The position numbers and the translations under genes are program-made. Of a stretch of DNA of 64,000 nt, positions 1 to 64,000 are shown piece by piece. This DNA is from Nonomuraea basaltis. Lineage in GTDB: Bacteria; Actinomycetota; Actinomycetes; Streptosporangiales; Streptosporangiaceae. A model generated the notes under the pieces. The model did no database searches and had not been told where the DNA came from. It saw nothing but the letters and a program-made list of their open reading frames with translations. How positions within the stretch are numbered: the first letter of the stretch is position 1; each line of letters begins with the position of its first letter. The stretch covers positions 1 to 64,000 of the forward strand of contig NZ_VCJS01000006.1 of NCBI RefSeq assembly GCF_005893125.1. Reading direction: 5' to 3'.

Positions 1-7
1 GAAAAGG

Positions 8-42
8 GGCGACCCCCGCCGGGGGGGAGAGCGGGGGTCGCC
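8..42. terminator. Strong stem-loop at left edge
   Basis: A perfect 12-bp inverted repeat (8-19 with 31-42) encloses an 11-nt loop. It is a GC-rich terminator-like hairpin, probably belonging to a gene outside the window. The direction cannot be decided because no clear T-tract is present. Confidence 0.55.
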
Positions 43-538
43 TGATCGGTCCGGCTCCGGGGGGGTAGAGCCGGTCCCGTTTCAGAAGAAAGCTTTCATC
101 ACTTCACCAGAGCCTGGCAAGGGACTTGCAAACCTATCCCCCGCAAGGTCGCTCCAGTTTCGGGCGATACCCCCGTATGCTGCCCGATCGGATCGAGTTT
201 CGTCGAGGAGCAATCTCGCCTTTTCGCCAAGTTTTTTCGCCGACTGATAACGATCACATAAAGTCGATCACGGAGAGTGATCGACACAGGCTGGTAACCG
301 GGTTGGCGCAGCCGAGGCGCCGATGCGCCCGGGCCCTGTCTCATCGGCAGGTAAAGGTCTTGGTCTGAGGGGTTCCCATCAGGGCGAATCCGTCGTAGAA
401 AGGGGTTACGGACCACTTGTCCGGGTGCATTAGCCGGGTACCCACGCGCGACCAGCCGCGGGAGGCGCGTCGTGACGGGCTTGACCCGCTCCGACGAATA
501 CAGGTGCACGCTTGGTAACCCGGTGTGATGCACCGGCG
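43..538. other. Intergenic region, no supported gene
   Basis: About 500 bases without a convincing gene. Open frames exist on both strands, but their translations are Arg/Pro-rich, lack ribosome binding sites and match no family I recognise. I see no tRNA or obvious structured RNA here. Confidence 0.4.
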
Positions 539-566
539 GACGGCGTCTCATGACTGAGACGCCGTC
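539..566. terminator. Terminator downstream of the Fic-like gene
   Basis: A perfect 12-bp stem (539-550 with 555-566) with a 4-nt loop lies 20 bases beyond the stop codon of the minus-strand Fic-like gene. It is a likely transcription terminator without a T-run. Confidence 0.6.
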
Positions 567-585
567 AGCTATGTCGGCACCCTGC

Positions 586-1365
586 TCAGCCCCTTTGCAT
601 GGCCTCGCAGATGGCGGTCGTCTCGCGCACGCCGAGAGTTACCGCGGAGGCACACTCTTGTACCCACCGGGCGACGCCCTCAGGCGTCCCGCTCAGGTAC
701 GCTCGCAGCCCGTCGGCATACGGTAGCTCCAGGTGCCCTACCTCGACGGCCACCAGGGACTTCGGGTCCAGCCCGTACTCCACCAGCGTCAGCCGCTCGG
801 CCGAGCGCGCGACCACCCCGTCGGCCGCGCCGAACGGCCGCAGCACGGCCAGCTCCGCGTGGACCACGGCGGCCAGCACGATCGCAGGGGCCCTCGTAGG
901 ACGTTCCAGCAGGTCCAGCAGGCTGTCCATGCGGGTCGCCGTCTCCTTGGCATCCGGCGCAGGACCCAGGTTCAGCGGGTCAGGGGCCTCGTCCTCCGCC
1001 CTGGGGCGGCCCAGCGTGGCGTGCGGCGCGAGGCCGGCCGCGGCGACCGTGTGCAGGCGGGCGAGCACCTGCCTGGGCGCCTTGCGCCAGGTCGGTCCCA
1101 GCCTGCCCATCTCCGCCGACGCGCGTAGCGCTCCCTGGACCAGCGGGTCGTGGATCTCGTCTCGGCGCAGGGCGTCCAGGGGTACGTCGACGCCTTCGAT
1201 GGCGGCCGACGCTCTGGCGCCGCGCAAGGACGACTCCGTGGACACCGCGGGGCTGGCCCGGCGGAGCACGCGATGGCGGTAGAGCCTGTCGACGGCCTGG
1301 CGGGCCTCGTCCACCGCCTCCGGCACCCCCGGGAACTGCGCGATGACGGCCAATGGGTCACTCAC
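586..1365 (-). CDS. Fic-like protein with degenerate active site
   Basis: 259 aa, GTG start. The helical N-terminus with a SSLRGARASAAIEGV segment and the C-terminal half resemble actinobacterial Fic/DOC-like proteins. Active Fic AMP-transferases carry HPFxxGNGR. The matching segment here reads LRPFGAADGVVAR, so the catalytic His is Arg and the NGR part is lost. I see this directly and infer that the protein cannot AMPylate. It may bind protein partners or nucleotide instead. It lies divergent from acs and is followed by a hairpin terminator. The family assignment is moderately sure; the role is unknown. Confidence 0.6.
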   Translation of the reverse strand: MSDPLAVIAQFPGVPEAVDEARQAVDRLYRHRVLRRASPAVSTESSLRGARASAAIEGVDVPLDALRRDEIHDPLVQGALRASAEMGRLGPTWRKAPRQVLARLHTVAAAGLAPHATLGRPRAEDEAPDPLNLGPAPDAKETATRMDSLLDLLERPTRAPAIVLAAVVHAELAVLRPFGAADGVVARSAERLTLVEYGLDPKSLVAVEVGHLELPYADGLRAYLSGTPEGVARWVQECASAVTLGVRETTAICEAMQRG

Positions 1366-2034
1366 GGGACCTGACCTTACCCGCGGGTACGGGCTGCTTC
1401 CGCGGGCTGGTGCCTAATGGCGCCGCGGGTTCGTCCCGAGTGGCGCCATTGGGCTGATCCCGGGTGACGCCGCGAGGTCACGAGGTCAGAGCCTCAAGAG
1501 GGAGCGGCCGGTGGGTCGACACGTCGGTCGAGCAGCGGGTGCGACTGGTAGGGCAGTACGCAAGCGGGTCAGGGTCAGGGTCAAGGGTGGAGGCAGGGGC
1601 GGAGGCAGGCCGGCGACGGCCGACCGGTGGCACTTGGATGGCACTTGCGCGGGCGCTTTGGTACGGACCGCGGTGCGCGCTGGGCGAGCGCTTCGGGGTG
1701 GAGCTTGGGGTGGGGCTTCGGTGAGCGCTTCGGCCGGGGATCTCGGCGTTGCCGACCTCACAGCGGGTAGGCGGCCCGGCGGAAAGTCCTGAAATAGGTG
1801 GCCGACCCCGGCCGGCTCTCAAAGAACCCCACCGGGGGACCCATAAACCCCAACCACATATTTCCCTGATTTCAAGATGACAACATTTCGATAGCACTTG
1901 TCAGGCGCCCTGATAAGAACTCCCCCATACCCGCCCACTCGGTACAGACCTGTCTAGACCTCTTGTGTGTAGAGGCCGTGAGCTGGTGAAGTGGGACACG
2001 ACCTATCCAACCTGGCCCATAGAAGGAGCACGAG
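1366..2034. promoter_or_regulatory. Long intergenic region upstream of acs
   Basis: About 670 bases between divergent genes. It contains a 9-bp inverted repeat (1416-1424 and 1442-1450), G-rich low-complexity sequence around 1560-1740, and an AT-richer stretch at 1850-1930 that is the probable promoter region of acs. No gene is supported. The translations through it are low-complexity and have no ribosome binding sites. Confidence 0.45.
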
Positions 2035-4008
2035 GTGGCCCCGGAGACCCCTGGCAACGAGACCCAGGCGCTGTCCAACCTGCTGAAGGAGAACCGCCGG
2101 TTCGCACCTCCGGCTGACCTGGTGGCGGCCGCGAACGTGACCGCAGCCGCATATGACGAGGCCGCCGCGGACCGTCTCGCCTTCTGGGAGCATGCAGCCG
2201 ACCGGCTGACCTGGGCCAAGCGGTGGGACCAGACGCTCGAATGGAATCCCCCCTTCGCCAAGTGGTTCGTCGGCGGCGAGCTGAACGTCGCCTACAACTG
2301 CGTCGACCGCCACGTCGAGGAGGGCCGCGGCGACAAGATCGCCTACTACTGGGAGGGCGAGCCGGACGGCGACACCCGCACCCTCACGTACAACGACCTG
2401 AAGACGGAGGTCAGCAAGGCCGCCAACGCCCTCCAGGAGCTGGGCGTCGGCAAGGGCGACCGGGTCGCGATCTACATGCCGATGATCCCCGAGCTGCCGA
2501 TCGCGATGCTGGCCTGCGCCCGCATCGGGGCTGTCCACTCGGTGGTGTTCGGCGGGTTCTCGGCGAGCGCGCTGAAGAGCCGCATCGACGACGCCGACGC
2601 CAAGCTGGTGATCACGTCCGACGGCGGCTACCGCAGGGGCAAGCCGAGCGCGCTCAAGCCCACCGTGGACGAGGCCGTCGCCGAGTGCCCGCAGATCGAG
2701 CACGTCCTCGTCGTACGGCGTACCGGCCAGGACGTCCCCACGAACGGCAAGGACGTGTGGTGGCACGACCTGGTGGAGCGCCAGAGCGACCAGCACACCG
2801 CCGAGCCCCACGACGCCGAGGACCCGCTGTACATCCTGTACACCAGCGGCACCACCGGTAAGCCCAAGGGCATCCTGCACACGACCGGCGGCTACCTGAC
2901 CCAGACGGCCTGGACGCACCACGCGGTCTTCGACCTCAAGCCGGAGACCGACATCTACTGGTGCACGGCCGACATCGGCTGGGTGACCGGACACTCCTAC
3001 ATCGTGTACGGCCCCCTCGCCAACGGCGCCACCAGCGTCATCTACGAGGGCACCCCGGACACCCCGCACCGCGGCCGGTTCTGGGAGATCGTGCAGAAGT
3101 ACAAGATCACGATCCTCTACACGGCCCCCACGGCGATCCGGACGTTCATGAAGTGGGGCGACGACATCCCCGCCAAGTTCGACATGTCCAGCCTGCGCAT
3201 CCTGGGCTCCGTCGGCGAGCCGATCAACCCCGAGGCGTACGTCTGGTACCGCGAGCACATCGGCCACGAGCGCTGCCCCGTCGTCGACACCTGGTGGCAG
3301 ACGGAGACCGGCGCCATCATGATCAGCCCGCTGCCCGGCGTGACCGCGGGCAAGCCGGGTGCCGCGATGCGCCCGCTCCCCGGCATCGTCGCCGACGTGG
3401 TGGACGACCAGGGCAACAGCGTCCCCGACGGAGGCGGCGGCTTCCTCGTGGTCCGCGAGCCGTGGCCGTCGATGCTCCGCACGATCTGGGGCGACGACCA
3501 GCGCTACATCGACACGTACTGGAGCAGATTCGAGGGAATGTACTTCCCCGGCGATGGCGCGAAGAAGGACGGGGACGGCGACCTGTGGCTGCTCGGCCGC
3601 GTGGACGACGTCATGCTGATCTCCGGCCACAACATCTCGACCACGGAGGTGGAGAGCGCGCTGGTCAGCCACCCGAAGGTGGCCGAGGCGGCCGTGGTGG
3701 GCGCGACCGACCCGGTGACCGGCCAGGCCATCGTGTCGTTCGTGATCCTGCGCGGCAGCGCGGAGGAGGGCGACGACATCGGCGCCGAGCTGCGCAACCA
3801 CGTGGCCAAGGCGCTCGGCCCGATCGCCAAGCCGCGCCAGATCCTGGTCGTGCCGGAGCTGCCCAAGACCCGCTCCGGCAAGATCATGCGTCGCCTGCTG
3901 CGCGACGTGGCGGAGAACCGCAGCATCGGCGACGTCACCACCCTGGCCGACAGCACGGTGATGAACCTGATCTCCGAGAAGCTCCCCTCGGCCAAGTCCG
4001 AGGACTAA
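2035..4008 (+). CDS. acs: Acetyl-CoA synthetase
   Basis: 657 aa, the usual length for AMP-forming acetate:CoA ligase, which activates acetate with ATP and CoA in the cytoplasm. Adenylate-forming motifs are intact: [11 protein letters not shown] near residue 268, WWQTETG near 421 and a [13 protein letters not shown] hinge. A C-terminal TRSGKIMRR holds the lysine (about 616) that is the known acetylation site in this family. The GTG start follows AGAAGGAG at good spacing. A strong hairpin follows the stop. Next to it lies a broken antiporter gene, so the unit is probably monocistronic. Confidence 0.97.
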
Positions 4009-4013
4009 CAAAA

Positions 4014-4046
4014 GGGCGCATGTCCCAGCAAATGGGACATGCGCCC
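4014..4046 (+). terminator. acs terminator
   Basis: A perfect 14-bp stem (4014-4027 with 4033-4046) and 5-nt loop begin six bases after the acs stop codon. No T-tract follows, which is common in high-GC actinobacteria. Confidence 0.8.
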
Positions 4047-4079
4047 CCATACGGGAACCCTGCTACCCAGGTGTGCCGG

Positions 4080-4731
4080 GAAGTCGGGTCGGCGCGCTCG
4101 CAGTGACGGCCGGCGCGATGCCGGCGGCGCCGCGGGCGTTCCTGCCGACCTGCGCGGTCGTCGACGACCTCGGCGCGATCTCGATCACCGCCGTCGTCTA
4201 CAGGCACGACGTGAACGCCCCCATGCTCCTGCTCGGCATGACCCTGGGCCTGCTGACCCGGGTCAGCAGGCCCAGGGACGAGCAGCGCTCCCCGGCCGAG
4301 ACCGCCGACCACTACATTCGCCCGATTTCGACGGATTTCGCCGTGCCCGTGTTCGCGTTTCTTTCGGCGGGGGGTGAAGCTGGATGGATCAAGTCTGGGC
4401 GCTATCTTCTCGGATCGGGTAGTTCTGGGAGTGATAGCGGGACTCGTACTCGGGAAGTTCCTCGGTGTGTTCGGTGGCGCCTGGCTGTGCTCGGCCTGGC
4501 GAACTGTCGGAGGAGCTCTCCTGGCGGGACATGGCGGCGATGTCGTTGCCGGCCGGGATCGGGTTCACGGTGTCACTGCTGATCGGCGACCTGGCGTACG
4601 GCGACGTCCGGCAGCGCGCCGAGACCGTCACCATCGGGATCCTCGCGGCCGGCCTCATCGCGTCGATCCTGGCGGCGACGCTGCTACACCTACGGGTACG
4701 CAACCGTCGCAATGCGCTGGATGATGTTTGA
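4080..4731 (+). pseudogene. NhaA Na+/H+ antiporter remnant
   Basis: Pieces of NhaA lie in successive reading frames. One frame holds a segment with the paired aspartates of the ion site (AVVDDLGAI). It is followed by ISTDFAVPVFAF, then in other frames a transmembrane piece ending FGGAWL and a C-terminal piece containing SLPAGIGFTVSLLIGDLAYGD. The N-terminal half of the normal protein of more than 400 aa is missing, and at least two frameshifts separate the rest. Loss of function is therefore clear. The last piece (4465-4731) is open but cannot work alone. Confidence 0.8.
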
Positions 4732-4762
4732 CACGGCCACCGGGCCTCGATAGGAGACGTTC

Positions 4763-5203
4763 ATGCCGCAGACTCCCGAGGAAGAATCCCTGGGCTCCCT
4801 GGTCGCCCAGGCGAGCACCCATATCTCGTCCCTGGTCCGCTCGGAGATCGAGCTGGCCAAGGCCGAGCTCAGATTCGACGCCAAGCGGGTCGGCACGGCA
4901 GGCGCCCTGTTCGCCGGGGCGGCGTTCATGGCGCATCTGTGCCTGATCCTGGCCTCGTTCGCGCTCGCCTACCTGCTCGCCCAGTGGTTGCCCAACTGGG
5001 CGGCCTTCCTCATCGTGACCGGGATTTACCTGGTGCTCGCGGGTCTGGCCGTGTTCCTCGGGATCAGGCGGCTCAAGGGCCTTGCCGGGATGAAGCGCAC
5101 CGCCAGATCGATCAAGGGACTCAAGGAGATCGCCACGCCCGAGGAGCCGGCGCTCCCCGTGGTACGCCCCGATCGCGAGCCGGTGACCCGCGATGGCACC
5201 TGA
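4763..5203 (+). CDS. Phage-holin-family (superfamily III) membrane protein
   Basis: 146 aa. The N-terminal amphipathic part (SLVAQASTHISSLVRSEIELAKAEL) is typical of the actinobacterial holin 3_6/DUF1469-like family. Two hydrophobic helices follow at about residues 45-70 and 77-97, then a charged tail. Such proteins are common next to alpha/beta hydrolases in actinomycete genomes and are probably membrane-organising proteins, not lysis holins. The stop overlaps the next gene by 11 bases, suggesting coupled translation. Confidence 0.8.
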   Translation: MPQTPEEESLGSLVAQASTHISSLVRSEIELAKAELRFDAKRVGTAGALFAGAAFMAHLCLILASFALAYLLAQWLPNWAAFLIVTGIYLVLAGLAVFLGIRRLKGLAGMKRTARSIKGLKEIATPEEPALPVVRPDREPVTRDGT

Positions 5204-6113
5204 CGAGTCGGTCGTCCAGATCGAGGGGCCCTGGCGGCACCGCGCGGTGCACGCGGGCGGCACCCGCTTCCACGTCGTCGAGGCGGGCGAGGGGCCGCTG
5301 GTCCTGCTGCTGCACGGGTTCCCGCAGTTCTGGTGGACGTGGCGGCACCAGCTCGCGTCGCTGCCCAAGGCCGGATACCGGGCGGTCGCGGCCGATTTGC
5401 GCGGCTACGGCGGCAGCGACAAGCCGCCGCGCGGCTACGACCTGCCCACGCTGGCCGCCGACGCGGCCGGGCTGATCCGCGCGCTGGGCGAGACCGGGGC
5501 GATCGTGGTCGGGCACGACTGGGGCGGGATGCTGGCCTGGACGATGGCGGCGCTCGACCCCAAGAGCGTGCGGCGGCTGGTCGCCGTGTCCGCCCCCCAT
5601 CCGCTGCGGCTGCGGGGGGCGCTGCTGACCGACCCGCTCGGCCAGTTCAAGGCCAGCGGCAAGGCGCTCGGCTACCAGCTACCGCTGCTGCCCGAGCACC
5701 GGCTCACGCGCCGCAACGCGTCGCTGGTGGGCCGGCTGCTCGACGAGTGGTCGCGGCCCGGCTGGCCGGAGGCCGAGGAGTCGCGGGCCTACCGGGAGGC
5801 GTTCAGGATCCCGGCCGTGGCGCACTGCGCGCTGGAGTACCACCGCTGGTTCGGCCGCTCCCAGCTGCGTCCCGACGGCCGCCGCTACGCCCGCGCCATG
5901 CGCACCGAGGTCGAGGCCCCCACCTTGCACCTGCACGGCGCGCTCGACCCGCGCGTCCTGCCGCGTACGGCCCAGGGTTCGAGCCGCTACGTGGCGGCCC
6001 CGTACCGGTGGCGGCTGTTCGAAGGAGCGGGCCACTTCCCCCACGAGGAGATCCCCGACGTGTTCGACACCGAGCTGATCGGCTGGCTGACCGATCCGGA
6101 GCCCGACCGATGA
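5193..6113 (+). CDS. Alpha/beta hydrolase, epoxide-hydrolase-like
   Basis: 306 aa. Typical fold markers are an oxyanion-hole HGFPQFWWTW, a nucleophile elbow GHDWGGM with Asp as nucleophile (characteristic of epoxide hydrolases and dehalogenases), and a late GAGHFPHEE histidine. It overlaps the upstream holin-family gene and shares ATGA with the downstream DUF309 gene, so the three form a coupled operon. The substrate is not predictable. Confidence 0.88.
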   Translation: MAPDESVVQIEGPWRHRAVHAGGTRFHVVEAGEGPLVLLLHGFPQFWWTWRHQLASLPKAGYRAVAADLRGYGGSDKPPRGYDLPTLAADAAGLIRALGETGAIVVGHDWGGMLAWTMAALDPKSVRRLVAVSAPHPLRLRGALLTDPLGQFKASGKALGYQLPLLPEHRLTRRNASLVGRLLDEWSRPGWPEAEESRAYREAFRIPAVAHCALEYHRWFGRSQLRPDGRRYARAMRTEVEAPTLHLHGALDPRVLPRTAQGSSRYVAAPYRWRLFEGAGHFPHEEIPDVFDTELIGWLTDPEPDR

Positions 6114-6553
6114 GAGACCGAGACCCCGAAGGCAGGCCGCGCCAGTCCAGGCCGCGCGACCCGTACGGCAGGCCGCTCCCCTACGGCGCGTCCGGCGTGC
6201 CCAGGGTCCCCGACGACTACGCGCCCACCACCGAACAGGCCCTCGCCGACGGCCGCCGGTTCCTGCGCGAGGGGATGCCGTTCAACGCGCACGAGGTGTT
6301 CGAGGGCCGCTGGAAATGCGCCCCCGAGGAGGAGCGCGATCTGTGGCAGGGCCTGGCGCAGATCTGCGTCGGGCTGACACACCTGCAGCGCGGGAACGGG
6401 CGCGGCGCGGTGACGCTCTTCAGCCGCGGCGCGGCCAAGGCGCAGGCGTACGGCGGCGCGTACGACGCGGTCGGCAAGGCCGCCTCCAGCCTGGGCCAGG
6501 ACAGCGACCCGGACGAGGCGATCGCCCTGATCCTGGACAAGCTCCCCGGTTAG
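6110..6553 (+). CDS. DUF309 domain protein
   Basis: 147 aa. The start ATG overlaps the stop of the hydrolase (ATGA). The N-terminal 40 residues are Arg/Pro-rich. The domain then carries the signature FNAHEVFEGRW and a second helix with LAQICVGLTHLQRGN, the hallmark of DUF309. The biochemical function of this family is not established. It is the last gene of the plus-strand operon and converges on marP. Confidence 0.88.
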   Translation: MRDRDPEGRPRQSRPRDPYGRPLPYGASGVPRVPDDYAPTTEQALADGRRFLREGMPFNAHEVFEGRWKCAPEEERDLWQGLAQICVGLTHLQRGNGRGAVTLFSRGAAKAQAYGGAYDAVGKAASSLGQDSDPDEAIALILDKLPG

Positions 6554-6576
6554 CGCGCCGGACCGCCGGCTCCGGC

Positions 6577-7767
6577 CTAGTCGCACTCCTGCGTGCTGGC
6601 CGGCGTGGTGTCGTTGCGGCCGGCGGCGGCGTCGGGGGCGACCTCCTCGGCCGTCAGCACGTAGCCGGTCTCCTGCTCGTTGACCGCGGCGGCGAAGATC
6701 ACGCCGTAGACGCGGCCCTCCGCCGTGAGCAGGGGGCCGCCCGAGTTGCCGGGCAGGACCACGCCGCGGATCGCGTACACCTCGCGGGTGACGGTGGTGC
6801 TGCGGTAGATGTCGGGGCCTTCGGCGTTGAGCTGCCCGCCGATCCTGGCCGGCTCGGCGGTGAACCCCTTGCCCTTGGGGAAGCCGGCGATGATCGCGTT
6901 GTCGCCCCGGCTGCCGTCGCCGTCGAAGGCGAGCTGCGGCAGGTCGAGCCCGGGCACGTAGAGCACGGCGATGTCGCGCCGCGGGTTGTAGCGCACGACC
7001 GTGGCCGAGTGCCGGACGTTGTTGGAGTCGATGACCTGCAGGTCGCGGGTCACACCGGCGACCACGTGCGCGTTGGTCATGATCCGGCCGGAGGCGTAGA
7101 CGAAGCCGGTGCCCTCGATGTGCTTGTTGCAGCTCTCCGCGTTGCCCTGCACCTTGACGATCGCCCTCCGGGCCCGGCTCAGCCGGTTGCCCTGCAGCAC
7201 GCTCTGGTCCGGCGGCGGCACGTCGATGATCGTGCCGCCGCCGATGGCGTCGAAGACGGGCGGGAACTCCGAGCGGTCGATGAACTTCTTGAACGGCTGC
7301 TGCCAGTTGCGGGCCGTCTGGGGGATCGCGTCGTCGACCGTGGTGAGCAGCGCGGAGTTCTTCACCTGGTCGACGAGCGGGGTGAAGGTCGAGGAGATGA
7401 TCAGCGACCCGATCAGCCAGGCGAAGACCAGCACGGACAGCGCGCTGGCGAACGTGCCGCCGACCGCGTCGGCCAGCTTGGCCGGCTCCCAGGTGACGTG
7501 GCTGCGTACGACGGCGCCGATGGTCGAGGACGCGAACTGGCCGATGGTGGCGGACAGAAAGACGATCACGATGGCGAGCAGCGCCTGCGGCGTGTCGCCG
7601 TCGACCACCGCCTTGGCGATGGGCGGCGCGATGAAGATGCCGAGCACGGCGCCGCCGGCGAACCCCACGAGGCTCATCGCCCCGATGATGAAGCCCTGGC
7701 GGTAACCCGAGATGCCGAAGGCCACCATGAGGCCGATCAAGATGAGGTCAAGCAGATCACCGCGCAC
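6577..7767 (-). CDS. marP: MarP-family membrane serine protease
   Basis: 396 aa. The CvpA-like N-terminal half has four hydrophobic helices (about 6-24, 30-50, 61-80, 105-125), followed by a periplasmic trypsin-like domain. The catalytic triad is visible as His234 (TNAHVV), Asp265 (RRDIAV) and Ser342 (PGNSGGP). Cys213 and Cys395 sit where the Mycobacterium tuberculosis enzyme has its stabilising disulfide (Cys214-Cys395). In M. tuberculosis MarP supports acid and oxidative-stress resistance by cleaving a cell-wall hydrolase. It is transcribed divergently from the HEAT-repeat gene. Confidence 0.93.
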   Translation of the reverse strand: MRGDLLDLILIGLMVAFGISGYRQGFIIGAMSLVGFAGGAVLGIFIAPPIAKAVVDGDTPQALLAIVIVFLSATIGQFASSTIGAVVRSHVTWEPAKLADAVGGTFASALSVLVFAWLIGSLIISSTFTPLVDQVKNSALLTTVDDAIPQTARNWQQPFKKFIDRSEFPPVFDAIGGGTIIDVPPPDQSVLQGNRLSRARRAIVKVQGNAESCNKHIEGTGFVYASGRIMTNAHVVAGVTRDLQVIDSNNVRHSATVVRYNPRRDIAVLYVPGLDLPQLAFDGDGSRGDNAIIAGFPKGKGFTAEPARIGGQLNAEGPDIYRSTTVTREVYAIRGVVLPGNSGGPLLTAEGRVYGVIFAAAVNEQETGYVLTAEEVAPDAAAGRNDTTPASTQECD

Positions 7768-7849
7768 GCTTCAAAGGTAGCCAGCGATACGGTCAAGCGT
7801 GCACGTCTTCGGCCAGGACGGCGTCACCCTGCTGACTACCTTGGGCGGT

Positions 7850-8362
7850 ATGCCGCCGGCCGAGGGAACAGTGCGCGATCTCATCGAGGCAGCGCTACGC
7901 GACAGCGATCCTGACGGCCCGCTGCGCTGGCACGTGATCTCGCTGCTGCGCCAGCGCGGCGACCTCGAGTCGTTCATCGAGGCGCGCCGGTTGTGCGCCG
8001 CGGACACCGTGGCCGAGCGGCTGCTCGGGGTGGACATCATGGGGATGCTGCGGCCGTTCGCCGACCGTACACTGCCGGTGCTGCGCTACCTGGCCGCCAG
8101 CGAGAACGACGCCATGGTGCTCTACTCGGTGCTGATCGCGTTCGGCCACCTGGGCGACCCGCGGTCGCTGCCGTCCGTGATCGACCTGGCCGGCCACGAC
8201 GACGCAAGGGTCAGGTACGGCGCCGCGTACGCGCTCCACCACGTGCTGGGCGACCCTCCGGACCCGGCGGGCCTCGACATGCTGCGCACGCTGGCGGGCG
8301 ACAGCGACGCGGACGTGGCGGGCTGGGCATCCCTGGGCGTGGCGCTGCGGACCGCTCGCTAG
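7850..8362 (+). CDS. HEAT-repeat protein
   Basis: 170 aa from the ATG at 7850. A GTG at 7799 would add 17 residues but would intrude on the marP promoter region. The sequence is a run of paired helices (LPVLRYLAASENDAMVLYSV, LPSVIDLAGHDDARVRYGA, LRTLAGDSDADVAGWAS), typical of HEAT/ARM-like scaffolds. No enzymatic motif is present. Its stop codon overlaps the convergent Nudix gene by four bases. The partner is unknown. Confidence 0.8.
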   Translation: MPPAEGTVRDLIEAALRDSDPDGPLRWHVISLLRQRGDLESFIEARRLCAADTVAERLLGVDIMGMLRPFADRTLPVLRYLAASENDAMVLYSVLIAFGHLGDPRSLPSVIDLAGHDDARVRYGAAYALHHVLGDPPDPAGLDMLRTLAGDSDADVAGWASLGVALRTAR

Positions 8363-9006
8363 CCGCGCGAGGCCAGGTCGAGCACGTCGGGCGGCAATTC
8401 CTCGACCCGCGACGGATCCCACGGCCGTTCGAGGCCGCCCTCGCGCAGCACCGAGTCCAGCACCATCGCCGTGAACCCCCACACCAGCATCCCCCGCACC
8501 CGGAACGCCGGCCCCGCCGTGCCACTGGGATGCCGCAGCATGATCCGGTTGCCGGGGTCGACCAGCTCGGCGATCGGCACCCGCTCCACGGACTCGACCT
8601 CGTCGGGCGAGGCCGCGTGCACCGCCGACGGCTCGCGCCACCAGGCGAGCACCGGCGTGACCCGGTTGTCGCTGTGGGTCAGGTAGAGCTCGGGCATGGT
8701 GCCCAGCACGTGCACCCCGCCGGGTTCGAGCCCGGTCTCCTCCTCCGCCTCGCGCAGCGCCGCCTCGACGGGTCCGCCGTCCTCGGGGTCCACGCCGCCG
8801 CCCGGGAACGCGGGCTGGCCCGCGTGCCTGCGACCGCGTGTGCTGCGCTGGATGAGCAGCACGTCGGGCCCGTGCGGCCCCTCGCCGAACAGCATCAGCA
8901 CCGCGGCCTCCCGCCCGCGCCCGTCTGGTGGCCGCAGGTATCGGGGCACGCGGGTCCGGCCGGCCTGGGCCGCCAGTCGGTCAAGCCAGTCGGGCACTTG
9001 GGTCAC
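8359..9006 (-). CDS. CoA-pyrophosphatase-type Nudix hydrolase
   Basis: 215 aa. A complete Nudix box (GGVDPEDGGPVEAALREA followed by EEETGL) and the neighbouring arrangement typical of CoA diphosphatases (NudL/Nudt7-like) are present. The expected activity is cleavage of CoA or acyl-CoA to phosphopantetheine and adenosine 3',5'-bisphosphate. It lies downstream of nth on the same strand, separated by about 210 bases of palindromic repeats. Confidence 0.88.
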   Translation of the reverse strand: MTQVPDWLDRLAAQAGRTRVPRYLRPPDGRGREAAVLMLFGEGPHGPDVLLIQRSTRGRRHAGQPAFPGGGVDPEDGGPVEAALREAEEETGLEPGGVHVLGTMPELYLTHSDNRVTPVLAWWREPSAVHAASPDEVESVERVPIAELVDPGNRIMLRHPSGTAGPAFRVRGMLVWGFTAMVLDSVLREGGLERPWDPSRVEELPPDVLDLASRG

Positions 9007-9036
9007 GCATCCTCCAACACGCCGGGGCTCCGGTGA

Positions 9037-9216
9037 CTTCCCCGCGGGGAAGCTTGCTTCCCCGAAGGGGGAGGCCTTTTCCTTGTTGGTTTCGGGGGTC
9101 CTTGTTGGTTTCGGGGGGTCGCGGGGGCTTGCCCCCGCGGGGAAGCTTGCTTCCCCGAAGAGGGGCGCCTTTTCCTTGTTGGTTTCCGGGGGACGCGGGG
9201 GCTTGCCCCCGCGGGG
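9037..9216. repeat. Cluster of palindromic repeats
   Basis: Two direct copies of a unit of about 60 bases (9040-9100 and 9133-9192) contain the self-complementary core GGGGAAGCTTGCTTCCCC. A partial third copy lies at 9101-9118. Between and after the copies a second hairpin, GCGGGGG/CCCCCGC with a CTTG loop, occurs twice (9121-9138 and 9195-9212). The cluster sits between nth and the Nudix gene and may terminate or process the transcript, or be a REP-like dispersed element. Confidence 0.8.
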
Positions 9217-9939
9217 TCAGGAGAAGGGGCCGGGTCTGACAAGCTTCGAAGACTCGGCGGCGCCGGTGGGGCCGGTGCCGTACGAGGGGCAGAGCGCGGC
9301 CAGCGGGCAGACGCCGCACGCCGGGCGCCGGGAGTGGCAGATCCGGCGGCCGTGCCAGATCACCCGGTGCGAGAAGATCGTCCACTCGCGCTTGGGCAGC
9401 AACTCCGCCACGACGTGCTCGATCTTGACCGGGTCGGTCTCCTCGGTCCAGCCGAAGCGGCGCACCAGCCGCTGGAAGTGGGTGTCGACGGTGAGCCCCG
9501 GCACGCCGAACGCGTTGCCGAGGACCACGTTGGCGGTCTTGCGGCCTACGCCGGGCAGCTTGACGAGGTCCTTCAGCCTGTTCGGGATCTCGCCGCCGTG
9601 GTGCTCGCACACCGCCTGTGCCATGCCGATGATGCTGTTCGTCTTCGCGCGGAAGAACCCGGTCGAGCGGATGATCTCTTCCATCTCGGTCCGGTCGGCG
9701 GCGGCGTAGTCCTCGACCGCCGGATATTTCGCGAAGAGAATGGGGGTCACCATGTTGACCCGCTTGTCCGTGCACTGCGCCGAGAGGATGGTCGCGACCA
9801 GCAGCTCGAGAGGGTTGCCGAAGTCGAGCTCGCAGTGGGCGTCCGGGTAGGTGTCCGCGAGGATGCGGTTCATCTTGCGCGCCCGCCGCACCAGTGCCAA
9901 CTGGGTCTCCGGCTTGCGCCCCGCCGCGTTCGTCACCAT
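9217..9939 (-). CDS. nth: Endonuclease III
   Basis: 240 aa from the ATG at 9939. A start further upstream would add an Arg/Ser-rich stretch foreign to the family. A helix-hairpin-helix with the catalytic Lys ([14 protein letters not shown]) and the catalytic Asp (TVDTHFQR) are present. The C-terminal 4Fe-4S loop has Cys spacing 6-2-5 ([17 protein letters not shown]). It removes oxidised pyrimidines and nicks abasic sites in base-excision repair. The neighbourhood with crp and the Nudix gene is conserved in actinomycetes. Confidence 0.96.
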
Positions 9940-9965
9940 AGCGGCAAGGGTAGAAGGTCTCGCCC

Positions 9966-10472
9966 GTGGTTGAACCCTGGACCGCTCCGATCGCGTACCA
10001 CCTGGCGACACGGGAGGCGGTTGCCATGGGCGGTCAGGGTGCGGTGCTGGCGGACTTCGTACGTTCCTCGGGACCCTTGCGGGGGCAGGCGCTGCACCGC
10101 CTCGCCATGGGTTGCGCGGCCGCCATGGCCAAGCTGCACGCGCGCGGCGCGGCGGGACTGCGGCTCGGCCCGCGGACCGTGGCGCTCGGCACCCGGGGCC
10201 AGGTGCTCATCGGCTGGCAAGCGTCGGCGGCGGATGACGGCGGGGCGATGGCGGAAGATGTGCGGGATTGGGCTGATCTGGTGGTGTTCGCGGCGACCGG
10301 TTCACAGCACGGCGACCTCTCCGTGCTCACTCCCGCGCTGCGCGCGGCGGTCGAAGAGTGCCGCCGCCCGGACGCCGCGGCCCGGCCGCAGGCCGGCCAC
10401 CTGCTCCGCGTCCTGCTCGGCCACTCCATGGCAGCCGCGGTCGCCTCGGTCGACGACCTGCTGGCGGGTTAG
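9966..10472 (+). CDS. Kinase-like protein lacking catalytic motifs
   Basis: 168 aa, GTG start. The segment around [22 protein letters not shown], then [16 protein letters not shown], then [17 protein letters not shown] follows the layout of a Ser/Thr kinase C-lobe. However, the HRD and DFG residues are absent, as is the whole N-lobe. It is best read as a pseudokinase fragment. It ends at a TAG, and the same reading frame stays open to 10763. It is divergent from nth and lies upstream of crp. Confidence 0.5.
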
Positions 10473-10763
10473 GGCGCGATCATCGGCAGCGACGTTCTCG
10501 ACCTCATCGCCGCGCTGCGCCGGGGCGAGCTGACCCTGGACGAGGTGGCGGAGCGCTTCCGCCGGCGGCACTGGGCGGAGCCCGGCACGTTCGGCCCGCG
10601 CCTGGCCGCGCTGGTGCACGACGCGCCTCCCGCCGTCCCCGGCTCCGTGGACGACCTGAGCCTCGCCTACGCACGCCGGCAGCTCTCCGACCACGAGTTC
10701 TACGTCCTCGCAGAGGCGGCAATCGAGGCAATGCGCGCCCAGGACGACGAATCAGACTTCTGA
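10473..10763 (+). CDS. Small helical protein in frame after an amber stop
   Basis: The reading frame of the preceding kinase-like gene continues after its TAG without another stop to 10763. The first plausible start is GTG at 10545 (72 aa), but the preceding residues (DVLDLIAALRRGELTLDEVAERF) already look like real helical protein. The true product may therefore begin near 10473 with an unusual start, or be the C-terminus of a gene split by a nonsense change. The family is not recognised. It ends about 100 bases before crp. Confidence 0.5.
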   Translation, partial: GAIIGSDVLDLIAALRRGELTLDEVAERFRRRHWAEPGTFGPRLAALVHDAPPAVPGSVDDLSLAYARRQLSDHEFYVLAEAAIEAMRAQDDESDF

Positions 10764-10868
10764 ACTGCCCACAAAGGGGGTGTCATTGCCCAAACTACTC
10801 CGGCATTCCCATAGCCTGTGTGTGCCGCTTGGAGTGGGGTGCGTCACAATGGCAGCAGAGGAGGCAGA

Positions 10869-11549
10869 GTGAACACCGAAGATGTGCTGGGCAAGGCCCC
10901 CCTGTTCGCCGCGCTGGACCGCGAGAGCGCCGCGGCGCTGCGTACGAGCATCACCGAGGTCCAGCTGTCCAAGGGACAGACGCTCTTCCACGAGAACGAG
11001 ACCGGCGACCGGCTCTACGTCGTGCTCGAAGGGAAGATCAAGCTCTCCCGGACCTCGCCCGACGGCAGGGAGAACCTGCTCAGCGTGCTGGGGCCGAGCG
11101 AGATGTTCGGCGAGCTGTCGCTGTTCGACCCGAGGCCGCGCACGGCCACAGCGACGGCGCTGACCGAGGTGCGGCTGGCCGGGCTCGGCCACGACGACCT
11201 TCGCCCCTGGCTCACCGGCCGTCCTGAGGTGGCCCTGCACCTGCTGCGCGCACTCGCGCAGCGGCTGCGCCGCACTAACGACGTGCTGGCCGACCTGGTG
11301 TTCACCGACGTGCCCGGACGGGTGGCCAAGCAGCTGCTCGACCTGGCCGAGCGGTTCGGCACCAAGACCGAGGACGGCCTGCGGGTGCACCACGACCTCA
11401 CCCAGGAGGAGCTGGCCCAGCTCGTCGGCGCCTCGCGCGAGACGGTCAACAAGGCGCTGGCCGACTTCGCCCAGCGCGGCTGGCTGCGGATCGAGGCCAA
11501 GGCCGTGGTCATCCTCGACATGGACCGGCTCTACAACCGCTCCAGATAG
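10869..11549 (+). CDS. crp: Crp-family global regulator
   Basis: 226 aa from the GTG at 10869, preceded by GAGGAGG. The cyclic-nucleotide-binding fold has the phosphate-binding cassette FGELSLFDPRPRTATATA. The C-terminal winged helix has LTQEELAQLVGASRETVNKAL. The whole protein closely follows Streptomyces Crp, which controls germination and secondary metabolism. It converges with the metallo-hydrolase gene, overlapping its end by 19 bases. Confidence 0.95.
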   Translation: MNTEDVLGKAPLFAALDRESAAALRTSITEVQLSKGQTLFHENETGDRLYVVLEGKIKLSRTSPDGRENLLSVLGPSEMFGELSLFDPRPRTATATALTEVRLAGLGHDDLRPWLTGRPEVALHLLRALAQRLRRTNDVLADLVFTDVPGRVAKQLLDLAERFGTKTEDGLRVHHDLTQEELAQLVGASRETVNKALADFAQRGWLRIEAKAVVILDMDRLYNRSR

Positions 11550-12322
11550 TCCAGCTGCGCCCGCACTGACATCTCGGCGGCCGGCCAGAGCGATCTGTCG
11601 ACGTCGGCGTACACGATGCGGACGATCTCGCGCGGCGTGCGCGCGCCCTGCGCTCGCGCCGCCCTGATCTGGTCGAGCCGCTCGCGCCGGTGCGCGATGT
11701 AGCCGTCGAGCGCCCCGATCGGGTCGGGCAGCACCGGGCCGTGCCCGGGCAGCAGCGCCCGCGCCTCCAGGTCCTCCGCGGCCGCCCTGAGCCGGTCGAG
11801 GCTGCGCAGGTAGTCGGCGAGGCCGCCGTCGCCGGCGATGATCGTGGTGCCCCTGCCGAGCACCGTGTCGCCGGTCAGCATCGCGTGGTCCTGCGGCAGC
11901 CAGAAGCACAGCGAGTCGAACGAGTGGCCTGGGGTGCCGTACACGTGGATCTCCAGGCCGTCCACGGTCACCACGTCCCCGTCGGCCAGCCCCTCCTCTC
12001 CGAGCCTGTGGCGCGGGTCCAGGGCGCGTACAGGGGCCTTCACCATCGCGGCGAAGCTCTTCGCGCCACCGCTGTGGTCGAAGTGGCCGTGGGTCAGCAG
12101 GATCTGGGTGACACGGCGGTCGGCGAGGTGGCCGCGTACGCGGCGCAGATGGCCGGCGTCGTCCGGGCCGGGATCGACGACGATCACCTCCTCCCGCGTG
12201 CCGACGACCCAGGTGTTGGTGCCGTCGAGCGTCATGATCGAGGGGTTGGGGGCGAGCAGGTTCTCGGCGTGCTCCGTACGGGAGCCGTCCGGCGTGCCGA
12301 TCGGGATGTGCAGGCCGCTCAT
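11531..12322 (-). CDS. MBL-fold metallo-hydrolase
   Basis: 263 aa. The metal-binding motif THGHFDHSGG, a later GTPGHSFDSLCF and the C-terminal GHGPV are those of the LACTB2-like branch of metallo-beta-lactamase-fold hydrolases. A ribosome binding site (GAAGGAG) precedes the ATG. It follows a Nudix gene on the same strand with a 43-base gap, so the two are likely co-transcribed. The substrate is unknown; thioester or RNA hydrolysis are options in the family. Confidence 0.88.
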   Translation of the reverse strand: MSGLHIPIGTPDGSRTEHAENLLAPNPSIMTLDGTNTWVVGTREEVIVVDPGPDDAGHLRRVRGHLADRRVTQILLTHGHFDHSGGAKSFAAMVKAPVRALDPRHRLGEEGLADGDVVTVDGLEIHVYGTPGHSFDSLCFWLPQDHAMLTGDTVLGRGTTIIAGDGGLADYLRSLDRLRAAAEDLEARALLPGHGPVLPDPIGALDGYIAHRRERLDQIRAARAQGARTPREIVRIVYADVDRSLWPAAEMSVRAQLDYLERL

Positions 12323-12365
12323 GCGAGCTCCTTCATCGACCGGCTGTGTTTGATCGGTCGCTCGC

Positions 12366-13169
12366 TCATGTCGTCACCAGCCGCATCTCGCCCTCGATCT
12401 CCACCGCCCGGGGCATGATGGTCACGATCTCCCGGTGCGCGGCCAGGACGTCCGCCACGCTGCCGTACGCCGACAGCTCGGTCAGCGTGTGGTACGTGGG
12501 CGGCATCAGAAAGATCTCCCCCTGGTGCGCCAGGTCGATCGCCTCCGCGGGCCGCTTCCACGCGACCTGATCGGCCTCCCCGCCGACGTCGCGGGTGCGC
12601 TGGCCCTCGGGCAGCACGGCGGCGAAGAACCGGGTGTCGAAGCGGCGCGTCTCGATCTCCGGCGTGATCCAGTGCGCCCAGGGCTTGAGCAGGTCGGAGC
12701 GGAGCACCAGGCCGCGCCTGGCGAGGAAGTCGGCGAAGGCCAGGCTCCGGTCGATCAGCGCCAGCCGGTCGGACTCCCAGTCGTCCCCTGTCGTGTCGGC
12801 GACCACAGAGCCGGGTCCGGGGCCGGCCAGCAGCACGCCGGACTCCTCGAACGTCTCGCGTACGGCCGCGCACACCAGGCCGCGCGCGACCTGCTCGCTC
12901 GCGTTGAACACCGCGCCCCACTCCGCGGGGGACGGCCCGGCCCAGGCGACGGCCTGGTCGGTGTCGCGGGCGTCCACCGACCCGCCGGGGAAGACGTAAG
13001 CCCCCGCCGCGAAGGCCATGGTGGACCTCCGCCGGAGCAGGTAGACCTCGGGCCCTTCCCGCAGGATCACTACCGTGGCGGCGTCCCGCGTGGGCGCGGG
13101 CTCGACCCGTCCGGCGAGGACGTCCCGCGCCCGCGCGGCGAGCTCGGCTGGAAGCGGAAATCCGGTCAC
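12366..13169 (-). CDS. Nudix hydrolase, NUDT19-like
   Basis: 267 aa. The Nudix helix is recognisable as VFPGGSVDARD with, after a long insertion typical of NUDT19-like members, RETFEESGVLL. It begins with a typical N-terminal strand (DAATVVILREGPEVYLLRR). It probably cleaves a nucleoside-diphosphate derivative such as acyl-CoA. It is upstream of the metallo-hydrolase on the minus strand. Confidence 0.85.
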   Translation of the reverse strand: MTGFPLPAELAARARDVLAGRVEPAPTRDAATVVILREGPEVYLLRRRSTMAFAAGAYVFPGGSVDARDTDQAVAWAGPSPAEWGAVFNASEQVARGLVCAAVRETFEESGVLLAGPGPGSVVADTTGDDWESDRLALIDRSLAFADFLARRGLVLRSDLLKPWAHWITPEIETRRFDTRFFAAVLPEGQRTRDVGGEADQVAWKRPAEAIDLAHQGEIFLMPPTYHTLTELSAYGSVADVLAAHREIVTIMPRAVEIEGEMRLVTT

Positions 13170-13216
13170 ATGACCTCCTCCTAGAACATCACTCGGTCAT
13201 GGTGACATATCCCCGC

Positions 13217-13675
13217 TCAGGCGATCTCGGCGATCAGCTCCACCTCGACGGGCACGTCGAGCGGGAGCGAGGCCACGCCCACCGCGCTGCGCGCGTGCCT
13301 GCCCGCCTCGCCGAACACCTCGCCCAGCAGCTCGCTGGCGCCGTTGCCGACCTGTGGCTGCTCGGTGAAGGCCGGATCGCTGGCCACGAACACGACGACC
13401 TTGACGATGCGCACGACCCGCTGCAGGTCGCCGACCTCCGACTTCAGGGCGGCCAGGGCGTTGAGCGCGCAGATGCGGGCCATCCTCGCACCCTCTTCGG
13501 TGGTCATACCGGCGCCGAGCTTGCCGGTGCCCACCACCTTGCCCTCCACGATGGGCACCTGGCCGGAGGTGTAGACGAGATTGCCCGTGCGCACGGCCGG
13601 CACATAGGCCGCCACCGGCTTCGGCACCTCGGGCAGCGTCAGGCCGAGCTCCTCGAGCTTCTGCTCCGGTGTCAC
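13217..13675 (-). CDS. RidA-family enamine/imine deaminase
   Basis: 152 aa. The YjgF/YER057c/UK114 fold is shown by AAYVPAVRTGNLVYTSGQVP and the late VEVELIAEIA, with the conserved central ICALNALAALKSEVGD. RidA proteins hydrolyse reactive 2-aminoacrylate-type intermediates in the cytoplasm. The GTG start overlaps the stop of the DUF4177 gene (GTGA), so the two are translationally coupled. Confidence 0.9.
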   Translation of the reverse strand: MTPEQKLEELGLTLPEVPKPVAAYVPAVRTGNLVYTSGQVPIVEGKVVGTGKLGAGMTTEEGARMARICALNALAALKSEVGDLQRVVRIVKVVVFVASDPAFTEQPQVGNGASELLGEVFGEAGRHARSAVGVASLPLDVPVEVELIAEIA

Positions 13676-13827
13676 TGCTTCTCCCGCTTGAAGTAGGCGA
13701 CCAGCTGCTCGGGCGTGGCGCCCTGGAGGATCTGGACCAGCTCCCAGCCGTCGGCGCCGAAGTTGTCCAGGATCATCTTGGTGTTGTGGATCAGCACCGG
13801 AGCGGTGAGGTACTCCCATTTCTTCAT
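13672..13827 (-). CDS. DUF4177 small protein
   Basis: 51 aa, beginning MKKWEYLTAPVLIHN and containing FGADGWELVQI, the typical DUF4177 signature. The stop codon overlaps the start of the RidA gene. In actinomycetes this pair usually travels together upstream of the ArsA-like ATPases. The molecular function is unknown. Confidence 0.85.
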   Translation of the reverse strand: MKKWEYLTAPVLIHNTKMILDNFGADGWELVQILQGATPEQLVAYFKREKQ

Positions 13828-13904
13828 GAGGGTCAGAGTAGTGTGAGCAATCTCAAACGGTGGTCACCGGCTTGCGACAAGTGACCGTTCGGTAGCCTCG
13901 AAAC

Positions 13905-14906
13905 GTGGACTCTCCGGACACCGATTGGGCCGGCGTACGACTGCACGTCGTCACCGGGAAGGGCGGCACAGGCAAGACGACCGTCGCCGCCGCCCTGGCT
14001 CTCGCCCTGGCCTCTGGCGGCCGCAAGGTGCTGCTGGTCGAGGTCGAGGGCAGGCAGGGCATCGCGCGGATCTTCGACCTGCCGCCGCTCCCGTACGAGG
14101 AGCGCAAGATCGCCGTCGCGCCGTCGGGCGGGGACGTGTACGCGCTGGCGATCGATCCCGAGGAAGCCATGCTCGAGTACATGGAGATGTTCTACGGGAT
14201 GCGCCGGGCCGGGCGGGCGCTGACCAAGATGGGCATCGTCGACTTCGCCACCACCGTGGCCCCCGGCTTCCGCGACGTGCTGGTCACCGGCAAGACGACC
14301 GAGGCGGTACGCAGGCGCGCCAGGAACGGCCGCCGGGTCTACGACGCGGTCGTGCTGGACGCGCCGCCCACGGGCCGCATCACGCGCTTCCTGAACGTCA
14401 CCCGAGAGGTCGCCGGGCTGGCCAAGGTGGGGCCGATCAAGAACCACTCAGAGCTGGTCAGCGGCGTCGTGAAGTCTCCCGAGACGGCGGTGCACCTGGT
14501 GACGCTGCTGGAGGAGATGCCGGTCCAGGAGACCCTCGACGGCATCGTCGAGTTGCGCTCCGCGGGGCTGCCCACCGGCGGCATCTTCATCAACATGGTG
14601 CGTGAATCACTGCTCCCGCAGGCGGCCCTCGACTCGGCTGTCAAGGGCCGCTTCGACATCGGGGAGCTGGTGCTCGGGCTCAAGTCGACCGGGGTGGCCG
14701 ACGGCGCGGAGGCCACGGCGCTGGCCGAGGCGCTCGCCGGAGAAGTGACCGAGCACGCCCACCGCACCGAGCTGGAGCGGACCGAGCGCGAGTCGCTGAC
14801 CGCGGCCGGGCTGCCGCGCTACGACCTGCCGCTGCTGGCCGACGGCGTCGACCTGGCCGGCCTGTACGAGCTGGCAGAGAGCATCCGCACCCAGGGAGCA
14901 GCGTGA
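13905..14906 (+). CDS. ArsA/Get3-type ATPase, first of pair
   Basis: 333 aa, GTG start. The deviant Walker A VTGKGGTGKTTVAAAL lies at about residues 16-30, and switch segments such as VVLDAPPTGRITRF mark the SIMIBI class. The cysteines used by ArsA for arsenite are not evident, so an arsenic role is unlikely. The paired arrangement next to wblA is conserved in actinomycetes. The stop overlaps the start of the second ATPase by four bases, suggesting a heteromeric complex. Confidence 0.88.
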   Translation: MDSPDTDWAGVRLHVVTGKGGTGKTTVAAALALALASGGRKVLLVEVEGRQGIARIFDLPPLPYEERKIAVAPSGGDVYALAIDPEEAMLEYMEMFYGMRRAGRALTKMGIVDFATTVAPGFRDVLVTGKTTEAVRRRARNGRRVYDAVVLDAPPTGRITRFLNVTREVAGLAKVGPIKNHSELVSGVVKSPETAVHLVTLLEEMPVQETLDGIVELRSAGLPTGGIFINMVRESLLPQAALDSAVKGRFDIGELVLGLKSTGVADGAEATALAEALAGEVTEHAHRTELERTERESLTAAGLPRYDLPLLADGVDLAGLYELAESIRTQGAA

Positions 14907-16030
14907 AGAAGCCCGCCCAGCTGGACATCGACGCGATACTCGACGACCCCCACACCCGCATCATCGTCTGCTGCGGCGCCGGCGGCGTGGGCAAGACCAC
15001 GACCGCCGCGGCGCTCGGGCTGCGCGCGGCCGAGCGCGGCAGGTGCGCGGTCGTGCTGACCGTGGACCCCGCGCGGCGGCTGGCCCAGTCGATGGGGCTC
15101 ACCGAACTGGACAACACCCCGCGCCTGGTCGACGAGGCCGGGAACGGCGGCCAGCTGTTCGCCATGATGCTCGACATGAAGCGTACGTTCGACGAGATCA
15201 TCGAGGCGCACGCCGACCCCGAGCGGGCCGCCCAGATCCTGTCGAACCCCTTCTACCAGTCCCTCTCCTCCAGCTTCTCCGGCACGCAGGAGTACATGGC
15301 GATGGAGAAGCTGGGCCAGCTGCGCCGCTCCGACGAGTGGGACCTGATCGTGGTGGACACGCCGCCGTCGCGGTCCGCGCTCGACTTCCTCGACGCGCCC
15401 GAGCGGCTCGGGCGGTTCCTGGACGGCCGGTTCATCCGGCTGCTGACGGCGCCGGCCAAGGCCGGCGGGCGCAGCGCGTTCAGGTTGCTCAACGCCGGGT
15501 TCGGGCTCATGGCCGGGGCCATGACGAAGCTGCTCGGCGCGCAGGTGATCAAGGATCTGCAGACGTTCGTGTCCGCGCTCGACGCGGTGTTCGGGGGGTT
15601 CAGGCAGCGGGCGGAGATGACGTACAAGCTGCTGCAGGCCCCCGGCACGGCCTTCCTCGTGGTGGCCGCGCCCGAGCGCGACGCGATGCGCGAGGCGTCG
15701 TACTTCGTCGAGCGGCTCGCAGAGGAGCGCATGCCACTGGCCGGCCTGGTGGTCAACCGGGCGCACACGTCCCCCGCCACCGCGCTCTCAGCGGCTCGTA
15801 GCGCCGCCGCGGCCGAGGACCTGGAGTCCAGGGGCGAGCATGAGCTGACCGCCGCCGTGCTGCGGCTGCACGCCGGGCGGATGCAGCTCACCGCCCGCGA
15901 GAGCCGCGAGCGGGAGCACTTCGTCTCGGCCCACCCCACGGTGCCCGTGGTGCAGGTCCGCGCCATGTCCGAGGACGTTCACGATCTGGCCGGGTTGCGG
16001 CAGATCGGGGAGCTGCTGGCGAGTTCATAG
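14903..16030 (+). CDS. ArsA/Get3-type ATPase, second of pair
   Basis: 375 aa, GTG start inside the stop of its partner. The deviant Walker A CCGAGGVGKTTTAAALG is near residue 32, followed by the switch II region VVDTPPSRSALDF. It is larger than the first copy because of an inserted helical region (residues about 180-240). It probably works with the partner. It is followed by a bidirectional terminator and then wblA in opposite orientation. Confidence 0.88.
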   Translation: MKKPAQLDIDAILDDPHTRIIVCCGAGGVGKTTTAAALGLRAAERGRCAVVLTVDPARRLAQSMGLTELDNTPRLVDEAGNGGQLFAMMLDMKRTFDEIIEAHADPERAAQILSNPFYQSLSSSFSGTQEYMAMEKLGQLRRSDEWDLIVVDTPPSRSALDFLDAPERLGRFLDGRFIRLLTAPAKAGGRSAFRLLNAGFGLMAGAMTKLLGAQVIKDLQTFVSALDAVFGGFRQRAEMTYKLLQAPGTAFLVVAAPERDAMREASYFVERLAEERMPLAGLVVNRAHTSPATALSAARSAAAAEDLESRGEHELTAAVLRLHAGRMQLTARESREREHFVSAHPTVPVVQVRAMSEDVHDLAGLRQIGELLASS

Positions 16031-16065
16031 AAGTACGGCCGGCGGACGGCGCCGGCCGTACTTCT
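16029..16065. terminator. Bidirectional terminator between arsA pair and wblA
   Basis: A perfect 15-bp stem (16029-16043 with 16051-16065) with a 7-nt loop overlaps the stop of the second ATPase and precedes the end of the convergent wblA gene. Confidence 0.8.
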
Positions 16066-16081
16066 GCTCGCCGGGCTTGGG

Positions 16082-16378
16082 TCAGCCCGCGATCAGCTCA
16101 TTGGTCCGTTCGTACTCTTCCTTGGCCGACTCGAGCAGCTCTCGCCATGAGTCCACGTCGGGCCGCCGCCGAAGCAGCGCGCGACGTTCCCGTTCGGTCA
16201 TACCGCCCCACACCCCGAACTCGATGCGATTGTCCAGTGCATCGGCGAGGCATTCAGTACGGACCGGGCAACCCCGGCAGATGAGCTTGGCCCTGTTCTG
16301 CGCGGCGCCCTGCACGAACAGGGCATCCGGATCCGCACCCTTACAGGCGGCACGGGAGGTCCAATCCGTGATCCACAT
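16082..16378 (-). CDS. wblA: WhiB-like regulator WblA
   Basis: 98 aa. Four cysteines ligate the expected 4Fe-4S cluster (Cys12, Cys34, Cys37, Cys43, the last three as CRGCPVRTEC). The GVWGG turn (55-59) and a basic TERERRALLRRR follow. The long C-terminal helix and the position between ArsA-like ATPases and a class A penicillin-binding protein match wblA of Streptomyces, a pleiotropic repressor of antibiotic production and sporulation control. The upstream 240 bases hold its promoter. Confidence 0.92.
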   Translation of the reverse strand: MWITDWTSRAACKGADPDALFVQGAAQNRAKLICRGCPVRTECLADALDNRIEFGVWGGMTERERRALLRRRPDVDSWRELLESAKEEYERTNELIAG

Positions 16379-16620
16379 TTTTCGACCCCACTCCCCTTAG
16401 GTGGTCAGTCGTCATTTGGGGCCGACGGGCGCGGGCGCCGAGCCTCCGTATTCAGTTGCCGCAGGGAGAACGTACGCAACTACCCGTTCGGGCCGACAGA
16501 CCCCAGAGGACCAAATTCTCGCGGCAGTCTTGACCGGGAATGACTAGTCACCCCCGCCAGTCAAGGCGAAATGGGGTGGCGCTACCGATTAGGTCAGTCT
16601 TTCGAAGTACGCTTGGAAGC

Positions 16621-18873
16621 GTGCAAGCGCAGCGCAAAGATCGCTCCAACCCCATCCTGGCCGTCCTGCGTCTGATCATCGCGGGAACGGCCGCCGGGGT
16701 GCTCGCGGCCGCCGTGGCTCTGCCCGCGGTCGGCGGGGCCGGGGTGTCGGCGAAGACCGCCGTGGAGGGGCTCGACCTCAAGCCCGAGGACCTCGACGAA
16801 CCCCCTCTTCCCGAGCGCACGAAGCTGGTCGACGCCAACGGCAAGGAGATCGGGCGCTTCTACTACGAGAACCGCCAGTCCGTACGCCTCGACCAGGTCG
16901 CCCCGATCATGCGGACCGCGCTGATCTCGATCGAGGACTTCCGTTTCTACCAGCACGGGCCGATCGATGTTGAGGGAACGGCCAGAGCCCTCGTCAAGAA
17001 TCTCACCACCGGCGGCGTGACGCAGGGTGGATCGTCACTCACCCAGCAGTACGTCAAGCAGGTGCTGGTCAACAAGGCCGAGACGCCGGAGGAGCAGGCG
17101 GCGGCCATCGCCCCGACGCTCTCCCGCAAGCTGTCCGAGCTGCGCTACGCGATGGCGATCGAGAAGAAATACGCCAAGGACCAGATCCTCGAGAAATATC
17201 TGAACATCGCCTACTTCGGCGCGGGCGCGCACGGCATCCAGGCCGCGGCCAAGCGTTTCTTCGACAAGTCCGCCTCCGAGCTCACCCTCGTCGAGGCCGC
17301 CACGCTGGCCGGCGCCGTCCAGAACCCTGCCAGGACCGACCCCAACGTCGGCCCCGAGTCGCGGGAGCGGCTGCTGCAGCGGCGCAACACTGTGATCGAC
17401 AGGATGCTCATACTCGAGAAGATCACGCCGCAGGAGGCCGCCGAGGCCAAGGCCAAGAAGCTGGGCTACAAGGACGTCGAGTTCCCCGGCGGCTGCGAGG
17501 CCAGCAAATATCCGTACTTCTGCCTCTACGTCCAGTACGAGATCCTCAACAACGAGGAGTTCGGCAAGAACGCGGACGAGCGCAGGAAGCTGCTCCAGCG
17601 GGGCGGTCTGACGATCAAGACCACGATCGACCCCAAGATGCAGGCGGCCGCGGAGAAGGCGATCAAGAAGTACGTCTCCACGAAGGACAAGCCCGTGGCC
17701 TCGCAGGCCATGGTCGTTCCCGGCACCGGCGAGATCAAGGCGATGGCCGCCTCGCGGAAGTTCGGCGGGAGCAAGAAGAAGAACGAGATGAGCTACAACA
17801 TCGTGGCCGACGCGGCGCACGGCGGCGGCCGCGGGTTCCAGCAGGGCTCGACGGCCAAGGTCTACACGCTGGCCACGGCGCTGGAGGAGGGCCTGAAGTA
17901 CGGCGACGGCTTCCCCGCCCCCGCCGGCTACACCGCCGGCGGCTACAGCACGTTCAAGAACTGCAAGGGCCAGAACGTCGGAGACCCGTCGCACGAGGTG
18001 CGCAACTCCAGCGAGGGCGGCGGCGGCTTCAAGACCCTGGAGTCGGGCACCTGGGGCTCGGTGAACACGTTCTTCGTCAAGCTGGAGGAGCGGGTCGGGC
18101 TCTGCAGCGTCGTCAAGATGGCCAAGAAGCTCGGGGTCAAGCGGGCCGACGGGCAGAAGCTGTCCGAGGTGGAGACGTTCACGCTCGGGGTCAACGAGGT
18201 CGACCCGGTCACGATCGCCAGCTCGTACGCCGTGTTCGCCTCGCGCGGGAAATACTGCAGGCCGCTGGCCATCACCGAGATCAAGGACAGGAACGGCAAG
18301 GCCAAGCAGTACAAGCCCAAGTGCTCGCAGGTCCTCGAGGAGGAGGTCGCCGACGCGGTCAGCGGCATCCTGTCCGGCGTGTTCACCAAGGGCACGATGC
18401 AGGAGGTCGGCGGCATCGGCCGGGACGCGGCCGGCAAGACGGGCACCACCGACAACTACATGTCGGCCTGGTTCGCCGGCTACACGCCGAACATGTCCTC
18501 CGCGGTCAGCCTGGGTGACCCGCGCGGCACCAAGAACCACGAGCTGATCGGCATCAAGATCGGCGGGCGGTACTACCAGTACGTGTACGGCGCGTCCATC
18601 TCAGGGCGGATCTGGAAGGACTCGATGATCTCCGCCTTGAAGGGGATCGAGCCGGTCGGGTTCACACCGGTGGACCGCTCGCGGTTCGGCGGGTGCACGG
18701 AGCACTGCGCGCCCAAACCCAAGAAGAAGAAGGAAGATGAGGGACCGCGGGGAGACCGCGATCCGTTCGACATCTTCGACCCGCCGGGCAACGGCGACGG
18801 CCCACCGGATGGCGAGCCGGACCGGGGCGTCGGCCGCGGCGGCGACATCGGCCCCATCACCCCAGGCCGCTGA
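16621..18873 (+). CDS. ponA: Bifunctional class A penicillin-binding protein
   Basis: 750 aa from the GTG at 16621; an ATG at 16540 would add 27 unlikely residues. A transmembrane anchor (about 12-35) is followed by a GT51 glycosyltransferase domain with the catalytic Glu in IEDFRFYQHG and GGSSLTQQYVK. A transpeptidase domain follows with STAK (about 409), SVN (about 480) and KTGTT (about 605). A Pro/Gly/Asp-rich tail ends the protein. It polymerises and cross-links peptidoglycan outside the membrane. TACGCT lies a few bases before the GTG, so the transcript may be leaderless. Confidence 0.95.
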   Translation: MQAQRKDRSNPILAVLRLIIAGTAAGVLAAAVALPAVGGAGVSAKTAVEGLDLKPEDLDEPPLPERTKLVDANGKEIGRFYYENRQSVRLDQVAPIMRTALISIEDFRFYQHGPIDVEGTARALVKNLTTGGVTQGGSSLTQQYVKQVLVNKAETPEEQAAAIAPTLSRKLSELRYAMAIEKKYAKDQILEKYLNIAYFGAGAHGIQAAAKRFFDKSASELTLVEAATLAGAVQNPARTDPNVGPESRERLLQRRNTVIDRMLILEKITPQEAAEAKAKKLGYKDVEFPGGCEASKYPYFCLYVQYEILNNEEFGKNADERRKLLQRGGLTIKTTIDPKMQAAAEKAIKKYVSTKDKPVASQAMVVPGTGEIKAMAASRKFGGSKKKNEMSYNIVADAAHGGGRGFQQGSTAKVYTLATALEEGLKYGDGFPAPAGYTAGGYSTFKNCKGQNVGDPSHEVRNSSEGGGGFKTLESGTWGSVNTFFVKLEERVGLCSVVKMAKKLGVKRADGQKLSEVETFTLGVNEVDPVTIASSYAVFASRGKYCRPLAITEIKDRNGKAKQYKPKCSQVLEEEVADAVSGILSGVFTKGTMQEVGGIGRDAAGKTGTTDNYMSAWFAGYTPNMSSAVSLGDPRGTKNHELIGIKIGGRYYQYVYGASISGRIWKDSMISALKGIEPVGFTPVDRSRFGGCTEHCAPKPKKKKEDEGPRGDRDPFDIFDPPGNGDGPPDGEPDRGVGRGGDIGPITPGR

Positions 18874-19035
18874 GGCCCCCCGATCGGGGAGGCCTCACGG
18901 ACGGCACGCTGTCTCGCCCCCTGGGCGGGCGGACTCCATCAGGCCTGGGCCGCGGACTCCACCGGACCTGGGCCGCGGACTCCTCGAGCCTGAGCCGCAG
19001 ACCGGGAGGGGACCCAGAGCTGGGACTGGGCGGGA

Positions 19036-19497
19036 TTAGGACGAGGCGGCGAGGCGGGCGCGCACGGTGGCCGCCACCCGGCCTCCCTCGGCCCGCCCGG
19101 CGACCTTCGGATTGACGGCCTTCATGACCTGCCCCATGGCCTGCGGCCCGGAGGCGCCGGTCTCGGCGATGGCAGCGTCGACCAGCCCGACCAGCTCCTC
19201 GTCGGACAGCTGCGCCGGAAGGTACTCCTCCAGCACCGCCTGCTCGTCCAGCTCCGCCTGGGCCTGCTCGGCCCGCCCCGCATTGCCGAACGCCTCCGCC
19301 GCCTCCCGGCGCTTCTTTGCCTCCTTGGTCAGAACTTTGATGACCTCGTCGTCGCTCAGCTCCCTGGCCGCCTTGCCCGCGACCTCCTCGACGTTCACGG
19401 CGGCCAGGGCCATCCGAATCGTCCGGAGACGTACCTCGTCCCGGCTCTTCAGCGAGGCCGTCAGATCGGCCTTCAGCTTGTCCTTCAATGCGCTCAT
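19036..19497 (-). CDS. GatB/YqeY domain protein
   Basis: 153 aa from the ATG at 19497; an ATG three codons upstream is also possible. It is wholly of the YqeY type: ALKDKLKADLTASLKSRDEV at the start, a middle EVIKVLTKEAKKRREAAEAF, and AMGQVMKAVNPKVAGRAEGG near the end. It resembles the tRNA-interacting C-terminal domain of GatB, but its cellular role is not settled. It is divergent from the metallophosphoesterase gene. Confidence 0.92.
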   Translation of the reverse strand: MSALKDKLKADLTASLKSRDEVRLRTIRMALAAVNVEEVAGKAARELSDDEVIKVLTKEAKKRREAAEAFGNAGRAEQAQAELDEQAVLEEYLPAQLSDEELVGLVDAAIAETGASGPQAMGQVMKAVNPKVAGRAEGGRVAATVRARLAASS

Positions 19498-19556
19498 GAG
19501 CTCCATCTTGCCGTCTGCGCGGACGCCTCGCGCCGGATGTCGGGCATCATGAGTAC

Positions 19557-20450
19557 GTGAGGAAAGCCGTCGCAGTGCCCCTGTCCATGCTCGGTCTCGG
19601 CCTGGCCGGGCTGGGTTACGCCTCCGTGGTGGAGCGCAACTCGTTCCGGCTGCGCCGGTTCGACGTGCCCGTGCTGGAGCGCGGCCAGCGCCCGGTGCGC
19701 ATCCTCCACCTGTCGGACCTGCATCTGACGCCGCGCCGCACGATGCTCATCAACTGGGTCCGCTCGCTGGCCGCGCTGAAGCCCGACCTGGTCGTCAACA
19801 CCGGCGACTCGATCGCGCACCCGCAGGCCGTACCGTCGCTCCTGCACGCCCTGGAGCCCCTGCTGTCCCGCCCGGGCCTGTTCGTCTACGGCTCCAACGA
19901 CCTGTACGCCCCGAAGCCCAAGAACCCGGCCCGCTACCTCTGGCGCACCTCCAGGAACGAACGCCGCCAGCACATCCCCAGCCTGCCGTGGGAGGAGCTG
20001 GGTGCGAGCATGGCGGCCGAGGGCTGGCTCGACATGAACAACACCACGGCCCGCATCAAGGTGGGCGACCTGGATGTGGCGGTGGCGGGCATCCACGACT
20101 CGCACATCTCCCGCGACCGCTACGACCTCGTGGCCGGCCCGGCCCCGGCCGACGCCGACCTCCGCCTGGGCGTCATGCACTCGCCGGAGCCCCGCAACAT
20201 GAGCCTCTTCGCGGCGGACGGCTACCAGCTCCTGCTGGCCGGCCACACCCACGGCGGCCAGCTCTGCATCCCGTTCTACGGCGCCCTCGTCACCAATTGC
20301 GGCATCGATCGCGCCAGGGTCAAGGGCCTGAGCCACCACGACAGCGCCTGGCTCCACGTGTCCGCCGGCCTCGGCACCTCGCCTTACGCCCCCGTCCGCT
20401 TCGCCTGCTTCCCGGAAGCCTCGCTCCTCACCCTCGTGCCCCGCCGATAA
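19557..20450 (+). CDS. Metallophosphoesterase with membrane anchor
   Basis: 297 aa, GTG start. The N-terminal hydrophobic helix (about 4-22) is followed by calcineurin-like motifs ILHLSDLHL, NTGDSI, GSND, HDSH and LAGHTHGGQ, which bind two metals. Members with this layout (YkuE-like) are membrane-tethered phosphodiesterases with unknown substrates. It is the last chromosomal gene before tRNA-Pro and the integrated element. Confidence 0.9.
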   Translation: MRKAVAVPLSMLGLGLAGLGYASVVERNSFRLRRFDVPVLERGQRPVRILHLSDLHLTPRRTMLINWVRSLAALKPDLVVNTGDSIAHPQAVPSLLHALEPLLSRPGLFVYGSNDLYAPKPKNPARYLWRTSRNERRQHIPSLPWEELGASMAAEGWLDMNNTTARIKVGDLDVAVAGIHDSHISRDRYDLVAGPAPADADLRLGVMHSPEPRNMSLFAADGYQLLLAGHTHGGQLCIPFYGALVTNCGIDRARVKGLSHHDSAWLHVSAGLGTSPYAPVRFACFPEASLLTLVPRR

Positions 20451-20515
20451 ACGCGGTCACAAGCACCGTTGGAGTCCGCTAGACTTTCGTAAGCACGCGC
20501 AGGACCGGCGTGCGC

Positions 20516-20589
20516 CGGGGTGTAGCGCAGCTTGGCAGCGCGCTTCGTTCGGGACGAAGAGGCCGTGGGTTCAAATCCCGCCACCCCGA
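20516..20589 (+). tRNA. tRNA-Pro (CGG)
   Basis: A complete cloverleaf. The acceptor stem is 20516-20522 with 20582-20588. The D arm is 20525-20528 with 20538-20541, and the anticodon stem CTTCG/CGAAG surrounds loop TTCGGGA with anticodon CGG at 20550-20552. GGTTCAAATC forms the T arm. CCA is not encoded. The 3' half from 20547 is also the attachment core of the adjacent integrated element. Confidence 0.95.
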
Positions 20590-20590
20590 C
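20547..20590 (+). other. attL of the integrated element
   Basis: 44 bases running from the anticodon arm to just past the end of tRNA-Pro recur at 38540-38583 with one mismatch (20563 C versus 38556 T). Duplication of the 3' part of a tRNA gene next to an integrase gene is the classic mark of tyrosine-recombinase integration. The intact tRNA is kept on this side. Confidence 0.93.
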
Positions 20591-20597
20591 CCAGCTC

Positions 20598-20631
20598 AAA
20601 GGCCACTTCCGAGAGATCGGGAGTGGCCTTT
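20598..20631 (+). terminator. Terminator after tRNA-Pro, inside the element
   Basis: A hairpin of about 12 bp (AAAGGCCACT with AGTGGCCTTT plus two more pairs) is followed by a T-rich stretch. It lies between attL and int and can end both the tRNA transcript and, read from the other strand, the long element operon. Confidence 0.75.
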
Positions 20632-20640
20632 TGATCTTTG

Positions 20641-20666
20641 TGCAGCAGCAAAGTGCAGCAATGTCA
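20641..20666. repeat. Left arm-type repeat
   Basis: The 26-base sequence TGCAGCAGCAAAGTGCAGCA followed by AYGTCA occurs here, 50 bases inside attL. It recurs in the same orientation at 38436-38461, about 80 bases inside attR, with one difference. It contains TGCAGCA twice, 13 bases apart. In the excised circle the two copies would flank the attachment core, as arm-type integrase sites do. Confidence 0.6.
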
Positions 20667-20668
20667 CT

Positions 20669-21877
20669 TCACTGGCCGAGGCTGTCGCCGAGCCGCTTGA
20701 GTGCCTTCCTCGTCTCCTCGGACGGGATGTGCGTGTAGACCTCCATCGTGACCTTGATGTCGCTGTGCCGGAGGATCTGCATAGCGACCCGCGGGTGCAC
20801 GTCGAGCGCGGCCAGCAGCGAGGCGCAGGTGTGGCGCGTGTCGTGGATAGTGATCTTTCGTACGCCAGCATGTCGGCATCGAGTGTCGAAGCGGCGGTTG
20901 AAATTGCGCGGCTCGAACGGCGTGCCGTGCTCGGTGGTGAACACGAACCCCGACTCGATCCAGGTTTCTCCAGCTCGCTGCCGCGCTTCCTCCTGGCTCT
21001 TGTGTCGCAACCGAAGAGCCGCAACGCAGACGTCCGGCAACGGCAGCACCGCGTCGGAAGCTTCGGTCTTCGTCTCCCGATGATGAAGCTGCCGCTTGAC
21101 TCGCTGGAGCTGTCGTGAGACGTCCAGCTCGGCGCCGTCGAGGTTGACCCGATCCCAAGTGAGCCCCAGCAGCTCCCCCTTACGCAGGCCCAGCACGAGG
21201 ATGAGCACGTACGCGGCATACAACGCGTCACCATAGCGCCGAGCCGACTCCAGGAACGCGCGAGCCTCCTCCACCGACCATGGCTTGATCTTCCGCTTGC
21301 GCTTGGCCGACAGCCGCACTCCCGTCACCGGACTCTTGGCGATGATCTCTTCACTGATGGCCGTGTTGAGAGCGCTGCGCAGCACACCCCGCGCATCCTT
21401 GATCGTCCGCTCGGACGCGATCTGGTCGCAACACCTCCCTGCCGCGCAGCAGCGAGGAACCTTACGTCGAGCGTCCTTGCCCTGAGCGCAGCACTGGCAT
21501 GTGCGACGTAGCTTGTTCAGCCACAACCGCACATCCCGAACTTGGATCTTGTCGAGACGTTTCGTCCCAAGGTACGGCGTGATGTACAGCCGCACCATAG
21601 TCTCGTAGGTGCTCGCTGTCAGTGGCGCCAGCTCCGGCTCAACGACCTCGCGCACCCAGTACAGCAGGAACGCTGCGAGGGTTGGCGCGTTGACCGCGAC
21701 TGGTCCTTTCTCCACCTTGGCCTTGAGCTCCTTCCACGCCTGCTGTGTTTCGTCGTACGTCTTGCGCTTGACGTACTTACGCTTCCGGACGCCCTCGGGC
21801 GTGGTCACCCAGACGAAGGCCCGGTAGCCGCCCGGGACGGGGTAGATGGATCCTTCTCCGTTGCCTCGTCGGCTCAC
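20669..21877 (-). CDS. int: Tyrosine-recombinase integrase of the AICE
   Basis: 402 aa from the GTG at 21877, preceded by GGGGAGGG. The catalytic set is complete: Arg232 (GLRKGE), Lys270, His345 and Arg348 (HDTRHT), His371 (LRHSD) and Tyr381 (VYTH). The core-binding domain has a Cys-rich insertion (CQCC...CCAAGRCC, about 127-150) seen in pSAM2-type integrases. It catalyses integration into tRNA-Pro and, with Xis, excision. The start overlaps the xis stop, giving coupled expression. Confidence 0.95.
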   Translation of the reverse strand: MSRRGNGEGSIYPVPGGYRAFVWVTTPEGVRKRKYVKRKTYDETQQAWKELKAKVEKGPVAVNAPTLAAFLLYWVREVVEPELAPLTASTYETMVRLYITPYLGTKRLDKIQVRDVRLWLNKLRRTCQCCAQGKDARRKVPRCCAAGRCCDQIASERTIKDARGVLRSALNTAISEEIIAKSPVTGVRLSAKRKRKIKPWSVEEARAFLESARRYGDALYAAYVLILVLGLRKGELLGLTWDRVNLDGAELDVSRQLQRVKRQLHHRETKTEASDAVLPLPDVCVAALRLRHKSQEEARQRAGETWIESGFVFTTEHGTPFEPRNFNRRFDTRCRHAGVRKITIHDTRHTCASLLAALDVHPRVAMQILRHSDIKVTMEVYTHIPSEETRKALKRLGDSLGQ

Positions 21878-22065
21878 TATCCCTCCCCTTCTGCGATCTT
21901 GGTTATGTACTCGTCCACCCATTGCGGAAGGATGCGGCGGTGGCGGCCGTCCTTTACGCTGCGGATCTGGCCGGACAGCACCAGGAACTTGGTCTTGGTC
22001 AGGCCGAAGCCGAGCATCTCGGCGACCTCCTTCGTGCTGTGCCATCGCTTGGTGATCACACTCAT
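21877..22065 (-). CDS. xis: Excisionase, MerR/AlpA-type HTH
   Basis: 62 aa. The helix-turn-helix WHSTKEVAEMLGFGLTKTKF with a following wing (DGRHRRILPQWVDEYI) is typical of small directionality factors. It lies between repSA and int, with four-base or shorter overlaps at both ends, as in pSAM2. It should bend attachment-site DNA and favour excision. Confidence 0.9.
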   Translation of the reverse strand: MSVITKRWHSTKEVAEMLGFGLTKTKFLVLSGQIRSVKDGRHRRILPQWVDEYITKIAEGEG

Positions 22066-23462
22066 GGATCCACCTCCCTTCGAGCTGTCATGCCTGGCGG
22101 CCCGTTGATGATCGATGTAGCCAGCAGCGATTCACCCGCGGTGTAGCCCTGGCCGGCAAAGCTCCAGTGCGCGAGCACGAGCGTGGACTCCTCAGGCAGC
22201 TCGGCCCCGCCGTGCACGCTTTGCGCTCTGCGGTAGTCGGCGCGCTCGTCTCGGACGGCGCCGAGAGTGGTGGAGTAGGCGCGGGACCTGGTCGAGAAGT
22301 GGCCGCGGAAGCCGAGCATGTGAGCCCACTTGCGCAATCTGAGCCCGGTCAGCTCCGGGTACGACTCCGGGTTGCCCAGCCGCCACGCCGTGCGGATCAG
22401 GCGAGCGGCGTGCGAACTGGCGCCCTGCTCGCGCAGCCGGGACAGGTCATGAGCGTGAATGCGCCGATCCAGGGTGCCGGAGGTTTCGGCGGCCTTAGTC
22501 GCATACTTGGCGATGTAGGCGGCCACGGCCTGCTCCGACAGGTGGCCGTCGAGGTCGCCCGTTTCGATGGGCTTGACGTCGACCTGTCGGCCCCACACCA
22601 GCTCCTTAGTCGGCTGGCCGACATCCGGCGCCTTGACCCGCACCGCAGCCACAGCCGAGCTGATAGCGGTCTCCAGCAGCTCCAGCGTGGCCCACGGGGG
22701 CGGTTCGACCACGTCGGCCGGTTCGGTAGTGCGGCCATCGAGGCGAACCACGCCGTGAAAGTGGACGACGCCGCGGGCTTGGTATTCGGCGACCTTGGCG
22801 AACGACACCCGCACCGCCTTGTTGAACGCCGACTGGGTCAGCCCTGCGGCGGCGGCCAGGTGACGGCGCAGATAGATCGTGAAGCGGCGCCACAGCTCGC
22901 CCGCGTGCGCGTTCCACAGCACGTGCCCGACGTAGTCGTAGGAGTCCAGATCGAGCGGTTGGCCGATCCTGCCATCGTCGCTCTTATGCCGCTCGAAACA
23001 GGTCGGGCCGGTCCGGCGCGGGTGGCAGACCCGCCGCACGCCGCTCTTGTCGGGACCGCGATGCACCGGCCCGAACGAGGGCGCCGTCAGTGTCACGAAC
23101 ACGCGAGGGTGAGCGCGCACACTGGCCGGCACACCCTTCGCCCCGCCGAGCAGCCCGGCCCGGATCAGGTGGAAGGTGTCACGCCGGTACAACTCAGCGC
23201 AGGAGGGGCAGCGCGAGGCGCGCCGGTTGCCGCAGCGCACCAGAAGATGGCCGTGCGGTTCGCCCGCGGTGCTGTAGCTCGAGACGATCTCGCCGGAGGC
23301 GGCATCGAGCGTCATCGTTTCGCCCACCAGACGGACCGGTTCCGTACAGCCGCCCAGGCGGTGAACTTGCTCCAGCCAGCGGGACAGGTCCTTGCCGGAG
23401 CGCCGGGCCAGGTCACGCAAGACCGGCCCGACGCACTCGGCGAGCAGCGCAGGCGCGCTCAC
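22062..23462 (-). CDS. repSA: RepSA-type replication initiator
   Basis: 466 aa, GTG start after AAGGAGAG. Rolling-circle motifs are visible: FVTLTAPSFG (motif 1), VVHFHGVVRLDG with the metal-binding HxH (motif 2), and AAYIAKYATKAAE, where the Tyr and paired Lys suit the nicking motif 3. An N-terminal Cys cluster (CGNRRASRCPSC) is also usual for the family. It nicks the double-strand origin so that the excised AICE can replicate. It overlaps xis and the upstream small gene by four bases each. Confidence 0.92.
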   Translation of the reverse strand: MSAPALLAECVGPVLRDLARRSGKDLSRWLEQVHRLGGCTEPVRLVGETMTLDAASGEIVSSYSTAGEPHGHLLVRCGNRRASRCPSCAELYRRDTFHLIRAGLLGGAKGVPASVRAHPRVFVTLTAPSFGPVHRGPDKSGVRRVCHPRRTGPTCFERHKSDDGRIGQPLDLDSYDYVGHVLWNAHAGELWRRFTIYLRRHLAAAAGLTQSAFNKAVRVSFAKVAEYQARGVVHFHGVVRLDGRTTEPADVVEPPPWATLELLETAISSAVAAVRVKAPDVGQPTKELVWGRQVDVKPIETGDLDGHLSEQAVAAYIAKYATKAAETSGTLDRRIHAHDLSRLREQGASSHAARLIRTAWRLGNPESYPELTGLRLRKWAHMLGFRGHFSTRSRAYSTTLGAVRDERADYRRAQSVHGGAELPEESTLVLAHWSFAGQGYTAGESLLATSIINGPPGMTARREVDP

Positions 23463-23698
23463 TCTTGCACTCTCCTTACCTCGACGACCTGGACGCGGAC
23501 CAGGCAGGCATCGCACTGCCGAGCAGCGGGAAGACGACGACCGCAGGCGATCAGCCGACGCTGGCCGTTAGCCTTGACCTCCACCGGACGCCGACACGAG
23601 GAGCCCTCCGCGGCCGTGACGCGGCGGTCCACGCTCCAGGGGTTGTCCTTGACACCGTCGGCGTAGGTTTCGGTCACCTCGACCCGGTAGCGGCTCAT
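23459..23698 (-). CDS. Small Cys-containing AICE protein
   Basis: 79 aa, start ATGA overlapping the methyltransferase stop and end overlapping the repSA start. The C-terminal half has spaced cysteines (SSCRRPVEV, LIACGRRLP, RQCDACLV) that could bind one zinc. The N-terminal half (YRVEVTETYADGVKDNPWSVD) is polar. I recognise no family. Its tight coupling to repSA suggests a role in replication or in setting its level. Confidence 0.7.
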   Translation of the reverse strand: MSRYRVEVTETYADGVKDNPWSVDRRVTAAEGSSCRRPVEVKANGQRRLIACGRRLPAARQCDACLVRVQVVEVRRVQE

Positions 23699-24810
23699 GC
23701 GGCCACCTCGTCGAACAGAGACGGCTGGACAGGCTCGAAGCCACCACGAGTTGCGCTGCCGGAGTACAGGTCGGCCAGGTAGTCGCGTACGGGCTGCTGC
23801 CAGTCCAGGCCGAGAGCCGTGCCGAGGATCGCGGCGGCCACTGGAGGAGAGACGACGTCGGCAGCCTGCAAGAACTGCTTGGACCTGGACCCGCGCCACG
23901 GGTAGTCGGCGGGGAACCCGGTCAAGAGCCCGGCCTGGGATGCGGTGAGTGGGGCGCCGTCGCTGATGCGTTTCCACGAGCGTGCCTTCTCGGTCAGGCA
24001 CCAGGACGGCCGGTCGGCGGAGAACTCATTCCCGCCGGAGGTCTTGCGGGCGCCGCGGGTGTTGACCCGCTCCCCCGAGCCCCAGCCGAGCGCCTGCGCC
24101 ATCGTCACCCGCGGGAAGACGGTGGACGACAGGTTGACGTCGATGCGGGGAGGCTCGAACCGGCCGCACGTCCACCACGACGCCGCCGGCAGGCCGGACA
24201 AGGGGCGGGTGTGGTGCCGGATCGCGATCAGGAAGACCCGACGCCGCAGCGAGGCGACACCGAGATCGTCGGCGTCGAGGGTGACCACCGAGCAGTGCTC
24301 GAAGTCGTGGGCCATGGCCAGCTCGGCGCACATTTCTTCCCAGATCGGCGCGACCGCGGGCACTTGCTCGCAGATCACCCATTGGGCGTACGGGAGGCGC
24401 AGAGCGAACCTCAATGCCTCGACGACCAGCGCGGACCGCTCGTCCTGTACCAGTTCGTAGGCGATGGCGTAGGCGTCATCGGCCGCCGTCCCGGCGTGGC
24501 TGTCACCGAGCCTGGTGATGGCCTCGAGGATGGCGCGGTGGTCGGCCTCCTGAAGCGCGGATCGCTTGCCCGCTTTGCTGAACGTGGGGCAAGGCGGGCT
24601 GACGATCACACCGGTGACGTCGCGCATGCTGTCCGGGTCGAGGTCCTTGACGCTGGTCCGGGTCCGCTCGAACCCGGCGGCCGTCGCTGTGGCGCAGGCG
24701 TCCGCGTCGATGTCGTAGCCGCGGATCTGCTGAGAGAGGCCAAGGATGCGAGCACCCATGTCGAAGCCTCCGGGGCCGGCGAACAGGTTGAGGATTGCGC
24801 GCCCGGTCAC
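23695..24810 (-). CDS. DNA C5-cytosine methyltransferase
   Basis: 371 aa, GTG start. The family motifs are in order: SAM-binding LNLFAGPGGFDMGA (7-20), SPPCPTFSKAGKR with the catalytic Cys74, ICEQVPA holding the Glu of the ENV motif (148), LRRRVFLIA, then a target-recognition region and LTGFPADYP. No restriction enzyme accompanies it, so it is an orphan. In AICEs such enzymes probably protect incoming DNA from host restriction. It overlaps both neighbours by four bases. Confidence 0.92.
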   Translation of the reverse strand: MTGRAILNLFAGPGGFDMGARILGLSQQIRGYDIDADACATATAAGFERTRTSVKDLDPDSMRDVTGVIVSPPCPTFSKAGKRSALQEADHRAILEAITRLGDSHAGTAADDAYAIAYELVQDERSALVVEALRFALRLPYAQWVICEQVPAVAPIWEEMCAELAMAHDFEHCSVVTLDADDLGVASLRRRVFLIAIRHHTRPLSGLPAASWWTCGRFEPPRIDVNLSSTVFPRVTMAQALGWGSGERVNTRGARKTSGGNEFSADRPSWCLTEKARSWKRISDGAPLTASQAGLLTGFPADYPWRGSRSKQFLQAADVVSPPVAAAILGTALGLDWQQPVRDYLADLYSGSATRGGFEPVQPSLFDEVAA

Positions 24811-24950
24811 CGCTTGGCCTCCGCCTTGCCGGTGCCGTTGCAGTTGTCGCAGCGGCGCCAGCCGCGCACGCTGCCGGGGTCGAACACTGACGACGGCACC
24901 CACCCTGCGCCCCGGCAGCGCGGGCAGCCGAAGACCTTGTCCTTGCTCAT
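24807..24950 (-). CDS. Microprotein with DnaJ-like zinc finger
   Basis: 47 aa starting MSKDKVFG. It has two motifs, CPRCRGAGW and CDNCNGTG, that is a pair of CxxCxGxG knuckles as in the zinc domain of DnaJ. GGAGGTG lies seven bases before the ATG. It overlaps the preceding gene (ATGA) and the following methyltransferase. It is one of the array of similar genes that follows. Confidence 0.75.
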   Translation of the reverse strand: MSKDKVFGCPRCRGAGWVPSSVFDPGSVRGWRRCDNCNGTGKAEAKR

Positions 24951-25054
24951 TGGCCGCACCTCCGGCAGAAGATGGCCGTGGCGTAGTTGACCGCCTTGCA
25001 GCGACGGCACTGCCACGTGCTAGGCGTGGTCGGCGGCAGCGTCGGCGCGCTCAT
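24947..25054 (-). CDS. 35-aa zinc-ribbon microprotein
   Basis: 35 aa: a flexible Pro/Thr-rich start, then WQCRRCKAVNYATAIFCRRCGQ at the end, i.e. CxxC-13-CxxC. This is a minimal zinc ribbon. A ribosome binding site (GGAGAGGTGG) precedes the ATG. Start and stop overlap the neighbouring genes by four bases, which is strong support despite its size. Confidence 0.7.
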   Translation of the reverse strand: MSAPTLPPTTPSTWQCRRCKAVNYATAIFCRRCGQ

Positions 25055-25206
25055 AGCCCCGCCACCTCTCCCGGACGCAGGTCATCGGCTGCCAAGCGAC
25101 CGCGGCCCTTGCACCGAGGACATTCGCGGGCCTCGACCTTGCCGCGCGAGCGGCCCGAGCCGCCGCAGCGTACGCAGCGCACGCTCGTGGGCTGGTTGTG
25201 CTTCAT
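25051..25206 (-). CDS. Microprotein with paired CxxCxGxG
   Basis: 51 aa starting MKHNQPTSV. CVRCGGSGRSRG and CPRCKGRGRL make a DnaJ-like zinc module. AAAGGAG is placed nine bases before the ATG. The stop overlaps the next gene. About 120 bases upstream are non-coding and separate this gene from the next array member. Confidence 0.75.
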   Translation of the reverse strand: MKHNQPTSVRCVRCGGSGRSRGKVEARECPRCKGRGRLAADDLRPGEVAGL

Positions 25207-25326
25207 ACTGGAATCTCCTTTGCTTGATGCCAGGTGAAGGAGGCGCGCCCTACGGGACGGCGGACGCCGGCCAAGCTGAGCCGTTCCGTGGGCGCGCACC
25301 CAACAACAGTTGCCGCGTGTCAGCGG

Positions 25327-25491
25327 CTAACAGTGAATAGCGGTATAGATCTCCTCTTCCGAGGAGTTCCGGTATGCTGCGTTCAGTACGGCATAACACC
25401 GCGCTATTTCCTTCGTCGTGCCTATGCTCATGGCTCTCTCGTACTCACGAGCAGCGGTCCTGAGCTTTTCAACTTGCGAGCGGCGAACCAT
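25327..25491 (-). CDS. Small helical AICE protein
   Basis: 54 aa, ATG at 25491 with AAAGGA just before it. It is helical and charged (VEKLRTAAREYERAMS, TKEIARCYAVLNAAYRN) and lacks the CxxC pairs of its neighbours. Not recognised. The ribosome binding site and position inside the array make it likely to be real. Confidence 0.55.
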   Translation of the reverse strand: MVRRSQVEKLRTAAREYERAMSIGTTKEIARCYAVLNAAYRNSSEEEIYTAIHC

Positions 25492-25522
25492 GTTTCCTTT
25501 TCTCCTGGTTCTTGCAGGCGGA

Positions 25523-25681
25523 CTAAGCGAAGTTGACCCAGAACGAGTAGCGGCAGTTGGGGCAGCCGACCTGTAGCCCGGCCTCGCCCACGAGCAGCGC
25601 ATCAAAGCGCCTCAGACGAGTCTCGTAGCGGCAATCGGGGCAGCGCACGCGCCTGTTATTAATGCCTGTTGTGTTTGACAT
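25523..25681 (-). CDS. Zinc-ribbon microprotein
   Basis: 52 aa starting MSNTTGINN. CPDCRYETRL and CPNCRYSFW form a CxxC...CxxC ribbon spaced by about 26 residues. The composition is like zinc ribbons found in other small nucleic-acid-associated proteins. It is part of the same minus-strand array. Confidence 0.65.
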   Translation of the reverse strand: MSNTTGINNRRVRCPDCRYETRLRRFDALLVGEAGLQVGCPNCRYSFWVNFA

Positions 25682-25691
25682 GTGACGGACC

Positions 25692-25859
25692 TCAGCATGC
25701 CCAACACTGAGAGGCGTGCTGATTTGCATGCCTGCTCAGGTTGTAACCCTTGCCACCGCACCCCTCACACACCCATCGACCATAGGGTGCGACTTTGGGA
25801 TCAAAGGCCCATACGACAGTGCTGCCACCCGCGGTGCGGTATGTAATTACATCCTTCAT
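25692..25859 (-). CDS. Cys-rich microprotein
   Basis: 55 aa from the ATG at 25859 with AAGGGAGG upstream. A beta-rich N-terminus (DVITYRTAGGSTVVWAF) precedes CEGCGGKGYN, two histidines and a terminal CWAC. One CxxCxGxG knuckle plus the HxxxHxxxC and CxxC groups could bind one or two zinc ions. Confidence 0.65.
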   Translation of the reverse strand: MKDVITYRTAGGSTVVWAFDPKVAPYGRWVCEGCGGKGYNLSRHANQHASQCWAC

Positions 25860-25878
25860 CTTGCCTCCCTTCGCTTTT

Positions 25879-25983
25879 CTAGCGATCACATTTCGGGCAT
25901 GTCTTCGTACGCACATACAGGTAGCCTTTGCACACCGAGCACCGCGGCATCGGTCGGCACGGTGGAATCTGTTTTCTGCTCAT
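25879..25983 (-). CDS. 34-aa Cys-rich microprotein
   Basis: 34 aa: MSRKQIPPCRPMPRCSVCKG, then a short strand and TCPKCDR at the end, i.e. a CxxC-12-CxxC ribbon with one extra Cys. The ribosome binding site is weak. Support comes from the open frame, the motif and its place in the array. Confidence 0.55.
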   Translation of the reverse strand: MSRKQIPPCRPMPRCSVCKGYLYVRTKTCPKCDR

Positions 25984-25995
25984 CCGTCCGTGCTT

Positions 25996-26121
25996 TCAGT
26001 TGTGGTTGTCGATTCCGGTGCCGTTGCAGTCTCGGCACGTTCGGCTTTCGGAGTCGATCCCGGTGCCGTTACAGGTACAGCACGCATACGACGACAGTGG
26101 AATGAAGCGCCTGTTTGTCAT
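25996..26121 (-). CDS. 41-aa microprotein with duplicated CNGTG
   Basis: 41 aa containing CCTCNGTGIDS and then CRDCNGTGIDN, a near-exact internal repeat of CxxCNGTGID. This is the minimal DnaJ-type zinc module. No strong ribosome binding site is seen. The internal repeat and the neighbours argue that it is real. Confidence 0.6.
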   Translation of the reverse strand: MTNRRFIPLSSYACCTCNGTGIDSESRTCRDCNGTGIDNHN

Positions 26122-26128
26122 TGTCGCG

Positions 26129-26239
26129 TCACAGGTCTTCCCAGAGAATCAACGTGCAGTTATTGCACACTTCGACCTTGTCTTTTTCGTACCACGTGCT
26201 GTCCTTCTTCCCGCACTCCGGGCACAGCGAAGCAGCCAT
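26129..26239 (-). CDS. 36-aa zinc-ribbon microprotein
   Basis: 36 aa starting MAASLCPECGKK and ending CNNCTLILWEDL, a CxxC-17-CxxC ribbon. AAAGGAG lies at good distance before the ATG. It follows an intercistronic hairpin element at 26272-26324. Confidence 0.7.
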   Translation of the reverse strand: MAASLCPECGKKDSTWYEKDKVEVCNNCTLILWEDL

Positions 26240-26271
26240 GTAATTTCTCCTTTTCTCCTTCGTTTGACGAG

Positions 26272-26324
26272 TGGCCTTCCATGAGCCGCCCTCCTGCATA
26301 CGGTGGGCGGCCGGATGCAAAGTC
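26272..26324 (-). repeat. Intercistronic hairpin element, copy A
   Basis: On the minus strand this begins TGACTTTGCATCC right after the stop of the gene ending at 26327. It forms a 7-bp stem (GCCGCCC/GGGCGGC) around a 13-base loop and ends near CATGGAAGGCCA. The flanks are almost identical to copy B at 27610-27664, while the loops differ. Confidence 0.7.
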
Positions 26325-26326
26325 AC

Positions 26327-26488
26327 TCACCGGGACGGAAGAGCTCCGCGACCCTTGCACCGTTTGCAGGTCTGCCCTTCGAACTCATAGCCCTTGCCCA
26401 TCTTCCACCGCCCATTTATCCTGCGGCCCGTGCCCGAGCACTTATCGCAATCCAGCGGCGGAGCAGGCTTCTTCAACAGGCCCACCAT
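26327..26488 (-). CDS. Microprotein with paired CxxCxGxG
   Basis: 53 aa beginning MVGLLKKPAPPLDCDKCSGTG and carrying a second CKRCKGRG near the end, about 32 residues later. GGGAGG precedes the ATG. It is the same DnaJ-like zinc-knuckle type as several neighbours, with a longer insert between the knuckles. Confidence 0.7.
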   Translation of the reverse strand: MVGLLKKPAPPLDCDKCSGTGRRINGRWKMGKGYEFEGQTCKRCKGRGALPSR

Positions 26489-26540
26489 TGCCCACCTCCC
26501 TCTCTATTACTTCGTACGCTTATGAAGTGAGATCATCGTC

Positions 26541-26873
26541 TTATCGCTCTCCGCTGCCCTTGCATCTGCCGCACCAGATGTGGATGGACCCGGACCGGAA
26601 TCCGCCGGCACCCTTGCACCATCGGCATTCCTTCTTCTTCGTGTCGGACGTCTTGCGATGCTGGCCTGCCATGTTCACCTCCTGATCACCGGAACCGGAT
26701 CGGTTTCGAACGGGAAATTTTCCTGTGCCGCCGCACGCCCAGCACAGCCGGAATCGCTGCATTTTCCACCGGATGACCCACCGCTTTTCGGTCACCGTCC
26801 GGCAGATGAGTCTGCGGCCCTCGCACGCCTGGCACACGTCAGCGAGCGGCGGCGAGATTGGCTGGTATGTCAT
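26541..26873 (-). CDS. Double zinc-knuckle protein with internal start
   Basis: 110 aa. The N-terminal half holds CQACEGRRL and CWACGGTGK; the C-terminal half holds CRWCKGAGG and CGRCKGSG. This looks like two array members fused in frame. Within the gene, GGAGGTG followed by ATG at 26672 could start the last 43 aa separately. The ATG at 26873 shares one base with the stop of the gene before it (TAATG), so translation is probably coupled. Confidence 0.65.
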   Translation of the reverse strand: MTYQPISPPLADVCQACEGRRLICRTVTEKRWVIRWKMQRFRLCWACGGTGKFPVRNRSGSGDQEVNMAGQHRKTSDTKKKECRWCKGAGGFRSGSIHIWCGRCKGSGER

Positions 26874-27013
26874 TACAGAGAGCCCCGGCCCTGGCAGGTG
26901 AAGCACTTGCGGCGCACCTCGATAACGAGAAGCTGGCCGTTTTTGAGCGTGGACTTCATTTCGCCGATCTTGCCGACGCCTCGGCAGGTCCGGCATTGAC
27001 CGCTTCTTGCCAT
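26873..27013 (-). CDS. 46-aa microprotein with paired CxxCxGxG
   Basis: 46 aa starting MARSGQCRTCRGVG and ending CFTCQGRGSL, with a KNGQLLVIEVRRK strand pair between the knuckles. GAAAGGAC lies upstream of the ATG. The stop overlaps the next start by one base. This is the cleanest example of the microprotein type in the array. Confidence 0.72.
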   Translation of the reverse strand: MARSGQCRTCRGVGKIGEMKSTLKNGQLLVIEVRRKCFTCQGRGSL

Positions 27014-27077
27014 GACGACTTGTCCTTTCGTGAACGTGAATTGCGAAAATCGCTGGGCGTGGTTATCCGGGGCGCTT

Positions 27078-27242
27078 TCAGCCCAGAACCGCGACGCAGA
27101 AAACAGCGAGCTGGTCAGCGCTGTTCAGGATTCCGCCGAAGACGCCTTTGACGGCTCCCGCGGCTTGAGCCGGACGGGTGAACAGGTAGAAGACGGCGAA
27201 CGCGATAACCGCCCAGCCGAGCCAGCGACGAGGGCGCCACAT
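27078..27242 (-). CDS. Small membrane protein of the transfer region
   Basis: 54 aa, ATG sharing one base with the preceding stop (TGATG). It starts with basic residues (MWRPRRW), then one transmembrane helix (LGWAVIAFAVFYLF), a short loop and a second hydrophobic stretch near the end. Size and place match the small Spd-type spread/transfer proteins of AICEs, but sequence similarity is too weak for a firm name. Confidence 0.6.
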   Translation of the reverse strand: MWRPRRWLGWAVIAFAVFYLFTRPAQAAGAVKGVFGGILNSADQLAVFCVAVLG

Positions 27243-27577
27243 CAGCGCTCACCCCACGCCGTCACGACGCCGTAATAGCTGCTGGCCGCCTGGTGATCGC
27301 GCATGTACTGCTCGCTGATCGTGAGCGCCTCGTAGGTGATCGGCCCGAAGTCGCGCGTGGTCTTGTAGTGCGTGCCCCCGCTGGCAGGTGAGCCGATCAG
27401 CTCGGCTACCTGGTCCACCAGGGCGCGCTCCTCCTCATCGCTGCACCCCTTGGCGTGCACACGGACCGTCTCGCCGTGGCTGGGGACCGGCACTTTGGGG
27501 TTGTCGGCCAGGAACTGCGCCAGACGGCGCAACCCGGCGATGAACTCGCAGCGGACCGTGGGATCGGTGGTCATCAT
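27242..27577 (-). CDS. Hypothetical AICE protein
   Basis: 111 aa from the first of two ATGs after AAGGAGGAG. It is a soluble mixed alpha/beta sequence with RRLAQFLADNPKVPVPSHG near the start and ALTISEQYMRDHQAASSYYG near the end. I do not recognise a family. It is coupled to the membrane protein downstream and follows the intercistronic hairpin copy B. Confidence 0.6.
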   Translation of the reverse strand: MMTTDPTVRCEFIAGLRRLAQFLADNPKVPVPSHGETVRVHAKGCSDEEERALVDQVAELIGSPASGGTHYKTTRDFGPITYEALTISEQYMRDHQAASSYYGVVTAWGER

Positions 27578-27609
27578 CGGTGTTCTCCTCCTTCTGGAAG
27601 GGGCAGGAC

Positions 27610-27664
27610 TGGCTTTCCATGAGCCGCCCACCGGGGAAGGGATGGGCGGCCGGATGCAAGGTCA
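27610..27664 (-). repeat. Intercistronic hairpin element, copy B
   Basis: This starts at the stop codon of the DUF2637 gene and reads on the minus strand TGACCTTGCATCC. An 8-bp stem (GCCGCCCA/TGGGCGGC) with a 12-base loop follows, ending CATGGAAAGCCA. It matches copy A in the flanks and stem but differs in the loop. Confidence 0.7.
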
Positions 27665-28393
27665 GTCCTCCAAATGAGCGATCAGGCTCGCGGCCAGCTC
27701 CGGCGCGATATGCATGCGCGAGCGCAGCAGCTCGGCAGTGATCGGCCGGTCATGACTGGCTCGGTGGGCATCGGCCAGACGGCGGGCATAGGCCACCAGC
27801 GACGGCGACGGCGCCGGCACTTCCGGCTCGTGCTCGACATGCGCGGGTGAGGCTTGTTCCAGAGCAGGGGCGCCCTGCTCCACCGGCAGCCCGGCAGCCT
27901 CGTCGACTCGGTCGACGTGCACCCGCTCAGCCGGGGGCGCGTCGCCTGTGTCGGGTGTCAGCGACGGGTCTTCCCAGACCAGGCCCGTTTCCTTCGCTCG
28001 TGCCGGTTTGCCGTGGCCTGCCCGGCGTTCGATCATTGACATGGCGATCAGGAACGCCGCCGCAGGTGTGGCCGCCATAATCCAGCCCCACGCGCTATCG
28101 CGTGCTTCGGCCAGGTTCGCGGCCAGCGTCAACACGATCCCGCCCGCCAGCACCAGCGACGGCCACGACACCGGCCCGCGCCGACGGCGGCCGGTGCGCT
28201 TGTCGCGCTGGATCTCCCGCGCGGCCATCACGCACACCAGATCGATGCAGACGGCCGCCGCCCACGAGCGCCAACCCTCTTGGCCGTACTTGCGGGCCAG
28301 GCTGGAGATGTGATCGAACGAGCCGACTGCCGCGATTACTGCCAGCACCGTTACCGGCCCCGAATCGGCCAGCATCCGACGCATTCGTTCCAC
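27662..28393 (-). CDS. DUF2637 membrane protein, SpdB-like
   Basis: 243 aa, GTG start after GGGAGGCG. Four hydrophobic helices (about 11-30, 42-57, 78-96, 104-121) are followed by a Pro/Glu-rich linker. A C-terminal DNA-binding-like segment follows (YARRLADAHRASHDRPITAE, then LLRSRMHIAPELAASLIAHL). DUF2637 proteins are the SpdB-type spread proteins of actinomycete plasmids and AICEs, thought to move the element between mycelial compartments with TraB. Confidence 0.85.
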   Translation of the reverse strand: MERMRRMLADSGPVTVLAVIAAVGSFDHISSLARKYGQEGWRSWAAAVCIDLVCVMAAREIQRDKRTGRRRRGPVSWPSLVLAGGIVLTLAANLAEARDSAWGWIMAATPAAAFLIAMSMIERRAGHGKPARAKETGLVWEDPSLTPDTGDAPPAERVHVDRVDEAAGLPVEQGAPALEQASPAHVEHEPEVPAPSPSLVAYARRLADAHRASHDRPITAELLRSRMHIAPELAASLIAHLED

Positions 28394-28417
28394 TTGGTCA
28401 CGCCTCCCTTCCTGTGG

Positions 28418-28603
28418 TCAGCTCCGGGCTTTGCAGGTACAGCCCGGGTGTTTGCACCAGCCCGACGCGTTCGCCCAGGTCGGCTCGTAGATCGCCCAGC
28501 CGCCCGGACTAGCGCCACCGGTGTGGACGGCCCATTGGTGGCCGCAGCCCTGGCACGGCTTCTCCAACTCGTGCATCTCGGTCACATCCATGCAGCGAGA
28601 CAC
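28418..28603 (-). CDS. Small Cys/His-rich AICE protein
   Basis: About 61 aa; the start is uncertain among closely spaced GTG/ATG codons at 28609, 28603 and 28591. It has CQGCGHQWAVH and CKHPGCTCKARS, enough ligands for one or two zinc ions. The pattern CxGCGHxWxxH is common in small actinobacterial mobile-element proteins. It lies between traB and the DUF2637 gene. Confidence 0.6.
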   Translation of the reverse strand: MSRCMDVTEMHELEKPCQGCGHQWAVHTGGASPGGWAIYEPTWANASGWCKHPGCTCKARS

Positions 28604-28705
28604 CCTCACGCCCTTCTCTCAGCCGCATCGCGGCAAGGCTCGGGTAAGGACGTGGCGTGATCAGGGCTCACGCCCGGCCCGTAGGAGCCGACCCCGGGCT
28701 GTGCT

Positions 28706-29890
28706 CTAGACGGGAACTTCGTCCATGTCGGGGTTGGCGAACTCGTCTACCGCTTGCTCGTCCAGCTCGGCGGTATCGTTCACGTTGATGGCGGGACCGC
28801 CGGTGAGCAGCGCCCATGACGGCGTGAGTTCCGCGTACCGCTCGGCGGCTGCTTCGGCTTCCTCTTCGAGCACGTGCACCGAACGGGCGTGATGCCAGCG
28901 GCTATCGGAGCCGATCACCACGGCCGTGCCGGGCCGGTCCGGTGAGATCTGCCGAGCCGCCGCCACCGCGCGCCGGTCCATGTCGCCCAGGCACATCTTG
29001 GCCGTCTCATCGTCGTTGACCATGTGGCAGACGCGGCCGGTCAACTGCGCACGCAGCGCGGTCACGCCCTTGCCCAGGTCCGAACCGACCCGCTGACCGC
29101 ACACGAACAGGTAGATGCCGAACGCCCGGCCGAGCTGCGCGACACGCAGCAGCCTGGTGGCGACCGCGGCCACCTCTTCCTTCTCGTTGTCCGGATCGGC
29201 CATCAAGAACAGCTCGGCCATCTCATCCACGAACACCACGATCGGGATCGGCCGTATCGCGTCCGGCAGCCGCGGATGCCAGATGTTCTTGACCCGGTAC
29301 TGCCGGCACAGCGCCATCCGTGCCTTGATGATGCCGACCAGGTCACCCAGCAGTGCCGCGCACTCCGAACGCTCCGTGGCCAGCGCCGACAAACGCGCCC
29401 GGTACGGTGTGAACTCCACGCCGCCCTTGAGATCGAAGCCGACCAGCGCCACCGGTTGCGGCGCCAATCCCTTGATCAGGGCGTTGGCCAGGTTCGACTT
29501 TCCTGACTGGGTCGCGCCCACGTTCAGCCAGTGCGGCACTGTCCGGAAATCGATCACGTACGCGTTGCCGTTGTCCAACAGCCCAGCCCGCACCCGCAGC
29601 AGACCGTCAGCCGTCACCTCGAGCCCGGCCACCGTGTCCAGCGGATCGACCAGCGTGGCCGCCAGCGTCACCCGGCCCGGCTTCCACGACACCAGCCGCA
29701 CACAATGCACCCGCCAGGCATGCGCCAGCTTGTCGAGCACGTCTTCGTAGTCCTCGGGCGTCTGCCCGTCATGCAAGTACGCCGTCACCTGGAACCCGAG
29801 CGGAGTCGGACGAATCAGCCCGAGCCGCGGAGCCTTCTCCACCTGCACCCGGTGCAGCTTGCGACGCTGCTTGACCATGAGCCCGTGCAT
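28706..29890 (-). CDS. traB: TraB ATPase part, FtsK/SpoIIIE-type translocase
   Basis: 394 aa from the ATG at 29890. Walker A is GATQSGKS (125-132), Walker B is IVVFVDEM (Asp222/Glu223), and QLGRAFGIYLFVCGQ follows. The N-terminal PRLGLIRPTPLGFQVTAYLHDGQ is the usual segment before the motor of AICE TraB. TraB pumps double-stranded DNA between mycelia. The membrane region normally at the N-terminus is absent here and appears in a separate upstream gene. The start shares a base with the preceding stop (TGATG). Confidence 0.9.
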   Translation of the reverse strand: MHGLMVKQRRKLHRVQVEKAPRLGLIRPTPLGFQVTAYLHDGQTPEDYEDVLDKLAHAWRVHCVRLVSWKPGRVTLAATLVDPLDTVAGLEVTADGLLRVRAGLLDNGNAYVIDFRTVPHWLNVGATQSGKSNLANALIKGLAPQPVALVGFDLKGGVEFTPYRARLSALATERSECAALLGDLVGIIKARMALCRQYRVKNIWHPRLPDAIRPIPIVVFVDEMAELFLMADPDNEKEEVAAVATRLLRVAQLGRAFGIYLFVCGQRVGSDLGKGVTALRAQLTGRVCHMVNDDETAKMCLGDMDRRAVAAARQISPDRPGTAVVIGSDSRWHHARSVHVLEEEAEAAAERYAELTPSWALLTGGPAINVNDTAELDEQAVDEFANPDMDEVPV

Positions 29891-30042
29891 CAGCCGCCAC
29901 CGCCCATCGACTTCAGCGCCCTGTAGAAGGCTTCCTCGTTCGAGCCGTAGAAGTGGATCAGCACGTCTTCCTTCTGCTGCTCCGACAGCGAGCCCAGCAC
30001 GACGTACAGTTCCTTGGTCGTGAGCTTGCGGAAGTCGGCCAT
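29890..30042 (-). CDS. 50-aa protein inserted between TraB parts
   Basis: 50 aa: MADFRKLTTKELYVVLGSLS, then a charged helix and EEAFYRALKSMGGGG. It is soluble, helical and not recognised. It is linked by one-base overlaps to both the membrane part (TAATG) and the ATPase part (TGATG) of TraB, so equal amounts are probably made. It may be an adaptor of the split transfer motor. Confidence 0.65.
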   Translation of the reverse strand: MADFRKLTTKELYVVLGSLSEQQKEDVLIHFYGSNEEAFYRALKSMGGGG

Positions 30043-30269
30043 TACTCAGCCCCCCAACCCGGGAAGCCCGGCACACTCCAGCGCCAGCGACGCCGACGCT
30101 TCGACAACCCGCAGCCCGACGCCACCGCCCGCCACGTCCCGTACACCATCACGGCCTTGACCGGGAAGCCCAGCACGTACCAGAACGACACCGGCGCCCA
30201 CCGACGCCACGCCCACAGACACACCGACGCCGCCAGCACGCCGCCCAGCCAGATCAGGAAATCGGCCAT
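30042..30269 (-). CDS. TraB membrane part as separate gene
   Basis: 75 aa with two hydrophobic helices (about 3-19 and 27-45). GTWRAVASGCGLSKRRRRWRW follows. The WR-VA--CGL----RRWRW pattern is what I expect just before the soluble part of one-piece AICE TraB proteins. I infer that this is the membrane anchor of a TraB split over three coupled genes. Confidence 0.6.
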   Translation of the reverse strand: MADFLIWLGGVLAASVCLWAWRRWAPVSFWYVLGFPVKAVMVYGTWRAVASGCGLSKRRRRWRWSVPGFPGWGAE

Positions 30270-30310
30270 ACTAGAACCCGTCTCCTTTCCTCTTGTTGGT
30301 GGTCGGAGAC

Positions 30311-30351
30311 CCCGGAGCGGCCCAAGCCGCCAAGCACACGGCCGCTCCGGG
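30311..30351. promoter_or_regulatory. Intercistronic hairpin upstream of the TraB membrane gene
   Basis: A perfect 12-bp inverted repeat (30311-30322 with 30340-30351) with a 17-base loop lies in the only sizeable gap of the transfer operon. It could be an attenuator or an mRNA processing site separating regulatory and transfer genes. Confidence 0.6.
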
Positions 30352-30358
30352 AAACCCT

Positions 30359-30445
30359 TCAGAACAACGGCTCCATCAGCGGAGCCTCCTTCAGCACCGT
30401 CACCGGCTCGCCCCGCTCCAGATACCTCCGACCGACAATGGCCAT
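30359..30445 (-). CDS. Possible 28-aa peptide
   Basis: 28 aa (MAIVGRRYLERGEPVTVLKE and eight more residues). It is supported only by its one-base start/stop overlap (TGATG) with the preceding microprotein gene and by GGGGGTGG upstream. No family is recognised. Confidence 0.35.
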   Translation of the reverse strand: MAIVGRRYLERGEPVTVLKEAPLMEPLF

Positions 30446-30576
30446 CACCCGCCACCCCCAGCCACCGCGCGGTAGTGGCAGTACGCGCACAACCACTCGT
30501 CGCAGTTGTGTGTCTCGTAGAACTGCGCCGCCGTATCCAGCCCCGCGCCACACTTGACGCAGTTCGCGAGGGCCAT
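30445..30576 (-). CDS. 43-aa zinc-ribbon microprotein
   Basis: 43 aa: MALANCVKCGAGLDTAAQFY, then HNCDEWLCAYCHYRAVAGGGG. CxxC...CxxCH gives a compact zinc site. It is a clear paralogue of the gene at 30576-30704, sharing the LCAYCHY core. Start and stop each overlap neighbours as TGATG. Confidence 0.7.
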   Translation of the reverse strand: MALANCVKCGAGLDTAAQFYETHNCDEWLCAYCHYRAVAGGGG

Positions 30577-30704
30577 CACGCACCACCCGAGACGGCTTGA
30601 TAGTGGCAGTACGCGCACAACCACACGATCCTGTTGCGCCGGGCATCGAACTGCTCCGCCAGGTTCTGCGTCGAACCGCAATCGACACACATCAGCGCTG
30701 CCAT
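30576..30704 (-). CDS. 42-aa zinc-ribbon microprotein
   Basis: 42 aa: MAALMCVDCGSTQNLAEQFD, then RIVWLCAYCHYQAVSGGA. It is paralogous to the following gene, with the same CxxCG...LCAYCHY layout. The ATG overlaps the stop of the regulatory protein gene by one base. Confidence 0.7.
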   Translation of the reverse strand: MAALMCVDCGSTQNLAEQFDARRNRIVWLCAYCHYQAVSGGA

Positions 30705-31033
30705 CAGGCCGCCTTGTCCGCCGCCGGCCGAACCGCCTCACAGCGGAAGCCCATGCCCGCGCGGCCGTCCATCTTCCAGAAGAAGCAGACCAGCCCCGCC
30801 AGCCGGACCTTGCTCCCGACCTGAATCTGCGGGAACACCGTAGACGGGAACGTCACCATGATCACCGGGTTACGCCGGTCATCGTTCGGCATCGGCAGCA
30901 GCGGCAGCGTGTACAACTCACGCCCCTCCGCATCCTTCTTCACCTCACCCGTCGCCCGATCCACGATCTTCGGCTCAGCCTCACCCGCAACCGTGAACGA
31001 CAGGGCCGACGTGTCCACCGGAATGTTGCGCAT
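30704..31033 (-). CDS. AICE regulatory-type protein (SCO3933-like)
   Basis: 109 aa beginning MRNIPVDTSALSFTVAGEAE and containing DRATGEVKKDAEGRELYTLP and SKVRLAGLVCFFWKMDGRAGMGFRCEAV. This matches the small conserved proteins annotated as SCO3933-family regulatory proteins in the transfer operons of AICEs. It is the first gene after the main element promoter. The biochemical role is not established. Confidence 0.75.
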   Translation of the reverse strand: MRNIPVDTSALSFTVAGEAEPKIVDRATGEVKKDAEGRELYTLPLLPMPNDDRRNPVIMVTFPSTVFPQIQVGSKVRLAGLVCFFWKMDGRAGMGFRCEAVRPAADKAA

Positions 31034-31079
31034 CGGTTCGATCCCTTCTAAGTGGGCGCGGTAGACTCTTTCTAGTCGT

Positions 31080-31120
31080 CTACTCGCCTAGAGGAGTTTC
31101 TATCTACATGTATAGAGGAG
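31080..31120. promoter_or_regulatory. Tandem operators of the AICE repressor
   Basis: Two 17-base direct repeats CTAC-N5-TAGAGGAG (31080-31096 and 31104-31120) have starts 24 bases apart. Each lies in an imperfect palindrome (TCTAG...CTAGA at 31071-31092; TCTAT...ATAGA around 31101-31116). The second covers the -10 box and the first lies just past the expected transcription start. They are likely sites for the adjacent GntR protein. Confidence 0.7.
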
Positions 31121-31137
31121 TGCTGAAGGAGTGTCAA
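31109..31137 (-). promoter_or_regulatory. Main AICE operon promoter
   Basis: On the minus strand TTGACA (31137-31132), a 17-base spacer and TATACA (31114-31109) form an almost perfect housekeeping sigma-factor promoter, rare in this GC-rich DNA. It drives the operon that begins with the gene at 31033 and runs toward int. Overlapping operators imply tight repression in the integrated state. Confidence 0.8.
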
Positions 31138-31140
31138 CGA

Positions 31141-31932
31141 CTAATGCGCAGGAAGTTCGTACGACAGTTGATACGCGTCGCCCGACATGATCGTATCGCA
31201 CACTTCAACCGCGTGGCCTTCGAGGTCATAGGCGGTACGTACCAGCCTGAACACCGGCATTCCAGGTCCCAACCCAAGCAGCTGGGCTTCCTCACGCGTG
31301 GGCATGCGAGTCCAGACATCCTCAACGTAACGCTCCAGGACGTGCCCTTGCTCTTCGATGCGAGCGTAGATTCCGCCGGGACCGGGGTTGGGGTCCATGA
31401 TCTGTGTTCCACGCGCAAGCTCGACTGGGATGTACGACGTCGCCAGTTCGACAGGACGACCATCCAGCGAGTAACGACGGCGCCGCGCGACGACGATCGC
31501 GCCTGGCTGTACCTTCAAACGCTCCGCGACATCGGCTGGAGCCGGAGCCTCGTCAACCGTGATCCTGTCAACCGCGGCCTTGGCTCCAACCGTCTCGGAC
31601 TCTGCCAAGAAGGCGGCCTTCCCGTCTTTGCGATGTCGGCGCGCGAACCGGTCCGACGCGAGCCGCTTCACAGGAGGGCGGGCCCGGACAAAGACGCCAC
31701 GGCCATGCTCAGCTACAACGAGTCCTTCTGTCGTCAACTCTTGGATAGCGTTACGAACGGTCATGCGAGCTACGCCGTAGTGTCCCATGAGCTGCGCTTC
31801 AGACGGCAACTTGTCCCCAGCACTGATGCGGCCGGTCCGGACAGCCTCACGAAGATGATCGGCAATCTGGCGGAACACGGCGCGGTCGCTTGCCGGATCA
31901 ATGCGCCTGAGAAGGACTGCGTCGATGCCCAC
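31141..31932 (-). CDS. GntR-family repressor, KorSA/TraR-like
   Basis: 263 aa from the GTG at 31932, six bases after GAGGAG. The winged helix is FRQIADHLREAVRTGRISAG, then LPSEAQLMGHYGVARMTVRNAIQ. A UTRA-type effector domain follows (residues about 95-255). In pSAM2 the GntR protein KorSA holds transfer and replication genes off. Position beside the operator-covered promoter fits that role. Its own upstream region contains a related AGTAGACG-type sequence, suggesting autoregulation. Confidence 0.88.
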   Translation of the reverse strand: MGIDAVLLRRIDPASDRAVFRQIADHLREAVRTGRISAGDKLPSEAQLMGHYGVARMTVRNAIQELTTEGLVVAEHGRGVFVRARPPVKRLASDRFARRHRKDGKAAFLAESETVGAKAAVDRITVDEAPAPADVAERLKVQPGAIVVARRRRYSLDGRPVELATSYIPVELARGTQIMDPNPGPGGIYARIEEQGHVLERYVEDVWTRMPTREEAQLLGLGPGMPVFRLVRTAYDLEGHAVEVCDTIMSGDAYQLSYELPAH

Positions 31933-31994
31933 ACCCAACTCCTCAAGTCGTCTGTACGTCTACTACCTTTAAGCCTATCCACTGGAGGTGACAG

Positions 31995-32423
31995 ATGACC
32001 GGCCAAGACGGACGCCACTCGGTGAGCGTTGCTGGTGTCGTCGTCGATGACGCCGGCAGAGTCTTGCTCGCGCAGCGTGCCGACAACGGCGAATGGCAGG
32101 CACCGGGGGGAGTGCTCGAACTCAACGAGACCATCACCGACGGGGTGCGTCGTGAAGTCCTCGAAGAGACAGGTCTAGTCGTCGAGCCGGTTGCCCTGAC
32201 GGGCGTCTACAAGAACATGTCCCGCGGAATCGTCGCGCTGGTCTTTCGCTGCAAGGGCACAGGTGGACGCCTCACCATCAACGAAGAGGTGACGCGATTC
32301 CACTGGGCGACTCCAGAAGAGGTGCCCCAGATGGTCACTGAGGCGTTCGCAATTCGAGTGCTCGACGCCCTCCACGAAGGAGCACCCGCGATCAGACAGC
32401 ACGACGGCGTCCACCTGGTCTAG
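31995..32423 (+). CDS. Nudix protein, possible Pif-like immunity factor
   Basis: 142 aa. It has a complete Nudix box (GGVLELNETITDGVRREV followed by LEETGL). GGAGGTGACAG precedes the ATG. In pSAM2 a Nudix protein, Pif, blocks transfer between cells already carrying the element. A Nudix gene divergent from the korSA-like gene here suggests the same function, but the substrate is unknown and an ordinary housecleaning enzyme is possible. Confidence 0.85.
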   Translation: MTGQDGRHSVSVAGVVVDDAGRVLLAQRADNGEWQAPGGVLELNETITDGVRREVLEETGLVVEPVALTGVYKNMSRGIVALVFRCKGTGGRLTINEEVTRFHWATPEEVPQMVTEAFAIRVLDALHEGAPAIRQHDGVHLV

Positions 32424-32450
32424 CTGTCACAACTTTCCTCACGTCTTCAA

Positions 32451-32471
32451 GCCCGCCGCGCAGCGGCGGGC
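32451..32471 (+). terminator. Hairpin after the AICE Nudix gene
   Basis: A 9-bp perfect stem (GCCCGCCGC/GCGGCGGGC) with a 3-nt loop lies 27 bases after the Nudix stop. It is terminator-like and lacks a T-tract. Confidence 0.55.
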
Positions 32472-33162
32472 ACACCGTGATCACGGCTAGGAGGCGTGTG
32501 CTAGGCGTTTCCCGCAACGATGAAGATCGAGAAATGGCCGGCATGCAGACGCAGGGCTTCCACCGGAATCCGGAGGATGAACGTCGGAGCTGGGACGATG
32601 TTGCAGCACGGAGACTCACCTGACCTCCACCAGCTCGGGACGATGACTACCAGGAGGACCGAACGTCAGCCTGCCCAGCCCATCACCACCGGCCCCGCAT
32701 TGCAGACACGCACCCCGCCGCGAAGGACGTCGATCAAGCAGCCCGGCCCCTGCGCGCTCGCTCGCGGCGGGCTGCGGCCTTGGGGGCCGGTCCCGCCGCG
32801 GCGGCGCGCGTGCCGCAAGCGGCACCACCCAGGTAGTGATGGCCCAGGTACGGCTTGACCGCATCGCTCTCCTCCCAGGTCTTTCACCAACCCAGCGCCC
32901 ACAGTGAAGGCCACGGCACGCCACCCGCACGGCTCAACACGCCCACGACGAGGATGGCGAAAGCCCTCACACTCATAGGCACCGATCAAAGGTGAAGCGG
33001 CGAATGCGCGACCGCGGGAAAGGTGAAAGAAGGAATGGGGCTCCGCCCCAAACCCCGGCCCTCCTCGGAGATGGCCAGGATCGCGAAAATGTACAGGTCG
33101 GACGGACGTTCCCCGTGATCATCTCCTCGTCGGCCACCACAAGGGAGACCAGACCAGCCGCA

Positions 33163-33297
33163 CCAGGGCAAGCCGCCGACTGCGGGCAGGGCAACCAGCG
33201 CGCGAGGAAGCTCACCGGGAAGCATGTACACGCGAACGACGGCTTGCCCTGGCACGTCCGGCCCGGTATGGCTACGCCTGCCCGACGAGGAGATGAC
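33163..33297 (+). repeat. Dispersed cargo repeat, copy 1
   Basis: About 135 bases nearly identical to 35789-35924 over most of their length and related to 37971-38083. Read in one plus-strand frame all copies keep a similar peptide (NQ...LTG.HVH.N.G..WH.RP...TPARR.DD), and many differences are at silent positions. It may therefore derive from coding sequence. Confidence 0.75.
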
Positions 33298-33702
33298 ACC
33301 CCACAGCCCTCTGCTCAAAGGCTGGAGGCGGAGACGGGCTACCACCCCCGACGCCGCCTCCTGACGCTGTGTCCTGTCGCGCTCGGCAAAGAGGCTAAGG
33401 TCCAGCAGTTCTTAGGATATTGCACTTGTCCCGCCCGATATGTCGGAATCCATCCGTGGAAGTAGAACTTTCTGCATCCAAGATGAAGAGAGTTATATCC
33501 GACAATCCGCTCGCTTGACATGGTTTGACGCACCTCAGAGGTCTATTACCGCAGGTCATCATACAAAAAGCGGCTTTTCGCCACGGGTGATCATCGACCG
33601 ACAGATACGGGCGCTTCTGGTCTATTGTCTTCCCAGTAGCGGCACTTACCACGCCGCTAGATCTACAAGGCGCTCGGCAAAGATGCTGGAAAAGGTGGTT
33701 AG

Positions 33703-33888
33703 GTGAGGAACACTCACGCTCTCGTTGTGGGAGCTGTCGTCATTGTCGCGATCGTCTGCATTGTCGGATATGCCGCTGTTAAACTTTCCGCCATGGACCC
33801 CAAGCGTGTCGCGCGTATCTTGCTGGCCTTCGCTGTTGTTCTTACGGCAATCCCGGCTATCCTCTACGCGCTTCTAGGAGTGCAATGA
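33703..33888 (+). CDS. Small two-helix membrane protein
   Basis: 61 aa, GTG start with GGTGG a few bases upstream. Two hydrophobic helices (about 6-24 and 39-57) flank a short basic loop (MDPKRVAR). It ends ten bases before a Crp/Fnr-type gene, so the two are probably one unit. No family recognised. Confidence 0.6.
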   Translation: MRNTHALVVGAVVIVAIVCIVGYAAVKLSAMDPKRVARILLAFAVVLTAIPAILYALLGVQ

Positions 33889-33898
33889 GGATGAGATC

Positions 33899-34663
33899 AT
33901 GACACCAAGGATGCGGCGCGCGGGCCAGATCAGCTTTTGGTCTAGTCTCACTCAGCTTGAACGCCGCCTAATCTCGCATCGAGGTTCACGCAAAACTGTG
34001 CACCGAGGCGACATCGTACTCTCCGCCCAACGTCCAGCTATGGTGATTCTACGCCAGGGATGTTGGGTCCGCCTCCAAGCTGAGACTCCCGGGGCCGCAC
34101 GAGCCGTACTAGATATCGTTGGTCCCGGCGATCTTCTGAGCGGGCTCCATGTGGTAAGTCCTGTCAGCCCTGTATGGCTAGGTCGAGGAGAGCACGTCGG
34201 CGTCGTACTGAAGCGTGGACAGATACTCGAAGTTCCACACGAAGAAATTAGGGACATTCTGGGAAAGAAACCAGCCCTTAGAGACCACGTCATGCACCGG
34301 ATTTGTGTTCAGCTGCACATAGCTGGTTGGATCCATGCTATTGCTCATCTCGACATTAAGACACGTCTTGCCTTACTGCTCCTTAGTCTGCTCTATCGAT
34401 ACGGCGAGCGTAAGTCTGAGGAAAAGGGCACCGTGCTCGCCCTTCCTCTTTCGCAAGCAGACATGGCGGGATGGATTGGCGTCAGTACCGCATCGGTCGC
34501 TCGAATACTGCAGGAATGGAAGGCTCTCGGGCATGTCCATATCGCACACTCGACGATAATCATCGTAGATGTTAAGAAGCTAATTGGTCTGGCTGCCGCC
34601 GATGATCCATCCAAGGCGGTTCCCTCCTGGGGCAGCCACACTCTCGACGAGTTGCTCTCTTGA
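33899..34663 (+). CDS. Crp/Fnr-family regulator in AICE cargo
   Basis: 254 aa. The N-terminal half has the cyclic-nucleotide-binding-like beta roll (VHRGDIVLSAQRPAMVILRQ). The C-terminal half has the winged helix LSQADMAGWIGVSTASVARILQEW. Conserved ligand-binding residues of true CRP are not evident. It differs strongly from the chromosomal Crp at 10869, and base composition is AT-richer. It may regulate element or host genes; no target is visible. Confidence 0.8.
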   Translation: MTPRMRRAGQISFWSSLTQLERRLISHRGSRKTVHRGDIVLSAQRPAMVILRQGCWVRLQAETPGAARAVLDIVGPGDLLSGLHVVSPVSPVWLGRGEHVGVVLKRGQILEVPHEEIRDILGKKPALRDHVMHRICVQLHIAGWIHAIAHLDIKTRLALLLLSLLYRYGERKSEEKGTVLALPLSQADMAGWIGVSTASVARILQEWKALGHVHIAHSTIIIVDVKKLIGLAAADDPSKAVPSWGSHTLDELLS

Positions 34664-35324
34664 GAGAGAAGCCAAGGTCTCTAACGCCCATCCGCGCTCT
34701 ATACCAGACCGTTCGTCAATGGGGCGCTCCATCCTCTGGCATCCGTAGCCCTGGCCACGCTTCCGTGCGGGCGGGTCGAGAGCAGGCGAGGTGATCAGAC
34801 GGGCGGGGTGCCCCTCGAACGATGGCAGGACAACGACTCATTGGACGATGTTTCACGAAACCACAGGTCAGGGGCCTTAGAAAGTTGATCTTTTGTCAAC
34901 TGTTTGACAGCAAGATCTTTTTTTTATTTCCATCATCGCTAATCGGCGCACTCGCACCCACCATGGCAAGGGCCACAAGACCCACACGCGCCGGTAATGG
35001 GATCGCGTCCTCTCCGGCTACGACCGCAGCAGCCGCACCAGCGGCTGTCACCAAGCGCAGGGCCCATGGACGCAGATGCACAGAGGTCAGAATACGTCGC
35101 GAGTCGGCCGATTGCGCAGCCAGGCATGTCAGTGTGCAGCAACCCCGCCGACCATCGGCGATCACCCGCGATCGACGTGCCCTGCCTGACCATCGCACCG
35201 ACTCTTAACGACCTTAACGCCACGAGTTCACACCGACGAGGTGCTGTAGCCGCCCTGGCCCAACGGGAGAACCCGCAGACCATGCCCCCTGTGCGATCGG
35301 GCTTCTGTTCGTTAGCATCGGCGA
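34664..35324. other. Gap with no firm gene
   Basis: About 660 bases. A weakly supported minus-strand frame (34896-35081, 61 aa, two hydrophobic stretches) could encode a small membrane protein, but it has no clear ribosome binding site. An A/T-rich patch lies at 34910-34930. Nothing else is recognisable. Confidence 0.35.
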
Positions 35325-35510
35325 GTGCCCAACGACCTCTTGATCGTGCTGCTCCTGTTCGGTGCACTCTCAGTCGTGGTACTCACAACGGCCAAGACGC
35401 GGGCGAGGCGCATGCGGCGCCTCCTCGCTCTCGGCTACGTTGCCGGTTTTCTGTTGTTCTACGTCGCCATGGGCGTAGTGGTTCTCTATTCTCCCTGGCC
35501 CGACTTCTGA
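35325..35510 (+). CDS. Possible small two-helix membrane protein
   Basis: 61 aa, GTG start: MPNDLLIVLLLFGALSVVVL, then a basic loop (TKTRARRMRR) and a second helix (LGYVAGFLLFYVAMGVVVLY). The hydrophobic/basic pattern is protein-like. No ribosome binding site is visible, so it may be leaderless or spurious. Confidence 0.45.
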   Translation: MPNDLLIVLLLFGALSVVVLTTAKTRARRMRRLLALGYVAGFLLFYVAMGVVVLYSPWPDF

Positions 35511-35788
35511 CGGCTGGCCATCCCCACCCACGCCGCGTTCCGTCGCCGGCGCATCTCCATCAGAGGGCACAACGAGGGCACGACCTCGTGAAACGGTGCG
35601 AAACATTGGCACACGTTCAGAGACACCCCCGCAGCTCAACCCCCACATCAATCCGATCCGAGCAGGTCAACTAACCCACCGCATCACATCTCCGACGTCA
35701 GACGTGGATTACTCCACGTCCTCGCCACGGTTCGACCTGGACTCTGAGAAGACAGGCAAACGGTACGAGCCCCCGCAGAACAGCCGAG

Positions 35789-35924
35789 CCAGGGCAAGCC
35801 GCCGCCTGTTGGCAGGACAACCAGCGCGCACGGAAGCTCACCGGGACGCATGTACACGCAAACGACGGCTTGACCTGGCACGTCCGGCCCGGTATGGCTA
35901 CGCCTGCCCGACGAGGAGATGACC
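35789..35924 (+). repeat. Dispersed cargo repeat, copy 2
   Basis: About 135 bases closely matching copy 1 (33163-33297), most strongly over the last 75 bases, which end CGACGAGGAGATGAC. It lies 280 bases upstream of the ATPase gene, whose other side carries copy 3. Confidence 0.75.
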
Positions 35925-36024
35925 AACACATCCCTCCTACGGAAGTAGGACGGCGAGCTCTAAGAACACAACGGATTTTACGATGGCGGAACGAACGCAA
36001 TAAGCATCAAGAAAACCCCATGAA

Positions 36025-36070
36025 GGGGCATATGCCCCATTAGGGATATGGGATGCACCTATATCCCTAA
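36025..36070. promoter_or_regulatory. Palindromes upstream of the ATPase gene
   Basis: A perfect 14-base palindrome GGGGCATATGCCCC (36025-36038) is followed by a 10-bp inverted repeat TTAGGGATAT/ATATCCCTAA (36040-36049 and 36061-36070) with an 11-base spacer. They may be operators or hairpins controlling the gene at 36204. Confidence 0.6.
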
Positions 36071-36203
36071 TAGGATGTTTCAAAAACCGTGCGTCGGTTG
36101 GTGGGTTGTGTGCTAAGCCACAAAGTGCTATACCGTCAAATAGAGACTGTATTTCTGCGTCGATCACGACTGTTCCGTGGATCTACCAAAGTATGGATGA
36201 TAT

Positions 36204-37871
36204 ATGCCCCCAAATCGAAAAAGGTTCCGGAGTAACTTCAATCTAGGCGGAGAGCAAGCTGAAGCAGACCCCTTGCTTGAGTATGCATTTTATGAGACTG
36301 GTGATTACGAAGCAATCACGTCACGCGAAGACGCACGTTGCTTTCTGATTGGGCGGACGGGTAGCGGCAAGTCAGCGACTCTCCAGTACCTTGAAGACAT
36401 CATGTCGGGAAAAGTTATCCGGATCACACCAGAAGATCTCTCTCTGCCTTATATCGTCGACCTAAGTGTGATTCGCCACCTTGACTCACTTGATATAAAC
36501 CTCGATCTGCTCTTCATCGCACTATGGAAGCACGTTCTCCTGGTAGAGCTTATTAGGCACCGATACAAGGTGGACTCACCCGTAGCTAAGCAGAATTTTC
36601 TCGCTAATCTTCGCGAGGCCGTTAAGAGAGATCCAGCCAAGAAGGAGGCTCTTGCTTATCTAGACGAGTTTGCTGGTAAATTCTGGTGCGAAGCAGATGA
36701 GCGAGTACGAGAGATCACGGAAAAATTTGAAAGACGTATCGACGAAGCTGGAAAAGGCCATCTCGGCCCTTCCGGAGCATCGCTCGACCTAAATTTCGGC
36801 ACAGGCAGAACATATGGTACCGAGGAAAAAAGAGAGTTGGTCGATCGATATCAGCGCGTTGTTAACGATACGCAACTTGCTCGTTTAAACAAGATGATAA
36901 GAGTCTTAGACGAAAACATACTAGACTCGCCCCAGCATCAAACGTATGTCATCATTGATGACCTCGATCGAGATTGGGTCGACGAACGTCTAAGCAACGA
37001 TCTGATCAGATGCCTCTTTCGAACGGTCCTCGATATAAACCGTATCCGGTATCTAAAGGTCTTAGTCGCCCTGCGCACAAATATATTTCGAGAACTAGAC
37101 TTCGGCCGCACAGGAGGCCAAGAGGAGAAATTTAGAGCTCTGGTGCTACAGATACGCTGGAATAAGCTGGACCTCGAAGGAATGCTCAATCTACGCGCAC
37201 AGATAGCTGGACGAAGGGCCGGAATAGCTCTCCAATCTATCCATGATTTATTGCCTGCGCCTAACAGGTCGCGCGGTGATGCTCTCCAATACATCCTCGA
37301 TAGAACATTGATGAGGCCACGGGACACGATCTCGTTCTTCAATGAGTGCCTAGCAGTTGCCGCAGGTAGCTCCCAACTTACTTGGCCGCAGATTTTTGAA
37401 GCAGAACGTGCATATTCTGAGAAGCGACTTCTTGCTTTGCGGGACGAGTGGAAACCAACATACCCTGGTATCGAAGATGTTTTCTACGCTTTCACAAAAA
37501 CCTCTATGCCTCTATCGAAAGCGCTCTTCACACGCTATCTGGATGAAGTGCTTCTCCTGCATCTGGAGGAGAAATTCCAGGATCACGATTGGTTGAAGGA
37601 GCTAGCTGAAACGTCACTGTATAGTTCTCGACGCGCAGGCTGGGCGGAGTCATATCAACCGCTGATAAAGATGCTCTTTGACATAGGATTCGTAGGCTTG
37701 GCGCAAACCAAAAAGGAGCGCGTGATATACGCCCAGGATAATCCTCGATATGCCGATAGGCTGCGTAATCTAGAAGACGCTTCTTACTTCTATGTGCATC
37801 CTGCTTACCGTTCTGCGCTAGAAATCAGGTACGACAAGCGTATCTGGCAAAAGAAGGATCGTGACTTATAG
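36204..37871 (+). CDS. P-loop ATPase resembling the Sll1717 family, possible defence gene
   Basis: 555 aa. Near the N-terminus LLEYAFYETGDYEAI is followed by Walker A GRTGSGKS (50-57). Walker B lies at about 247 (TYVIIDDLDRDW), and a sensor-like RTNIF about 40 residues later. The C-terminal half is helical with a winged-helix-like end. The layout matches the P-loop ATPases annotated as Sll1717 family. No nuclease or other effector domain is visible. It is visibly AT-richer than the chromosome, stands alone between two repeat copies and is accessory cargo. An anti-phage or abortive-infection role is an inference. Confidence 0.75.
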   Translation: MPPNRKRFRSNFNLGGEQAEADPLLEYAFYETGDYEAITSREDARCFLIGRTGSGKSATLQYLEDIMSGKVIRITPEDLSLPYIVDLSVIRHLDSLDINLDLLFIALWKHVLLVELIRHRYKVDSPVAKQNFLANLREAVKRDPAKKEALAYLDEFAGKFWCEADERVREITEKFERRIDEAGKGHLGPSGASLDLNFGTGRTYGTEEKRELVDRYQRVVNDTQLARLNKMIRVLDENILDSPQHQTYVIIDDLDRDWVDERLSNDLIRCLFRTVLDINRIRYLKVLVALRTNIFRELDFGRTGGQEEKFRALVLQIRWNKLDLEGMLNLRAQIAGRRAGIALQSIHDLLPAPNRSRGDALQYILDRTLMRPRDTISFFNECLAVAAGSSQLTWPQIFEAERAYSEKRLLALRDEWKPTYPGIEDVFYAFTKTSMPLSKALFTRYLDEVLLLHLEEKFQDHDWLKELAETSLYSSRRAGWAESYQPLIKMLFDIGFVGLAQTKKERVIYAQDNPRYADRLRNLEDASYFYVHPAYRSALEIRYDKRIWQKKDRDL

Positions 37872-37970
37872 TGGCTGCCCCAGCCCTCCAAGCACTTGCA
37901 CTTCGAAGGGCATCGGCAACACCGTCGACGCAAATGTCTGGTCAGCCCTCTACGGCCGGCCGCCCGGCTA

Positions 37971-38083
37971 CGGGCAGGAAAACCAACCCACGGGAACGCT
38001 GACCGGGACACATTTACACCTGAACGGCGGCCCTCCCTGGCATCGGCCCCGTACGGTTACGCCTGCTCGACGAAGAGATGACC
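37971..38083 (+). repeat. Dispersed cargo repeat, copy 3
   Basis: About 113 bases, the most divergent copy. It begins 100 bases after the ATPase stop. The peptide frame (NQPTGTLTGTHLHLNGGPPWH, then RP..VTPARRRDD) is kept, and it ends CGACGAAGAGATGAC like the others. Confidence 0.7.
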
Positions 38084-38170
38084 CCAGGCCGACTTGTGTT
38101 CCCAGTGGGGCCTGTGGGATACTTGCTCTAACCTAAGCGAAGGCGTGCAGGAAAGTAGGCTTACTTCCTC

Positions 38171-38494
38171 ATGTCCTCGCTCGAGAGGTTGCTCCCCTTG
38201 CTAGCACAAGGGTTGAGCATAGTGACCGGGATGGTCCTTCTAGCTTGCGTTGCTGCTGCTCTGTTCTTCGCCTACCGGGTGATCCGTGTACTCCTAATGG
38301 AAAAGGTGAAGCGGGGTAGTGTGGGCGTACGAGTGTTCGGCTTGATCAACGTAGATCTCAAGTTCGGAGATCGAGAAGAAGCATCTTTTCCGGCTGATGG
38401 ACGCGACGACGGCGAGGACGCCAACGAGCACCCGATGCAGCAGCAAAGTGCAGCAACGTCATCGACCACTGGCGACCCTCCGCAATCTCCATAG
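38171..38494 (+). CDS. Small membrane protein at the right end of the AICE
   Basis: 107 aa. The N-terminal helix pair region (LLPLLAQGLSIVTGMVLLACVAAALFFAYRVI) probably forms one or two membrane spans. A basic segment and a polar, Asp/Glu-rich tail follow. The last 19 codons run through the right arm-type repeat. Not recognised. Confidence 0.5.
   Translation: MSSLERLLPLLAQGLSIVTGMVLLACVAAALFFAYRVIRVLLMEKVKRGSVGVRVFGLINVDLKFGDREEASFPADGRDDGEDANEHPMQQQSAATSSTTGDPPQSP
38436..38461. repeat. Right arm-type repeat
   Basis: The same 26 bases as at 20641-20666 with a single C/T difference, same orientation, about 80 bases before attR. See the left copy for the proposed function. Confidence 0.6.
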
Positions 38495-38539
38495 ACCACT
38501 TGACCACTGCACCGGCCTCTACCGACCTTCATGCCACGA

Positions 38540-38583
38540 GTTCGGGACGAAGAGGTCGTGGGTTCAAATCCCGCCACCCCGAC
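38540..38583 (+). other. attR of the integrated element
   Basis: 44 bases repeating the 3' half of tRNA-Pro (20547-20590) with one mismatch. No 5' half of a tRNA precedes it, so it is an attachment scar, not a second tRNA gene. Confidence 0.93.
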
Positions 38584-38600
38584 AGAGTTGCCGCAGGTAG

Positions 38601-38634
38601 AGGGCCTGATTCTCAAGACTGAGAATCAGGCCCT
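38601..38634 (+). terminator. Original terminator of tRNA-Pro
   Basis: A perfect 15-bp stem (38601-38615 with 38620-38634) and 4-nt loop start 18 bases after attR. Before integration this would have directly followed the tRNA gene, so it is probably the ancestral tRNA terminator. Confidence 0.8.
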
Positions 38635-38862
38635 TGATCATTTGACCGTTATTTGACCGTCCGTCTGAACGCCTCTGGTGGGCACTAGCGGGTTCAAATG
38701 AGTTTTCCCGATCACATGATCGTGGGTTGGATGGCGTCATCTCGGCGCCACGTTCAAATGATCAAGATGGTGCGGAGCCTCTGGCGTCGTTGCCATCCAC
38801 GTTTCTCCATGAGGCGCCCCGGATTCTCCGCATCGTGACCAGACGGCCGACGGGCCAGCGGG

Positions 38863-39072
38863 ATGCACCGGATGGTGCGGATGGGAACCGCTACGGCAGG
38901 TGTGTGGCGCATTCCGCTCGCCCAACTCGCCGAACGGCTGTCCGAGATCCCCGAGGACCGGCCCGTCGTCGTGTACTGCGCCACCGGCAACCGCTCGGTC
39001 ATCGCCATGAGCCTGCTGGAGCACCAGGGCCGCGCCCAGGTGTCCAACCTGATCGGCGGCTACGAGGCCTGA
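38863..39072 (+). pseudogene. Truncated rhodanese
   Basis: About 69 codons. The core of a rhodanese domain is present: WRIPLAQLAERLSEIPEDRP, VVYCATGNRS with the active-site Cys loop, and LIGGYEA. Both the N-terminal strand (HIPGA-type) and the last helix are missing. It ends at the point where the csoR fragment on the other strand also ends. It is probably non-functional. Confidence 0.65.
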
Positions 39073-39193
39073 GTGATCATGTCCTCGCAGTCCCGGCTGT
39101 TCTCGATCATCTGGATGACGCCACCGATCTGTCCCTGCGCGCGGCGAAGGCGGACGACGACGTCGGCGAGGGCGCGTCTTTGTCCATCTCCAT
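39060..39193 (-). pseudogene. csoR/cstR-like regulator remnant
   Basis: The minus strand starts well (GGGGGCAGGAC before the ATG at 39193; MEMDKDA). After a frameshift it continues LADVVRLRRAQGQIGGVIQMIEN and RDCEDMITQ, the N-terminal half of a CsoR-family repressor including its first ligand Cys. It stops where the rhodanese remnant begins. The C-terminal His/Cys half is missing. In actinomycetes persulfide-sensing CstR-type members regulate sulfide-oxidation genes like those next door. Confidence 0.65.
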
Positions 39194-39277
39194 GTCCTGC
39201 CCCCTTCGGCTCCCCTGCTGGCGGCGTGCTCGGCGATGGCCGCGCAGGCCCACGGAGTCACCGCCGGGTCGGGGTGT

Positions 39278-39745
39278 TCAGGTGTAGATGATCTGCCCGC
39301 CGGCGGCCAACTGATAGAAGTCGCCGACGGTGATGATGTCCTGCACCTGCGGGACCAGGTCGTCCTTGGTCAGGTCGAACAGGTCGCAGGAGGCCTTGCA
39401 GCCGTACAGCCCGGCGCCGGTGTCGGCGATCATTTCGATGAACTCCGGGATCGGGGGGATGTCCAGCTTGTCCATCTTGCGTTCGAGGTAGCGGGTCATC
39501 AGGCTGGGCATCCCGGGCAGCCCGCCGATCAGCGTCGCCAGGTGCAGGCCGGGGTTGCCGACGGTGGCCAGCTTGATGTGCTCGTGGTACCTCTTCGAGA
39601 CGGCGTCAAGGCCGAAGAAGGTGAAGAACAGGTTGGCCTCTATCCCCTCGGCGCGGGCGCCGTTGGCCATGATCAGCGCGGGGTAGATGCCCTCCAGCGA
39701 GCCTTTGGAGACGATGATCGAGACCTTCTCGATGGTGTCGCCCAT
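39278..39745 (-). CDS. DsrE/DsrF-like sulfur-transfer protein
   Basis: 155 aa. The DsrE fold is shown by KVSIIVSKGSLEGIYPALIM, ANLFFTFFGLDAV and the conserved LYGCKASCDLF with candidate persulfide cysteines. Such peripheral-membrane proteins pass sulfane sulfur between rhodanese, TusA and DsrC. It lies downstream of the DsrC-like and SQR-like genes, forming one operon. Confidence 0.88.
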   Translation of the reverse strand: MGDTIEKVSIIVSKGSLEGIYPALIMANGARAEGIEANLFFTFFGLDAVSKRYHEHIKLATVGNPGLHLATLIGGLPGMPSLMTRYLERKMDKLDIPPIPEFIEMIADTGAGLYGCKASCDLFDLTKDDLVPQVQDIITVGDFYQLAAGGQIIYT

Positions 39746-39771
39746 GGCGAACCGTCCTTTCTCTGGTGGGG

Positions 39772-40089
39772 TCAGATACAGCCGTGCGGCTTGGGGATGC
39801 CGGCGATCTTCGCGGCGATCTTCGCCGGTCCCTTGGGGAACAGCTGGTACAGCTCCTTGACCGACACTCCGGAGGACTTGCCGAGCGCCCGCACGGTGGG
39901 GCCGGTGCCCTTGGCGGCGTACTCGGCGCGCATGAACTCGATGACCTGCCAGTGCCGCTCGGTGAGCTGGTCGATGCCCAGGCTCTTGGCGATCTCCGGA
40001 GCCATGTCCTCGGTCCACTGGGCGGGGTCCTCGAAGAACCCCTCGTCGTTGACCGTCACGGGCTGGCCGGCATAGGTCGTGGTCGACAT
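39772..40089 (-). CDS. TusE/DsrC-family sulfur relay protein
   Basis: 105 aa. GFFEDPAQWTEDMAPEIAKS and ERHWQVIEFMRAEY are characteristic. The C-terminal arm ends GIPKPHGCI, keeping the penultimate catalytic Cys on which DsrC/TusE carries sulfur. The second upstream Cys of true DsrC is not seen, so TusE-like relay is more likely than a dissimilatory role. It lies between the DsrE-like and flavoprotein genes. Confidence 0.9.
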   Translation of the reverse strand: MSTTTYAGQPVTVNDEGFFEDPAQWTEDMAPEIAKSLGIDQLTERHWQVIEFMRAEYAAKGTGPTVRALGKSSGVSVKELYQLFPKGPAKIAAKIAGIPKPHGCI

Positions 40090-40109
40090 GTTGATCAACT
40101 TCCTTCGGT

Positions 40110-41351
40110 TCAGGCGGGTGGACGGGCCTTGCCGTGGCTGGGCATGGCCGCGCCGACGCCGGGGATGTCGTGGCCGGGCAGCAGGCCGTGCCAGTAGAAC
40201 CACTGGAACATCAGCTTGCCCAGGTGGTTGAGGCGGGACTGCTTCAGCAGCGGCAGGCCCACGGCGGCCGGGTAGTGCCCCGGCAGGGGTTCGGTGTCGT
40301 AGTTGAAGTCGATCAGCAGCGCCTTGCCAAAGCCGGTCTCGATGAAGCAGTTGGTGTGCCCGTCGAAGGAGGCGTCCAAGGGGCGCCCGGCCAGGAATCG
40401 GCCGATGTTGTCGACCAGGATCTCGCCCTCGAAGTGGGTGACCGAGCCCGCCTTGGACGTCGGCACACCGGCGGCGTCGCCGATGGCGAACACGTTCGGC
40501 GCGGCGGAGGCCTGCAGGGTGTGCTGGTCCACGACGACGAATCCCAGCTCGTCGCCGAGGCCGGGAGAGCGGCCGACGTACTCCGCGCCGCCGTGCAGCG
40601 GCACCACCACGGCCAGTTCGAAGCCCACCTCGCGCTCGTCGTAGGAGATCAGCCGGCCGGCGGAGCCATCGACGGAGCCGGTGTTGAACTCGGTCACCAA
40701 CTCGATACCCTTGTCTGCCAGCAGACCGCTCAGGGTGCGGGCGGCGACCGGCTTGGTGAAGGCGGCGTCCAGCGGGGTGACGTAGGTCAGTTCCACGCGA
40801 TCGCGGATGCCCCGCTGGCGGAAGTACCAGTCGGCCAGGAAGGAGAACTCCAACGGCGCGACCGGGCACTTAATCGGCATGTCCACCACGTTGACCACCA
40901 GCCGCCCACTCTCGAAGCGCTCCAGGGCGCCGTGCAACGCGGCCGCGCCCTCGGGGCTGTAGAAGGTGAACACCGTGTCCATCCACCCGGGGCCGGTCAG
41001 GCCCTCGGTCTCCTGCGGCAGCAGCACCGACCCCGTGGCCACCACCAGCACGTCATAACCCAGCACCGTGCCGTCTTCCAGGTGCACCTGCTGGGCGCCC
41101 AGATCGACCCGATCGATCGGGGTCTGCCGGAACACGATTCCCCGGTGCAGCTGACGACGCCGGGGCCGGACGATCTCACTCGGCTCGGCCAGCCCGAACG
41201 GGACGAACAGCAACCCGGGTTGGTAGACGTGCTCATCGTCTTGATCCACCACGACGATCTCTGCCGCGTCCTCGGGGTACAGGCGCCGCAGCCGGTTGGC
41301 CACCAGCGTGCCGCCGGTGCCCGCCCCTAGAATCACGATGCGCTTTCTCAT
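40110..41351 (-). CDS. FAD-dependent sulfide:quinone reductase-like enzyme
   Basis: 413 aa. N-terminal FAD site ILGAGTGGTLVANRL, second nucleotide-binding part around VLVVATGSVLLP, C-terminal FAD contact NVFAIGDAAGVPTSKAGS. A redox-type Cys lies in MPIKCPVAPLE. The C-terminus has amphipathic, aromatic-rich segments (LGKLMFQWFYWHGLLPG) suited to membrane binding. It probably oxidises sulfide or persulfide and feeds quinone. It is first gene of the sulfur operon, under CsoR/CstR-like operators. Confidence 0.88.
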   Translation of the reverse strand: MRKRIVILGAGTGGTLVANRLRRLYPEDAAEIVVVDQDDEHVYQPGLLFVPFGLAEPSEIVRPRRRQLHRGIVFRQTPIDRVDLGAQQVHLEDGTVLGYDVLVVATGSVLLPQETEGLTGPGWMDTVFTFYSPEGAAALHGALERFESGRLVVNVVDMPIKCPVAPLEFSFLADWYFRQRGIRDRVELTYVTPLDAAFTKPVAARTLSGLLADKGIELVTEFNTGSVDGSAGRLISYDEREVGFELAVVVPLHGGAEYVGRSPGLGDELGFVVVDQHTLQASAAPNVFAIGDAAGVPTSKAGSVTHFEGEILVDNIGRFLAGRPLDASFDGHTNCFIETGFGKALLIDFNYDTEPLPGHYPAAVGLPLLKQSRLNHLGKLMFQWFYWHGLLPGHDIPGVGAAMPSHGKARPPA

Positions 41352-41370
41352 ACCCCCAATTTCCTCCCAA

Positions 41371-41440
41371 ACCCCGGGGGGTATATAGGGGCTTTGGTCC
41401 CAGATGGGGGCACCAAAGGCCCGAATACCCTACGGGGTAT
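41371..41440. promoter_or_regulatory. CsoR/CstR-type operators upstream of the sulfur operon
   Basis: ATACCC-TACG-GGGTAT (41425-41440) is a perfect inverted repeat of the form bound by CsoR/CstR repressors (ATACCCC...GGGGTAT). A related half-palindrome ACCCCGGGGGGTAT lies at 41371-41384 close to the start of the flavoprotein gene. The local regulator gene is a remnant, so a homologue elsewhere would have to act here. Confidence 0.65.
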
Positions 41441-41490
41441 CTCTTCGGGTCGACCAGGGCGGCAACAGCGGTTCCAAGGGGTGGGATTGT

Positions 41491-41523
41491 TCACGGTCGT
41501 TCCGCGTCGGAACGCGCCCGTGA
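41491..41523. promoter_or_regulatory. Imperfect long palindrome
   Basis: TCACGG-T-CGTTCCG-cgt-CGGAACG-CGC-CCGTGA reads as a 13-bp imperfect inverted repeat. It could be a terminator or an operator for the short frame that follows. The function is unknown. Confidence 0.5.
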
Positions 41524-41553
41524 TGTCGAGGTACGTTGGCGCTGGGAGGGGCG

Positions 41554-41652
41554 ATGTGGACAGTGACCAGTGAGACCGCCCCTATGCACGTCCTGCGCAT
41601 GCTGTGTGACCACGATGAAGCCGCCGCGGCGCCGGCCCAGCCCGTGAGCTGA
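41554..41652 (+). CDS. Possible 32-aa peptide
   Basis: 32 codons (MWTVTSETAPMHVLRMLCDH and an Ala/Pro-rich end) with a good ribosome binding site (GGGAGGGGCG). Not recognised; it could be a real small protein or a remnant. The following 240 bases to 41889 contain no supported gene. Confidence 0.3.
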   Translation: MWTVTSETAPMHVLRMLCDHDEAAAAPAQPVS

Positions 41653-41889
41653 TCGGATCGCTCGCCGTCCTGCGGCTTACACCGTCTCCGCTTGGTTGCC
41701 TGCCGGGACGTTCCTCAACCTGCTCGGCCCGGCGTCCGCGCCTGTGGACCGGCCACGCCGAGCTCAGCGAGCTTGACGTGGCCCAGTTCGGGCTCTACCT
41801 GATCCACGACCGGAAGCAGCCCACCTCAAGGCGTACGGGTCCAAGGTGCCCGGCCCGTCGACTGAGTCGGCGGAGTCGGCTTGGCCTCG

Positions 41890-43131
41890 TCAATCCGCGG
41901 TCTGCCCGCCGCAGAACACCTCCTTCACGAGCCCGTCCAGCAGCTTCTGGAAATCCTTTGCCGGGCCCCTTGTGGCCTCGTCCACCCAGGTCACCGAGGC
42001 GGTCAGGGTCTTGCTGCCGTCGGGTGAGCTGTACATGAACGCCCCGTAGCCGTGCGGGGGGCTGCCGTTGTGCTGGAAGACGGTGCCGCAGTCCGGGCCC
42101 AGGTCTTGCACGAACAGCCCGAGGCCGTAGCCCATCTTCGGGTGCGGCTTGCGCATCTCGGACAGCAGCTTGGCCGGCAGGAGCTTGCCGCCATTCAGCG
42201 CCGAGACGAACCTGGCCAGATCGTGGGTGGTCGAGATCAGATCACCGGCGCCGGCCAGCAGGGAGAGGTTCTGGCGCGAGATGTCGACCACCTTCTGCTG
42301 GCCGGCGTCCTCATACCGGTAGTAGCCGTGGGCGTGCGGCCCGGGGAGCTGCGTCCGGTTGCCCGCCACCATGGTGCCCCGCATCTTGAGCGGCCGCAGG
42401 ATCCGCCGCTGCATCTCCTCGGCGTACGAGCGGCCGGTGACCTTCTCGATCAGCAGCAGGGCCAGCGTGTAGTTGGTGTTGGTGTACTTCTGGTCCGTGC
42501 CCGGCTCGAACCGCGGCGGCTTGGACAACGCCAGCCGTACCAGCTCTTCGGGCCGGTAGCTGCGGAACCGGTTGTCCAGCCACTCCTTGCCCGTGGCGGA
42601 GATCCCCGGCACGTACGTCCCGTTGGGGTCGAAGTCACCGGTGTAGTTGAACAACCCGCTGGTGTGCTGCAGCAGCATCCGCACGGTGATCCGCCGGTCC
42701 AGCCCGAACTCGGGCAGGTAGCCGGCCACCGGGGCGTCCAGCCCGATGTTGCCCTCGGCCACCAGCTGCAGCACCAGGGTCGCGGTGACGGTCTTGATGA
42801 TGCTGCCCGCCCAGAACGACCCGTTCGTGGGCGGCTTGGCGCTCTGGCCCAGCTTGCGCACCCCGGCGCTGCCGACCCACTCGCCCTGCTCATCGTGCAC
42901 GCGCACCTGCACCCCGGCGAAACCGGCATCGACGAACGCCTGCGTGGCCTTCTGCAGCTCCGGGCGATCCTGCCCGGCCGCGGCCTTCGGCACGGCCGCG
43001 CTGCTGTCCGCGGCGGCCACCCTGGGTGCGGACACAGCCGCCCCGGCCAGCAGCGCGGCCGCCAGCGCCGTAACCGCCGCTCGCCGCAAGACCTTGGTCT
43101 GCGTGATCGCTGGTGGGGATTGGGTTTTCAT
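41890..43131 (-). CDS. Secreted serine hydrolase, beta-lactamase/DD-peptidase family
   Basis: 413 aa with a signal peptide (basic start, VLRRAAVTALAAALLAGAAV, Ala-rich cleavage region). Class C-like motifs are SIIK (catalytic Ser, in FWAGSIIKT), a YTNTNY segment in place of YxN, and HNGSPPHG near the end. Many such actinomycete enzymes are D-alanyl-D-alanine carboxypeptidases or esterases. It is a close paralogue of the catalytic domain of the gene at 43480, lying in tandem. Confidence 0.88.
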   Translation of the reverse strand: MKTQSPPAITQTKVLRRAAVTALAAALLAGAAVSAPRVAAADSSAAVPKAAAGQDRPELQKATQAFVDAGFAGVQVRVHDEQGEWVGSAGVRKLGQSAKPPTNGSFWAGSIIKTVTATLVLQLVAEGNIGLDAPVAGYLPEFGLDRRITVRMLLQHTSGLFNYTGDFDPNGTYVPGISATGKEWLDNRFRSYRPEELVRLALSKPPRFEPGTDQKYTNTNYTLALLLIEKVTGRSYAEEMQRRILRPLKMRGTMVAGNRTQLPGPHAHGYYRYEDAGQQKVVDISRQNLSLLAGAGDLISTTHDLARFVSALNGGKLLPAKLLSEMRKPHPKMGYGLGLFVQDLGPDCGTVFQHNGSPPHGYGAFMYSSPDGSKTLTASVTWVDEATRGPAKDFQKLLDGLVKEVFCGGQTAD

Positions 43132-43157
43132 GGTTCCTTGTCTTTCGGTGTCGCGCT

Positions 43158-43397
43158 CAGGCGAACAGCTCGCCGAGCAATTCGGGGTCGATGAGGATGG
43201 GGGTCCGGGTGGAGGGCAGGCGGCTGCGTGCCCATCCGCTCGCCTATCAGGAAGTCCAGGCGCGCTTGCGGAAGTAGTGCAGACAGTCGATGAGTTGGTG
43301 CCCGCGCGGCTACGACGATCAGCTCGAAATCCTTGTCAGCGGCGATGAGTCGGTCGACCAGCCGCAGCGTGTGGTCCGGGTGGACCTGGTCATCCAT
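43158..43397 (-). pseudogene. Peptidase S9 (prolyl oligopeptidase) C-terminal remnant
   Basis: The frame begins MDDQVHPDHTLRLVDRLIAA then DKDFELIVV, the strand-helix segment carrying the catalytic Asp of DPP4-type peptidases. After a frameshift LIDCLHYFRKRAWTS continues the family pattern in another frame. Only the last tenth of the gene is left. It lies between the two serine hydrolase paralogues. Confidence 0.6.
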
Positions 43398-43479
43398 GCC
43401 GGCGGGCGTCGGCCAGGGCGATTGAGCCGGCCTGGCCCGTACGGCTCCACGGTGCTCGGCCTTGTCTACTGGGCCGGCT

Positions 43480-45018
43480 CTACAGAGCCGGCCCGGCCTG
43501 CCCGCCGCCGAACACCTCCTCGACGAGCCTCTGCGTCGCCTTCTGGAACGCCTCTCCCATGGACAGTGCGGCGTCGTCCACGTAGTTCAGCGAGGCGGTC
43601 AGGGTCTTGCCGCCGTCGGGCGTGCTGTACATCAGCCCTGCGTGGCCCGTGATGCCGCCGTTGTGGGTGATGACGGTGCCGCCGCCCGGCGCGTCCTGCA
43701 CGAACACCCCCAGGCCGTAGCCGGCCTTCGGCTCCGGCGTGCACATCTCGGCCAGCAGCTCGGCCGGCAGCAGCCTGCCGCCCACGAGCGCGGAGATGAA
43801 CGTGTGCAGGTCCTGGGTGGTTGAGATCATGTCGCCGCCGGTGGAGATCCAGGACGGGTTCTGGCGGGTGACGTCGACCACCTTCTCCTGGCCATCCTCC
43901 TCATACCGGTAGTAGGCGTGGGCGTGCGGCTCGGGAACGTCCGTCGAGGTTTCCGGCGCCACCGTGCCCGACAGCCCGAGCGGCCCCAGGATCAGCCGCT
44001 GCATCTCCTCGCCGAGCGAGCGGCCGGTGACCTTCTCGACCAGTAGCCGGGCCAGCACGTAGTTGGTGTTGGAGTAGCTCCAGTCGGTCCCCGGCTCGAA
44101 CCGCACCGGCTTGGACAGCGCCAGCCGGACCAGTTCCTCCGGCCGGTAGGTCTTGAACCGGTCCTCCACCCACTCCCGGCCCTGATAGACGATCCCCGGT
44201 ACGTACTCGGGGTAGTAATCGCCGGTGAAGTTGAACACCCCGCTGGTGTGCTGCAGCAGCATCCGCACCGTGATCCGCCGGTCCAGCCCGAACTCGGGCA
44301 GGTAGCCGGCCACCGGAGTGTCCAGCCCGATCTTGCCCTCGGCCACCAGCTGCAGCACCACGGTCGCGGTGAAGGTCTTGGTGTTGCTGCCGATCCGGAA
44401 GTGCCCGTTCGCCGGCGGCTTGGCGGTGTCGCCCAGCTCGCGCACCCCGGCGCTGCCGACCCACTCGCCTCGCTCATCGTGCACGCGCAGCGTCACCCCG
44501 ACGAAACCGGAATCGACCATCTCCTGGATGAGCTTCTGCAACTCCGGACGATCCTGCCCGGCAGCGGCTGGCGGCACGGCCACACTGCTGTCCGGGGTGG
44601 CCATCCCCGGCGTGGCCGAAGCGACGTCGAGGGCCTCGGTGATCTTGCGGGCCATCTCCGCCATGGTGGGGCTGGCCTCGCCCTTCTGGGGCCGGGTGGC
44701 TGCTTCGACGGCGACGATGACAGTTCGGCGGAAGTTGTCGGCCTCTGCCGGAGCCTGCTCCTTGAGCAGGCTCATGGTCGCGGTCAGGGCCGGCAGCACC
44801 TGATCGGCGAGTGCGGCGGTGGACTTGCCGTTCAGGCCCTTGGGCGCCTTGGAGAGCACGTGCCCGACCAGGCCGGTCGCGGAGGTCAGGGCGATGGAGC
44901 CTTCGGTGGCGGCCTTATGAGGCGAGCCGGCGGCTCCGGCGGCGGACATCAGCGAGACGGCGCCCCACGCGGCGGTGCGCAGGGTGAGTTTGTCCTGCTC
45001 AGTAAGGGTGACGGACAT
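43480..45018 (-). CDS. Fusion of a small actinobacterial domain with a serine hydrolase
   Basis: 512 aa from the ATG at 45018 (AAAGGAGCACG upstream). Residues about 1-130 (SVTLTEQDKLTLRTAAWGAV, SPHKAATEGSIALTSATGLV) resemble small soluble actinobacterial proteins of unknown function. From about residue 145 (SSVAVPPAAAGQDRPELQKL) the sequence is a class C beta-lactamase-like domain with SNTK, YSNTNY and HNGG motifs. No signal peptide is visible, unlike its tandem paralogue. The fusion may therefore be cytoplasmic, or may need a non-classical export route. Confidence 0.82.
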   Translation of the reverse strand: MSVTLTEQDKLTLRTAAWGAVSLMSAAGAAGSPHKAATEGSIALTSATGLVGHVLSKAPKGLNGKSTAALADQVLPALTATMSLLKEQAPAEADNFRRTVIVAVEAATRPQKGEASPTMAEMARKITEALDVASATPGMATPDSSVAVPPAAAGQDRPELQKLIQEMVDSGFVGVTLRVHDERGEWVGSAGVRELGDTAKPPANGHFRIGSNTKTFTATVVLQLVAEGKIGLDTPVAGYLPEFGLDRRITVRMLLQHTSGVFNFTGDYYPEYVPGIVYQGREWVEDRFKTYRPEELVRLALSKPVRFEPGTDWSYSNTNYVLARLLVEKVTGRSLGEEMQRLILGPLGLSGTVAPETSTDVPEPHAHAYYRYEEDGQEKVVDVTRQNPSWISTGGDMISTTQDLHTFISALVGGRLLPAELLAEMCTPEPKAGYGLGVFVQDAPGGGTVITHNGGITGHAGLMYSTPDGGKTLTASLNYVDDAALSMGEAFQKATQRLVEEVFGGGQAGPAL

Positions 45019-45316
45019 GATTGCGTGCTCCTTTAAACCAATGAGAAAATTCACTTCAGCGGAACCGATGGTGGAATGCGGTCCTGCTGAGGCCCGGGGT
45101 GTCTGGATTGCTCAGGTCGGGTCGCCCGAGAAGATCGCACCCAGCTTCGGGGCCGCAATCGCTGAACCGTTCATGGCATCCACCATCGCCGACCGCCCTG
45201 ATACCGGGCCGTTGCCGTCCTGACGCGGCCGCTGACACAGTCACTGACACGGCAGCGCATGGCCGGCGGTGATGCCGGTGACGGCGAACGACACGACCAG
45301 GTCGGCCGGTCCGGAG
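45019..45316. other. Intergenic, no supported gene
   Basis: About 300 bases between convergently decaying frames. I see no motif, hairpin or promoter worth naming beyond the likely promoter of the fusion gene near 45030-45060. Confidence 0.35.
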
Positions 45317-45697
45317 TCAGCCCGTGAGTGGGGAAATCCACTCGGTGAGCTGGATCGCCACGCCGTTGGGGTCGGTGAGCTGCATCAGCAGCTCACCCCA
45401 CGGCTCCCGCCGGAGCGGGATGGTGATGGTGGCGCCTTCACCGCGCAGCCGCTCGTACTCGGCGGCGAGGCCGGTGACCGTGAACACCACGATCGCGTCT
45501 GCCAGTCCCTGTCCCGGTTGCCACCGCTCGAGGTTGCGCTCCATCAGGACCAGGTCGACGGCCGCGTCGTCACGGCCCTGCGCGATGAACTCCTCGCCGA
45601 CCAGGATTTCGCGGAAGCCGAGATGACTGGTGAAGAACCGGCTGGAAGCGGCAGGGTCGGCGACGGTCAGGGATACAGCGGAAGAGACGATGTTCAC
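45317..45697 (-). CDS. VOC-family (glyoxalase/bleomycin resistance) protein
   Basis: 126 aa. Paired beta-alpha-beta-beta-beta modules start SSAVSLTVADPAASSRFFTSHLGF and end LLMQLTDPNGVAIQLTEW with the typical metal-ligand Glu position. Such proteins bind or detoxify small molecules. No neighbour indicates the substrate. Confidence 0.85.
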   Translation of the reverse strand: MNIVSSAVSLTVADPAASSRFFTSHLGFREILVGEEFIAQGRDDAAVDLVLMERNLERWQPGQGLADAIVVFTVTGLAAEYERLRGEGATITIPLRREPWGELLMQLTDPNGVAIQLTEWISPLTG

Positions 45698-45834
45698 ACC
45701 ACAGCACCAGAAAATGACATATCCCGATTCACCTCCCGACGGGCGTGTTCTTTGGATGGATCAAGCATCGCGCCGCGCGGTGCCGCGGATCAACGGCGAC
45801 TATCGCAACGGTCGTTAACCCATGGTTGACGGTC

Positions 45835-46722
45835 TCAGCCGGGCAGCGGTCCCAGCTCGCGCACCACGCGAGCGAAGGCACGGATCATGTCGTTCTCCGC
45901 GTCGCTGCTCCACACGAGCCCGTACGGCAGCGCATCCATGTCCTTGACGGGCAGATAGGCGACGTCGGGGCGGGGAAAGTACCAGCTCACGTGGACCGGG
46001 AAGAGGGTGACGGCCTCGCCCAGGACCGTGTGCATAAAGACTTCCTCGAGGTTGTCTACGTTGGCGGTGCGGTCGATCAACCGGCCCTTGGGGGTGAGCT
46101 TCGGGACGAAGTGGTCGAACCAGTAGCCAGGCACAGACTCGATGACCACGTGCTGGAAATCGCTGATCGCCTCCAGGGAGACCGACGACCACCTGGTGAG
46201 CGCATGGTCGCCGGCCACGGCCAGCACCCTCCGCTCGGCGAAGAGCAGCGGACCCACCGTGAGGTCGGGCTCCTCGACGGGCAGCCAGGTAACCAGGATG
46301 TCGACCTCCCCTTTGCGCAGTTGGGCGAACGGATCCTGGTAGCCCGACATCCGCAGGCGCAGCTCCCACTGTGGGTGGCGGGCGCGGAAGGTCTCCCAGT
46401 ACCGGCGCAGCTCCTGAACGTTGACGGGAAACAAACTCACCCGGAGCGTGCCGGTCTTGCCCCGGGCCGCCATCCGGGCCCGCTCCAGGCTCTGCGTCAA
46501 CCCCTGATGCACCTGGCGTAGGTCGTCGCGGAGCTGCTCACCCACCGGCGTGAGCCGTACATTGCGGCTGTCCCGGGCGAAAAGCTCGACGCCGATGGCC
46601 CGTTCCTGCTTCTTGAGCGCCTTGCTGACCGCCGCCACGGAAACGTGCAGCCGCTCCGCCGCACGGCCGAAGTGCAGCCCCTCGGCAAGGGTCAGAAAGA
46701 TCTCAATGTCGCGCAGCTCCAC
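45835..46722 (-). CDS. LysR-family transcriptional regulator
   Basis: 295 aa from the GTG at 46722, preceded by GGAGGGGGG. N-terminal helix-turn-helix LRDIEIFLTLAEGLHFGRAA, ERLHVSVAAVSKALKKQER; then a periplasmic-binding-like effector domain (RVSLFPVNVQELRRYW, DILVTWLPVEEPDL). No adjacent divergent structural gene remains, since the neighbouring DNA is decayed, so its target is unknown. Confidence 0.88.
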   Translation of the reverse strand: MELRDIEIFLTLAEGLHFGRAAERLHVSVAAVSKALKKQERAIGVELFARDSRNVRLTPVGEQLRDDLRQVHQGLTQSLERARMAARGKTGTLRVSLFPVNVQELRRYWETFRARHPQWELRLRMSGYQDPFAQLRKGEVDILVTWLPVEEPDLTVGPLLFAERRVLAVAGDHALTRWSSVSLEAISDFQHVVIESVPGYWFDHFVPKLTPKGRLIDRTANVDNLEEVFMHTVLGEAVTLFPVHVSWYFPRPDVAYLPVKDMDALPYGLVWSSDAENDMIRAFARVVRELGPLPG

Positions 46723-46746
46723 ACGACCCCCCTCCGTCGACCCCAC

Positions 46747-47463
46747 TATCGAGACCGTTCATTCGGGGCGCGAGTATGACATGTCGGCCCTATTGGAGCG
46801 GTCACCGCAAGTATGACGCGCGTCCGCCAGCCCTCGATCTTGGAACCGGCACCTGTCCGCGCTGGTCTCCTTCACCACCTGGGCCCAGCGCCAGGACCTC
46901 CTCGAAACCAACCCGGCCCGGCGGCTGCAGCGGCGCAAGCCCGCCCGTCGCGGTGACCGCGCCATCCCGGCCGCCTGGCTGGAGAAGCTGTTCACCGACC
47001 CCGCGCACGTGCAGCGCGAACGGGTGCTGTGGAGGCTCCTGTACCGCGCATGGCGTGATCAAGATCGACCCGGCCGCGAGCGTCCACGTCACCGCCTCCA
47101 GCGGTGACGTCTCGGTCGGCCGCCCCTTGCTGGACCTCCTGCCGAACGCGCCGAGCCGTACCTCGTGAGACCATTTCGTACGGCAGGCCAAGGAGGCCAA
47201 ACCCAGGGCAGCGCGAGCACCCCTCACGCGCCCTGGCCGGCCAACGCTCGAGACGGGGCACGGCAGGTGTGTCGATCATGTGCACTCCCGCGGCTGCGCC
47301 ACCCGCATGACGGTCCCCACGGGAGTCTCCAACCTCATCCCGGCCGAGATGCTTCTGAGGTCACCGTCGACCAGGCGATGGCCGCGCTGAACACACTCGG
47401 CGCGGCGCCGGTGGCCAACCCTGAGCTGCGAGCTCCGCCCCGACGGACCTGCCGCTGAGGCCC
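46747..47463. other. Decayed region
   Basis: About 700 bases with a recognisable recombinase fragment (46838-47045, listed separately). Downstream a short frame (VIKIDPAASVHVTASSGDVS, about 47055-47168) resembles repeat strands of DUF4097-like proteins but lacks a start. No intact gene. Confidence 0.4.
46838..47045 (+). pseudogene. Tyrosine-recombinase-like integrase fragment
   Basis: One frame reads LVSFTTWAQRQDLLETNPAR, RLQRRKPARRGDRAIPAAWL, EKLFTDPAHVQRERVLWRLL. This resembles the join between core-binding and catalytic domains of actinobacterial tyrosine recombinases. The catalytic residues downstream are missing. It is a remnant of a mobile gene. Confidence 0.5.
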
Positions 47464-47820
47464 TTGAGCTCGCCGCCCTCACTCTGCCGACTGGCAGCGC
47501 GGCTGCGCGAACTCCACGAAGCGACGGAGCACCTGCGCATCACCCGCAAAACACTGCTGTCCCTCGCCGACGAACCCGAGGTCGAGATCGCGCACGCCCA
47601 CTCTGCTCCCGAACTCCCTGACCATCCCGCCTACCGTCACATTCTGCACAGCTTCGCCGACCTCGGCCGGCCGCTACGAGCTCGCGACCTGTGCCAGGCC
47701 CTGGACCTGCCCATCGTCAAGAACAACACCGAGAACATCCACTCCAAGCTCAAACGCCTGGTCAGCCAGGGCATCCTCGTGGAGACCGAGCCGGGATCAT
47801 TCGCTCAGCCTCGTCCCTAA
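47464..47820 (+). CDS. Winged-helix-like conserved protein, probably a 3' fragment
   Basis: 118 aa. The helical start LAARLRELHEATEHLRITRKTLLSLA, then HILHSFADLGRPLRARDLCQALDLPIVKNNTENIHSKLKRLVSQG, looks like a winged-helix domain of conserved actinobacterial proteins found beside mobile elements. The start is uncertain, and the upstream DNA is decayed, so this may be the 3' end of a longer gene. Confidence 0.5.
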   Translation: MSSPPSLCRLAARLRELHEATEHLRITRKTLLSLADEPEVEIAHAHSAPELPDHPAYRHILHSFADLGRPLRARDLCQALDLPIVKNNTENIHSKLKRLVSQGILVETEPGSFAQPRP

Positions 47821-48809
47821 AGAACCCGGCCCGGGCGTGACGTCGTCCATGGGCTGGCCCCCAGGGCGGCGGCGAGACGCGAAGCGAGGCTCGCGATGGC
47901 GGCACGCAGTTCCGGGCCGCCCTCGACGCGGAAGGGCAACGGCACGTTCGGCAGCCACTCCTGCGCGTACATCGTCGGATTGCTCGTGCTGCCGACGAGC
48001 ACGCACCCGTCCCTCGACGGTTCGAGCCTTCCCATCGGCGGCCGGATCCAAGGCGCCACCTCGGCTAGGGGAGCGTCGAACACGACGCGCGTGGCGAACT
48101 CCCACCCGGCGCCAAGGTTCTCCTCCAGCGCCGCCACCGGGTCGAGACCGTCGGGCGGCTCGAACGCGTGCGTACTCCGCTGAACCCGGCGGACGCGGTC
48201 GACCCGGTAGGTGCGGACGGCGTCCGCGTGGTGGGAGTAGCACAGCAGGTACCAGCGCCCGTGACGGACGACGACCGCCCAGGGGTCCACCTCAGCCTTC
48301 CACTGGTTGCCGGACTCGCTCCGGTAGGCGACCACCACGCGCCGCCGGTCCGCGATGGCGGCCACGAGCGCGCTGGTGGTGGCGGGATCCGGACGGGCCG
48401 AGAACCGGTCGGGCGCCGCCGCCGCATACTCACGCAGCGCCGCCGCCTGCCGTCCGACGTTCTCGGGCAGGGCCTGGATGACCTTGCCCAGGGCGGCGCC
48501 GACGAGGTCGCCGACATCGGTGGCCGCCGGCTGGCCGTTGAGCACCGCCATGACCAGGCCAAGCGCCTCGGGTTCGGTGAAGGCGACCGGAGGCAGCCGC
48601 GTCCCGCGCCCGAGCCGGTACCCGCCATACGGGCCACGGACCGACTCGACGGGGATGCCCGCCTCACGGAGGATCCCGACGTACCGGCGCGCGGCCCGCT
48701 CCGTGACGCCCAGACAGGCGGCGAGCTCGCCGGCCGTCACGCCAGGGCGGCCCTGGAGGATCTCCATGGCGCGCAGAGCTCGTGCGGTGGGACTGAGATC
48801 GGTCGGCAC
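47817..48809 (-). CDS. WYL-domain transcriptional regulator (YafY-like)
   Basis: 330 aa. N-terminal HTH (ALRAMEILQGRPGVTAGELAACLGVTERAARRYVGIL), then a WYL domain with GRWYLLCYSHHADAVRTYRVDRV and a C-terminal extension. WYL regulators sense small ligands or nucleic acids. It is divergent from the hydrolase gene at 48929, which is its likely target. Confidence 0.9.
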   Translation of the reverse strand: MPTDLSPTARALRAMEILQGRPGVTAGELAACLGVTERAARRYVGILREAGIPVESVRGPYGGYRLGRGTRLPPVAFTEPEALGLVMAVLNGQPAATDVGDLVGAALGKVIQALPENVGRQAAALREYAAAAPDRFSARPDPATTSALVAAIADRRRVVVAYRSESGNQWKAEVDPWAVVVRHGRWYLLCYSHHADAVRTYRVDRVRRVQRSTHAFEPPDGLDPVAALEENLGAGWEFATRVVFDAPLAEVAPWIRPPMGRLEPSRDGCVLVGSTSNPTMYAQEWLPNVPLPFRVEGGPELRAAIASLASRLAAALGASPWTTSRPGRVL

Positions 48810-48928
48810 ACGAGCACATTACGAGGTCACGTAATGAACAGGAAGTAGAACGTCCGGAATCGGTCCTAGCCTGACGTCCTGACCGAATTCCGTCCTCGCC
48901 GGAACGCGCTGAAGAAAGAGAACTGACC

Positions 48929-49615
48929 ATGGATATCCTGCTCATCGCCGGCCTGTGGCTCGACGGATCCGCGTGGGACGACGTCGTGCCCGCCCTTCAG
49001 GCACTCGGCCACCGCCCCGTACCGATCACCCTGCCCGGGCAGGGTGACGGGTCCGCCTCGGCCACTCTCGACGACCAGGTGGCAGCCGTGCTCGCCGCCG
49101 TGGAGTCGGCGTCAGGAAAGCCCATGGTGGTGGGGCATTCCGCCGCTTGCACCCTGGCCTGGCTGGCCGCCGACGCGTGCCCGGAGCGGGTCGCCAAGGT
49201 CGCGTTCATCGGCGGCTTCCCGGCCGCGGACGGGCAGCCCTACGCCGACTTCTTCGAGGTGAAGGACGGCGTCATGCCCTTCCCCGGCTGGGGTCCGTTC
49301 GAAGGACCGGACTCAGCTGACCTCAGCGAGGAGGCAAGGAGCGACTTCACGTCCGCGGCGATTCCCGTCCCTGCCGGGGTGACGAAGGGCGTGGTACGCA
49401 TGACGGACGAGCGACGGTTCGACGTACCCGTCCTCGTCGTGTGCCCCGAATTCACCCCCGCCCAGGCTCAAGAGTGGATAGCCGCCGGAGACGTGCCCGA
49501 GCTGGCCAAGGCCAAGCACCTTGACCTTGTGGACATCGACTCGGGCCACTGGCCCATGATCACACGGCCTGCCGAGCTCGCCCGGCTCCTGGCCGCCGCG
49601 GCCCCTGAGGTCTGA
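48929..49615 (+). CDS. Alpha/beta hydrolase
   Basis: 228 aa. Short fold with oxyanion region IAGLWLDGSAWDDVVPAL, nucleophile elbow VVGHSAACTLAW (Ser) and late DIDSGHWPMI (His). Probable esterase or lipase-like enzyme. It is paired divergently with a WYL regulator, an arrangement common for small inducible hydrolases. Confidence 0.88.
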   Translation: MDILLIAGLWLDGSAWDDVVPALQALGHRPVPITLPGQGDGSASATLDDQVAAVLAAVESASGKPMVVGHSAACTLAWLAADACPERVAKVAFIGGFPAADGQPYADFFEVKDGVMPFPGWGPFEGPDSADLSEEARSDFTSAAIPVPAGVTKGVVRMTDERRFDVPVLVVCPEFTPAQAQEWIAAGDVPELAKAKHLDLVDIDSGHWPMITRPAELARLLAAAAPEV

Positions 49616-49624
49616 CACAGCTGC

Positions 49625-49727
49625 CGGCCATCGCTCCTGGCTGATCAGCCGGGTCAGCGTAGCGATCCCAGTCGACAGCAGAACGCCTTCGCGCAGCATG
49701 TGCACCACGGCGCGGTCGAGGGCTAGT
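49625..49727 (-). pseudogene. Tn3-family transposase N-terminal fragment
   Basis: The minus-strand frame ALDRAVVHMLREGVLLSTGIATLTRLISQ resembles the DUF4158 region of Tn3 transposases (DRAxxHMLxxGVLLPGVTTLxRLV). Only about 35 codons are left, between the hydrolase and the ABC-F gene. Confidence 0.45.
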
Positions 49728-49732
49728 CGTAG

Positions 49733-51388
49733 CTAGACAGTCACGTGCGGCAGCGTCGCCCTGCCCGCCTTGAGCTCCAAATGGGAGCCGGTGAAGGCAG
49801 CTCGCATGCGCCGGTCGTGGGTGACGATGACGAGCGAACCCTCATAATCGGTCAGAGCAGCCTCCAAGTCGTCCATCAGGTCCGGGGACAGGTGGTTGGT
49901 GGGTTCGTCCAGGAGCAACAGATCGACCGGTTCGCTGACCATGCGGGCGAGTTCGAGCCTGCGGCGCAGGCCGGGAGAGAGAGCTTTGACCGGCAAGGCG
50001 AGATGGGTGGCGCGGAACAGTCCCAGCGCGAGCAGCGCATCGGCGTGTTCGACCGGATCTCCCGGTCGCCCCGCCGCGAACGCCTCCAGGACCGTGCCTC
50101 CGCCGTACAACATGCCGTTCTGCTGACGCAGATGACCCACGCGGGGCACCCGGCGGACCGTGCCGGTGTCGGGGGCGAGTTCGCCGGCCAAGACGCGCAG
50201 GAGCGTGGTCTTGCCCGCTCCGTTGGGGCCGGTGACCAGCAGCCGTGCTCCCGGCTCGATGCGCAGCGACTCGACGTACAGGCGCTCGCCGACACGCACA
50301 TCCGTCAGTTCCACGAGGGGGCCGGCGGTGCCGATATCGGCGGCGGTGACGTGGGCGGTGAACCGCAGCGGGCGCGGAGGCGGCGGAACCCGGTTCAGAT
50401 GGAGCCGTCGAAGCCGTTCACGAGCGCCGCGGATCCTGCTCATCGCCCCATGCGCCCGTGATCTGGCGCGGAACGCACCCGCCCCGCTGAAGGCGGCCGG
50501 TGCCTTGCGCGGGATGGCGGCCAGCCGCTTCGCATGGGAATCGGCCAGCCCCTCCTGCTGGGTCACCTCGGCGCGCCACTCCTGGTGCTCTCGCGCCCAG
50601 CGCGCCCTAGCCGCCGCCTTGGCCGCCAGGAATCCGGTGTAGCCGTTGCCGTAACGGTGCACAGTGCGCAGATCGTGGTCTACCTCCACGATGGTGGAGG
50701 TGACCCGCTCCAGGAAAAGCCGGTCGTGGGTGACCGCGATCAAGGTACCCCGGTGATTTCGCAGGTGGTTCTCCAGCCAGGCGACGGCCTGGTCGTCAAG
50801 GTCATTGGTGGGTTCGTCGAGGAGCAACACCTCGGGAGCCGCGGCCAGGGTCGCGGCCAGCGCGAGCCGGGACCTCTGCCCGCCCGACAAGATGCCCAGT
50901 GGGCGGTTGCTGTCCAGTCCGGGCAGGCCGAGTGCGTTCAGCATGATCTCGACCCGGGTGTCGGCCTGATATCCCTCGCGGGCCTCGAACCGGGCGACCA
51001 GGTCGCCGTAGACGGCCAGCTCGGCGGGCGTGGCATCACCCAGGCCGAGCTCGGCCTGCCGTATCCGGCGCTCTAGGTCGCGCACGTCCGCCAGCGCGAG
51101 ATCGATGGCGTCGCTGACAAGGGCGGTTCCGGGCAGATCCAAGGTCTGGGCCAGATAGCCGACGCCACCGGGCGCCGCGACGGTGACAGAGCCATTGTCG
51201 GGCCGGCTTCGTCCGGCGAGCAGGCGCAGCAGAGTGGATTTTCCGGAGCCGTTGTCGCCGATCACACCGATCTTTTCGCCGGGCTTGACGGTGAGCGAGA
51301 CCTCGTTCAGCACGATCTTGTCGTCATACCGCTTGGTGACTCCGGACAGGACGAGTTGGGTGTCGGATGAGGGATGACCGATGCGCAT
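49733..51388 (-). CDS. ABC-F family ATPase, possible ribosome-protection resistance factor
   Basis: 551 aa from the ATG at 51388 with AGGAGGACG upstream. Two ABC domains: Walker A GDNGSGKST and GPNGAGKTT; signatures LSGGQRSRLALA and LSPGLRRRLELA; Walker B LLLDEPTND and LLLDEPTNH. A charged linker of about 80 residues joins them. No membrane segment. ABC-F proteins act on the ribosome, and several displace macrolides, lincosamides or pleuromutilins. The attenuator-like leader and operator cluster upstream support an inducible antibiotic-resistance role. Confidence 0.9.
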   Translation of the reverse strand: MRIGHPSSDTQLVLSGVTKRYDDKIVLNEVSLTVKPGEKIGVIGDNGSGKSTLLRLLAGRSRPDNGSVTVAAPGGVGYLAQTLDLPGTALVSDAIDLALADVRDLERRIRQAELGLGDATPAELAVYGDLVARFEAREGYQADTRVEIMLNALGLPGLDSNRPLGILSGGQRSRLALAATLAAAPEVLLLDEPTNDLDDQAVAWLENHLRNHRGTLIAVTHDRLFLERVTSTIVEVDHDLRTVHRYGNGYTGFLAAKAAARARWAREHQEWRAEVTQQEGLADSHAKRLAAIPRKAPAAFSGAGAFRARSRAHGAMSRIRGARERLRRLHLNRVPPPPRPLRFTAHVTAADIGTAGPLVELTDVRVGERLYVESLRIEPGARLLVTGPNGAGKTTLLRVLAGELAPDTGTVRRVPRVGHLRQQNGMLYGGGTVLEAFAAGRPGDPVEHADALLALGLFRATHLALPVKALSPGLRRRLELARMVSEPVDLLLLDEPTNHLSPDLMDDLEAALTDYEGSLVIVTHDRRMRAAFTGSHLELKAGRATLPHVTV

Positions 51389-51488
51389 ATAAGCGTCCTC
51401 CTGATGTCGGCACGGCCGAGTGGACAGTCGCTGGCGGAGCTGGTGGTGCAGCGGCTCTGGTGCCGGAAAGGCCGGTGTTGACGCCGGT

Positions 51489-51506
51489 CCGCCGGTCAAC
51501 CGGCGG
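51489..51506 (-). promoter_or_regulatory. Leader hairpin of the ABC-F gene
   Basis: CCGCCGGT-CA-ACCGGCGG is a perfect 8-bp stem overlapping the end of the leader peptide frame. The neighbouring GACGCCGGT can pair with the same strand, giving alternative structures as expected of an attenuator. Confidence 0.6.
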
Positions 51507-51534
51507 TTTCGGGGGGCGGGTACGGCGTGTTCAC
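51496..51534 (-). CDS. Putative 12-aa leader peptide (MNTPYPPPETAG)
   Basis: GTG start, then codons for NTPYPPPETAG and TGA, within the about 165-base leader of the ABC-F gene. The run of prolines could slow ribosomes, and the stop lies inside a strong hairpin. This is the arrangement of ribosome-mediated attenuators that control ABC-F resistance genes. It is a short frame, so support is contextual. Confidence 0.5.
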   Translation of the reverse strand: MNTPYPPPETAG

Positions 51535-51540
51535 TTAGGC

Positions 51541-51609
51541 GAGACGATCCGTCTCGTCTCGAAGGGAGACGATACCGGTTCCCCTTTGCTGCGTCAAGAC
51601 GGACCGTCT
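51541..51609 (-). promoter_or_regulatory. ABC-F promoter with three operators
   Basis: On the minus strand TTGACG (51597-51592), a 17-base spacer and TATCGT (51574-51569) form a good promoter. Three palindromes built from the same CGTCTC/GAGACG words surround it: AGACGG-A-CCGTCT (51597-51609), CGTCTC-N5-GAGACG (51555-51571) and GAGACG-ATC-CGTCTC (51541-51555). They resemble TetR-type operators; no tetR gene is adjacent. Confidence 0.7.
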
Positions 51610-51769
51610 CGTCTCGTTCCTTGGTCGGTTTGACGCATGACGACACAGCGCAAATCCCTCTCCAACACGACCCGCCGGAACGAGGCCTCCCGGCAGGCCA
51701 TCACGCCGCGGTGGTGACCGCCAACGTGTCCCAGGAACACAACGAGCAGCCCTCCGGCGGCCAAGGCGA

Positions 51770-51982
51770 TCAGCGGCCGGCGGTCGCCGAGGTGGTCTTG
51801 CACCGCCCGTAACTGGTCATGGAACCCGTCGCGCCAGCCTCCCGGCCGCCCCACCAGCACCTCCACGTCGACCTGGGCCACGTCTTGCCCGCGCCCGCCG
51901 GCCCGTCCACGGCCACCAGGCGGACTGGGCCGCAGGAGGGCCGCAGGCTCCTGATGCGGTCGGCCAGCGAACTCACCGTGAT
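51770..51982 (-). pseudogene. Nucleoside-kinase-like P-loop fragment
   Basis: The minus-strand frame ...SSLADRIRSLRPSCGPVRLV, AVDGPAGAGKT has the start and Walker A of uridine-kinase-like proteins. The frame then loses similarity after the Walker A Thr, so only a fragment remains. It overlaps the end of the AfsR-like remnant. Confidence 0.4.
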
Positions 51983-53283
51983 CGAGCCGGCGGCCTGGGA
52001 ATGGATCCGCCGTCCGCCTCAACCTGGGAACGCAACTGGCGGGCGTGCCCGGCCATCAGGTCCGCGCCGAGGCCCTCCAGGGCCGATGCCGCTGCTTCCA
52101 GGAGTGAGGCGGCGTCATCGGGCCGGCCGAGCGCGATGAGAGCCTCCCCCTCCGCGATCCTCGCGAGATTCTCGCCGCGCTGATCGCCCAACTCCATGAA
52201 GCAGGAGCCGGCCCGGGTAGCGAGCCGGAGAGCCTCCTCCGGGTGGCCCTCCGCCACAGTGATCCTCGCTTCCAGACAGAGCAGCCAGGTGGTGCCGTAA
52301 GGGTCATCGCTGTGCAGCACCTTGATGGCCTCGTCAACGGCAGACCGTGCGGTGGACAGGTCGCCGTGCTGCAGCGCCACGCCGGCCAGGCGGCCCAGGA
52401 CGTTGGCGGTGGAGGTTCTGCTGCCATGCCGCCTGACGAGCGCCGTCGCGCGGTTGAGGTGATCGACTGCCTCGGCGTACCTGTCCAGAGTGCCCAGCAC
52501 GCTGCCGAGGTCGCGGAGCGCGGCGGCCATGAGCAGGTCGTCCCGGAGGTGTTCCGCGGCCTCCACCGCGCGGCGGCACGTCGCCACGGCCTCCTCCAGC
52601 TCACCCGCGTGATAGAGGCAGAACCCGAGCGCGCCGAGAGCGTGCGCCAGCTCATACGGCATCTCAAGCCGTTCGAACGCCTCCATGCACTGCTGAATGC
52701 CGGCAGTGGCCTCCGCGAGCAATCCCTGGCTGAGTCTTTGGTGGTTGCGATCGTACTCGGCCCGCCAGGCTGCGCCCTCGTTGCCGGCGGCGAGCGCCGC
52801 GTCCCTGATCAGTGTGTGGAGCCGGATCACCTTCCCCCTGCCCACGTAGACGTCGAGGTAGTCAGTGACGAGGTCGAGGAGGGCGGCGGCCTCCGTGTGC
52901 CAGCCGCGCGCGCAGGCCCGCTCGATGGCTTCGAGCAGCTGCCGGTGCTCGGCGAGGAGCCACTGCTGCGGCGCGCGGGACAACTCGCGCAGCTGGCTCT
53001 CCGAAAGCGTGTGCTGCGCCTCATATGGGGTCGGGCGCAGCCCGTCCACGGTCGCGGTCGCGTCGCCGGTGTGATAGCAGACGTGGGCGAGCGCCAGGAG
53101 CGCCTCCAGGAGGCGGCGTTCGGCGGCGTGGACGTGGGCGGGGTCGTCGCCCGCGAGCAGCTCCCGCGCGTACACGGTCAGCAGGTCGTGCAGGCGGTAG
53201 CGCGGCTCGCCGGTGATGTCGGTGCCGACGGCCTCCAGCAGGTTCGCCCTCAGCAGCTGCTCGATCAGAGACAGAGATCGAAC
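51973..53283 (-). pseudogene. C-terminal part of an AfsR-like regulator (winged helix + TPR)
   Basis: The frame starts abruptly with SLIEQLLRANLLEAVGTDIT, GEPRYRLHDLLTVYARELLA, the winged-helix end of an NB-ARC domain. It continues through at least five TPR-like repeats (e.g. AVATCRRAVEAAEHLRDDLL, LNRATALVRRHG). The P-loop NB-ARC ATPase that should precede it is missing, and it is out of frame with the SARP part at 53265-53792. An internal deletion of an AfsR-type gene explains both. Confidence 0.75.
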
Positions 53284-53792
53284 CAGCGCTCCAGGGCTCC
53301 TATGTGCTTTTCGGTGAGCGGGGGAACCTGCTCGCGGTGAATTGTCTCCGATGGCACGTCGGCGAGGACAGGGCCCCGCCACAGCGACAACGCCTGCCGT
53401 AGCAGATCGGCCTCCCGAGCGGCGGCACCTGCTCGGGCCGCTTGCGCGGCACGGTCGAGGAGGTCGAAGAACCGCAGGACGTCGAGGCTCTCGCGATCGA
53501 CCCTCATGAGGTAGCCCTGGTCCCGTGTTTGAATGAGGTGCGAGCCCTCGGCGCACAGGCTGCGCCGCAGCCGCGTGATGTGAGTTTGGACCGATGATCG
53601 CGCGTTGACGGGGCTCGTCCCATCCCACATGCCTGCGGCGAGTTGATCGAGTGACACGTACTTGTTCGCCTGCAGCAGCAGAGATGCCAGGGCGATGCGC
53701 TGCTTGGGGGCCGAAATCGAGACCGGCTTCCCCGCGATGACCACGTCGAGCGCGCCCAGAACACCGAATTGCAACCCTGCTCCCCTCTTCAT
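53265..53792 (-). CDS. Truncated SARP: DNA-binding domain plus part of BTAD
   Basis: 175 aa from the ATG at 53792. OmpR-type winged helix (FGVLGALDVVIAGKPVSISA, KQRIALASLLLQANKYVSLD, SVQTHITRLRRSL) followed by the first third of the BTAD domain, ending EKHIGALERWFDLCL. Full SARPs are about 270 aa and AfsR about 900-1000. The fragment could still bind DNA, so a residual or dominant-negative role is possible. Confidence 0.7.
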   Translation of the reverse strand: MKRGAGLQFGVLGALDVVIAGKPVSISAPKQRIALASLLLQANKYVSLDQLAAGMWDGTSPVNARSSVQTHITRLRRSLCAEGSHLIQTRDQGYLMRVDRESLDVLRFFDLLDRAAQAARAGAAAREADLLRQALSLWRGPVLADVPSETIHREQVPPLTEKHIGALERWFDLCL

Positions 53793-54160
53793 GGCCACGA
53801 TTGCGTCAAGACTCGGGGGTGGCGGCGACCAGCGATTCCGGTAGCCGAAGCCCAAGATATCTTGCAAAATCGGGTTTTCGGGGAGTGCACCATTGACCCC
53901 GAACCGATCACTTGCGCCGATGCCGGGCAATGGCTTCACCGAAACTCAGTTGGGGTCGGCCGCGGCGGATCTGCCGAACAGTTGCCGGCTTTGCTGGGTG
54001 TCCGCTGGGCTCGGGCCGGGCGCCGGACCACCCCGGCTCCCGCACCCTCCGCACCGGTGCTCACGCCGAGCCGCTGATCTGCTCAGTCAGGCACTAGGCC
54101 GCATGGCACGGACACACCATGCCATGCGCGCCGTGCCCTGTCTCCACGTCGCGTCGTTGC
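53793..54160. other. Intergenic, no supported gene
   Basis: About 370 bases upstream of the SARP fragment. An AT-richer patch around 53850-53880 may hold its promoter. Open frames are Pro/Arg-rich and unconvincing. Confidence 0.35.
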
Positions 54161-54787
54161 CTAGACGAAGGCGGTGACGCCGTCGTATTCGCCTTGGGGT
54201 GCTTCGCCCGTTGTCTCGTATTCGAGGAGCAGCAGGCCGTTCGGCGTCGCCTCGTGGTGGACCAGGCGGAGACCGGACGTGGCGCCCGGGCCGGTCAGAA
54301 GGCGCCGTCCGGCGCGGAGCACTGTGGGCGCGACCACGAGGCGGAGCGTGTCGATCAGGCCCGCCGGCAGTAGCGCGTCGGCTAGGCGGGCGCTGCCGTG
54401 GATCTGGAGCTCCCGTCCCGGTCGTGCCTTGAGCTCGGCGACCGTCTGAAGCGGGTCGCCCTTGAGCACGGTCGTGGGGTGCCAGGTCCCTTCGGTGAGG
54501 GTGTTCGACACGACGTACTTCGGCAGCGCGTTCATCCGCTCGGCGAACGGATCGGCCGGGTCGGTGATCTTCGGCCAGTCGCGCGCGAACGCCTCGTAGG
54601 TGCGCCGGCCGAGCAGCAGGCCGTCGGCGAGGTCGAGCCAGTCGGAGGCGCGCTGGACGAACGTCCCGTCGATGTGGGGCACGAGCCAGCCGCCGCGGGT
54701 GAAGCCGTCGCTGGTGTCCTCGTCCGGTGAGCCGGGTCCCTGGCTGACCCCGTCGAGCGTGACGAACTCGGTGAGGGTGATCTTCAT
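54161..54787 (-). CDS. Dihydrofolate-reductase-like (RibD C-terminal domain) protein
   Basis: 208 aa. It starts MKITLTEFVTLDGVSQGPGS and contains LLLGRRTYEAFARDWP, KYVVSNTLTEGTW, ELQIHGSARLADALLPAGLID and a final LLEYE strand, the pattern of the RibD_C/DHFR-like family abundant in actinobacteria. Probably an NADPH-dependent reductase with unknown substrate. It is coupled (ATGA) to the SRPBCC gene upstream. Confidence 0.9.
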   Translation of the reverse strand: MKITLTEFVTLDGVSQGPGSPDEDTSDGFTRGGWLVPHIDGTFVQRASDWLDLADGLLLGRRTYEAFARDWPKITDPADPFAERMNALPKYVVSNTLTEGTWHPTTVLKGDPLQTVAELKARPGRELQIHGSARLADALLPAGLIDTLRLVVAPTVLRAGRRLLTGPGATSGLRLVHHEATPNGLLLLEYETTGEAPQGEYDGVTAFV

Positions 54788-55260
54788 CGCGGGCCCATGC
54801 CCTCGGTGAAAGCGGCCAGCTGGCCGGCGACCGAACCCCAGCCTTCGGCGAAGCCGAGCTTCTCGTGATGAGCGCGGGCCTCCGGGTCGCCGTGCCGGAC
54901 GACCATCCGGTAGTCCGTGCCGTCCGGATGATCGTTCAGCGTGATCGTCGCGGTCATCGCGACCGGGGCGGGATTCGCGGGACGCCATGTGCTGGTGATC
55001 GCGTTGGTGAACACGATCCGCTCGAGTTCATCGACGGCGAGGAAGCACGCGTCCAGGTGCGGGACGAACTCGGCCCCGTCGTCACTCAGCCGTGTCACGA
55101 ACGCCCCGCCGGGCCGCAGGTCCAGGCGGTCCACCCGGCAGCGGGACGGAGCCGGGACCCACCACTGCTCGAGCCGGGACGGGTTGGTCCAGGCACTCCA
55201 CACGGTAGCGCGCGGGGCGCGGATGATCCGCTCCAGGCCAAGGTCGAGGTCGGGATTCAT
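54784..55260 (-). CDS. SRPBCC (AHSA1-like) protein
   Basis: 158 aa: LERIIRAPRATVWSAWTNPS, RLEQWWVPAPSRCRV, then LERIVFTNAI and a C-terminal helix (EGWGSVAGQLAAFTEGM). It is a hydrophobic-ligand START/Bet v1 fold typical of AHSA1 proteins. ArsR, SRPBCC and DHFR-like genes overlap by four bases each, a common actinobacterial trio of unknown function. Confidence 0.9.
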   Translation of the reverse strand: MNPDLDLGLERIIRAPRATVWSAWTNPSRLEQWWVPAPSRCRVDRLDLRPGGAFVTRLSDDGAEFVPHLDACFLAVDELERIVFTNAITSTWRPANPAPVAMTATITLNDHPDGTDYRMVVRHGDPEARAHHEKLGFAEGWGSVAGQLAAFTEGMGPR

Positions 55261-55595
55261 TGCCTGTTCTCCTCCGGGTTGGTGACGAACTGTTCGAGGC
55301 GGTCGGTGCGCTCCCCCCAGATCCGGCGCTGCTCCGCGAGCCAATCGTCGACGAGGGCGAGCTGCTCGCGGTTGAGCACGCACGTGCGCACCCGGCCGGA
55401 CTTGACCGTGCGGATGAGCCCGTTCGATTCGAGCGTCCGTACGTGCTTCATGAACGAGGGAAGGGTCATCGGGAACTCGCGGGCGAGGTCGCCGACGCTC
55501 CTGGGCCCGTGGCCGAGGCGCCGGACGACGGCGCGCCTGGTCGGATCGGCGAGGGCGACGAATACGCCATCCAGTTGCGCCGAATACTGTGCCAT
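55257..55595 (-). CDS. ArsR-family regulator
   Basis: 112 aa from the ATG at 55595. The winged helix is DGVFVALADPTRRAVVRRL, PRSVGDLAREFPMTLPSFMK, LESNGLIRTVKSGRVRTCVL. It lacks the Cys pair of metal sensors, so it belongs to the non-metal group paired with SRPBCC proteins. TACTTA lies just before the ATG, suggesting a leaderless transcript. It probably represses its own operon. Confidence 0.9.
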   Translation of the reverse strand: MAQYSAQLDGVFVALADPTRRAVVRRLGHGPRSVGDLAREFPMTLPSFMKHVRTLESNGLIRTVKSGRVRTCVLNREQLALVDDWLAEQRRIWGERTDRLEQFVTNPEENRQ

Positions 55596-55734
55596 GAGGC
55601 TAAGTATTTCGGGACGCAATGGTTAGCGCAAGGGCTAAGTGTCGAGTCGGTCGATTGGCGCCGGTGGCCGGACTGGCGAGTTGCTGGACCCAACCTGCCG
55701 CGCGAACCCGACCGACGCCGAAGCCGCGGTCGAC

Positions 55735-56061
55735 AAGGCTCGCACCGATGGCGCCGCCGCCCTGGATCCCAGGCGTTCCTGCGGCACCTCGCACTGTCCC
55801 TGGCCGTCTGCGCGGCCGGTGCCGCCGACGCCCGGCGGCGCACCGACACCCAAGCACCACCGGCCCGTCGCGCCGATCAGCCGCCACCCCGCCGACCCGG
55901 GCGTGATCCCGCCGACCATCGCCGAGATCAAGCGCCTCTTCAACGCCGCCACACCGACGACACCCTCACTGCTGCACGCCGCCCATTGGTCAGCCTGGCG
56001 ACGCCGCCACCAGGCCCGAGCCCGCTGGTTCCACAGACACGCCCGCCTGGCTACCGCGTAA
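55735..56061 (+). pseudogene. IS transposase 3' remnant
   Basis: Frameshifted pieces (AFLRHLALSLAVCAAGAADA; VIPPTIAEIKRLFNAA; HWSAWRRRHQARARWFHRHA) resemble the C-terminal end of DDE transposases of actinobacterial IS701/IS4-type elements (LAxxxLAV; IPPTxAEIRRLF; WSRWRRRHQARAR). No terminal repeats or intact frame remain. Confidence 0.5.
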
Positions 56062-56163
56062 ACCCAGCTCAACTAACGAATGGCGACTTCCGTATTAGTC
56101 AACCGCAAGCGCCTCATTCCAATGTATTCGCCTACATGGAATTCTCGCGCAATGGTCGCCTTT

Positions 56164-57261
56164 TCACGGCCCCTTGGGACTCGCCAAGGCGCGTTGGCCT
56201 TGGCGGTAGGCACTTGGAGAAATGCCGTGGCGTTTTATGAATTGGGTGCGCAGGATGCCATTGGAATGGAAGCCGACTTTTCCGGCGATTTTCTGGATGG
56301 ACAAGGTGGTGGTCGCCAGCAGTTCTTCTGCGAGGTCGAGTCTCTGGTCGGTCAGCCAGGCGTGGGGTGTGGTGCCGGTTACGGCCCGAAAGCGGCGGGC
56401 GAAGGTGCGCGAGCTCATCAATGCCTGTTTGGCCAGGTCATTGACTTTCATGGGCCGGTGCAGGTGGGTGCGTGCCCGGACGAGCAGGTCGGCCAGGCGG
56501 GTGTCCTCGTTGTCGGCGTGCGAGGAGGTGTCGGCCTGCGAGGGCCTGGGAACGTATTGTGTCTGTCCGCTCTCGCGGCGCGGTGCGACCATCCCTTCCC
56601 TGGCCACGGCGTGGGAGACGGCCGCGCCGTGTTCGCGGCGCAGCAGGTGCAGGCACATGTCGATGCCGGCGGCTGCGCCGGCCCCGGTGACGACCTGACC
56701 TTCGTCGACGTACAGGGCTTCGGTGTCCACGGTGATCGCCGGGTGGCGCTGGGCCAGGTGGGCAGACAGGTGCCGATTGGTGGTGGCACGCAGGCCGTCG
56801 AGCAGGCCGGTTTCGGCGAGCAGGAACGAGCCGGTGCAGTAGGCCGCGATGATGGCCCCTCGGTGATAGGCGTGGGTGATCGCCTTATTGGAGGGTGCGG
56901 GCAGGCTGAGCGGTCGATGGTCGGTGGGCAGCACGATGATCAGGTCGGCGTTCGCCATCGCCTCGGGCCCGTGCTCCACGTGCATGCACATGCCGAGGTC
57001 GGTGCTCAGGGTGCCCGTTTGGTCGGCGCAGACGGCGAAGTCGAGCCGGGGCAGTCCCATGCGGCTCCGATCGGCGAAGATGTTGCTGACCGCGCTCAGG
57101 CCGAACGCACTGACTCCGCGGGGGGCGTAGGCGAGCACAGATCGGAAAGGGGTCCGTGCTTTCTTGGCGGACCGTCCAAATGGCTGGTGGCTGTCGTCGT
57201 GCCATGGCTTAAAGCAGGCTCGGCTTACACGGGACCGCGATGGTGGGCCGCCTATGATCAC
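56164..57261 (-). CDS. GlxA-type regulator: DJ-1/PfpI domain plus AraC HTH
   Basis: 365 aa. The N-terminal class I glutamine-amidotransferase-like domain (ADLIIVLPTDHRPL, AAYCTGSFLLAETGLLDG) has a Cys at the elbow. The C-terminal pair of AraC helix-turn-helices is VNDLAKQALMSSRTFARRFR and LSIQKIAGKVGFHSNGILRT. The first about 40 residues are unusual and the true start may be downstream. Members regulate catabolic genes; the target here is not evident. Confidence 0.87.
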   Translation of the reverse strand: MIIGGPPSRSRVSRACFKPWHDDSHQPFGRSAKKARTPFRSVLAYAPRGVSAFGLSAVSNIFADRSRMGLPRLDFAVCADQTGTLSTDLGMCMHVEHGPEAMANADLIIVLPTDHRPLSLPAPSNKAITHAYHRGAIIAAYCTGSFLLAETGLLDGLRATTNRHLSAHLAQRHPAITVDTEALYVDEGQVVTGAGAAAGIDMCLHLLRREHGAAVSHAVAREGMVAPRRESGQTQYVPRPSQADTSSHADNEDTRLADLLVRARTHLHRPMKVNDLAKQALMSSRTFARRFRAVTGTTPHAWLTDQRLDLAEELLATTTLSIQKIAGKVGFHSNGILRTQFIKRHGISPSAYRQGQRALASPKGP

Positions 57262-58010
57262 CGTTGAGTCCTTCCATACGAGCCTGAGATCGCTGGCGAA
57301 TGCTGCTGGTCATGGCCAATACGGCGGCAGCCCGGCTCGTCGATGCACAAAACGACGGCGCGGAGAAGGCCACGGCGAGAACGAGCCGGCTGTGTGCGAC
57401 TGACGTCGTTCCGCCCTGCAGTGGTCGCGGCCGGCAGTTGTTGCGAGACGCTCGAGGTTACGTCACTCATGCATCTAACAATTCGAAGCCGTCGCTAGGT
57501 GACGAGCGCTCACGCACTGGCAGCGAAGCGCCTGTAAGGATACCAATGCACCCGATGAACTCGGCGGGAGAGCACGTTGGCGGTGCAGTTCCACTATCAG
57601 TCCTCAATGATCGACACCTACTCGCACAAGGAGAATTTCGGAAAGCTGATCGCTGTGAGTTCCCCTCGGCTGCTCATATTTCTCTCGCCCGTTGTCGTCC
57701 TGATGTCGTTTCGCTGTGGTCTGGTTGGTCCAGGCTGCCCTCGGCGGCGAGTCCTCCCGACTCGCCAGCGTGACCTTTGACTGTGTCAAGTACTACATTG
57801 AGAGATCTTGGGGTCCCACCTGTAACAGTGTGCAGTCGTCACCGTGGCGCTGGTGCAGTGGATCATGACACACGGTGCCGAGGTTGTCGCCAAACTAGTT
57901 GCGAAACCAGCCGGTTCTCAAACGTTGAGGCCGGCCGCCACGGTGCTCAGGGCGGATTGGGCATCGACGATGGGATCGCCGTGGCCGACGCAGGCTACAG
58001 CGCCCCGCAA
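57262..58010. other. Gap with no supported gene
   Basis: About 750 bases of mixed composition, lower GC around 57440-57700. Open frames on the plus strand have no ribosome binding site or recognisable motifs. It may be decayed DNA. Confidence 0.4.
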
Positions 58011-58166
58011 TCAAGCGCGCTGCTGTACGCGCGCCATGTACTGCGCGTACCAGGTCGGCCAGTCGGGGTCGGGGTGCCTGATCTCCTCCTCATGCCGGCC
58101 GTGCGCGGCCTCCGCCCGGCGCAGGGCCTCGGCCAGGTCGGCCACGGAGTCATAGGTCAGGTTCAT
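58011..58166 (-). CDS. Small conserved actinobacterial protein
   Basis: 51 aa starting MNLTYDSVADLAEALRRAEA and ending DPDWPTWYAQYMARVQQRA. AGGAG lies ten bases before the ATG. The DPDWPxWYAxYM end is a pattern I know from many small actinobacterial proteins of unknown function. It follows a VOC gene on the same strand. Confidence 0.75.
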   Translation of the reverse strand: MNLTYDSVADLAEALRRAEAAHGRHEEEIRHPDPDWPTWYAQYMARVQQRA

Positions 58167-58221
58167 CTCGGTACTCCTGCTGCGAGGACGGCCGTCCGGC
58201 CACCACGCTCCGGCTCCGGGC

Positions 58222-58659
58222 TCACCGGCCCGGAAGGCGGGTGGTGACCTCCTGGAGCATCCAGCCGTTGCCGTCGGGGTCACTGAACGAGGCGAAAGAG
58301 CCGTAGCTCTTGCGGTCCGGAGCCGGGCCGGACACCCGTCCCTCGGTCCCGGCGTGGTGCCACACCCCGCCCTCGTCATGGAACACCTCGCTCACGTCGG
58401 CCCCGCAGTCGATGAGCTCGGACCGTGCCGCCTCGATGTCGTCGACGATCAGGTACAGACCCTGCATCGAGCCCGGCGCGGCCGAGGTGATCCCGCTGCC
58501 GAAGACGACCGAGCACCCAGAGCCGGGTGGAGTCACCTGCACCACCCGGAAGCCGTCACCGGCGGCGAAATCGGCGTCCTCCCGCCACCCGAGCGCCTTG
58601 TAGAAGTCCTTGGCCCGGTCCACGTCGGCGACCGGCACCACCACGACCTCGAGCTTCAT
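58222..58659 (-). CDS. VOC-family protein
   Basis: 145 aa from the ATG at 58659: MKLEVVVVPVADVDRAKDFY, KALGWREDADFAAGDGFRVV, then DIEAARSELIDCGADVSEVF and ASFSDPDGNGWMLQEV. Typical glyoxalase-fold protein with two beta-alpha-beta units. It is followed 55 bases later by the small conserved gene, probably one transcript. Confidence 0.88.
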   Translation of the reverse strand: MKLEVVVVPVADVDRAKDFYKALGWREDADFAAGDGFRVVQVTPPGSGCSVVFGSGITSAAPGSMQGLYLIVDDIEAARSELIDCGADVSEVFHDEGGVWHHAGTEGRVSGPAPDRKSYGSFASFSDPDGNGWMLQEVTTRLPGR

Positions 58660-58957
58660 GTCCACGGCGGCGAACCCTCCCCCTCCGATGCCGCCGGTGG
58701 CCTGTGCCCGCCACCGGGCTGCCGTTGTGGCATGGGGGGTCGTCCCTTCCACCCTCGCGCCCCTCGCTGTCGAAGTCCAGGAGGAGAAGCTTCAACTCTC
58801 GGCAGGCGGCCGTCCAGCTCTTGGAGGGCAGGTCAGGGAATGGCCAGTGGACGAGCAAGACACCTCCTGGCCAAACCGCATGAAATATCACCCGATCCCT
58901 GCCGCTTCACCTGTTTCTGGCGTACTCCGGTGGCTCGGCCCCGGCCGGAGCGGCAGC

Positions 58958-59863
58958 TCAGCCCAGGTAGAAGTCCCTGCGAGCGGCCACGAACGCCTCG
59001 ATCGTCTGGGCAGGTACGCCCGTCACGCGTTCGACGTCGTCGGACGCGCGGTCGTAGCGGTTCTCGCGGTGCAATCGGGCCATGGTGGCAATGTGCTGTT
59101 CGGTGTGCGGCGGCAGGCCCGTCTTCGCGAGCACCTCGGCCCGCCACCGGTCCAGCGGCACGTCCACATACGACACCGGGCGCCCCAACGCCCGCGAGAA
59201 CTCCTCGGCCATCTCCGTCATGTCGACCGTGCGTGGCCCGGTCAGCTCGTAGACGTGCCCAACGTGCGGAGCCGGGTCGCGGAGCACGGTGGCGACCACC
59301 CGGGCGACGTCGTCCACGGCGACCGGCGACGTTCGCCCGGTGCCGAACGGCAGCGCGATGGTGCCGTTCTCCCGGATCGATTGCGCCGCCAGCGTGGTGA
59401 ACAGCGGATTGTCCAGGAATGACGTCGGCCGGATGTGTACCACTGGCAGGCCCGACCAGTCGAGTACCTGCTCCGCCAGCCAGTGCAGCCGCTGCTGGTG
59501 CGACTCCGCGGTGCTGGTGGCGGTCATTTGCGACACCGTCATCTGGGACATGTCAACCAGGCCTGCCAGCTCCCCGTGCTCCCGCGCCACGGTGGCCACC
59601 ACGGTCGCCGCCAGCAGATGGTCCGGCGACACAGGCATCGCGAAGTACATCCGCCCGACGCCCTCCAGCGCGGCCGCGACGCTCTCGGGCCGGGTCAGAT
59701 CGCCGACGACCACCTCCGCGCCGAGCGCACGCAACTCAGCCGCACGATCATCGTCGCGACGGACCATCGCGCGCACCGGCACGTCCTGAGCGCGCAGCCG
59801 GCCGAGGACCGTGCGGCCCACGCCACCGGCGCCGCCGATGAGAACAAGGTTCCTGGCAACCAT
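58958..59863 (-). CDS. NmrA-like NAD(P)-binding protein
   Basis: 301 aa from the ATG at 59863. N-terminal Rossmann motif NLVLIGGAGGVGRTVLGRLR, then VRAMVRR, VVGDLTRPESV, HIRPTSFLDN and DDVARVVATVLRD, as in NmrA/atypical short-chain dehydrogenases. It probably acts as a redox sensor or quinone reductase-like enzyme. A putative oxidoreductase gene lies upstream on the same strand. Confidence 0.88.
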   Translation of the reverse strand: MVARNLVLIGGAGGVGRTVLGRLRAQDVPVRAMVRRDDDRAAELRALGAEVVVGDLTRPESVAAALEGVGRMYFAMPVSPDHLLAATVVATVAREHGELAGLVDMSQMTVSQMTATSTAESHQQRLHWLAEQVLDWSGLPVVHIRPTSFLDNPLFTTLAAQSIRENGTIALPFGTGRTSPVAVDDVARVVATVLRDPAPHVGHVYELTGPRTVDMTEMAEEFSRALGRPVSYVDVPLDRWRAEVLAKTGLPPHTEQHIATMARLHRENRYDRASDDVERVTGVPAQTIEAFVAARRDFYLG

Positions 59864-60089
59864 CGGTCGATCTCTTTCTGGTAGTTGACCCATCTGAGCG
59901 GAGCATGGCGACCTGGGCAAACACGTCCTGTTCGACTATCACAGCGGCGAGCGCCTGACCCACCCGAACGCCCGGCCGAACATCGACCCCGTGGTGGGCG
60001 ATGGTCACAGGCTGTGGACTGCGGCAATGGTCCACTAATCACTTCACATGACTCGCACCTTTGCCACGCCGTCCGCCGCACGTAGCCGG

Positions 60090-61007
60090 CTACTCGCCTT
60101 CCGCGACCCGGATGATCGTCTTGCCGGGAGTGCGCTGGGCGAACGCGGAGGGTGCCTCGGCGAGTGTCCGCACGGCCCCGACGATCGGGCGGAGCCGTCC
60201 GTCCCGGACCCGCTGGGCCAGGTCCGCGAGCCGGGCGCGATTGTGTTCAACGACGAAGAAGATCGCCTGCCCGTCTCGGGGCCGGACCGTGGGTGGCGAG
60301 GCGATGGTGACGAGCGTGCCGCCGGGGCGCACCAGCGCGGCCGAGCGGTCCAGGATGTCGCCGCCGATCACGTCGAACACCACGTCGACCTGGCCGACAT
60401 CTTCCAGGGAATCGGCCTGCAGGTCCAGGAAGGCGTCCACGCCGAGCCCGAGTGCCGTGTCCCTGGCGGCGGCCCGGCCGGTGCCGATCACCCGGGCTCC
60501 CGCCTCGCGCGCGAGCTGCACCGCGATGGAACCGACACCGCCCGCGGCGCCGTGGATCAGGACGGTCTGGCCGGCAGCGAGGCTACCGTGGTCGAACAGG
60601 CCCTCCCATGCGGTCAGTCCTGAGATCGGCAGCGCGGCGGCCACGATGTGGTCGACGCCGACCGGCAGCGGCGCGAGGTCGCGGGCCTCCACCGCCACGT
60701 ACTCAGCCAGCGTGCCGTTGCGGGCCGGGTCGGTATACCCGAATACCCGCTGGCCGACGGTCAGGCAGGTGGTTCCGTACCCCAGCTCGGCAACGACACC
60801 CGACATCTCATGCCCGAGCACACTTGGCGTCCTGTCGCGGCCCGCGCGATCGGTCCACGTTGCCGGCCAGTCGAGCTCTCCGGGGGTGAACCCCGCAGCA
60901 TGCACCCGCACGATGACGTCGTTCTCGACGGCGTGGGGATATGGCTCTTCCGTCAGGGAAAGCCCGGTCACACCGGCGGCGCGGTCTCGGATGGTGACGG
61001 CTTGCAT
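60090..61007 (-). CDS. NADP-dependent quinone-oxidoreductase-like (MDR) enzyme
   Basis: 305 aa. GroES-like N-terminus with PSVLGHEMSGVVAELG, then Rossmann fold LIHGAAGGVGSIAVQLAREA and GTGRAAAR. The catalytic zinc ligands of alcohol dehydrogenases are missing, so it is the zinc-free quinone oxidoreductase type. The preferred substrate is unknown. Confidence 0.9.
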   Translation of the reverse strand: MQAVTIRDRAAGVTGLSLTEEPYPHAVENDVIVRVHAAGFTPGELDWPATWTDRAGRDRTPSVLGHEMSGVVAELGYGTTCLTVGQRVFGYTDPARNGTLAEYVAVEARDLAPLPVGVDHIVAAALPISGLTAWEGLFDHGSLAAGQTVLIHGAAGGVGSIAVQLAREAGARVIGTGRAAARDTALGLGVDAFLDLQADSLEDVGQVDVVFDVIGGDILDRSAALVRPGGTLVTIASPPTVRPRDGQAIFFVVEHNRARLADLAQRVRDGRLRPIVGAVRTLAEAPSAFAQRTPGKTIIRVAEGE

Positions 61008-61245
61008 GACAGGTCCTCGCCATTGGTGGAGATATCAAGCAGAACGAACGTACATGCCTGCGCCGGGGTTTGATCCGTTCCAACTCGCTGCGGCGAGTCG
61101 CCGGGGCCACCACCGACAGCCGGTCCAACCGACTCCGCTCGGCCCAGATAGGACGCGACGACATCATCCCCAGTGGCGGCACGCCGTAGCTATAGGAGTT
61201 CCGGGTCGCGGCAGCCTGTTCTCTTTCGTTCTCCGAGGGCGTTGC

Positions 61246-61767
61246 TTAGCGGCCGGCCTTCTCGTCGCGGCGCGGAAGTCGCCAGTTCGGCCGGATGTAA
61301 TGGCATGTGTAGCCGTCGGGGTACCGTTCCAGATAGTCCTGATGCTCGGGTTCCGCTTCCCAGAATGGCCCGGCCGGCTCGACCTCTGTGACCACCTTGG
61401 CCGGCCAGAGGCCGGAGGCGTCCGCATCGGCAATCGTGTCTTCTGCGATCTGCCGCTGCTCATCGTTGGCGTAGAAGATGGCCGACCGGTAGCTGGCTCC
61501 GACGTCGTTGCCTTGGCGATTCTTTGTGGTCGGGTCATGGATCTGGAAGAAGAGCTCGAGAAGGTCCCGGTACGAGATCTCCTCAGGATCGAAGATGATC
61601 TCGATCGCCTCGGCATGAGATCCGTGGTTTCGGTAGGTCGCATTCGGTACGTCACCGCCCGTGTACCCGACCCTGGTGGCGTGTACGCCGGCGCGTTTGC
61701 GGATGAGGTCTTGCATGCCCCAGAAGCAGCCTCCGGCAAGGACCGCTCTCTCAGTTGTTCCGCTCAT
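61246..61767 (-). CDS. msrA: Peptide methionine-S-sulfoxide reductase
   Basis: 173 aa. The signature [12 protein letters not shown] has the catalytic Cys; [48 protein letters not shown] and a terminal YIRPNW are all typical. It reduces methionine-S-sulfoxide in proteins with thioredoxin. A monocistronic unit converging on no close gene. Confidence 0.96.
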
Positions 61768-62034
61768 CGCTTTGCCCTTCGTCCGAGTACTCGAACAGTC
61801 TGCATCACTCCGTCACCCTCCAGCTAAGAAATATCCCTTGGCAATCTGGCTTCTTCTGTGGTTGATGAGATTTCAGGGATTGCGAAGGTCTATCGTCCTC
61901 ATCGTTCCTCTTGCTCTGCTGAAGACGAGGAGGCCGGGAGTTGACGCCGGCGGTGATGCGGGATCTGTGGGTGGCGCATCCGTTGGCGACGCAGGGTGCG
62001 CGCCGAGCGGCGTTGGCGAGTATGTCTGATAGCT

Positions 62035-63003
62035 ATGGGACAACAGACGTGTTATCCGCCGATTGAGCCGTACGAGACGGGGATGCTCGAGGTGGGCGAC
62101 GGGAACGAGATCTATTGGGAGGTATGCGGCAACCCCGGCGGCAAACCTGTCGTCTTACTCCACGGCGGTCCCGGCGGCGGACTGCTGCCGGCGCAACGAC
62201 GGTTCTTCGATCCCGAGGCGTATCGGATCGTCCTGTTCGACCAGCGCAACTGCGGGCGCAGTAGGCCGCATGCGGCGGACCCCGGGGTGTCGCTGGAGAC
62301 CAATACGACCTGGCACCTCGTGGCGGACATCGAGCGGCTTAGGCAGCGGCTCGGCATCGAGCGCTGGCAGGTGTTCGGCGGCTCGTGGGGGACGACACTG
62401 GCGCTGGCTTACGCGCGGCGGTACCCGGAGCGGGTGAGCGAGCTGGTGCTGCGCGGCGTCTACTTGGCGAGCAAGGCTGATGACGCGTGGGCGTTCACCG
62501 GCACCGGGGCGGCCCGGTTGTTCCCGCGGGAGTGGGCGGCCTTTCGCGACTTCATCCCGGAGGCGGAGAGGGACGACTTGGTCTCCGCTTATCATCGCAG
62601 GTTGTTCGACCCGGACACGGAGGTGCATGTCCCGGCCGCGCGGGCGTGGGCGGCCTGGGAGTTGTCGGCGAACACGCTGCTCCCCGTCTCGCCGCCACCT
62701 CTGGACGACCGGGAGCTGGTGGGCTTCTCGCGCATCGAGGCGCACTACTTCAGCCAGGGGTGTTTCCTACAGGAGGGTGAGCTGCTCGACGTGGCTGGGA
62801 TCCGGCACATCCCGTGCGTGATCGTGAACGGTCGGTATGACATGAAGACGCCGCCAGACGCGGCGTGGGACCTGCAGTTGGCCTGGCCGGAGGCGGAGCT
62901 GCGGATCGTCGAGGATGCTGGCCACGCCGGCGCCGAGCCCGGTACGCTGCACGAGCTCATCGCGGCCACTGACAGTTACCGGGACAGCAGCTCCGCCTCC
63001 TGA
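62035..63003 (+). CDS. pip: Proline iminopeptidase
   Basis: 322 aa from the ATG at 62035. Peptidase S33 motifs: LLHGGPGGG oxyanion turn, FDQRNCGRS, nucleophile GGSWGTTLALAYA (Ser), VNGRYDMKTPP (Asp) and EDAGHAG (His). It removes N-terminal proline from peptides in the cytoplasm. The 39 bases upstream could extend the frame but look non-native. Confidence 0.93.
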   Translation: MGQQTCYPPIEPYETGMLEVGDGNEIYWEVCGNPGGKPVVLLHGGPGGGLLPAQRRFFDPEAYRIVLFDQRNCGRSRPHAADPGVSLETNTTWHLVADIERLRQRLGIERWQVFGGSWGTTLALAYARRYPERVSELVLRGVYLASKADDAWAFTGTGAARLFPREWAAFRDFIPEAERDDLVSAYHRRLFDPDTEVHVPAARAWAAWELSANTLLPVSPPPLDDRELVGFSRIEAHYFSQGCFLQEGELLDVAGIRHIPCVIVNGRYDMKTPPDAAWDLQLAWPEAELRIVEDAGHAGAEPGTLHELIAATDSYRDSSSAS

Positions 63004-63393
63004 CCCGCGAAGTGAGATCGGCCGCTGAGCTTCTGGTCGCCATCCGAATGGTGCCGCTCCGGGGCAGGCTGGCCGTAGGCGGCCCTTGGGTTCCGACGAA
63101 CCCAAGGGTGCATAACCTCCCAGACCACCCCAATGGTTCAGCGCCAGCCCTTGGGTTCACGGGAACTCTGGGCTTTCTTGCGGTCCCGGCAGTAACGGCG
63201 CGGGAAACAACAGATATGCACGCCAGCGGTCCACCTTTCAGATTGCGTTTGAAAATCCTTGAGGGAGCCCCTGACCTGCATATCCGTTGAAAATTTCGCC
63301 GATACCACCGGGACGCCAACTCTTTACCTCGGTCCGCGCCGCCGGCACTTTACGCCGGTCCGGACCGCCGAGGACCGTTGCGGGCCACGTCGG
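63004..63393. other. Intergenic region with hairpins
   Basis: About 390 bases between convergent units. It contains the terminator at 63083-63108 and a second, imperfect hairpin at about 63146-63176 with a related TTGGGTTC stem, then an AT-rich patch (63235-63300). No gene is supported. Confidence 0.5.
63083..63108 (+). terminator. Terminator after proline iminopeptidase
   Basis: A perfect 11-bp stem CCCTTGGGTTC/GAACCCAAGGG with a CGAC loop, 80 bases after the stop. A second related but imperfect hairpin follows about 40 bases further on. Confidence 0.7.
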
Positions 63394-63660
63394 TCAGTCC
63401 GGCAGGGACACGCGCAGGGAGACGGCGCCGCGCAGATCGAGCCAGGCCGCGCCGAGACTCCTCACCAGGCGCAGTACCACCTCCCCGCAGCTGGGGCACC
63501 GGGCCACCAGCCCGGGTTCGGGGCCGTACACGTGGAGCGACGCGATCGGCCCCGCCAGGCCGCAGTTTGCACAGCGGGCGGTAGCGGCGGTGACGTCCAC
63601 GGCGAAGATCTCGGCCATCGGGCCCGCCAGCGCGTTGCCGTCGAGGTGTTCAGCGGTCAT
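63394..63660 (-). CDS. DUF6510-type zinc-ribbon protein
   Basis: 88 aa: HLDGNALAGPMAEIFAVDVT then CANCG...CPSCG (CxxC-24-CxxC) and a final LDLRGAVSLRVSLP. This is the short zinc-ribbon family usually found directly after a ferredoxin/flavin reductase gene in actinomycetes, as here. The role is unknown, perhaps electron transfer support. Confidence 0.82.
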   Translation of the reverse strand: MTAEHLDGNALAGPMAEIFAVDVTAATARCANCGLAGPIASLHVYGPEPGLVARCPSCGEVVLRLVRSLGAAWLDLRGAVSLRVSLPD

Positions 63661-63661
63661 C

Positions 63662-64000
63662 TCAGCCTCCGGTCGGTCCGAAGCGTTCGGCCCTGATACG
63701 TTCGGGAGCGTGTTCGAGAGTGAGCAGCAGGTCAGCGGCGCTCTCCACGAACCCCGTCGGACCGCACACGTAGCAGTCGGGCTCGAGGTCGGCGGGCCAG
63801 CCGTTCTCGGCCAGGTCGTCCAGCATGACGCGGCCGGCCGGGCGAGACCCGCCTTCTGGCGGGGTGCGGGTGTAGAGGTAGATGACGTCCAGCCCGGGGT
63901 CCGGGCGGCGCAGCTCCTCGGCGTAGTAGCGGTTGCCGGGGTCGCGCAGCGAGTAGAGCAGGCGGAACGGCACGTGGCTGTCCGCCCGGCGACGGGCCCG
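63662..64000 (-). CDS. FAD/NAD(P) oxidoreductase, C-terminal part (runs off window)
   Basis: The frame is open to the window edge, so only the last about 112 codons are seen. PFRLLYSLRDPGNRYYAEEL, IYLYTRTPP and DCYVCGPTGFVESAADLLL are typical of the NAD(P)-binding half of ferredoxin-NADP-reductase-type enzymes. It is separated by one base from the DUF6510 gene; the two are co-transcribed. Confidence 0.85.
   Translation of the reverse strand, partial: RARRRADSHVPFRLLYSLRDPGNRYYAEELRRPDPGLDVIYLYTRTPPEGGSRPAGRVMLDDLAENGWPADLEPDCYVCGPTGFVESAADLLLTLEHAPERIRAERFGPTGG

Follow-up and report, generated by a model that had tools for sequence, protein, structure and literature searches.

The 15 small Cys-rich frames that lie between pra and repSA of an AICE in the soil actinobacterium Nonomuraea basaltis are almost certainly real protein genes, and most of them are kept by selection. 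The element occupies about 18 kb (20547..38583) of the analysed window, the whole stretch of 64,000 nucleotides, and the array is on the minus strand. The microproteins may act as adaptors by which the element replicates or spreads, a tentative reading to which we give a probability of about 0.4. The author of a preliminary description of this DNA knew of no described system built from such an array; we likewise found none in the literature searched, and the available text of two papers on pSAM2 and AICEs (PMC3218068, PMC8584621) does not mention it.

The element and its small genes

By its gene set and att site, the 18-kb element is classified as an AICE of the pSAM2/RepSA class. It has a tRNA att site with a direct repeat and encodes RepSA, an integrase, an Xis-like protein, an FtsK-type Tra and Pra- and KorSA-like regulators, thus sharing with pSAM2 the int-xis-repSA-tra-pra-kor set as well as the tRNA site. 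The gene string reads pra - tra - DUF2637 - zinc microprotein array - repSA - xis - int (Table 1). Of 200 genomes sampled from the host's family, 135 have RepSA.

All 15 open reading frames of the preliminary description are present on the minus strand with the stops it gave, 2 of them upstream of tra and 13 downstream. Interleaved with them are one C5-methylase, followed in the array by m23459, together with six small genes that lack paired CxxC (25327, 27078, 27242, 29890, 30042 and 30359), the last of which has no relative by tblastn. The C5-methylase is placed elsewhere in the related loci L007 and L009, in the latter near repSA. At least two CxxC occur in 13 of the 15 members, while in m23459 and m28418 a single CxxC is accompanied by two or more other Cys; two full CxxCxGxG repeats are found in six, namely m24807, m25051, m25996, m26327, m26873 and the C-terminal half of the 26541-26873 frame, in agreement with the motifs first described. 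The frame m26541 has, besides its two CxxCxGxG repeats, one partly degenerate pair, and an internal ATG at 26672 stands behind AGGAGGT, a strong SD; this short form with its SD occurs in the window, L007 and L116. Many array-type microproteins are of 26-50 aa, a size at which gene callers tend to miss genes.

Table 1. Features of the element in the window (dN/dS and percentages refer to counterparts in other elements)
Feature	Position	Strand	Evidence
44-bp direct repeat bounding the AICE	20547-20590 in tRNA-Pro(cgg); copy 38540-38583		43/44 identical
Tyrosine integrase	20669..21877	-	PF00589 1.2e-18, PF14659; predicted start tentative
Xis-like HTH_17	21877..22065	-	PF12728 2.5e-7
repSA, GTG start overlapping m23459 stop	22062..23462	-	PF20199 2.5e-162 (score from longer frame)
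m23459, 79 aa, ATG 23698, four Cys, overlaps repSA start	23459..23698	-	77% in L007, 74% in L087; dN/dS 0.21, 0.32
C5-cytosine methyltransferase, within array	23695..24810	-	PF00145 6.4e-17 (score from longer frame)
m24807, DnaJ-type knuckle pair, 47 aa	24807..24950	-	PF00684 2.7e-6, below cut-off; AF2 model matches DnaJ zinc domains; dN/dS 0.23 (L007), 0.49 (L116)
m24947, RanBP/L40e-like zinc ribbon, 35 aa	24947..25054	-	NF003161, PF00641, sub-threshold; dN/dS 1.56 vs L007, few changes
m25051, DnaJ/anti-TRAP-type, 51 aa	25051..25206	-	PF15777 4.9e-5, PF00684 1.5e-4, both below cut-off; dN/dS 0.49, 0.14
m25523, zinc ribbon (MJ0042 type), 52 aa	25523..25681	-	TIGR02098 27.3 bits vs cut-off 20.9; dN/dS 0.22, 0.14, 0.16
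m25692, CEGC...CWAC, 55 aa	25692..25859	-	74% in L116, dN/dS 0.10
m25879, CSVC...CPKC, 34 aa	25879..25983	-	in L007, L116, L008; dN/dS 0.13-0.17
m25996, family A, DnaJ/anti-TRAP-type, 41 aa	25996..26121	-	dN/dS 0.04, 0.08
m26129, zinc-ribbon-like, 36 aa, weakest member	26129..26239	-	sole homologue 29 aa in L116, dN/dS 0.91
m26327, DnaJ-type, 53 aa	26327..26488	-	PF00684 4.8e-6, below cut-off; dN/dS 0.24, 0.32
m26541, 110 aa, two knuckle pairs	26541..26873	-	110-aa frame open also in L007 and L116
m26873, DnaJ-type, 46 aa	26873..27013	-	93% in L007; dN/dS 0.05, 0.24
111-aa gene without CxxC, conserved	27242..27577	-	22 loci by tblastn
DUF2637 protein	27662..28393	-	PF10935 5.2e-10
m28418, Cys-rich, 57 aa (alternative GTG start 28609 possible)	28418..28591	-	80% in L116, dN/dS 0.14; 79% in L017
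traSA, FtsK/SpoIIIE-type	28706..29890	-	PF01580 3.8e-22
m30445, zinc-ribbon-like, tandem duplicate of m30576	30445..30579	-	phmmer 3e-14 to m30576; dN/dS 0.65-0.71 (L007, L116), see text
m30576, zinc-ribbon-like, 42 aa	30576..30704	-	dN/dS 0.32 (L007), 0.11 (L116)
pra-like gene	30704..31033	-	NF051478 (SCO3933 family) 109.7 bits vs cut-off 80
korSA-like GntR/UTRA regulator	31141..31938	-	PF07702, PF00392

Coding status and selection

Two-CxxC segments of at most 130 aa number 11 on the sense strand and 1 on the antisense strand, and 300 Markov-2 sequences gave a mean of 0.13 with a maximum of 2. Upstream of repSA in 88 distinct RepSA loci, each with at least 6 kb of upstream sequence, two-CxxC ORFs with an SD average 1.52 in sense and 0.02 in antisense, at least 7 of the sense ones resembling out-of-frame readings of tra; in those downstream flanks that were long enough, the same ORF type occurs at 0.04 per 6.5 kb. 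The frames are also tightly packed: from pra to repSA there are 25 junctions, of which 11 are overlaps of 1 or 4 nt, in support of translational coupling, and the last one (m23459/repSA) reads GTGA. For orthologues in two near relatives (L007 and L116), dN/dS is mostly 0.04-0.5, 109 of the 111 Cys in the alignments are unchanged, and substitutions fall preferentially at third codon positions. The comparison of dN/dS proposed in the preliminary description thus gave values well below 1 for most members, the exceptions being m24947 and m26129, which have no purifying signal. For m30445 there is no clean orthologue value, because the single copy in L007 and in L116 matches both m30445 and m30576.

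It is therefore extremely unlikely that the array consists of chance frames or conserved non-coding DNA, as the preliminary description had already argued from SD sites and overlaps. The high G+C does inflate open frames, and the two members lacking a purifying signal would fit such an origin, but the Markov and antisense controls, the pooled third-position bias with the conserved Cys, and the SD sites and overlaps all speak against it. The suggested search of related elements also turned up arrays at this locus, in Nonomuraea and Nocardiopsis-type AICEs.

Zinc class and the association of family A with repSA

Judged from their Cys spacing the microproteins probably bind zinc, and "zinc knuckle" is a loose label for them, the members being DnaJ-type hairpins and zinc ribbons. 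The six DnaJ-type members are placed by sequence profile in the zinc class that includes DnaJ, anti-TRAP, UvrA and Q-lambda. Profile A3 finds 1EXK, the Cys-rich domain of DnaJ, at 3e-12 and also anti-TRAP, at 7.6e-5, the best PDB match of profile A1 is anti-TRAP (0.011), and the leading Foldseek rows for the AF2 model of m24807 (pLDDT 76) are DnaJA2 (7ZHS), DnaJ, UvrA, anti-TRAP, BSD2 and Q-lambda. The likeness to the DnaJ domain (PF00684) lies in the CxxCxGxG repeats and in these profile and structure matches; however, that domain has four repeats and two zinc sites, whereas the microproteins have two repeats each, therefore presumably one zinc, and no J domain, and their best PF00684 score, 28.0 bits for m24807, is below the gathering score of 32.7. 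A single-zinc DnaJ-type fold is likely for the six. Anti-TRAP (RtpA, PF15777) is similarly a free-standing protein of about 50 aa with two CxxC, in a spacing near that of m25996, although m25996 ends shortly past its second knuckle; according to the available part of PMC4027176, four Cys of anti-TRAP hold one zinc and the protein acts by binding another protein. The window members reach 25.5 against a cut-off of 32 for PF15777, and for NF058604 the extra member of L007 reaches 26.1 bits against 65, the window members scoring lower. We know of no TRAP link of the array microproteins.

The earlier idea that duplication expanded a single family holds only in part: m30445 and m30576 are clear tandem duplicates, but other members are of different zinc-ribbon types, matching different models. 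Among themselves the DnaJ-type members show weak resemblance (best phmmer value 7e-7, for m25051/m24807); the counterparts of each in other elements are closer, at 51-93% identity.

Family A, represented in the window by m25996 at 2.5 kb upstream of repSA, is found upstream of repSA, usually directly, in 25 of 38 named non-Streptomyces loci. It has 122 listed matches at E <= 8e-10, at least 90 of which lie upstream of RepSA on the same strand among the RepSA matches listed; from the other 32 we inspected 16, and 15 of these have repSA downstream. Of 296 genomes in the class sample, 11 match family A at 1e-6, and every one of these belongs to the host's family. The Streptomyces-type loci among the named ones have an SpdB-type protein in 38 of 39 and family A in none, whereas SpdB occurs in 0 of the 38 non-Streptomyces loci. 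SpdB (PF05122, mobile element transfer protein; one seed matches at 2.9e-30) is, like family A, a small Cys/His protein encoded between the DUF2637 gene and rep: the order DUF2637 - SpdB - rep holds in 38 of 38 Streptomyces-type loci, m25996 has the same position in the window, and so has family A in the 14 loci showing all three genes. Unlike family A with its two CxxCxGxG, 30 of 38 SpdB have C-x4-C...H-x-C, and PF05122 has no match among the 14 window zinc proteins scanned (the array less m30445), for m25523 within the best 25 of 28 matches.

Possible functions of the microproteins

In our analysis an adaptor for RepSA/Tra would fit the array position best. Each knuckle pair would hold one zinc in a beta-hairpin and thereby form a small protein-protein adaptor; family A, occupying the slot that SpdB fills in Streptomyces elements, would have RepSA or the DUF2637/Tra machinery as its partner and adjust replication or spread. 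The accessory members, most of them basic, would come and go from one element to another and act on other partners or on nucleic acid. Rather unlikely is the wider proposal that such elements encode a new class of mini-DnaJ zinc modules. These would work as single-zinc adaptors that stand alone, each suited to a single partner in replication, spread or establishment; one member would be widespread and linked to RepSA, and a further set, specific to the lineage and numbering up to ten or more, would be made with it from one operon.

Instead of adaptors, the microproteins could be nucleic-acid-binding regulators that govern copy number, stability or antitermination by binding DNA or RNA of the element (spacer hairpins, the origin or the nascent transcript), which is doubtful but a serious possibility. 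Ten of the 15 window members have a net charge of +3 to +15, the spacers contain structured, conserved non-coding blocks (conserved spacers lie at 25206-25327, 28640-28674 and 30270-30352), m25996 weakly matches phrog_6060 "anti-termination protein Q-like" (3.5e-4), and A3 matches Q-lambda in the PDB at 0.018. There are precedents in Q-lambda for antitermination and in pIJ101 SpdA2 for DNA, the latter, according to the available part of PMC4170104, an overlooked small zinc-finger-motif ORF on a Streptomyces rolling-circle plasmid. Family A, however, is neutral to acidic (mean net charge about -3 for A-type clusters), the Q-like matches are weak, and, whereas SpdA2 binds palindromic sps DNA, repeated exact palindromes of this type are not in excess, with 11 cases (14 rows less 3 runs of N) in 101 loci against 30 in shuffled loci and none of 10-14 bp in the window element.

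An anti-host set of small proteins, encoded beside an orphan C5-methylase and blocking the defence or other factors of a new recipient, appears unlikely. The position of the methylase, which here is within the array and in L009 is close to repSA, would agree with it, as would the varying membership between near relatives, with no counterpart found for m25692, m26129 and m28418 in L007 or for m24947 in L116; on the other side stand the low dN/dS of most single genes, the association of family A with RepSA, and the lack of any listed Pfam/NCBIfam match of the scanned proteins to described anti-defence families, few of which are modelled. A role in storing zinc or buffering redox state, with no specific partner, could use the many Cys of the operon, but it is very unlikely given that non-Cys positions are conserved too and the families are distinct.

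Actinobacteria commonly carry AICEs, whose spread and replication regions contain small genes that are largely unexplained. Here such genes resolve into definable families, one of which accompanies repSA, which opens part of this "hypothetical" region to testing. Were the adaptor reading true, the microproteins would be DnaJ-type zinc proteins of very small size that stand alone, comparable to anti-TRAP but in a different setting.

The element and its array of small genes

The integrated element (AICE) lies in a genome stretch whose closest named relatives, judged by RepSA, are Nonomuraea, and its int, xis, small-gene array, DUF2637 protein, FtsK-type tra and GntR/UTRA regulator are all carried on the minus strand, as are the genes so marked in the table. 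All 15 small ORFs proposed in the preliminary description are present (here called m plus stop coordinate). Two or more CxxC motifs occur in 13 of them, and the remaining two have one CxxC and further cysteines; six contain two full CxxCxGxG repeats. Interspersed with these are another six small ORFs that lack paired CxxC. While m30445 and m30576 are located upstream of tra, the other 13 follow it. Of the 25 junctions in the string between pra and repSA, 11 have overlaps of 1 or 4 nt, and at the last junction, m23459/repSA, the overlap reads GTGA. Segments no longer than 130 aa that carry two CxxC number 11 on the sense strand and 1 on the antisense strand; Markov sequences gave a mean of 0.13 and a maximum of 2 (n=300) against the 11 observed.

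Comparison with two closely related loci, L007 and L116, indicates that most members have dN/dS of 0.04-0.5, the values being rough because synonymous divergence is often high. The ratio is 0.04 and 0.08 for m25996, 0.05 and 0.24 for m26873, 0.14 for m28418 and 0.10 for m25692. Exceptions are m24947 (1.56, few changes), m26129 (0.91) and m30445 (0.65-0.71, against the relatives' one copy, which matches m30576 too); m29890, without CxxC, has 0.91 and 0.38. Third codon positions hold 493 of 975 changes (p 1e-28; 24 gene pairs pooled, m30445 left out), several genes not being significant singly and m24947 having the opposite trend (3/19). Cysteines are retained at 109 of 111 aligned positions.

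Features of the element in the window
Feature	Coordinates	Strand	Remarks
Direct repeat, left bound	20547-20590		44 bp; in tRNA-Pro(cgg)
Direct repeat, right bound	38540-38583		43/44 identical to left copy
21-nt repeat	20641-20661; 38436-38456		starts TGCAGCAGCAAAGTGCAGCAA; close to either element end; possibly integrase arm sites
C5-methylase	23695-24810	-	PF00145; inside array
Spacer	25206-25327	-	strong hairpin; identity 94% (L007), 90% (L116), well above adjoining microprotein genes
Hairpin leader	26240-26328	-	before m26129
m26541 ORF	26541-26873	-	110 aa; two pairs of knuckle (Cys-pair) motifs; conserved internal SD and ATG (26672), which would also yield the C-terminal 43 aa alone
Hairpin leader	27578-27661	-	related to that before m26129; before 27242 gene
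DUF2637 gene	27662-28393	-	
Non-coding block	28640-28674	-	directly downstream of tra; GGCGTGA...TCACGCC hairpin, then GTCCYTACCCGA; kept in window and 20 AICE loci (BLAST-selected, several genera); candidate origin or cis-acting transfer site
Spacer	30270-30352	-	strong hairpin; 90-91% identity with L007, L116 and L008; conserved about as pra and tra
555-aa protein	36204-37871	+	P-loop-like GRTGSGKS motif; low G+C stretch (36-37 kb, 48%); possible cargo
repSA		-	PF20199, 2.5e-162
Pra-like gene		-	NF051478

Related copies of the hairpin leaders in L116 and L007 follow m26327 and the DUF2637 gene. The position of the C5-methylase shifts among related AICEs: in L007 it is between tra and the DUF2637 gene, and in L009 after a knuckle ORF near repSA.

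Kinship and recurrence of the microproteins

The earlier suggestion of a single family grown by duplication holds for m30445 and m30576, evident tandem duplicates (3e-14), but the other members are not evident tandem duplicates. The DnaJ-type members are weakly alike (m25051/m24807 7e-7, m24807/m26327 2e-5, m25996/m26327 4e-5), while each shares 51-93% identity with its counterparts in L007 and L116, so that any DnaJ-type duplication would be older than the split of these elements. Other zinc-ribbon models match m25523, m24947, m26129 and m30576, mostly under cut-off; m25523 exceeds that of TIGR02098. In L007 m25692, m26129 and m28418 were not found, nor was m24947 in L116; L007 has an additional DnaJ-type ORF, with its end overlapping the repSA match.

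Recurrence at this locus, which the preliminary description had proposed to test, was surveyed by counting such short ORFs (two CxxC and an SD) in 88 distinct RepSA loci for which 6 kb or more of upstream sequence is present. At least one occurs in 49 loci and none in 39, among which 28 belong to Streptomyces or Streptantibioticus. Ten each are found in the window, L007 and L116, followed by L016, L131, L015 and L132 with 8, 7, 6 and 6 (Nocardiopsis, or genomes that have array families in common with it). The antisense and flank controls give values close to zero, and at least seven of the ORFs counted on the sense strand resemble tra read out of frame. Clustering of 144 ORFs from 101 loci gave 30 singletons and 20 groups of at least two members, two of them such tra artefacts. 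A separate basic DnaJ-type microprotein, CRGCRGRGW...KRRCLDCDGSG (cluster 5), is found about 5-6 kb upstream of repSA in L018 (4721-4891) and six other Streptomyces loci.

Family A and the SpdB position

Profile A1 of the m25996 family (family A, DnaJ/anti-TRAP-type) has a match in 109 of 200 genomes of the host's family (E <= 0.001), the weakest matches including some long frames, of DnaJ length, that are taken to be host DnaJ. Among the matches listed (E <= 8e-10), at least 90 of 122 are upstream of and co-strand with a listed RepSA; 16 of the 32 others were fetched, and repSA is downstream in 15, in which tra and the DUF2637 gene usually come before family A, and L183 gave no RepSA match. 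In a class-wide sample of 296 genomes (a total not divided between family and others), the 11 matching at 1e-6 all belong to the host's family.

Of 80 named loci, 77 were compared for family A and SpdB, the transfer protein of Streptomyces AICEs (three had less than 900 nt upstream). Streptomyces-type loci have an SpdB-type protein in 38/39 and family A in 0/39; the other loci have family A in 25/38, SpdB in 0/38 and neither in 13/38, a split confounded with host taxonomy. One of the SpdB seeds has a PF05122 match at 2.9e-30, the other SpdB being assigned by a three-seed profile; in 38/38 the position of SpdB is between DUF2637 and rep, and a C-x4-C...H-x-C pattern is present in 30/38. Family A is mostly 0.1-0.5 kb upstream of repSA, but the distance is 1.4-2.1 kb in some relatives that have arrays, and 2.5 kb in the window.

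Possible roles

Actinobacterial elements are already known to encode small zinc proteins and Spd proteins, the latter having a role in intramycelial spread. Our literature search found no account of arrays in which coupled genes encode zinc microproteins, both DnaJ-type and other, and one member is linked to RepSA, in agreement with the preliminary description.

An anti-host role would fit the turnover of members and the methylase, but not the dN/dS values, which are low for most genes taken singly. Nucleic-acid regulation comes close behind the first choice: there are basic accessory members (10 of the 15 small proteins have a net charge of +3 or more), the spacers are conserved, weak Q-like matches exist, and SpdA2 of pIJ101, which binds DNA (PMC4170104), gives a precedent. 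Family A itself is neutral to acidic (cluster means about -3; m25996 0). Anti-TRAP holds one zinc by four cysteines and acts by binding another protein (PMC4027176). Because of position, coupling, restriction to these elements, family A charge and the anti-TRAP precedent, the reading we tentatively place first, at a probability of about 0.38, is that the microproteins may serve as a protein adaptor for the replication or spread machinery.
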